25,492 nt of DNA from a virus: the IMG/VR virus record IMGVR_UViG_3300042434_000457, positions 1 to 25,492 of that record; one strand, written 5' to 3'. The notes beneath the pieces were generated by a model that ran no database searches, was not told the origin of the DNA, and was given only the letters and a program-made list of their open reading frames with translations. Positions 1-25,492 of this stretch are shown here, one piece after another. The number at the start of each line of letters is the position of its first letter. The stretch's first letter is position 1. The position numbers were made by a program, and so were the translations under genes.

Positions 1-200
1 TCAAGGACGGTGCGCTCAACGGCGTGGACGTTCTGCACGAGGGCGGTGGTTTCTTCACCATCGCCAACTCGGGCAAGGAGCTGTGGGACGCCCTCGGCCT
101 CACCGCCGATCCGGGCGTGTTCTACGACGTGACGCTCACGCTGACGGCGGCCGCTGACGCCACCGCCACCGTGAAGCTCATCGGTCGCTACACGGCGTAA
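1..200 (+). CDS. C-terminal end of a head or structural protein (5' end outside window)
   Basis: An open frame enters from the left edge and stops at TAA 198-200, giving about 65 residues that end in LIGRYTA. The visible part is rich in Ala, Thr, Val and Gly with alternating hydrophobic residues, which fits a beta-rich capsid or decoration protein. Its place just before the tail tubular genes and a terminator-like hairpin is where T7-like phages keep the major capsid gene. I cannot recognise the family from this tail alone, so the capsid assignment is positional inference. A decoration or head-fibre protein is equally possible. Confidence 0.55.
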   Translation, partial: KDGALNGVDVLHEGGGFFTIANSGKELWDALGLTADPGVFYDVTLTLTAAADATATVKLIGRYTA

Positions 201-206
201 GGCATA

Positions 207-240
207 GGGGCGGGTCGGGCAACCGGCTCGCCCCTTCTTT
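207..240 (+). terminator. Stem-loop terminator after the head gene
   Basis: Bases 207-218 pair with 223-234 in a 12-bp, mostly G-C stem with two G-U pairs, closed by the tetraloop GCAA (a GNRA loop) and followed by TTCTTT. It lies 7 bases after the stop codon of the upstream gene and before the RBS of the next gene. T7 has a partial terminator (T-phi) at the equivalent place after gene 10, so a leaky terminator that lowers expression of downstream virion genes is the natural reading. The T tract is imperfect. Confidence 0.7.
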
Positions 241-252
241 CGGGAGACGAAC

Positions 253-441
253 ATGGCAGACCGTTTCTACGGCATCGACCGCGGCCTTCAGGGCGTCCGC
301 AATGTGACGGAGAGCGCATCCACGACCAGCCTCGATGTCGAGGTTCGGGTGGATCTCATCGGCATGAGCAAGCTCGAGGTGCTGCTCGCCATCGACACGC
401 TCAAGGAAGCGATTACTCAGGATACTTGGCCGCCGGCCTGA
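253..441 (+). CDS. Small conserved-type phage protein, unknown function
   Basis: This gene encodes 62 residues with an ATG start preceded by GGGAGA about 6 bases upstream. The product starts MADRFYGIDRG, has a beta-like VEVRVDLIGM stretch and then an amphipathic helix (LEVLLAIDTLKEAI). There is no signal peptide or membrane segment. It sits between the head gene and tail tubular protein A, so a small head, head-tail connector or assembly role is plausible. I do not recognise the family, and this role rests on position only. Confidence 0.6.
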   Translation: MADRFYGIDRGLQGVRNVTESASTTSLDVEVRVDLIGMSKLEVLLAIDTLKEAITQDTWPPA

Positions 442-459
442 TAGCCGCGGGAGGCGCCC

Positions 460-1062
460 GTGGCTACCAGTGACGTTGCGATTGCCAATCTCGCGCTGAC
501 CAAGCTCGGCGATCTGCGGATCACCGCGCTCACGGACAACACCAAGCCCGCGCGCGAGATCAATGCCATCTACGGGATGCTGCGCGACAAGCTTCAGCGC
601 ACGTTCAACTGGCGCTTCTGCGTCAAGCGCGTGAGCCTCGCCGAGGATGTGGCGACCCCGGTGTTCGACTACTCGCGCCAGTACACCCTGCCGGCGGACT
701 GCCTGCGGGTGCTTCAGATCAACGCCTACTACCCTGCGCCGGACCTGTCCGACCTCATCAGCAGCGGCGGCCAGGAGTATGTCATCGAGGCCGGCAAGAT
801 TTTGACCCGCAGCTCAGGTTCGCTGAATCTGCGCTACCTTGCCCGCATATCTGACCCGACCAAGTTCGACTCATCGTTCGACGATGCGTTCGCGGGCCTC
901 CTCGCGTACAACCTCTGCGAGGCGCTCACCCAGTCTGACGCGAAGAAGAACGCCGCGCTGCGCGAGTACCGGTTGGCGCTCATGGATGCCATCCGTGCCA
1001 ACGCCATCGAAAACCCGCCGGAGAGCATCGCCGATACGACTTGGCTGACCGTGAGGCTCTGA
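460..1062 (+). CDS. Tail tubular protein A (T7 gp11-like adaptor)
   Basis: The protein has 200 residues, close to T7 gp11 (196). The start is GTG at 460, with GGGAGG at 449-454 as a good SD. The N-terminus (ATSDVAIANLALTKLGDLRI) and the later NWRFCVKRVSLAED stretch are characteristic of the gp11 family, whose members begin with a helix-rich region and carry an aromatic 'W-x-F/A' segment. gp11 forms a dodecameric ring joining the portal to the tail nozzle. The stop TGA (1060-1062) overlaps the ATG of the gp12-like gene by one base, consistent with translational coupling of the two nozzle components. Confidence 0.88.
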   Translation: MATSDVAIANLALTKLGDLRITALTDNTKPAREINAIYGMLRDKLQRTFNWRFCVKRVSLAEDVATPVFDYSRQYTLPADCLRVLQINAYYPAPDLSDLISSGGQEYVIEAGKILTRSSGSLNLRYLARISDPTKFDSSFDDAFAGLLAYNLCEALTQSDAKKNAALREYRLALMDAIRANAIENPPESIADTTWLTVRL

Positions 1063-3923
1063 TGCCAAACGTCAATCCAGCCATCGTCAACTTCAACGGA
1101 GGCGAGGTGGGTCCGCTCATGGGCGGGCGCACCGACTTCGAGAAGTACGCCTCGAGCGCGCACCGGATGCGGCGGTTCATCCCGACCGCGCAGGGTCCGG
1201 CGAAGCGGTGTCCCGGCACCAAGTACGTCCTGGAGACGCGCTACCCCGACAAGCGGGTGTGGCTGCAACGGTTTGAGTTCGCGTTCGACCAGGCCTATGT
1301 CATCGAGTTCGGTGACGAATACTGCCGCTTCTACACCGATCGCGGCGTGGTTCTGGAAAACCCCATAGATGTCTCTGGCATCACGCAGGCAAACCCCGGC
1401 GTGGTCACCTATGTCGGGGCGAACCCGTCGAACGGCGACTGGATGTATGTCTCGGGCGTGGCCGGCATGACTCAGGTCAATGGCCGCTACGTGAAGGTGA
1501 CCAACGTCAATACGGGCGCAAAGACCTTCGAGCTCTACGACATCGACGGCGGCGTCATCGACACCACCAACTATGGCGCATACGCCGGCAACGGCGACCT
1601 CGAGCGCGTCTACACGATTGCCTCGCCCTACTCGGTGGATGACCTGTTCACCCCGGAGGGGACATCGGCGCTCTCAATCGCTCAGTCCGGCGACGTGCTG
1701 TATATCGGCTGCGAGGGCTATCAGCCGCGCACCCTCACCCGTTCGGGCAACACGAGCTGGGCATTCGCGGCCTACGCGCCGAGCGACGGCCCGTTCCAAC
1801 GCGAGCCGGACACCAAGCTCGCATTCACCCTGAGCGGCACCACCGGCAACGTCACGGTGTCTGCCGGCGCGGCCATCTTCGACAATGACTCGGTCGGGAT
1901 GCTGCTGCGGCTGCAACCCATCAACATCACCACGACCCAGTGGGAGACCGCCAAGACCATCACGGCGGGGAACATCCGCAAGTCGAGCGGCAAGTTCTAT
2001 GAGGCGGTGAACAGCGCCACGACCGGCGCGGTGCGTCCGATCCATGAGGAGGGGCAGGACTACGACGGCAATGCCGGCGTCCTGTGGAAGTTCCTGCATC
2101 CCGGCTATGTGGTGCTGAAGATCACGGCGGTGACCAGCACGACACAGGTCGATGCCGACATCGTCGGCCCCGGTGTCGCGCCGACCGAGCTGCTCGGGTC
2201 GGCCTCCTGCTCCTACCGCATCGGCGCATGGGGCGAAGGCATGGGCGGGGCGTACCCGTACAAGACCGCGTTCTGGCGCGATCGGCTTTGGTGGGGCGGC
2301 GGGCAGAACGTCTATGCCTCGGTGGCCGGCGACTACGGCTCCCATGCGCCCGACACGTTCGGCGAGATCTTGGCCGACAACGCGCTCAACCTGACGCTCG
2401 CGGTCGGCAACGTCGACAAGGTGCGCTGGATGCGCCCGGGCAATGCCCTCATCGTCGGCACCGCTGGTGCGGAAATCGCCATCCGCGAGAACGTGACCAC
2501 GGCGCCGCTCGGCCCGGAGAACGTGAAGTTCGACCTGCAGTCCGCGGAAGGGTCGATGGAGCTCGAGCCGGCGTTGGTTGAGGATGCGGTGCTGTTCGCG
2601 CGCGTCGGTGGCCGGCGCATCATGGAGCTGCGGTTCGACCTGCAGGTCGATGCGTGGGTGCCGCGGGACATGAGCGTCCTGTACCCGGAGATCACCCGGT
2701 CCGGCATCGTGGACATGGAGTACCAGAAGGAGCCGGATGACATCCTGTGGTGCGTCCTCGGTGACGGTCGGCTCATCGGCCTGACCTATGACCGCGAGCA
2801 GAACATCTACGGCTGGCACCAGCACCCCATCGCGGGACGGGATGCGAAGGTCGAGGCGGTGCAGATCATCCCCAGTCCCAACGGCGATCTCGACGATGTG
2901 TGGTTGGTCGTGTCTCGCGCCGTTGAGGGCGACATCCCCTATGAGCTCGCGCTCGAGGCCGGCGGCGACCTGCTGACCGAGGGCGAGGATCGGCTCGTCC
3001 TTGAAATCGACGTGAACAAGACCCGGCGGTTCATCGAATACATCGGCCAGTCCATTGAGGAGGGCGAGGACATCCAAGGTGCGGGCTACCTCGACGCATC
3101 GCTGGAGTTCAACCCGGTGATTGCTGCGGATCTGTTCCTGGCGAACGGGTACCAGACCACCGGCAGCACCAACGTGCTGTTCACGGTGACCTCGAGCATC
3201 GAAATCGCGAGCGAGGCGGACGAGTTCATCACCGCTGAGAACGGCGATCTCATCGTGGTGAATGACCCGGTGTTTGTGCCGAGCGATGTCAACCGCGAGG
3301 TGGTGCATCGGTACTACGATGCGGATGCCGAGCTCTGGCGCACCGCCCGCGCGCGCATCACGACCTACATCGACCAAGAGAGCGTGCTGACCACCATCAT
3401 CGCGGCATTCCCGAATGATGATGTCCCGTTCAACGAGTGGCGCATGACCGCGACCTCCCTGCGGGGCATGTACCACCTCGAGGGCGAGACGGTGTCGGCG
3501 CTGGCTGACGGGCAGGAGGTGACCGGGCTGCTGGTCACGGACGGGACGGTGACGCTGCCGTTCGCCGCCTCGCGCGCGACGGTCGGCTACCCCTACACCT
3601 CGACGCTGGCGACCCAGCGGTTGGAGGCCGGGGCGTCGATCGGCACGGCGCAGGCCAAGATCAAGCGCATCCACAAGATCGGGCTGCGGCTCTATGCGAG
3701 TCTCGGCGGCAAGGTCGGCCCGAGCCGGACCAACCTCGATCTCATCCAGTACCGCACGACCACCGACCTGATGGACGAGGTGCCTCCGCTCCTGACCGGG
3801 GACACCGACGTGTTCGCCTTCTCGGGCGGGTACGAGACGGACGGGCGCATCTGGGTGGTGGCCGACCAGCCGCTGCCCATGACCGTCATCGCGCTGTACC
3901 CAGAGATGGAGACGCAAGGATGA
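1062..3923 (+). CDS. Tail tubular protein B (T7 gp12-like nozzle)
   Basis: The protein has 953 residues, longer than T7 gp12 (794). The ATG at 1062 overlaps the previous stop; an in-frame TTG at 1041 is a poorer start inside the upstream gene. The N-terminus (NFNGGEVGPLMGGRTDFEKY, then a QGPAKRCPGTKYV segment) is the gp12 family signature. Residues about 121-180 (NGDWMYVSGVAGMTQVNGRY) resemble the E1-FCCH-type beta domain often seen in phage nozzle proteins. Residues about 294-355 resemble a CBM5/12-like insertion (a P-x-H-x-x-G motif, then W-K-F-L-H-P-G-Y). The C-terminal half is beta-propeller-like and Asp-rich. gp12 hexamers form the distal tail nozzle and contact the fibres. The extra length comes from these inserted beta domains, which may touch the cell surface. 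Confidence 0.88.
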   Translation: MPNVNPAIVNFNGGEVGPLMGGRTDFEKYASSAHRMRRFIPTAQGPAKRCPGTKYVLETRYPDKRVWLQRFEFAFDQAYVIEFGDEYCRFYTDRGVVLENPIDVSGITQANPGVVTYVGANPSNGDWMYVSGVAGMTQVNGRYVKVTNVNTGAKTFELYDIDGGVIDTTNYGAYAGNGDLERVYTIASPYSVDDLFTPEGTSALSIAQSGDVLYIGCEGYQPRTLTRSGNTSWAFAAYAPSDGPFQREPDTKLAFTLSGTTGNVTVSAGAAIFDNDSVGMLLRLQPINITTTQWETAKTITAGNIRKSSGKFYEAVNSATTGAVRPIHEEGQDYDGNAGVLWKFLHPGYVVLKITAVTSTTQVDADIVGPGVAPTELLGSASCSYRIGAWGEGMGGAYPYKTAFWRDRLWWGGGQNVYASVAGDYGSHAPDTFGEILADNALNLTLAVGNVDKVRWMRPGNALIVGTAGAEIAIRENVTTAPLGPENVKFDLQSAEGSMELEPALVEDAVLFARVGGRRIMELRFDLQVDAWVPRDMSVLYPEITRSGIVDMEYQKEPDDILWCVLGDGRLIGLTYDREQNIYGWHQHPIAGRDAKVEAVQIIPSPNGDLDDVWLVVSRAVEGDIPYELALEAGGDLLTEGEDRLVLEIDVNKTRRFIEYIGQSIEEGEDIQGAGYLDASLEFNPVIAADLFLANGYQTTGSTNVLFTVTSSIEIASEADEFITAENGDLIVVNDPVFVPSDVNREVVHRYYDADAELWRTARARITTYIDQESVLTTIIAAFPNDDVPFNEWRMTATSLRGMYHLEGETVSALADGQEVTGLLVTDGTVTLPFAASRATVGYPYTSTLATQRLEAGASIGTAQAKIKRIHKIGLRLYASLGGKVGPSRTNLDLIQYRTTTDLMDEVPPLLTGDTDVFAFSGGYETDGRIWVVADQPLPMTVIALYPEMETQG

Positions 3924-4348
3924 GCGTCGAGGTGCGGCCATTCGTCCCTGCCGACCTCAAGGAGCTGCGCCTACAACCGTCGCAGGAGTTCCTGGCAGCG
4001 TTCGTGGGGCGACCCGGGTATGGGCAGGAGCTGGTCGATGCCGGCCCCTGTTACACCGCCAGAAGCGGCGGCAGGATCGTTTGCTGCGCCGGGGTGGTGA
4101 ACCTGTGGGAGGGGCGGGCGTCGGCGTGGGCGCTGCTCTCTGCGGATGCGGGGCGGTGCATGACCGCGCTGCACCGGGCGGTGGTGGAGTTCCTCGACGG
4201 CTGCGAGATCGAACGGGTGGAGGCGTATGTGGTGCCGGACTTTATGCCCGGACACCGTTGGGCCAGAATGCTCGGGTTCCAGCATGAGGGGCGCCTGCGG
4301 GCGTTCCAGCGGGGTCAAGACATGGACATGTATGCGAGGGTGAGCTGA
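3920..4348 (+). CDS. GNAT-fold internal virion protein A-like (T7 gp13 / DUF2833 type)
   Basis: The protein has 142 residues. ATG 3920 overlaps the preceding stop by four bases (ATGA). It looks like a GNAT-fold protein: beta strands (GGRIVCCAGVVNLWEGRASA), the helix MTALHRAVVEFLDG, then RVEAYVVPDFMPGHRWARML followed by GFQHEGRLRAF and a DMDMYARV ending. That ending matches the gp13/DUF2833 family of T7-like phages and ordinary acetyltransferases ('GFxxEGxxRxxxxxGxDxxxYxR'). The pyrophosphate-binding Q/RxxGxG/A loop is not evident, so catalytic acetyl transfer is doubtful. An assembly or packaging role, as for gp13, is more likely. Its position between gp12-like and gp14-like genes matches T7. 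Confidence 0.75.
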   Translation: MSVEVRPFVPADLKELRLQPSQEFLAAFVGRPGYGQELVDAGPCYTARSGGRIVCCAGVVNLWEGRASAWALLSADAGRCMTALHRAVVEFLDGCEIERVEAYVVPDFMPGHRWARMLGFQHEGRLRAFQRGQDMDMYARVS

Positions 4349-4884
4349 TGGCAGATCCGATCACCATAGCCGCAATCGTCGCCGCTTCCGCAGCCGCAGG
4401 GTCATCCCTGATGGCGACCGGGCAGCAGCGGGCCGTGGGCGCGGCTCAGGCGCGCGCGCTCGAGACCCAAGCCGGGGTCGCCCGCCAACAGGCCGGGTTG
4501 CAGGAGGAGGCGCTCCGGCGCGACACCCGCCGCCAGTTCGGTGAGCTGCGGGCGGCCGGCGCACAGGCGGGCCTGACCGAGTCGGTGACCTTCGGGGATG
4601 TCTACAAGCAGGCCGCGACCGCAGCCGAGCTCGACGCCCTGTCGCTAGCCTATCAGGGCGAGACTGAGGCCGGGAGCCTCCTGACCGAGGCGCGCATCAC
4701 CCGGGCGGCACGCCCGACGTGGGTGCAGGGTATCCTGCAGGCCGCGGCTGCGGGCGGGTCTGCCTATGCCGCGACCGGCGGCACCTTCGGCGGCGGTAGG
4801 GCCGGCGGCGGCTCGCTGAAAGGCACCACCCCGATGACCAAGCGGTACACCCCGATGTCCCCGACCGGGCCGCGGTTCGCATAG
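4348..4884 (+). CDS. Internal virion protein B-like (T7 gp14-type ejection protein)
   Basis: The protein has 178 residues (T7 gp14 has 196) and its start overlaps the previous stop by one base (TGATG). It has a hydrophobic Ala-rich helix at residues 5-22 (ITIAAIVAASAAAGSSLM), a Gln/Ala/Arg-rich coiled-coil-like helix to about residue 75, and a Gly-rich C-terminus from about residue 133. gp14 leaves the capsid first and forms a pore in the outer membrane during infection. The N-terminal hydrophobic helix and position fit that role. The sequence is low in specific motifs, so the call leans on gene order and overall pattern. Confidence 0.72.
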   Translation: MADPITIAAIVAASAAAGSSLMATGQQRAVGAAQARALETQAGVARQQAGLQEEALRRDTRRQFGELRAAGAQAGLTESVTFGDVYKQAATAAELDALSLAYQGETEAGSLLTEARITRAARPTWVQGILQAAAAGGSAYAATGGTFGGGRAGGGSLKGTTPMTKRYTPMSPTGPRFA

Positions 4885-4891
4885 GTGACCC

Positions 4892-6547
4892 ATGGCGAAG
4901 CTTGAGTTCTACCGTCAGCAGGTCGTTCCGCGCATCTCGACCCCGAGCGCGCGCGGGCTTGCGGCTGTCGGCACTCAGGCTGCGGAGACCGCAGAGGCGG
5001 TCGCGCGCGGGGCGCAGGCGTTCGGGCAGCTCGCCGCCGATCTCGACCAGCTGCGGGTGGAGGATGCATACAACAAGCTGCGGGATCGCCAGACCGACCT
5101 GATGATGAACCCTGAGACCGGGTTCACGTCGAAGCGGGCCGGCGATGCGGTGGACCCCATGTTCATCCAGCGGTACTCGGGGGACTTCGACAAGGCCATC
5201 GATGAGATCGCCAACGCCCTGCCCAACAACCGGCAGCAGGATTTGTTCCGTCGCCGCGCCGGCATGGCGAAGGCGGAATACAGCGATTCGCTGATGCGGC
5301 ATGTCCTGCGCGAGACCGACCAGTACCGCGACAATGTCTACAAGGGCGCGGTCGCCACCGAGACGAACCAAGCCGCGCTCAACTGGCGCGACCCGGCGAA
5401 GATTGCCGACTCCATCGGGCGCATCGCCGCGAACACCGCGCTCTGGGCCGACCGCGCCGGCATCACCGGGGATGCGCTCCTGGCGACCCAGATGGACAAC
5501 CTAGCCACCCTGCACTCGACCGTGGTCAATGCCGCGCTCGATGCCGGCGATGTGGAGTATGCGGCGAAGTATCTCGACGCCAACAAGGCATCCATCCGTG
5601 CCGACCGACTGGTCGATCTTGAGGGCAAGGTCGCTGCGGAGACAGACCTGCGCGCCTCCGCCCGCATTGCGGATGATGTCATCGCCAAGTTCAAGGGCCG
5701 CATCCCGAGCGAGACCGAGGTGCGCCAGGCGGTGCGCGAGATTGCCGGCGACAACGTGAAGGTGCGCGATGCTGCGACCGATGAGGCATTGGCGCAGGTC
5801 GGGTCGATGCTGCGCGATCGCGAGCGGCAGCAGCAGGAAGTCATGGCTGCGGTCTACGGCAGGCTGGATGCGAACGGCGGCAACCTCGCCGCGCTGCCGG
5901 CCTCGCTGCGGGCAGCGATTCCCGGCGACAAGATTGGTGCGGTCCGAAACTACGCGAACGGGTTGCGCGGCGGCGGCAAGGTTGAGACCGACATGGAGGT
6001 CTACTACAAGTTGCGGATCAATCCGTCGCTGCTGAAGGAGACCAACCTGCTGTCGCTGCGGAACGTCCTCGAGGACACCGAGTTCAAGGAGTTGGCGCGG
6101 CTGCAGGCAGATTTGACGAACGCGCCGGAGGTGGCGCAGACCGAGATCCAGACCACGACGCAGCGCATGAACACGCGATTCGCCGAGATGGGGATCACCC
6201 CAGACCCGAGGCCGGGGACCGACATGGCGAAGCGTGTTGCCAAGGCATGGTCCATCTTGGGGACCAACATCGCGGATGCGGAGCGGGCGGCTGGCCGCAA
6301 GCTGACACCGGAGCAGCGGAACGCGGAAATCGACCGGCTGTTCGCTAGCGTTGAGGTCCGTAGCGGGCTGTTCGGCACCGATGAGGTGGCCCTGTTTGAG
6401 GTCAAGCCGGGGCAGGACATCGTGACCGTGGCGGTGCCTGACTTCGACCGCCGGCAGATTACCAATGCGCTGCGAGCCGCCGGCAAGCCGGTAACCGAGC
6501 AGAACATCCAGTATTACTTCCAGAAAGCGCAGGGGCTCGTGAAGTGA
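4892..6547 (+). CDS. gp15-like internal virion (ejection) protein
   Basis: The protein has 551 residues (T7 gp15 has 747). ATG 4892 lies 8 bases after the upstream stop. It is almost entirely helical and charged, with many Ala, Asp, Arg and Glu residues. The N-terminal TQAAETAEAVARGAQAFGQL and the segments RQTDLMMNPETGFTSKRAGD and GDVEYAAKYLDANKASIRAD are typical of podovirus gp15-type core proteins. In T7, gp15 and gp16 build the periplasmic conduit that carries DNA to the cytoplasm. It is followed by the giant gene with a GTGA overlap, so the two partners are translationally coupled. No enzymatic motif was seen. Confidence 0.75.
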   Translation: MAKLEFYRQQVVPRISTPSARGLAAVGTQAAETAEAVARGAQAFGQLAADLDQLRVEDAYNKLRDRQTDLMMNPETGFTSKRAGDAVDPMFIQRYSGDFDKAIDEIANALPNNRQQDLFRRRAGMAKAEYSDSLMRHVLRETDQYRDNVYKGAVATETNQAALNWRDPAKIADSIGRIAANTALWADRAGITGDALLATQMDNLATLHSTVVNAALDAGDVEYAAKYLDANKASIRADRLVDLEGKVAAETDLRASARIADDVIAKFKGRIPSETEVRQAVREIAGDNVKVRDAATDEALAQVGSMLRDRERQQQEVMAAVYGRLDANGGNLAALPASLRAAIPGDKIGAVRNYANGLRGGGKVETDMEVYYKLRINPSLLKETNLLSLRNVLEDTEFKELARLQADLTNAPEVAQTEIQTTTQRMNTRFAEMGITPDPRPGTDMAKRVAKAWSILGTNIADAERAAGRKLTPEQRNAEIDRLFASVEVRSGLFGTDEVALFEVKPGQDIVTVAVPDFDRRQITNALRAAGKPVTEQNIQYYFQKAQGLVK

Positions 6548-9500
6548 CGGATTACCGCCGACTGGTGGAGGAGGAGAACCCGTACCTCGACTTGGTGCGC
6601 CAAGGCCAGAACGAATCGCTGCGCTCGGCGATGTACGGCGCGGCGCAGTCCACCCCGGATGTCGAGGCCGACATCCGCAAGCTCGCCGAGAAGGTCAATG
6701 TGCCTGTCGATACCGTGCGGATCGACCGCAAGGAGATTGAGCGTCAAGCCATCCTCGGCGAGGTGGACTATGACGGGCTGATCAAGGATTCGCCTGTCAC
6801 CGCGAATTTCCTCGCGGAGCAGGCCGATGTCGCGCGCGACGATGTCAGCGTGCTGACCCGTATCGACCGGACGTTCCGTGCGATCGGGCAGGGGTGGAAG
6901 CAGGGTTCCGTCCAAGATCGGGTGGAGCCGCTGAATTGGCGCTGGCTGTCCGGTGAGATCCTCTCGCCGTCCGAGCAGGAGGAGCGGCGCAAGCTGCTCG
7001 GCGAGATGCAGGCGCTGGGCAAGACCGCAGAGCGCGGCGACAACCCGATTGCGTGGTTCCTCGGGGAGACCGGCTACACCGGACGCCAATTGGTGTCCTC
7101 GGTGCGCGAAGGCACCAAGGGCGCGATTCCCGGCGCGGTGGCCGGTGCCGGCGCGGCGGCGCTCCTCGGCCAGTTGGGTCCGCAGGTGGCGCTGCCGGAG
7201 GAGATCCTCACAGTCCCTGGCGGGTTCTTCTTCGGTGGCCGCACCGGGTTCATCACCGCCACGACGGTCTACAACTACAAGGCCGAGGCCGGGTTCGCGT
7301 TCGCCGAGTACGAGCAGATGCGGGACCAGTCCGGCCAGCTGCTCGACCCTGCGGTCGCGCGCGGAGCCGCGGCTGCGGCGGGTCTGCTGAACGCCGGCCT
7401 TGAGACGGTCGGCGACCTCGCGCTCGCCAAGATGATTCCGGGGCTCGACCGACTGCTCGGCGCCGGTTCGCGTGAGGCCATCAAGACCCTGCTGGCGCGC
7501 CCGACCTTCCGCAATGCCATCGCGCAGGCGGGCAAGAAGTGGCTAGCGGCCTCGAGCGTTGAGGGCGTCACCGAGTCGCTGCAAGAGCTTGGGGTCATCC
7601 TCGGGCGCGAGTTGGCGCAGGGCGTTAGCGGGCAGGAGTTCGCACCGGATGCGGCAGGCACCGACGTGATGCGGGTGCTGGAGTCCGGCGCGGCGGGGTT
7701 TGCCGGCGGTGCCGGCGTCGGCCTGCCGGGTGCCGCGATCTCCACGGTCAGCAACGTGCGGGAGGTCCGCAAGGCCAACCAGACCCAGCAGTTCATGCAG
7801 GCGCTCGGCGAGGCGGCCGGCGAGTCGAAACTCCGCGAGCGGCTGCCGCAGGTGTTTCAGGACTATGTCGCCCGCATTCGCGAGCAGGGTCCGGTTGAGA
7901 ATGTCTTCATCCCCGCCGATCAGTTCACCCAGTATTGGCAGAGCCAGAACGTCGACCCAGAGCAGGTCGCCAATGAGGTCGGCGCGACCAACTACACCGA
8001 GGCGGTCGCCACCGGCAGCGACGTGGTCATCCCCATCGAAGCCTACGCGACCCGGCTCGCCCCGACCCCGCACCACAGCGGCCTGATGAAGGACGTCCGG
8101 TTGGCGCAGGGCGACCTAACCATCCGGGAGGTAGAGGCGCTCGAGGCCCGCCGCAAGGAGGTTGAGGCCGAGATCCAGACCATGATGGAGCAGGAGGGGG
8201 TGGAGGCCGAGACCCCCGCCATCGAACAGGTGAAGCAGGAGGTCCTAGGGCAGCTTCTGGGGCGATTCGACAGGGCGACCGCAGACAACTATGCCACCCT
8301 CTATGCGCGGGCTATAAACAGTCTGGCGCAGCGTGGCGGCATGGACCCGATGGAGCTGCACCGCCAGTACGGGCTGGAGGTGGTCACCCCGCTGCCGGAC
8401 ATCCTGCAGGCCCGGGCCGGGGTGGACACCGCGCTCGACCCCCTCATCGATCGGCTCCGCAGCGGCGACATCCCGAGCCGGCGGGAAATCTACGGCAAGT
8501 CCCTGGCCGAGTTCCTGCGCGAGCGGGGCGGGGTGCAGGATCAGGGCGGCGAGCTCGGCGCCCGCGATGCCAAGCTCTGGGACCGCGACAACCGCCGGGT
8601 CGGCGAGAAGGCGCTAGTGTCCGAGACCGGCATGACGTTCGACGAGGCCCGCGAGCTCGCGCTCGAGGCCGGGTTCGATGTCGGCGAGACCGAGCAGACC
8701 TTCCTCGACGCCATGGACCGGGAGTTCCGCGGTGAGGGCGTGTTCATGCCCGGGAAGGAGCGGGCGGACCTGGCCGAGCTTGCCGACGCGCTCGAGGGGC
8801 TGGAGCAGTTCCTCGGGCAGCAGGGCATCGACGTCACGACCACCGACAACGCGACCGTCAAGGCGCTGATTGCCAAGGCGAGCGAGGGCATGGGCGGGGT
8901 GCCGGAGGTGGAGTTCAACCAGCCCCTCTCGACCCGGCTGCGAAACTTCGGGGTGCAGATTGAGAGCTTGGATGATGCGCGGCGGAAGTGGGATGCCGGG
9001 TTCCGCATCTTCGCGTTCCACGAGCAGGGCGACGCCCCCTATGAGGTGCCGTCCATCGAGCAGTTGGAGGCATGGACCGCCGACCAGTTGCTCGCGCTGC
9101 CTCCCAACGCCGGCAGAGCCGGAGCCGCTGGGGTCAAGACCATCGACACCGCGCCCGGGCGCTACGCACAGCGCACCGAGATGGTGAAGGATTCGGTGCG
9201 CGAAATCGCTGCGGATCGGGTGCGAACCCCGGCTGAAGCGGCTGCTGCATTCGCCACCCTCGCGCGCGGAACCCGCGAGCGGTTCGATGTGTTGGTCACC
9301 GACAAGAACGGCAAGCCGTTGGCTATCGTCGGCACCGCCATCGGCGACATCTCGTCGGCTGCGGTCTATTGGGGGCAGATCGCTGCGGAGGCATTCCGCA
9401 TCCAAGGTGCCGCCAACATCTGGGTGGCGCACAACCATCCGAGCGGGAATTACTTCCTGTCTGATGCGGACAAGCAGGTCGAGAAGATAATCCACAACAT

Positions 9501-12500
9501 CTTTGTCGGCACCGGCATCAAGCCGAATGGCATCTTGGCAATCGGCGGTGGGGCGACCATCGACAACCGCCCGTGGCAACACGCGCAGACCAACAAGGGC
9601 GAGGAGACCGGCAGAACCGGCGCGGTCGGCAAGTTGAAGAAGGTCACCGTCATCGGTCGCCAATTCGTGGAGCATGGCGCGCTCGGCCCCTCAATCATCG
9701 GCCCTGATGCTGCAAGAGAGGCCGCTGCGAGCATCGCCGGCAGGGAGTCCGGCTTCATCCTGCTCGACAACACCAACAAGCCGATCGGGTTCCTGCCCTA
9801 CGACATGTCGCAGTTGGAGAAGCTGCGCCGCCCGGGCGGCGTCGATGTCCTGTCCCGCGCCATCTCGCTGGCTAATGCCAACGGCGTGATTGGCGTCCAT
9901 CGCGGTGAGATGACGCAGCAGGGGTCGAACAACGTCATCAAGATGCTGCGGCAGCTTGATGCGCCCGCGAAGGATTTCATCAACACCGAGACCGGCGTCT
10001 CGAGCGTTGAGCAGAACAACATGTACCCCACCGTTCTCGGGGACATCTTCTTCCAGAGCGGCAAGCCCGGGAAGGAGCCTGACTCCAAGGTCAAGCTCCC
10101 GAAGAAGGCCGCGCAAGACACCGCCATCGCGCTCCGCATGGGGCCGCCGCTGACCGGCAAGCAGCGCATGAAGGTCAACGATGTCGCTGCGTTCTTCGAT
10201 CGCATCACCGGGAAGCGCGACTACAACGACCCGAAAGAGCAGAAGCGCGCGGTGAAGCAGCTCGTTGCGGAGTTGCGCTACCAGATGGATCAGGACAAGT
10301 CCGGCCTCGACTGGTACGAGCAGGACATCGCCAAGGCGTTTGAGATTACGCAGCGGCTCATCCCCGGCCTCGCCAGCGAGACGAAGCGGCAGCTGTTCTC
10401 CGTGATGGCCGCGATCCTGTCGCCGCAAACGACCGCCAACCTCAACTGGAAAATCACCGCAGAGGCATTCCAGCACTACGAGCAGACCGGGGTCATTCCC
10501 GGCGAGAACCCGAAGACCAAGGGGTTGTGGGCCGGCGGCACCCAGTCGCCCAACAAGAAAAAGCAGCTCGACATGCTCAACGCCATGGTCAAAGACCTCG
10601 GCGAGGAGAAGGCCGTCGAATGGCTGTTCTCGGCGCATACGGTCAAGGAGCTGAACGACGCCCGCAGGAAGTGGGGCAACATGGGTCCCGGCGTCGATGG
10701 CAAGATGACCGACGAGAAAATCGGCCTGTTCATGTTCGGGCCGAAGGTCGGTCCGTTCGTCGCCAACATCAATGGCATCCCTGAGCTCACGATTGACATG
10801 TGGGCGACCCGTACCTTCAACCGGTACTTCGGGCGTATGCTCGGCGAGGATGGTACAATAGTTGACGCCCCGACCGAGCCAGAGCGCCGGGTCGCCAAGG
10901 AGATCTTCAATGCAGCCGCGAAGGAAGTCGGAATCAAGCCCTACCAGGTCCAGTCCGTCATCTGGTTCTTCGAGCAGCAGCTATTCAACCACCTCGGCAC
11001 CGGAGCCAAGAGCTATGGATTCAGCGACGGAGCAAGCGACTTCGCAAGAAGCGGAGGCGTATCGGAGACTGGCGGCGGTGCTGAAGGCGCGGCGCGAAGG
11101 TTCTTCCAGAGCGTCACGGCAGGCCCCGGCTTCTACTCCGCCCTCGCCCGCGGAGTAGCCTCCCTCGAGGACAAGCCGCTGCCGGCATCCGGCTGGCAGG
11201 GCGCGCTCAATTCCCTCGTCAACAAGGGCCGCATCAAGGCCGACGAGGTCGAATGGTCTGGCATCCGCGAATGGCTGGACCTGCAGCAGGGCAAGGTCAC
11301 CCGCCAAGCCGTCATCGACTACCTCGCCGCCAACGGTGTGCGGGTAGAGGAGACCGTGCTTGGTCAGGTCAACTACGTTGAGGCCGACTTCAACGCGGCT
11401 CTGGAAGGCACCGGCTACTCGGTCAACCTCGACCGGGCCGACGATGATGACCCCGACATCGTGTATATCGACCCGGAGGGCGATGCAGTCTCTCCAGAGG
11501 ATTTGCCGGAGAATGTCCAGCAGATTGTGAACACGTACACCAGCCGGGTTGCCAACCTTGCTCGGTTCAACCGCGGGCGGTTAGTGCTTCCTGGCGGCAC
11601 CAACTACCGCGAGGTGCTGCTGCGCCTGCCGATGGAGACCCCTGCCGGCGGGTTCGGCACCATCAATTTCCCCAATGAAGAAGCCGCCGCCAGATTCGTG
11701 TCGGTTGCTATAGCGGCGGGATTCAGGTCCGAGACTGTCCGCATCGCAGAACCTTCCGACCCGTCATTCGGGCGGTTCGATGTGGAGTTCGACAACCTTG
11801 CCGACGAGGATGTCAGCCGGTTCAAATCCATCGCGGAGGATCGGTTCGGCGGGACGATTGAGTTCAGCCGCCAACCGGAGGCCAAGCGCCCGTTTACGAG
11901 CGAGCATTGGGGACATTTTTCCAATGTCCTCGCGCACTTTCGCGTCAATGATCGCGTCGATGCGGACGGCAAGAAGGTGCTGTTTGTTGAGGAGGTTCAG
12001 TCGGATTGGGCGCAGGAAGGACGCGAGGAAGGCTTTAGAGGTCGCGGCGCCACGCCGCTGAACAACGCAGAGCAGTCCCGTCTCTCAAACCTGTATGTGC
12101 GCTCGCAGAGCGATGGCAACCCTCTCTCCGCAGAGGAAGCCGCTGAGTTGGCATCCCTGCAGGCGCGCATCGATTCGCTGATTGGCAGCGTCAATGCAGC
12201 GCCGTTCGTCCAAAAGACCGACGCATGGGTTGCGCTCGCGCTCAAGCGCATCATCACGATGGCTGCGTCGGAAGGCTATGACCGTGTCGCGTTCATCAAC
12301 GGCGACCAGTCCGTCGCGCGCTATCAGTTGGACAAGGATGTCAGCGCCATTTCGTGGGAGGAGCAGTACAGAAACTTCATCGCGCTCGACATGAGGGGCA
12401 ACCCGATTGTCGATCAGTTCACCGACGCGAAGAACCTGCCGAGCATCATCGGCAAGGAGTTGGCCGACAAGCTGCTTGAGGCAGAGCCTGATGAGACCGG

Positions 12501-15500
12501 TCGCCGCGTCCTGACCGGCGTTGAGATCAAGATCGGCGGCAAGGGAATGCGGGCGTTCTACGATGACATCGTGCCGTCTGCGGTCAAGAAGATGGTGCCG
12601 AAACTCGGCGGCACTCTCAGCACCGTCCGGCTGCCGAAGACCGAGGGCATCAAACTCGACCGCGCAGAAATCGTCAAGCAGGCGATGAAATACATGCGCG
12701 GTACGCTCGATGCCAATGATGTCATCGTGTATGCCGACCTCGAGGATCTGGTAACCGAAGGCGAAATCGACAACTGGTTGATGGACTATGACGCCGTCAA
12801 CATGCCGGAGATGGCGCGTGAAGTTGCAAGAAACTTCGCCGACACGATGGTCGCGCGCGCCGCCGGCCAGAAGAAGATGACGCAGTTCGGGTTTGACATC
12901 ACCCCGGAGATGCGCGAGGCCGTGGTCGGCGGGATGCCGCTGTTCCAAGGCGAGACCGACAAGCGCGGCTATATCCAGTTCGGCGCCGACCGCAGGGTCC
13001 GCATCGGGTTGCTCGAGAAGGCCGACCTTTCGACCTTCATCCACGAGACCGGCCACTTCTACCTCGAGGTGCTGCTCGATCTCGCCGAGCGCCCGGACGC
13101 CAGCCCGCAGATCAAGGCCGACGCCGAGACGCTGATGAAGTGGTTCGGGGTGAAGTCCCGCGCCGAAATCGGCGTCAAGCAGCATGAGGAGTTCGCCCGC
13201 GCCAATGAGGCGTACCTGATGGAGGGCAAGGCCCCGAGCGCCGAGCTGCGGACCATCTTCCAGCGGGTGCGGGCGTGGATGACGCTGGTCTACCGGGTGC
13301 TGACCAACCTCAACGTGCGGATGAACGACGATGTCCGTGGCGTGTTCGACCGCATCTATGCGACCGACAAGGAAATCGAGTCGGCCAATGCCGAGCTCGA
13401 CGTGCGGGAGGTGTTCGCCAGCGCGCAGGATGCCGGCATGACGGAGGCCGAGTTCGCGGCCTACAAGAAGACCGCAGAGGCTGCCGGCGAGGCGGCGAAG
13501 GAGAAGTTGCAGGGGCGGCTCATCCGCGAGTACCAGCGCGAGCGCGAGAAGTGGTGGAAGGCCGAGCGCGCCAAGATGCTTGAGAAGGTCACCGAGGAGG
13601 TGGACTCCTCGCCGGCCTACCGCGCAGCCGCGATCCTGACCGAGGGCAAGCTGCCGGACGGCGTCCCCGTCAAGCTCTCCCGCCAGGCGCTGGAGAACCG
13701 GTTCGGCTCCGAGTACCTGAAGCGGATGCCCCGGTTCCTGCGGAAGGTCTACACCAAGGACGGCGGCACCGACATCGACACCGCAGCCGAGATGCTCGGG
13801 TTCGAGAGCGGCGAGGCGCTGATGACGGCGCTTATCAACCTGCGCCCGCGCAAGGAGCTCATCGAGGCCGAGACCGCGAACCGCATGGCTGCGGAGTTCG
13901 GCGACATGCGGCTGGACGGGACGATCGCCGACGAGGCCATGGCCGCCATCCACAATTCCGAGCGGGCCAATGTCCTGAAGGCGGAGCTCGTCGCCATCCG
14001 CCGGCTCCAGCGGCAGGTGCGCCCGGTGGTCGCTGCCCTGCGCCGTGAGGAGGCCGAGCAGCGCCGCGCCGGCATGGACATGGTCGATGCCGCCATGGCC
14101 GACCCGCAGGCGTTCGCCCGGGCTGCGGCCGGTCGCATCGGGCAGATGATGGCGCGGGACATCTCGCCCGGAAAGTACCTGCTCGCCGAGCGCCGCGCAT
14201 CGAAGGCGGCGTTCGATGCGATCCGCAGGAAGGACTACAACGCGGCTGCGACCGAGAAGCAGCGCGAGCTGCTGAACCACTACATGTACCTCGAGGCCCG
14301 CAAGGCGCAGCAGCAGCTCGACCGCATCTACGACTATGCCAACAAGTTCGACAAGAAGGCGACCCGCGAGCGGCTAGCGAAGGCCGGCGGCGGCTACCTC
14401 GACCAGATCGACGCCATCCTCGAGAAGTACGAGTTCCGGCGTGTGCCGCTGCGGGTGCTTGCCCGCCGCCAATCGCTGGCCGATTTCGCCGAGCAGCAGG
14501 CCGCGCTCGGCCTCATCGTCAATGTCCCAGACCAGCTGCTCGACGAGGCGCGGTTGGTCAACTACAAGAACGCATCGGTCGATGAGCTGCGGGCGGTCTA
14601 CGACACCGTGCGGAACATCGAACACCTCGCACGGCTGAAGGACAAGCTGCTGCGGAAGGCTGCGGCGGTGGAGTTCCAAGAGACCAAGGACGAGCTCATC
14701 AAGTCGGCGACCGAGTCCGATCGCCTCGCCACGACCGGCGAGCTCCGCATCCCCAACACGGTCGGCGAGCCGCTGCGCGCGCGCGGGGCCAAGGCGTGGC
14801 GGCGGTTCGATGCCGCCATCCTCAAGGTTGAGCAGATGGTTGAGTGGCTGGACGGCGGCAAGATTAATGGGCCGTGGGCGCGGTTCGTGTTCGACCTGGC
14901 GAATGACGCGCAGGTGAAGGAATACGAGCTTCACGCGATGGTGACCCAGAAGATCCAGGAGCTGACCGAGTCGATGCCGAAGGGCTGGGGCGATTCCCTG
15001 ACCGACAAGGTCGATGTGCTGCTGCCCGGGATCGAATCCCCGGTCACCCGCTACACCCTCATCAGCATCGCCATGAATGTCGGCAATGACAGCAACTACC
15101 AGCGGCTGCGGGACGGGTACGGGTGGAGCGATTCCTCCATCAACGCCGCGCTCGGCAAGTTGGCGAAGGAGGACTGGGACTACATCCAAGGCATCTGGGA
15201 TGCGGTCAATTCCCTGTGGCCGGAGATCAAGGCGCTCGAGGAGCGCACGTCCGGGGTGGCGCCGCCGAAGGTTGAGCCGCGTGTGGTGCAGACCCGGTTC
15301 GGTGACTACCGCGGCGGGTACTTCCCGCTGGCCTATGACCCGAAGCTCTCGGCGGTCGGCGACAAGCAGGCCGAGGCGACCGAGTCGGTTTCGCAGTTCA
15401 TGTCGAACGCCTACGGTCGCGCGCGGACCGACCGCGGCTACACCAAGCAGCGCGTCGAGAACCTGAAGGCGGCGGTGCGGCTCGACTACGAGCAGGTGCT

Positions 15501-16785
15501 GACCAGTCACCTGACCAAGGTCATCAAGGACATCTCCCACCGCGAGGCCATCTTCAGCCTCAACAAGATCCTCAAGGACGAGGAGATCAAGGAGGTGATG
15601 ATTGACCGGCTAGGCGAGGCCCGCTACCGGGAGTTCACCAAGTGGATGCAGGTGCTGGTGTCCGACCGGGCCGACACCCTGCACTCCGGGAACGTGTTCT
15701 CGCGCGCGATCATGCAGTTCCGCACCAACATGGCTATCGTCACCATGGGCTGGAAGGTCACGACCATGATGGCGCAGTTCGCCGGCATCGGCCCCGCGCT
15801 CGACACCGTCAAGCCGCGCTTCTTCACGCAGGCGCTCATCGACTACAACCGGTTCGGGCCGTGGTCCACCCACCGCGAGACCCTTGAGCAGTTCGTCTAC
15901 GATCGGTCGGGCGAGATGAAGTTCCGATCCGACAACATCGACCGCGATGTCCGCGACAGTCTCCGCACCTTGCGTGGCGAGGTCGGACCGTTGGCGGCCA
16001 TCCGCCGGTCCGCGTTCTACCTGACCGCGATGGCCGACCGGCAGATCACCATCCCGACATGGATCGGGGCATACCGTCAGGCGCTCGCAGAGGGCCTAGG
16101 GGAGGAGGACGCCATCCGGGCAGGGGACAGGTCGGTCCGGCTCTCGCAGGGCGCAGCGGGCGCTAAAGACCTTGCAGCGGTGCAGCGCGACAACGAGCTG
16201 ATGAAGCTGCTGACCATGTATTACACCCCATTCTCGGTGCTGTATGCCCGGATGCGTGACGTCGGCGCGACCACCCGCCGGGTGCGCGACATGCCCCGGG
16301 CGGTCGCCCGGATGCTGGCGCTAGTCATCCTGCCGGCGGCGCTGGGCGAAATCCTGGCGGGGCGCGGCCCGGACGAGGACGAGGACGAGACCTGGTGGGC
16401 GATCCGCAAGATGCTGCTCTATCCGTTGGCCTCGGTGCCGATCCTCAAGGAAGGTTCTGGGGTGGTCGAGGCCACCATGATAAACTTGACCGGCGAGGGC
16501 GAGATGGCGTATCAGCCGAGTTGGCGACTGTCGCCGGTCGCCGGGTCGATCGAGAAGGTTGGGCGCACGTTCATGCGGACGTCGGATGTGCTAGCCGGGG
16601 ACCGGGAGTTCAATGACGTCGCATGGGATCTGTTTGAGAGCAGCGGATACATCTTCGGGTTGCCGACGAGGCAAATCAGGATCAGCGGGGAATACACTCT
16701 CGATGTCCTGAATGACGAGCGGAACCCGGAGTCGCCGCAGCAGTTCATGTACGAGGTTCTGTACGGGCCGCCAAGGGAGCAATGA
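6544..16785 (+). CDS. Giant 3413-residue ejected virion protein (gp16 position, polyvalent-type, JAMM and zincin motifs)
   Basis: The gene starts at GTG 6544, overlapping the previous stop (GTGA), and runs unbroken to 16785. Visible parts in order: helical N-terminus; Gly/Ala-rich hydrophobic stretches at residues about 192-209 and 375-400; a RadC/JAB-type domain at about 905-1000 with the full JAMM pattern H963, H965, S973, D976; an all-helical DUF7178-like region at about 1210-1480 (LTIDMWATR); an EWSGIREWL module at about 1545-1610; a module with VLFVEEVQSDW (1812-1822), TDAWVALALKRII (1892-1904) and GYDRVAFINGDQ (1911-1922); GMPLFQ (2130-2135); a zincin-like HETGH (2167-2171) with HEEFARANEAYL from 2214; long charged helices; and a hydrophobic segment at about 3255-3273. 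This architecture matches phage polyvalent proteins that are ejected with the DNA. It is far longer than T7 gp16 (1318); Bcep22-like podophages also have a giant virion protein. No lytic transglycosylase or RNA polymerase motif was found. The likely role is conduit formation plus host modification or counter-defence. Confidence 0.9.
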   Translation: MTDYRRLVEEENPYLDLVRQGQNESLRSAMYGAAQSTPDVEADIRKLAEKVNVPVDTVRIDRKEIERQAILGEVDYDGLIKDSPVTANFLAEQADVARDDVSVLTRIDRTFRAIGQGWKQGSVQDRVEPLNWRWLSGEILSPSEQEERRKLLGEMQALGKTAERGDNPIAWFLGETGYTGRQLVSSVREGTKGAIPGAVAGAGAAALLGQLGPQVALPEEILTVPGGFFFGGRTGFITATTVYNYKAEAGFAFAEYEQMRDQSGQLLDPAVARGAAAAAGLLNAGLETVGDLALAKMIPGLDRLLGAGSREAIKTLLARPTFRNAIAQAGKKWLAASSVEGVTESLQELGVILGRELAQGVSGQEFAPDAAGTDVMRVLESGAAGFAGGAGVGLPGAAISTVSNVREVRKANQTQQFMQALGEAAGESKLRERLPQVFQDYVARIREQGPVENVFIPADQFTQYWQSQNVDPEQVANEVGATNYTEAVATGSDVVIPIEAYATRLAPTPHHSGLMKDVRLAQGDLTIREVEALEARRKEVEAEIQTMMEQEGVEAETPAIEQVKQEVLGQLLGRFDRATADNYATLYARAINSLAQRGGMDPMELHRQYGLEVVTPLPDILQARAGVDTALDPLIDRLRSGDIPSRREIYGKSLAEFLRERGGVQDQGGELGARDAKLWDRDNRRVGEKALVSETGMTFDEARELALEAGFDVGETEQTFLDAMDREFRGEGVFMPGKERADLAELADALEGLEQFLGQQGIDVTTTDNATVKALIAKASEGMGGVPEVEFNQPLSTRLRNFGVQIESLDDARRKWDAGFRIFAFHEQGDAPYEVPSIEQLEAWTADQLLALPPNAGRAGAAGVKTIDTAPGRYAQRTEMVKDSVREIAADRVRTPAEAAAAFATLARGTRERFDVLVTDKNGKPLAIVGTAIGDISSAAVYWGQIAAEAFRIQGAANIWVAHNHPSGNYFLSDADKQVEKIIHNIFVGTGIKPNGILAIGGGATIDNRPWQHAQTNKGEETGRTGAVGKLKKVTVIGRQFVEHGALGPSIIGPDAAREAAASIAGRESGFILLDNTNKPIGFLPYDMSQLEKLRRPGGVDVLSRAISLANANGVIGVHRGEMTQQGSNNVIKMLRQLDAPAKDFINTETGVSSVEQNNMYPTVLGDIFFQSGKPGKEPDSKVKLPKKAAQDTAIALRMGPPLTGKQRMKVNDVAAFFDRITGKRDYNDPKEQKRAVKQLVAELRYQMDQDKSGLDWYEQDIAKAFEITQRLIPGLASETKRQLFSVMAAILSPQTTANLNWKITAEAFQHYEQTGVIPGENPKTKGLWAGGTQSPNKKKQLDMLNAMVKDLGEEKAVEWLFSAHTVKELNDARRKWGNMGPGVDGKMTDEKIGLFMFGPKVGPFVANINGIPELTIDMWATRTFNRYFGRMLGEDGTIVDAPTEPERRVAKEIFNAAAKEVGIKPYQVQSVIWFFEQQLFNHLGTGAKSYGFSDGASDFARSGGVSETGGGAEGAARRFFQSVTAGPGFYSALARGVASLEDKPLPASGWQGALNSLVNKGRIKADEVEWSGIREWLDLQQGKVTRQAVIDYLAANGVRVEETVLGQVNYVEADFNAALEGTGYSVNLDRADDDDPDIVYIDPEGDAVSPEDLPENVQQIVNTYTSRVANLARFNRGRLVLPGGTNYREVLLRLPMETPAGGFGTINFPNEEAAARFVSVAIAAGFRSETVRIAEPSDPSFGRFDVEFDNLADEDVSRFKSIAEDRFGGTIEFSRQPEAKRPFTSEHWGHFSNVLAHFRVNDRVDADGKKVLFVEEVQSDWAQEGREEGFRGRGATPLNNAEQSRLSNLYVRSQSDGNPLSAEEAAELASLQARIDSLIGSVNAAPFVQKTDAWVALALKRIITMAASEGYDRVAFINGDQSVARYQLDKDVSAISWEEQYRNFIALDMRGNPIVDQFTDAKNLPSIIGKELADKLLEAEPDETGRRVLTGVEIKIGGKGMRAFYDDIVPSAVKKMVPKLGGTLSTVRLPKTEGIKLDRAEIVKQAMKYMRGTLDANDVIVYADLEDLVTEGEIDNWLMDYDAVNMPEMAREVARNFADTMVARAAGQKKMTQFGFDITPEMREAVVGGMPLFQGETDKRGYIQFGADRRVRIGLLEKADLSTFIHETGHFYLEVLLDLAERPDASPQIKADAETLMKWFGVKSRAEIGVKQHEEFARANEAYLMEGKAPSAELRTIFQRVRAWMTLVYRVLTNLNVRMNDDVRGVFDRIYATDKEIESANAELDVREVFASAQDAGMTEAEFAAYKKTAEAAGEAAKEKLQGRLIREYQREREKWWKAERAKMLEKVTEEVDSSPAYRAAAILTEGKLPDGVPVKLSRQALENRFGSEYLKRMPRFLRKVYTKDGGTDIDTAAEMLGFESGEALMTALINLRPRKELIEAETANRMAAEFGDMRLDGTIADEAMAAIHNSERANVLKAELVAIRRLQRQVRPVVAALRREEAEQRRAGMDMVDAAMADPQAFARAAAGRIGQMMARDISPGKYLLAERRASKAAFDAIRRKDYNAAATEKQRELLNHYMYLEARKAQQQLDRIYDYANKFDKKATRERLAKAGGGYLDQIDAILEKYEFRRVPLRVLARRQSLADFAEQQAALGLIVNVPDQLLDEARLVNYKNASVDELRAVYDTVRNIEHLARLKDKLLRKAAAVEFQETKDELIKSATESDRLATTGELRIPNTVGEPLRARGAKAWRRFDAAILKVEQMVEWLDGGKINGPWARFVFDLANDAQVKEYELHAMVTQKIQELTESMPKGWGDSLTDKVDVLLPGIESPVTRYTLISIAMNVGNDSNYQRLRDGYGWSDSSINAALGKLAKEDWDYIQGIWDAVNSLWPEIKALEERTSGVAPPKVEPRVVQTRFGDYRGGYFPLAYDPKLSAVGDKQAEATESVSQFMSNAYGRARTDRGYTKQRVENLKAAVRLDYEQVLTSHLTKVIKDISHREAIFSLNKILKDEEIKEVMIDRLGEARYREFTKWMQVLVSDRADTLHSGNVFSRAIMQFRTNMAIVTMGWKVTTMMAQFAGIGPALDTVKPRFFTQALIDYNRFGPWSTHRETLEQFVYDRSGEMKFRSDNIDRDVRDSLRTLRGEVGPLAAIRRSAFYLTAMADRQITIPTWIGAYRQALAEGLGEEDAIRAGDRSVRLSQGAAGAKDLAAVQRDNELMKLLTMYYTPFSVLYARMRDVGATTRRVRDMPRAVARMLALVILPAALGEILAGRGPDEDEDETWWAIRKMLLYPLASVPILKEGSGVVEATMINLTGEGEMAYQPSWRLSPVAGSIEKVGRTFMRTSDVLAGDREFNDVAWDLFESSGYIFGLPTRQIRISGEYTLDVLNDERNPESPQQFMYEVLYGPPREQ

Positions 16786-16788
16786 CCG

Positions 16789-18672
16789 ATGACCGTCTCG
16801 TCGACCACCGCCAGAGCCAGCTACACCGGCAACGCAACCACCACCGTCTTCGCGGTGCCGTTCTACTTCCTCGCAGCCGCGGACCTGCGGGTCATCCTGC
16901 GGACCGGAACGGCCGAGGTGGTCCAGTCCCTGACCACCAACTACACCGTGACCGGAGCCGGCAACGAGAACGGCGGGTCCATCACGATGCTGGTCGCCCC
17001 TGCCGCCGGCACCACCCTCACCATCCTGCGGAACGCGCCGGCCACGCAGGAGACCGACCTGCTCCCGAATGATCGGCTCCCCGCCGAGTCGCTCGAGGAC
17101 GCGCTCGACAAGCTCACGATGCTGGTGCAGCAGGTCGATGAGGTGGCCGATCGGGCGCTCCAGTTCCCGGCCTCCGACCCCGCCGCCTCGCCGACGATAC
17201 CCGCAGCCAGCGCCCGGGCGAGCAAGTTCCTCTCCTTCGATGCCAACGGTCTGCCGGCTGCGACGGTCGGGGTCGATGCCACGCTCGACATCTTCACGCA
17301 GGCCGGGACTGGTGCGACGCCGCGCTCGGTGAACAGCAAGCTGCGAGACACGATCAGCGCGGCAGACTTCGGTGCCATCGGTGATGGCAGCAACGAAACC
17401 GCAAAGATCCAGCTCGCGCTCAATTCGCTCCCGTCAATCGGCGGCACGGTGTTCGTGCCGGCTGGCGTCAAGTTCAACCTAACGCAGTTGACCTTCCCGC
17501 AGCGTTGCAACCTCGAGTATTACGTCGATTCCGACATGAGTACGCCGGGAACCGTCAGCGATCTCGGCTCCGGCGAGTTGGTCCTGTTCTCCTCCAACAG
17601 CAGTTACCCGACAGAAGTGACCGGAGGCATCGTCAATGAGTGGCGATTCACGGCTCCGTTCCACCCCGGCGTGGTCGTTGATGTCCGCAAGGATGTGACC
17701 GGCGCGAACCAATGGCTCGCGCCAAATCAAGACCTGACAGATCCGGCGAGGGCGTCATACAACATCCTCGACGAGCAGACTCCGCGCTGGACGAACCTGT
17801 ATATCAGTTACCCGAGAGATGAAAAGTTCTCCGGCGTTCTTGCGAATACCTACAGGACCGTAATCGTCATCTCCGGGGTCGGGACCTCAAACTGGTCATC
17901 CGCCCCTTCCGTCAATGACGTCGTTTATCAGTCCAACGGCGCGCGCGGAATGATCCTGTCGCAGACCGCAAACAGCACCACGGTGCTGTGGAATTCCGGT
18001 CGATTCGCGGCTGGCCTCCCGTTGAGATACGGCACGTCGCCGGTCAACATCAGCACCTCAAACGTGTCCGGTACCTCGTGGACCAGTACGCCGATGCCTT
18101 GGTTGGCGCAGGATTTCCGGTATGGCTCCTTCAGCATCGGGTTGCCGCCGCAGGTTCCTGAAGGCGATCTGTTCGCGGTAGGTGGCCGTATCGTTTCCAC
18201 GAACACCCGATCCGCTGGGCAGTACGTCGAGAAAACCGTCACGGAACCCGGCTATGGCTTCATCGCATCGTATGAAGGTACCCCGAGGCTTGGCCGCTTC
18301 ATGGTGTCGGAGTCGGCAAACGGCCACAAGCGGGTCGTTCTGCGCGATGTCACCGCGACGAACAACATCGCCAACGTCGGTGCATGTATCGCGCACTCGC
18401 TGATCAATGTCGGCGGAACCGGGAGCTCCTCGCGGTTCAACGTGAACACCATCACCAAGTCTGCGACCGGCGTCTATGAAGTCGCATTCACGAATGCCGC
18501 CGCCAGAGATGACTATGCGGTCATGGTGACCTGCGCCGCACCGGATGACTATGCCTATGTGACCGACAAGACCACGAGCGGATTCATCGTCCGTGTCGTG
18601 ACGCTTGGGACATCGACACCGAGAGACCTGACCGCTGCCGCCAACCTCGCCTGCTTCGGCGGCGACATTTAA
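16789..18672 (+). CDS. Tail fibre or tailspike with T7-fibre N-terminal anchor
   Basis: The protein has 627 residues. The start is ATG 16789 with GGGAG at 16774-16778 upstream. Residues 1 to about 130 match the T7 gp17 N-terminal, tail-attaching domain (TTVFAVPFYFLAAADLRVIL, then DRLPAESLEDALDKLTMLVQ). Around residue 190 the motif ADFGAIGDGSNETAKIQLAL is the usual entry into a pectate-lyase-like right-handed beta-helix found in capsule-degrading spikes. The rest is beta-rich with no visible catalytic residues. The C-terminal part (VYEVAFTNAAARDDYAVMVT) resembles a receptor-binding tip domain found on many fibres. It probably binds surface polysaccharide; depolymerase activity is possible but unproven. 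Confidence 0.85.
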   Translation: MTVSSTTARASYTGNATTTVFAVPFYFLAAADLRVILRTGTAEVVQSLTTNYTVTGAGNENGGSITMLVAPAAGTTLTILRNAPATQETDLLPNDRLPAESLEDALDKLTMLVQQVDEVADRALQFPASDPAASPTIPAASARASKFLSFDANGLPAATVGVDATLDIFTQAGTGATPRSVNSKLRDTISAADFGAIGDGSNETAKIQLALNSLPSIGGTVFVPAGVKFNLTQLTFPQRCNLEYYVDSDMSTPGTVSDLGSGELVLFSSNSSYPTEVTGGIVNEWRFTAPFHPGVVVDVRKDVTGANQWLAPNQDLTDPARASYNILDEQTPRWTNLYISYPRDEKFSGVLANTYRTVIVISGVGTSNWSSAPSVNDVVYQSNGARGMILSQTANSTTVLWNSGRFAAGLPLRYGTSPVNISTSNVSGTSWTSTPMPWLAQDFRYGSFSIGLPPQVPEGDLFAVGGRIVSTNTRSAGQYVEKTVTEPGYGFIASYEGTPRLGRFMVSESANGHKRVVLRDVTATNNIANVGACIAHSLINVGGTGSSSRFNVNTITKSATGVYEVAFTNAAARDDYAVMVTCAAPDDYAYVTDKTTSGFIVRVVTLGTSTPRDLTAAANLACFGGDI

Positions 18673-18685
18673 GAGAGGATTCTTT

Positions 18686-19843
18686 ATGGCCGACAAGAAG
18701 ATTTCGCAACTGACCGCCGCGACCACGCCGCTAGCCGGCACAGAGGTCGTTCCGATCGTCCAGTCCAGCAGCACCGTCAAGGTCCCAGTCGATGACCTCA
18801 CGGTCAAGAACCTGCGCTCCAATGCGACGACCGGCATCCTGCAGGTCGCAGGTCCGGGCGCTGGCACCACCCGCGTGATGACCACGCCCAATGCCAACTT
18901 CACGGCGGCGCGAACCGACGCGGCGCAGACATTCACCGGAGCGCAGACGTTCTCTGCTGATGCGACCTTCAATGGCGTCAGGATCGGACTCGGCGCAGGC
19001 AGCGTCGCCGATAACGTCGTGGTCGGAACCGACGCATCGCCCTTCATCACGACCGGCCCGAGAAATGTCAGCATGGGGTGGCGTGGCGGTTACGGCCTGA
19101 CCAGCGGATCGGACAACATTTTGATTGGTTACGCCGCTGGCTATGCCGTCACCACCGGAACCCAGAACACCGCTGTCGGTGCTGATGCGCTTCAAACGGC
19201 AAGCACGACCTCGCAGAACACCGCTGTCGGCTATCGCGCGCTGTTCGTCACTACCGGGGCGCAAAGCACCGCAGTCGGAGGCCGTGCGCTAGCTGCTGCG
19301 ACCGCCGGCACCAACACGGCGGTCGGGTATGAGGCCGGCGACACAATCACGACCGGAACCGGGAACGTGTATGTCGGCTTCGGTGCTGATGCGAGCGCGA
19401 ACAACGTCACGAACGAGATCGTCGTGGGGCCGAGCATCGCCGGCAAGGGCAGCAACACCGCCTTCATCGGCGGCACCAGCGGTGCCTTCAACGGGAAGAA
19501 CGTCACCACCTGGGAGACGACCTCGGACGAGCGCATCAAGAAGAACATCGTGGACAACCACGACGGCCTCGGCATCATCAAGCAGATCCGGGTCCGCAGT
19601 TTCGAGTACCGCAAGCCGGAGGAGATCACGGACCTCCCGGCCCATGCCGCCATCGACAAGGACGGTGTGCAGCTGGGCGTGATCGCGCAGGAGCTGCGTC
19701 AGGTGCTGCCGGAGTGCGTGACCGAGAACAGCACCGGCACCCTGTCGGTCAGCACCGACCCTTTGGTCTGGCACCTGATCAACGCGGTGAAAGAGCTCTC
19801 CGCGAAGGTCGAGCAGCTCGAGGCGCGGCTCGGCGAGGGCTAA
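18686..19843 (+). CDS. Short tail fibre with YadA-head-like repeats and S74 self-cleaving chaperone
   Basis: The protein has 385 residues; ATG 18686 follows AGAGGA. The N-terminus (KISQLTAATTPLAGTEVVPI) is a common phage adhesin start. Residues about 142-241 contain about six 16-18-residue repeats with the core NTAVG (variants STAVG, NILIG, NVYVG), as in trimeric autotransporter heads. The C-terminal 106 residues are a Peptidase_S74 intramolecular chaperone. TTSDERIKKNI gives Ser280 and Lys285, the Ser/Lys pair at the +5 spacing used for autocleavage before Ser. A short coiled coil (LSAKVEQLEARL) ends the protein. It likely trimerises, cleaves off the chaperone and serves as a second adhesin. 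It ends tail to tail with the leftward operon. Confidence 0.88.
   Translation: MADKKISQLTAATTPLAGTEVVPIVQSSSTVKVPVDDLTVKNLRSNATTGILQVAGPGAGTTRVMTTPNANFTAARTDAAQTFTGAQTFSADATFNGVRIGLGAGSVADNVVVGTDASPFITTGPRNVSMGWRGGYGLTSGSDNILIGYAAGYAVTTGTQNTAVGADALQTASTTSQNTAVGYRALFVTTGAQSTAVGGRALAAATAGTNTAVGYEAGDTITTGTGNVYVGFGADASANNVTNEIVVGPSIAGKGSNTAFIGGTSGAFNGKNVTTWETTSDERIKKNIVDNHDGLGIIKQIRVRSFEYRKPEEITDLPAHAAIDKDGVQLGVIAQELRQVLPECVTENSTGTLSVSTDPLVWHLINAVKELSAKVEQLEARLGEG
19109..19408 (+). repeat. In-frame degenerate repeats coding NTAVG-type head motifs
   Basis: About six imperfect units of 48-54 bases encode the cores NILIG, NTAVG, NTAVG, STAVG, NTAVG and NVYVG. They lie inside the short fibre gene. 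The unit number could change by slippage or recombination and alter fibre length. Confidence 0.7.
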
Positions 19844-20049
19844 ACCAACGGCAACTGGCCGACGAGCCGGTAGCGGGCGAACCGCTTGCCGCCGCGCTCC
19901 TCGGTCAGGGTCTGGATGTCGAGCCCCTCCTCGCGCAGGTCTGCGACCCGTGCCGCGAGCCGCAGGCAGCCGTAGAGGTTGAGCGCCTCGAGCGGGGTGA
20001 GGTCCTTGCCGGAGGACAGGTGCGCGCGGATCTGTTCGGTCTGCGTCAT
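19840..20049 (-). CDS. Small helix-turn-helix protein (HTH_39-like)
   Basis: The protein has 69 residues. The chosen ATG (20049) overlaps the ninB-like stop (ATGA); a longer upstream frame runs through ninB and is not credible. The sequence QIRAHLSSGKDLTPLEALNL, then CLRLAARVADLREEGLDI and GGKRFARYRL, matches a common small phage winged-HTH family of the pattern 'LTPLEAL-x-L-x-G-x-x-R-L-A-x-R-I-x-D-L'. It is the last gene of the leftward operon and may be a DNA-binding regulator. Its stop (TAG on the minus strand) overlaps the stop of the convergent fibre gene, leaving no room for a terminator between them. Confidence 0.78.
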   Translation of the reverse strand: MTQTEQIRAHLSSGKDLTPLEALNLYGCLRLAARVADLREEGLDIQTLTEERGGKRFARYRLVGQLPLV

Positions 20050-20462
20050 GTCGGTTCGTCTCCGTAGTCGGGTTCGGGTATCACGATGCCGAGCTCTGCG
20101 GCCCGGGCAGCGATGAATTCCAGGTAATCGCTGAATTCCTGCTTGCTGAAGCTCGACGAGCGGCGGAACGGTTTCTGGACCGTCCGCCCGCCGATCGACA
20201 GGGTCTCCCATCCTGCCCATTCGCCGAGCATGAATTCGTGCAGGTCCTCCTTCGACCAACCGCCCAGCGCCTCGCCGCCGCCCTCGAGGAAGGCCGGGTA
20301 GACCACCCCGTAGAGGAAGGCGTTCTGGGCCGACGAGCGGCGGGGCCGGAACGGCTGGATGGTGACCTGCCAGCTGCGGCGCTGGTCAAGGCCGCGCACC
20401 AAGACCGAGACCGCGGCTGCGATCTGGTCTGGTGGCGTACCCTTGGGGAATATCCGGGTCAT
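20046..20462 (-). CDS. ninB: NinB-like recombination protein
   Basis: The protein has 138 residues (lambda NinB/Orf has 146). ATG 20462 overlaps the previous stop by one base. Family features visible: a strand-rich start (SWQVTIQPFRPRRSSAQNAF), GWSKEDLHEFML, then RRSSSFSKQEFSDYLEFIAA followed by AAELGIVIPEPDY, the conserved NinB C-terminal pattern of 'S-T/S-x-x-x-x-x-x-E-x-x-D-Y-x-E-x-x-x-x-x-A-x-E-x-G-x-x-x-P'. Lambda Orf is a recombination mediator that helps load annealing proteins on SSB-coated DNA. Here it is directly downstream of the SSB-like, exonuclease and Erf genes, which supports that function. Confidence 0.88.
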   Translation of the reverse strand: MTRIFPKGTPPDQIAAAVSVLVRGLDQRRSWQVTIQPFRPRRSSAQNAFLYGVVYPAFLEGGGEALGGWSKEDLHEFMLGEWAGWETLSIGGRTVQKPFRRSSSFSKQEFSDYLEFIAARAAELGIVIPEPDYGDEPT

Positions 20463-20776
20463 CAGAATGGGATGTCGTCGTCGGAGAAGTCGCCAAACGG
20501 GTCTGTGGGCTCCTGTCGCGGCTTCTGAGGCGACTGCTGCCCGCCCCCCTGCGTCGGTTGGCGCGGCTCCGCGAGCCCGTCCTTGGGCTTCACGGTGAGG
20601 CTGATGAACCGCTGGCCCGGGTTGCGGCTAGTCGGGCCGGCGACCTTGGTCCAGCCGTTCAGCCAGTATTCCACCCCGTTGATGTTCAAGGTGCCGGTCA
20701 GATCCGGGTGGGTGTCCTTGTCCTTCCGTTCGTTGCGGCCGAGGGTGCCGGTGTTGGTGCGGTCGTACTGCTTCAC
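20462..20776 (-). CDS. Small SSB-like protein with an acidic SSB-type C-terminal tip
   Basis: The protein has 104 residues. ATG 20776 overlaps the exonuclease stop by four bases. The N-terminal part, about 65 residues (NTGTLGRNERKDKDTHPDLT, then NGVEYWLNGWTK and QRFISLTVKPKD), looks like a compact beta domain common in phages. It is followed by a Gln/Pro/Gly-rich linker and the tip DFSDDDIPF. Bacterial SSB proteins end in the same D-D-D-I-P-F tip, which binds partner proteins such as exonucleases and helicases. The N-domain is shorter than a canonical SSB OB-fold, so single-strand binding is inferred from the tip, linker and operon context. Confidence 0.75.
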   Translation of the reverse strand: MKQYDRTNTGTLGRNERKDKDTHPDLTGTLNINGVEYWLNGWTKVAGPTSRNPGQRFISLTVKPKDGLAEPRQPTQGGGQQSPQKPRQEPTDPFGDFSDDDIPF

Positions 20777-21420
20777 AGGCGCAGCTCCTGCAACCGCTGG
20801 AACTTGGCCTCAAGCTCGGCGAGGAATTTCTCGACTTCCCCGGTGATTTCCGCGATGAGGTCGACGCTGCGCGGCTCACGGATGATGAGCAGCCGCAGGT
20901 GTTCCGGCAGACGCGGATCGTAGGCGGCGAAGTCGTTCCATGCCCGCCCGGTGCAGGCCATCTGCCATTGCATCTGCAGGCGGTACTTGGTCGGCACGGT
21001 CCGATCCTCGAGGTACTCGAGCATGGTGGCGGTCGAGGGACACTTGATCTCGACGCAGCCGTCATCGCCGACCAGTCCGTCCGGCGATGCGCCGGCAGCG
21101 AGGGTCGGATGGCGGATGAAGCCGGTCTCCTCGATGATGATGCCGGTGCGCGCGGCGTAGGCGGCACGGGCCTCCGGCTCCTTGTCGATCCCCCATTGCA
21201 TGGCGGCGTTGGTGAACGACGGGGACGGCTGGCCGGTCAGGCGCTCGGTCAAGAGCTCCGCCATGTAGTTCGCGCGCGAGGCGCCGTAACCCGACTTGGT
21301 GCGGGCCATGACGTCGGCGATGCGGCTCGCGGTCACGAGCCCCAAGCGGGCGATGCGCCAGTCGTCGGTGCGCTGGAGTTCGACGCGCTCGGCGGTGTAC
21401 GGGGTGGCTTCTTCGGTCAT
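20773..21420 (-). CDS. YqaJ-type (lambda exonuclease-like) 5'-3' exonuclease
   Basis: The protein has 215 residues. The ATG at 21420 overlaps the Erf stop (ATGA); an upstream in-frame extension lies inside erf and was rejected. Family marks: DDWRIARLGLVTASRIADVM (the opening 'W-x-x-x-R-x-G-x-x-T-A-S' segment), Glu81 in GIDKEPEARA, and the PD-(D/E)xK core D114 in ASPDGL with E124 and K126 in VEIKCP. Downstream LQMQWQMACTGRAWNDFAAY is also typical. The enzyme would resect double-strand ends 5'-3', giving 3' tails for the neighbouring Erf annealing protein, as in lambda Red. Confidence 0.93.
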   Translation of the reverse strand: MTEEATPYTAERVELQRTDDWRIARLGLVTASRIADVMARTKSGYGASRANYMAELLTERLTGQPSPSFTNAAMQWGIDKEPEARAAYAARTGIIIEETGFIRHPTLAAGASPDGLVGDDGCVEIKCPSTATMLEYLEDRTVPTKYRLQMQWQMACTGRAWNDFAAYDPRLPEHLRLLIIREPRSVDLIAEITGEVEKFLAELEAKFQRLQELRL

Positions 21421-21953
21421 TGCAGTTCCCTCCTGCGGTTGGAAAAGATGTTGCTGTGCGAGGCGCGGGTGGCCTCCGGCAGGCTCTTGAACAGGGCGGT
21501 GAGCTCCTCGAGCGTGGCGCACTGGGCGACCTTGCGGGTGAGCGCGGGGTCGACGCTGTTGCGGGCGGTCGCCGCCTCGGCATCGTCATCGATCTGCGCC
21601 AAGCCGACGATGGCGGCGAGGGCATAGCGGCGGGCGTAGGTCAGGCCGCTGCCCTGCGCCTGCGGACCGTCATCCTTGACCAACACCGGGGTCACCGAGC
21701 GGACCCATTGCCCGCTGGCGTGGGCGAGGGTGGTGATGAGGACGGTGCGACCGTCCTGCATGATGTCGGTGGTCTGGATTACCGCGAGCTCGTTGTCGGT
21801 GAGTTGCTTGCGGCAGGCATCCCAGCAGCTGGCGAGGTCGGCGTACTTGCTCTTGAAGAACGGGTTGGCCGAATCCTTCAGCGCCCCGGTGATGCTCGCC
21901 TGCGCCTTGCTCAGGGCGGCTGCGAGTTCGTTGATGTCATCAGACTGGTTCAT
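21417..21953 (-). CDS. erf: Erf-family single-strand annealing protein
   Basis: The protein has 178 residues (P22 Erf has 204). Signatures: ALSKAQASITGALKDSANPF followed by FKSKYADL (residues 33-40), the CRKQLTDNELAVIQ segment, and GSGLTYARRYALAAIVGLA (residues 101-119), then the acidic IDDDAE. All are diagnostic of the ERF superfamily. It anneals complementary single strands during phage recombination and genome repair. Its start overlaps the end of the small acidic gene by 14 bases, and its end overlaps the exonuclease start. The annealing protein, nuclease, SSB-like protein and mediator are thus co-translated. Confidence 0.93.
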   Translation of the reverse strand: MNQSDDINELAAALSKAQASITGALKDSANPFFKSKYADLASCWDACRKQLTDNELAVIQTTDIMQDGRTVLITTLAHASGQWVRSVTPVLVKDDGPQAQGSGLTYARRYALAAIVGLAQIDDDAEAATARNSVDPALTRKVAQCATLEELTALFKSLPEATRASHSNIFSNRRRELQ

Positions 21954-22083
21954 CGTTGCTCTCCTGTCGGTAGATCGAAAGTGCTTGGTTACAGGCTTCG
22001 ATGCGCTCTTGCTCCTCGAGCTCCTGCATCAGCTGGTCCTGATGGTGCCACCAGGAATCATCGTCATCCCATGGCGAGCTCAT
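21940..22083 (-). CDS. 47-residue acidic protein, unknown
   Basis: The start is ATG 22083, overlapping the stop of the membrane-protein gene (ATGA). A longer frame upstream is an Arg/Pro-rich shadow of that gene and was rejected. The product begins MSSPWDDDDSWWHHQDQLMQ and continues with a Glu/Gln-rich helix (ELEEQERIEACNQALSI). It is strongly acidic and Trp-rich at the start. No family is recognised. Small acidic early proteins are often host-takeover or inhibitor proteins, but that is only a general expectation here. Confidence 0.6.
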   Translation of the reverse strand: MSSPWDDDDSWWHHQDQLMQELEEQERIEACNQALSIYRQESNDEPV

Positions 22084-22262
22084 TCCGGCACGTTCCAGCG
22101 GCGGGTGACCCGCGCGCGGCAGTTGGGGTTCGGGACATGAGGGTCGCGCTCGCGGCGGCGCTCGAGGTAGGACTCCACGATCGCGCCGATCAGGCCACCG
22201 ATCGCGAGCAGCACGAACCACCCGGTCAGCAGCACGAACCAGTCGAATGCCTCGTTGCTCAC
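22080..22262 (-). CDS. 60-residue single-span membrane protein, unknown
   Basis: The start is GTG at 22262, set by a near-perfect SD (AAGGAGGT) six bases upstream; the start overlaps the upstream stop (GTGA). Residues about 7-29 (DWFVLLTGWFVLLAIGGLIG and on) form one hydrophobic segment, followed by a basic, charged tail (ESYLERRRERD). The positive-inside rule places the C-terminus in the cytoplasm. Its early-operon location argues against a holin; a superinfection-exclusion or host-membrane role is possible. Family not recognised. Confidence 0.65.
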   Translation of the reverse strand: MSNEAFDWFVLLTGWFVLLAIGGLIGAIVESYLERRRERDPHVPNPNCRARVTRRWNVPE

Positions 22263-22492
22263 GAGCGGACCTCCTTGGCGATCTTGAGGAACGCCAACAT
22301 GTAGTGGTTCTGGAGTCTGGCGTGCTTGACAAGCACCCGGCGCATCCCGGCGTCGGTCGAGGGTTCGCGAGCCTTCCGCATCGCCTCGTCGCGGTTCGCC
22401 AGGCTCATGCCGGCGGACATCGCCGAGCGGATGCCGAGCGGCAGGTGGCGCGGCACGATGCTGAAGTAGCGGCTGCGGACTTGAGTGGTCAT
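22259..22492 (-). CDS. 77-residue basic protein, unknown
   Basis: ATG 22492 has GGGAG about eight bases upstream. The product is basic and helical (MTTQVRSRYFSIVPRHLPLG at the start, later LVKHARLQNHYMLAFLKIAK). No membrane segment or motif was recognised. It is second in the leftward early operon and separated from the first gene by a hairpin. The start overlap with the next gene indicates coupled translation. Confidence 0.62.
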   Translation of the reverse strand: MTTQVRSRYFSIVPRHLPLGIRSAMSAGMSLANRDEAMRKAREPSTDAGMRRVLVKHARLQNHYMLAFLKIAKEVRS

Positions 22493-22509
22493 GTCGTTGC
22501 TCCCGAAGG

Positions 22510-22531
22510 GGCGGGGTGTCAGTCCCCCGCC
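22510..22531 (-). other. Intercistronic stem-loop in the leftward operon
   Basis: GGCGGGG (22510-22516) pairs with CCCCGCC (22525-22531) around an 8-base loop, between the first and second leftward genes and close to the second gene's RBS. No T tract follows on the minus strand, so a classic intrinsic terminator is unlikely. An RNA-stability or attenuation element is possible. Confidence 0.5.
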
Positions 22532-22539
22532 GTGGTGGG

Positions 22540-22770
22540 TTACAGGCTGTTGAGCAGTTGACGAGCCGCAGCGATGTGCGGCGGGTCATCAACACGCAGA
22601 CCGAGGTCTTTGCTGCGTTGATCGTGACCTGCCACGCAAGCCAACAGCGCAAGCCGAAGCGCGGGGGCGGCGTTGGCGAGTCGGTACTCGGCTTCGATAT
22701 TTCGCGGGTCGGCGGCGAGCAGGTTGTCGAGAGTGTCGATGCGGCCCGTGATAACGATGTGCTGATACAT
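22540..22770 (-). CDS. First leftward early gene, 76-residue unknown protein
   Basis: The start is ATG 22770, preceded by AGGAGA at a 7-base spacing; an upstream ATG at 22800 lacks such an SD. The product starts MYQHIVITGRIDTLDNLLAA and ends with DDPPHIAAARQLLNSL. The middle is Ala/Leu-rich and helical with one Cys. No domain is recognised. It is the first gene after the leftward promoter, which is where lambdoid phages keep early host-interaction or antitermination genes. That role is only positional inference; no Arg-rich N-protein-like start is seen. Confidence 0.65.
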   Translation of the reverse strand: MYQHIVITGRIDTLDNLLAADPRNIEAEYRLANAAPALRLALLACVAGHDQRSKDLGLRVDDPPHIAAARQLLNSL

Positions 22771-22808
22771 GTCGTGTCTCCTGTGGTTGTTGTCTGTCAA
22801 CGGTCGTT

Positions 22809-22837
22809 ATCATGCCCATGCCATCAGGCCATGTCAA
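22809..22837 (-). promoter_or_regulatory. Leftward early promoter (sigma70-like)
   Basis: On the minus strand a perfect -35 TTGACA (22837-22832) is followed by a 17-base spacer and a -10 CATGAT (22814-22809). The predicted start near 22802 gives a leader of about 31 bases to the ATG at 22770. A second GTTGACA copy lies at 22795-22801 near the start point. This promoter would drive the whole recombination operon. Confidence 0.65.
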
Positions 22838-22840
22838 CAG

Positions 22841-22869
22841 TTGCAAACAAAAAAGTTTAGGGGCATGAT
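22841..22869 (+). promoter_or_regulatory. Rightward promoter for the Cro-like gene (candidate)
   Basis: TTGCAA (22841-22846), a 17-base spacer containing an A6 tract, and CATGAT (22864-22869). The -10 hexamer is identical to that of the leftward promoter. The two -35 boxes are only three bases apart back to back, so polymerases would compete. The predicted start near 22876 leaves a very short leader before ATG 22889. Confidence 0.5.
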
Positions 22870-22872
22870 GCC
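22862..22872. promoter_or_regulatory. Candidate operator palindrome over the rightward -10
   Basis: GGCATGATGCC is an 11-base palindrome (5-1-5) covering the -10 box of the rightward promoter. A related inverted half, GGGCATGAT on the minus strand, covers the leftward -10 at 22809-22817. This is a plausible binding site for the adjacent Cro-like protein. Confidence 0.45.
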
Positions 22873-22888
22873 GGCGGAGGTGAATCCA

Positions 22889-23134
22889 ATGCGTATGGAC
22901 GAATTGCTCGAGCGTTACGGGAACCAGTCGGCGATCGCCCGCAGGTTCGGGGTGACCCGGGCCTATGTGTCGAAGTGGGCCAAGACCGGCCTCGTGCCGG
23001 AGAAGTACCGGCTGCGAGAGCTGGCCGGCGAGGTGGTGCAGGAGCTGGAGGCCGGGGCGCAGAATGCCTCGACCCGCCGCCTCATCCGCAAGGTGAAGGC
23101 AGGGCTGCGTAAAGCCGAAGGAGAGGGCGCGTGA
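22889..23134 (+). CDS. Cro-like helix-turn-helix repressor
   Basis: The protein has 81 residues. ATG 22889 is set by GGAGG at 22876-22880 (8-base spacing); in-frame upstream ATGs exist but lack an SD. Residues about 11-33 form a helix-turn-helix (QSAIARRFGVTRAYVSKWAK) followed by GLVPEKYRLREL, the pattern of YdaS/Cro-type phage repressors. The C-terminus is helical and basic. It lies next to a divergent promoter region with palindromes and would switch early transcription. No CI-like partner with a peptidase domain is in the window, so it may be the only regulator here, or the partner may lie elsewhere. Confidence 0.82.
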   Translation: MRMDELLERYGNQSAIARRFGVTRAYVSKWAKTGLVPEKYRLRELAGEVVQELEAGAQNASTRRLIRKVKAGLRKAEGEGA

Positions 23135-23138
23135 GCGG

Positions 23139-23306
23139 CTCTGCGGACAGAGGCTATGGTAGGGGTGCGGGGTCGGTATGCCCCGCTGTAAAGCCGCCCT
23201 AGCCCCAAACGATAAAGCCCCCTTGCGGGGGCCTACCGGGCCGCTGGAACGGCCATGCCGGACAGGAGGACAAGCCAGCGCCCCGAAGGGTAAGACCCGA
23301 CCGGGG
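23139..23306 (+). other. Hairpin-dense non-coding leader between cro-like and DUF1376 genes
   Basis: This lies in the 194-base gap 23135-23328. Five stem-loops can be drawn: 23139-23143/23148-23152; GCGGGG 23167-23172 with CCCCGC 23181-23186; GCCCCC 23217-23222 with GGGGGC 23227-23232; GGCCG 23239-23243 with CGGCC 23250-23254; and a two-layer stem CCCCG 23281-23285 with CGGGG 23302-23306 enclosing GGGT/ACCC. It occupies the position of lambda nutR/tR1, so a terminator-antiterminator or regulatory RNA is possible. GC-rich DNA makes some hairpins by chance. Confidence 0.45.
23211..23234 (-). terminator. Possible terminator hairpin, best in the leftward direction
   Basis: GCCCCC and GGGGGC form a 6-bp stem with loop TTGC. 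On the minus strand it is followed by TTTATC, on the plus strand by CTACC with an A-run before it. It would block counter-transcription into the cro-like gene better than it would stop rightward transcripts. Confidence 0.4.
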
Positions 23307-23328
23307 TGTGGTCAAGAGGTTACAGGGG

Positions 23329-23820
23329 ATGAAGTTCTACCAACGACATCTGGGCGACTACGCGCGCGACACCGCGCACCTGAGTCTGCTCGAGCATGGG
23401 GTCTACAGCGTCCTGCTGGACCGGCTCTATGCGACCGAAAGGCCGATCCTTGATGCGGATCGGTACCGGGTTTGCCGAGCCACGACCCGCGCCGAGAAGG
23501 CAGCGGTCGATGCGGTTCTGCGCGAATTTTTTTCATTGTGCGACGACGGCTGGACCAACGCTCGTGTCAACTCCGAGATAGCCCGCATGAGCGGGAAACG
23601 CCTGAAAGCACAGCAGTCGGCGGCAGTTCGATGGGGAGACAAGGGTATGCGAACGCATAGCGAACGCAATGCGGATGGAATGCTACCTATACTCCAATAC
23701 TCCAATACGGAGTCTCCATCACCCTTATCTCAATCCTCCACCTCACCTGAAAAGGGGCCGGTGGCGGCTCGAGACGTTTTGAAAAAACTGGAAGCGAGGA
23801 GGACGAAACATGGGCGATGA
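23329..23820 (+). CDS. DUF1376 (YdaU-type) replication-associated protein
   Basis: The protein has 163 residues. ATG 23329 has GAGGT 8 bases upstream; a GTG at 23308 would add seven residues without family support. The N-terminal domain (MKFYQRHLGDYARDTAHLSL, then LLEHGVYSVLLDRLYATERP) is the DUF1376 signature 'HLGDYxxxTAHLSxxExGxYxxLLDxxY'. Family genes sit next to DnaC-like or helicase-loader genes in prophages, so a replication role is likely. After about residue 95 the sequence becomes a low-complexity Ser/Pro/Thr linker (NTESPSPLSQSSTSPEKGPV) ending in a short basic helix. The linker DNA is visibly lower in GC and contains direct repeats. Confidence 0.85.
   Translation: MKFYQRHLGDYARDTAHLSLLEHGVYSVLLDRLYATERPILDADRYRVCRATTRAEKAAVDAVLREFFSLCDDGWTNARVNSEIARMSGKRLKAQQSAAVRWGDKGMRTHSERNADGMLPILQYSNTESPSPLSQSSTSPEKGPVAARDVLKKLEARRTKHGR
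23649..23707. repeat. Short direct repeats in lower-GC DNA (candidate origin)
   Basis: GCGAACGCA occurs at 23649-23657 and 23660-23668 (11-base period), and CTCCAATA is tandemly doubled at 23692-23707. The surrounding 23680-23760 is clearly less GC-rich than the rest. Lambda keeps iterons and an AT-rich stretch inside its replication gene O in the same way. This is a candidate origin only. Confidence 0.35.
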
Positions 23821-24085
23821 AACACCAGACCGGTTGGGATGGATGCAGCGGTCAGCCGCGGCGCATTGGAGCGGGGTCACCGACCCGATCGGGCGGCTGA
23901 AGCACCTCGAGGCTCGGTATGCGAGACTGGACCCCGCGAACCTCGAGCAGTTCCGTGAGGAGCTCGCGGCGGCGATCCGCAATGCCGACCCGGCAGCGGT
24001 TCTCGGCGAACCACGGGTGGTGACGATGGTGCGGTCGGTCTACGGCGAGCGCGGGGTCACGCGGCTGAAGGAGCGCGCGCGATGA
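23810..24085 (+). CDS. 91-residue unknown protein
   Basis: ATG 23810 lies inside the end of the DUF1376 gene (11-base overlap), with GGAGG about 10 bases upstream. The product is helical and charged (GRLKHLEARYARLDPANLEQ, then FREELAAAIRNADPAAVLGE and MVRSVYGERGVTRLKER). No family is recognised. It may be a partner of the replication or regulatory genes with which it is translationally coupled. Confidence 0.68.
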   Translation: MGDETPDRLGWMQRSAAAHWSGVTDPIGRLKHLEARYARLDPANLEQFREELAAAIRNADPAAVLGEPRVVTMVRSVYGERGVTRLKERAR

Positions 24086-24279
24086 GGCGGGGCAACGCAC
24101 CGAGCATGACGGTCGAGCAATACAAGCGGCTGCTGGAATGGGAGCAGGCGAGGCGCTCGCTGCCGACCCTGAAGCAGCTGGCGCGTGAGCTCGACCTGCC
24201 GATGACCACCGTCCAGTCGGTGCTATACAAGCGGCACCGGGTGAACCTCAACGAGATGTTGGCGAGGGAGTCGCAATGA
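24082..24279 (+). CDS. 65-residue helix-turn-helix protein
   Basis: ATG 24082 overlaps the previous stop (ATGA), and its own stop overlaps the methyltransferase start. The sequence TVEQYKRLLEWEQARRSLPT, then LKQLARELDLPMTTVQSVLY, contains a clear helix-turn-helix (residues about 29-50: 'L-K-Q-L-A-R-E-L-x-L-P-x-T-T-V-x-x-V-L'). It probably binds DNA as a small regulator. The specific family is not recognised. Confidence 0.72.
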   Translation: MRRGNAPSMTVEQYKRLLEWEQARRSLPTLKQLARELDLPMTTVQSVLYKRHRVNLNEMLARESQ

Positions 24280-25492
24280 GATACCTGTCGCTGTTCTCCG
24301 GCATCGAAGCCGCGAGCGTTGCGTGGCACGACCTAGGTTGGACCCCGGTCGCGTTCGCAGAGATCGAGAAGTTCCCGAGCGCGGTGCTGAAGCACCGATT
24401 CCCCAACGTCCCGAATTGGGGCGACGTCACCAAATACCAGGAGTGGCCTGATGAACCAGTTGACCTTCTTGTCGGAGGAACCCCCTGCCAAAGCTTCTCG
24501 GTCGCGGGGCTCCGCAAGGGCCTCGAAGACCCTCGAGGAAACCTCATGCTCACTTACCTTGCGATCGCTCGGCGTTACCGGCCTAGATGGGTTGTCTGGG
24601 AAAACGTCCCCGGCGTCCTGTCATCTGGCGGAGGACGGGACTTTGGCACCTTCCTCGGGGCGTTGGGGGAGTTGGGGTATGGGTGGGCCTACCGAGTCTT
24701 GGACGCTCAATGGTTCGGAGTGGCCCAGCGCCGCCGTCGTGTGTTCGTTGTCGCGCATCTTGGAGACTGGCAGCGTGCCGCCCAGGTTCTTTTTGAGCGC
24801 GAAAGCGTGCGCCGGGATTCTCCGCCGAGCCGGGAAGCGCGGCAAGGCGCTGCCGCCAGCGTTGGAGGCGGCGTTGCAAGCGGTGGCGCAGGAATAGCGC
24901 CGCACATTTTCAAAGTCCGTGGCGGCGTCGAGCGCGAGGATGGCTCGCGCGGCAGCACCAACATCGGCAAGCAGGCTGGCAAGGGCTACCTCGGCAGCGA
25001 GGAACGCGCCTTTACGTTGGCGGCGGCGCAAGATCAGTTCGTCGCGCAGCCAGTCGCCTTCCACAACCGCCAAGACCCCGACGTAAGCGGCGACATCACG
25101 CACCCGCTCGGCGCGAAGGACAACGGGATGGCGGTCGCGCAGCCGGTGGCGTTTGACACTTACAACCAAACGGTAACGGGCGATACCGCGCAAACCTTGT
25201 GCAGCCGCGGCGACACGCCGGGCGGGAATGCCCACCTTGTGCCGGCGGTGATGCAGCCGGTGGCGATTGGGTTAGACGAGGAGCAAAACGCTTGCGTGGA
25301 AGGGTTCGGCACATTGAAGGCACGCATGGAAGGAGGCGGCTTTGAGGGGTCTGTGATGACTCCCGCTATGCAAGTCCGCCGCCTCACGCCCGTCGAGTGC
25401 GAGCGGCTGCAAGGCTTCCCTGACGGCTACACGAACATCCCGTGGCGCAAGAAGCCCGAAGCACCGGACGGCCCGCGCTACAAGGCGCTCGG
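24276..25492 (+). CDS. C5 cytosine-specific DNA methyltransferase (3' end outside window)
   Basis: The frame stays open from ATG 24276 to the window end (405 full codons). Motifs in order: I, LSLFSGIEAASVAWHDLGW (residues 3-21); IV, GGTPCQSFSVAG with catalytic Cys71; VI, ENVPG with Glu109; VIII, QRRRRVFVVAH (151-161); then a long target-recognition region with repeated AQPVAF / MQPVAI units; IX, RRLTPVECERLQGFPD (368-383). Motif X should lie just beyond the edge. The enzyme methylates C5 of cytosine in a recognition site I cannot predict. No restriction endonuclease gene is seen alongside, so it looks like an orphan phage methyltransferase protecting phage DNA or adjusting transcription. Confidence 0.93.
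   Translation, partial: MRYLSLFSGIEAASVAWHDLGWTPVAFAEIEKFPSAVLKHRFPNVPNWGDVTKYQEWPDEPVDLLVGGTPCQSFSVAGLRKGLEDPRGNLMLTYLAIARRYRPRWVVWENVPGVLSSGGGRDFGTFLGALGELGYGWAYRVLDAQWFGVAQRRRRVFVVAHLGDWQRAAQVLFERESVRRDSPPSREARQGAAASVGGGVASGGAGIAPHIFKVRGGVEREDGSRGSTNIGKQAGKGYLGSEERAFTLAAAQDQFVAQPVAFHNRQDPDVSGDITHPLGAKDNGMAVAQPVAFDTYNQTVTGDTAQTLCSRGDTPGGNAHLVPAVMQPVAIGLDEEQNACVEGFGTLKARMEGGGFEGSVMTPAMQVRRLTPVECERLQGFPDGYTNIPWRKKPEAPDGPRYKAL

Follow-up and report, generated by a model that had tools for sequence, protein, structure and literature searches.

The window (the whole stretch of DNA analysed, a 25.5-kb viral contig) contains a giant gene, and a preliminary description had read its product as a T7 gp16-position protein that forms a conduit and delivers two peptidases, with JAMM and HETGH active sites, against host defences. 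The locus raises the question of what kind of protein this is and whether the two sites belong together. The reading frame itself was as continuous as had been described. It contains no internal stop across the 3413 codons of 6544-16785 (+) and starts with a GTG that shares bases with the TGA ending the preceding gene (4892-6547). A frame of equal length occurs in an independent contig (L014), whose product is 95% identical to the window protein. The phrog_9880 profile covers residues 2110-3412 (E=0); the function of PHROG 9880, the family of Bbp10, is listed as unknown, and the window protein is homologous to it over the C-terminal ~1300 residues, with 30-38% identity to the proteins of BPP-1, PfDIW6, AF and Carin1. 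In public records, relatives (e.g. PP438410, OQ135105) go under the names 'crystallin beta/gamma motif-containing protein', 'lysis protein' and 'lysin', for none of which the domain evidence gives support.

The gene order in the window consists of gp11-, gp12- and gp14-like genes, a lysozyme-type gene in the gp15 slot, the giant gene and a tail fibre gene. The Pseudomonas phages PfDIW6 and AF have the same order, with upstream genes annotated as internal virion proteins and structural lysozyme. Where a relative had enough upstream DNA to be scored, a gp15-like gene preceded the giant in 118 of 128 cases, at a median gap of 0; the corresponding counts were 113 of 126 for gp14-like and 93 of 108 for gp12-like genes. 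The giant gene stands where gp16 does in T7, after gp14/gp15 and before the tail fibre, and, as is typical of polyvalent proteins, it is encoded beside late virion genes (PMC5512222). The proposed placement among T7 core proteins held for this position and not for homology to gp16 by sequence or fold; a profile search against PDB chains gave no hit, and Foldseek comparison of the model of the conserved C-terminal part gave no significant match in the PDB. Pfam did not reveal an N-terminal transglycosylase domain in the giant, the lysozyme-type PHROG being found in the upstream gene instead. Hydrophobic segments had been described at the termini; one is clear, at about residues 3250-3276, and no further clear one exceeded the hydropathy threshold. 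Nor is a length of 3413 aa exceptional, as had been suggested, since complete relatives reach 4200 aa. The closest prophage-like match by identity of the C-terminal part (54%) lies in a Rhodocyclales genome bin, which makes a betaproteobacterial host plausible. Beyond the tail fibre gene, positions 18686-19843 encode a tail-fibre protein with a C-terminal endosialidase-type chaperone (Peptidase_S74), a third, autocleaving protease signature in the window.

Features of the giant gene and its neighbours; nucleotide positions are those of the window and residues those of the giant protein.
Feature	Position (nt)	Strand	Basis
gp12-like tail nozzle/tubular protein	1041..3923	+	phrog_376, E=5e-164
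gp14-like internal virion protein	4348..4884	+	phrog_418, E=5e-11
gp15-position structural lysozyme-like protein	4892..6547	+	phrog_10475 'endolysin'; 'structural lysozyme' in PfDIW6 and AF
Giant gp16-position protein, 3413 aa, PHROG 9880 member, Bbp10-like	6544..16785	+	ORF; phrog_9880 profile
N-chassis, residues 1-~790	6544..8913	+	conserved in 130 relatives; L015 DNA homology ends at nt 8915
LPD22 domain inside N-chassis, residues 30-119	6631..6900	+	Pfam PF18834, E=8e-16
Cargo 1a, RadC-type JAB (JAMM) domain, residues 869-1004	9148..9555	+	Pfam RadC; 2QLC fold
E912, JAMM glutamate	9277..9279	+	alignment with 2QLC; invariant in seven divergent members
JAMM H963-x-H965 ... S973, D976	9430..9471	+	aligned copies
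Cargo 1b, JAB-like domain without JAMM ligands, residues 1034-1173	9643..10062	+	alpha/beta topology of model
Cargo 2, DUF7178 helical module, residues ~1165-1524 (core 1226-1436)	10036..11115	+	Pfam PF23802; sole cargo in L100 and L101
Cargo 3a, 'M4', residues 1528-1701	11125..11646	+	recurrent module
Cargo 3b, 'EVQSD' module, residues 1783-2032	11890..12639	+	recurrent module
Zincin-like metallopeptidase domain (putative), residues ~2112-2230	12877..13233	+	model layout; motif conservation
C-chassis, residues ~2139-3413	12958..16782	+	L015 and L016 DNA homology restarts exactly at nt 12958; 96-98% aa identity
HETGH, residues 2167-2171	13042..13056	+	motif
E2215 (60/60) and E2222 (59/60), candidate third zinc ligands	13186..13209	+	alignment
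Hydrophobic segment, residues 3250-3276	16291..16371	+	hydropathy threshold
Tail fibre/spike, T7-like attachment N-terminus	16789..18672	+	phrog_1640, E=2e-45

Relatives were drawn from annotated phages, IMG/VR contigs and bacterial genomes, and 129 complete proteins with both ends recognised, from podoviruses and prophages of the BPP-1 Bbp10 type, were used for statistics. They consist of an N part (704±105 aa) and a C part (1293±70 aa), here called the chassis, separated by a bay of 376±417 aa (range 0-2147), and their total lengths run from ~1730 to 4200 aa. Caulobacter phage SR18 is another relative. The bay of the window protein comprises residues ~791-2138. At E<=1e-3 the fold of the C-chassis recurred in 85 viral models, and the names of several refer to ART, MuF, nuclease or polyvalent domains. 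The biggest members seen were L024 (4200 aa) and L009 of Nostoc phage Nsp-JY18 (4012 aa), with bays of 2147 and 1955 aa; the bay of the latter gave no Pfam match, which points to a large store of undescribed modules. Three further loci (L083, L232 and L234) have the C-chassis, the RadC-JAB2 and M4-EVQSD modules and no recognised N-chassis, with RadC lying near the N-terminus.

Close relatives show that the chassis is fixed and that its single bay exchanges modules by recombination. Between L014 and L016 the C part of the chassis is 98.8% and the N part 98.3% identical, yet their bays, 1331 and 448 aa long, resemble each other only in a match of 27% to the DUF7178 module and are otherwise unrelated. 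L015 and the window likewise have 96.5%/93.6% identical chassis and unrelated bays; L015 DNA is homologous to the window at nt 383-8915 and 12958-17388, with no homology between, and its bay contains a PBECR5 RNase domain. Other close sets differ by the presence or absence of cargo: L019 and PfDIW6; L142, whose bay carries PBECR3 and an ADP-ribosyltransferase (ART), and L146; and, in Stenotrophomonas, L036/037/039/126 and L042/045/124. The sole cargo of L100 (chassis identity 80%/84%) is the DUF7178 module of the window, with exact joins at window residues 786|1165 and 1524|2139, which indicates natural module borders at ~791-1164 for RadC-JAB2, ~1165-1524 for DUF7178 and ~1525-2138 for M4-EVQSD. 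Module order also varies among giants (M4-EVQSD-RadC-JAB2 in L207, DUF7178-RadC-JAB2 in L210). Changes were counted along a tree of 156 C-chassis built with FastTree: the 37 carriers of ART required 35, compared with a mean of 33.3 for shuffled labels, and the full module combination required at least 91. Some inheritance was apparent for RadC (10 changes for 13 carriers) and for DUF7178 (19 for 30, in a sample enriched for DUF7178). In L102-L110 and L244-L252, giants of 1900-3550 aa, a DUF7178 module 57-62% identical to that of the window sits on a chassis matched by neither the N nor the C profile, suggesting that the module moves between unrelated giant proteins. On the minus strand of the window (20773-21953), a YqaJ-type recombinase/exonuclease (PF09588) adjoins an ERF single-strand annealing protein (PF04404), and this recombination pair of the early region could drive module exchange.

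A Pfam scan of 61 non-redundant bays identified ART-PolyVal in 25, PBECR5 in 10, MuF_C in six, LPD3 and DUF7178 in five each, PBECR3 in four, GNAT in three, RadC and PBECR1 in two each, and GGDEF and Zeta toxin in one each; the same search found no polyvalent domains in 13 C-chassis. The ratio dN/dS was 0.04-0.26 over all cargo modules (0.24-0.26 for RadC and 0.04-0.23 for the others) compared with 0.03 for the C-chassis, values which indicate that cargo is maintained as functional protein. The polyvalent modules that had been reported in the window protein were recovered above Pfam cut-offs as LPD22 (30-119), RadC (895-993) and DUF7178 (1396-1475), together with two recurrent unnamed modules, and with the zincin motif they give the giant the two or more disparate domains that characterise polyvalent proteins. 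These contents bear on whether the protein enters the cell at all. An external or assembly-only virion protein, whose middle is a surface-diversifying region, would agree with the records, including the OANV1 annotation, that call the giant a 'lysin' or a 'crystallin motif protein'; no virion or ejection data, including mass-spectrometric detection of the giant protein in virions, were found in the open-access literature. However, the bay is occupied by enzymes that work inside cells (ART, RNase, GGDEF, GNAT), the lysozyme is a separate upstream gene and the gene order matches that of internal proteins, and a protein that is not injected is accordingly a rather improbable explanation. Given its position, size, helical fold and payload of intracellular enzymes, the giant is best read as an internal protein of the virion that would be ejected together with the DNA.

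The first cargo of the window is a RadC-type JAB domain. Pfam recognised RadC at residues 895-993 (E=5.6e-12), and the domain matches 2QLC both in sequence (E=2.5e-4) and in predicted fold (TMt 0.75-0.78, E=2.4e-3, prob 1.00, from a smaller cargo alignment in which the tails of the RadC rows were partly misplaced). The JAMM residues that had been reported, H963, H965, S973 and D976, are where they were placed, and the JAB fold expected of them was predicted; E912 can be added as the glutamate, completing the E...HxH...S..D motif. All five residues are invariant across seven divergent members; among 26 aligned copies the two histidines and the aspartate are kept in every one and the serine in 25. 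In nearly every recovered copy a second alpha/beta domain, lacking the ligands, comes directly after RadC; the model suggests that this domain is JAB-like (1034-1173). For RadC-type JABs, Iyer and colleagues argued in favour of nucleic acid, and against ubiquitin tails, as the target (PMC5512222). Their argument is followed here with low confidence, and a putative role of the window cargo in handling DNA or nucleotide-linked defence is weakly favoured over ubiquitin-type deconjugation.

The cargo could form a fuller DNA-processing set, RadC plus a glycosylase fold, if DUF7178 were a DNA-glycosylase-like (HhH-GPD) domain. Its model is all-helical, and its GPKVG..TIDMW..RTFNR motif aligns with PGVGRKTA..VDTHIFR..NR of that family (hhalign E=0.02, one comparison, 34 columns). 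Against this, no DNA glycosylase was among the listed Foldseek matches in the PDB, the position of the catalytic lysine is not kept in DUF7178 and hmmsearch was not significant. A glycosylase identity therefore seems doubtful and is best treated as a weak lead.

The second metal-binding signature lies outside the bay. The HETGH sequence that had been noted is invariant as HExxH in 60 of 60 aligned relatives, whereas ~0.017 HExxH motifs are expected by chance in a protein of this composition. Conservation would be circular for loci fetched by the HExxH pattern, and the conclusion rests on other loci: the motif was kept in all 38 giants fetched through their cargo, without use of HExxH, and was present in 12 of 12 phage records found by plain tblastn. 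It falls 43±8 residues after the start of the C-chassis in every member, and is retained in all 32 members with a bay of <60 aa. In the AlphaFold model (pLDDT 83) the HETGH helix comes after an N-terminal helix and three strands, and a helix further on carries an invariant glutamate. HExxH is thereby paired with an acidic residue conserved in a subsequent helix, as in zincins, and the secondary structure of model residues 10-116 matches the layout given for polyvalent zincins (PMC5512222). Profile comparison with MPTase-PolyVal gave P=1.3e-4 over 17 columns, covering the HExxH helix only. Pfam models did not match the domain, and no solved structure in the PDB matched the zincin/C-chassis model. 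The HETGH domain is described here as a putative zincin-like metallopeptidase, and it is a permanent part of the chassis.

These results separate the two sites. JAMM and HETGH had been proposed as a peptidase pair that evolved together for counter-defence in one T7-like core protein, and both motifs are indeed present and under purifying selection. However, the JAMM module is missing from relatives with 96-98% identical chassis and is found in other orders and in other giants, and no peptidase role has been shown for RadC-type JABs. Cassette exchange largely refutes the paired model, which appears very improbable: HETGH lies in the permanent chassis, even of cargo-free members, and JAMM in an exchangeable cassette. 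Of the earlier proposal, a conduit combined with delivery survives as the best reading, from the gp16 slot in a podovirus internal-protein operon, while the two sites are no matched pair.

Taken together, these data make it likely that the giant is a large internal (ejection) protein of a BPP-1-like podovirus, composed of a permanent chassis, an exchangeable effector bay and a built-in putative zincin. The chassis (1-~790 and ~2139-3413) would most likely serve virion assembly and DNA passage, and relatives devoid of cargo show that it can function with an empty bay. The giant protein would be packaged with the genome and threaded out at DNA ejection, its chassis parts perhaps lining the path; the zincin may then cleave the polypeptide close to the bay, either within the virion or in the recipient cell, and the freed modules may hit host targets in the first minutes of infection. 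Most simply, the zincin would be a processing protease built into the chassis, and its fixed place beside the bay fits cargo release; no known cleavage site was identified in the giant. The zincin might instead serve the maturation or assembly of the chassis, or act on other head or host envelope proteins, with the cargo staying attached and no release. Its retention in all of the nearly cargo-free members indicates that cargo release is not its only role and that it has at least one other, such as maturation, and the MPTase-bearing vRNAP of N4 is packaged uncut (PMC5512222). Conversely, the zincin always follows the bay by ~43 residues, as a release protease would need, and DdrB of P1 is processed before packaging (PMC5512222). 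We consider this alternative a serious one, falling only somewhat short of an even chance. The fullest version of the processing model is that Bbp10-type proteins are a reloadable injection system, a counterpart of polymorphic-toxin delivery, in which the chassis metalloprotease cuts out bay effectors and frees them in the host; here a double-JAB RadC, DUF7178 and an unnamed module would be set against early defence. We offer it tentatively, as a possibility that is less than probable.

The suggestion that the giant represents an undescribed system does not hold at the level of domains. Predictions made for polyvalent proteins in 2017 already cover all of its domain classes, and polyvalent proteins with RadC and MPTase domains delivered with DNA have already been proposed, so the domains are not an undescribed class (PMC5512222). 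What is new, as far as our searches reach, is a fixed exchange site beside a permanent putative protease domain in an ejection-position protein; no description of a variable or exchange site with a constant protease domain in such proteins was found in the open-access literature. The bay provides a fixed address for candidate early effectors across many proteobacterial phages and prophages, and it is because effectors are hidden in giant virion proteins that early infection is hard to study. ARTs were found in only 3% of surveyed podoviruses (PMC9503650), and their occurrence in 25 of 61 bays calls into question whether delivery of these enzymes is rare among short-tailed phages. Phages that are nearly identical and differ chiefly in payload constitute a natural experiment for relating that payload to host defence, and with the conserved zincin it becomes possible to test directly how polyvalent proteins are processed, a long-standing question. 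The window also encodes, at 24276-25490, a C-5 cytosine DNA methyltransferase (Pfam E=5e-49) that runs off the contig end; as an 'orphan' methylase it would bear on restriction escape.

With RadC/JAB protein 2QLC the RadC module of the window shares the JAB fold and the complete JAMM ligands; unlike 2QLC, it is embedded in a giant and followed by a second JAB-like domain without ligands. T7 gp16 and podoviral ejection proteins (PMC8954989, PMC11440229) have in common with it the gp14-gp15-gp16-tail fibre order, a large, mostly helical C part and one hydrophobic segment, whereas the window giant is 2.6 times the length of T7 gp16 and the lysozyme domain sits in the upstream gene. Polyvalent proteins combine unrelated domains in each late-gene product, among them RadC, zincin-like MPTase, ART, PBECR and LPD, and are predicted to be injected and processed by MPTase (Iyer et al. 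2017; PMC5512222). The giant uses the same domain vocabulary, with several unrelated domains in one late-gene product; that paper, however, leaves gp16 unmentioned, and in its available part neither a fixed exchange site in an ejection-position protein nor a constant zincin beside changing cargo is described. A zincin had been noted in Bbp10 by 2013, when residues 700-1000 of that protein were among the seeds for the CLCA_X zincin family (PMC3650047). That region, with HExxH at residue 797, is homologous to the HETGH domain of the window, in which HETGHFYLE differs from the CLCA_X consensus HExxHxxxD (PMC3650047) by E in place of D. The closest known proteins are Bbp10 of Bordetella phage BPP-1 (2052 aa), PfDIW6 gp16, AF_016, Carin1 gp32 and OANV1 gp16; annotated relatives of the Bbp10 type have shorter or different bays, with the RadC module in 0 of 12, and these five share with the window giant the same chassis, the HExxH domain and the position after a lysozyme-type gene.
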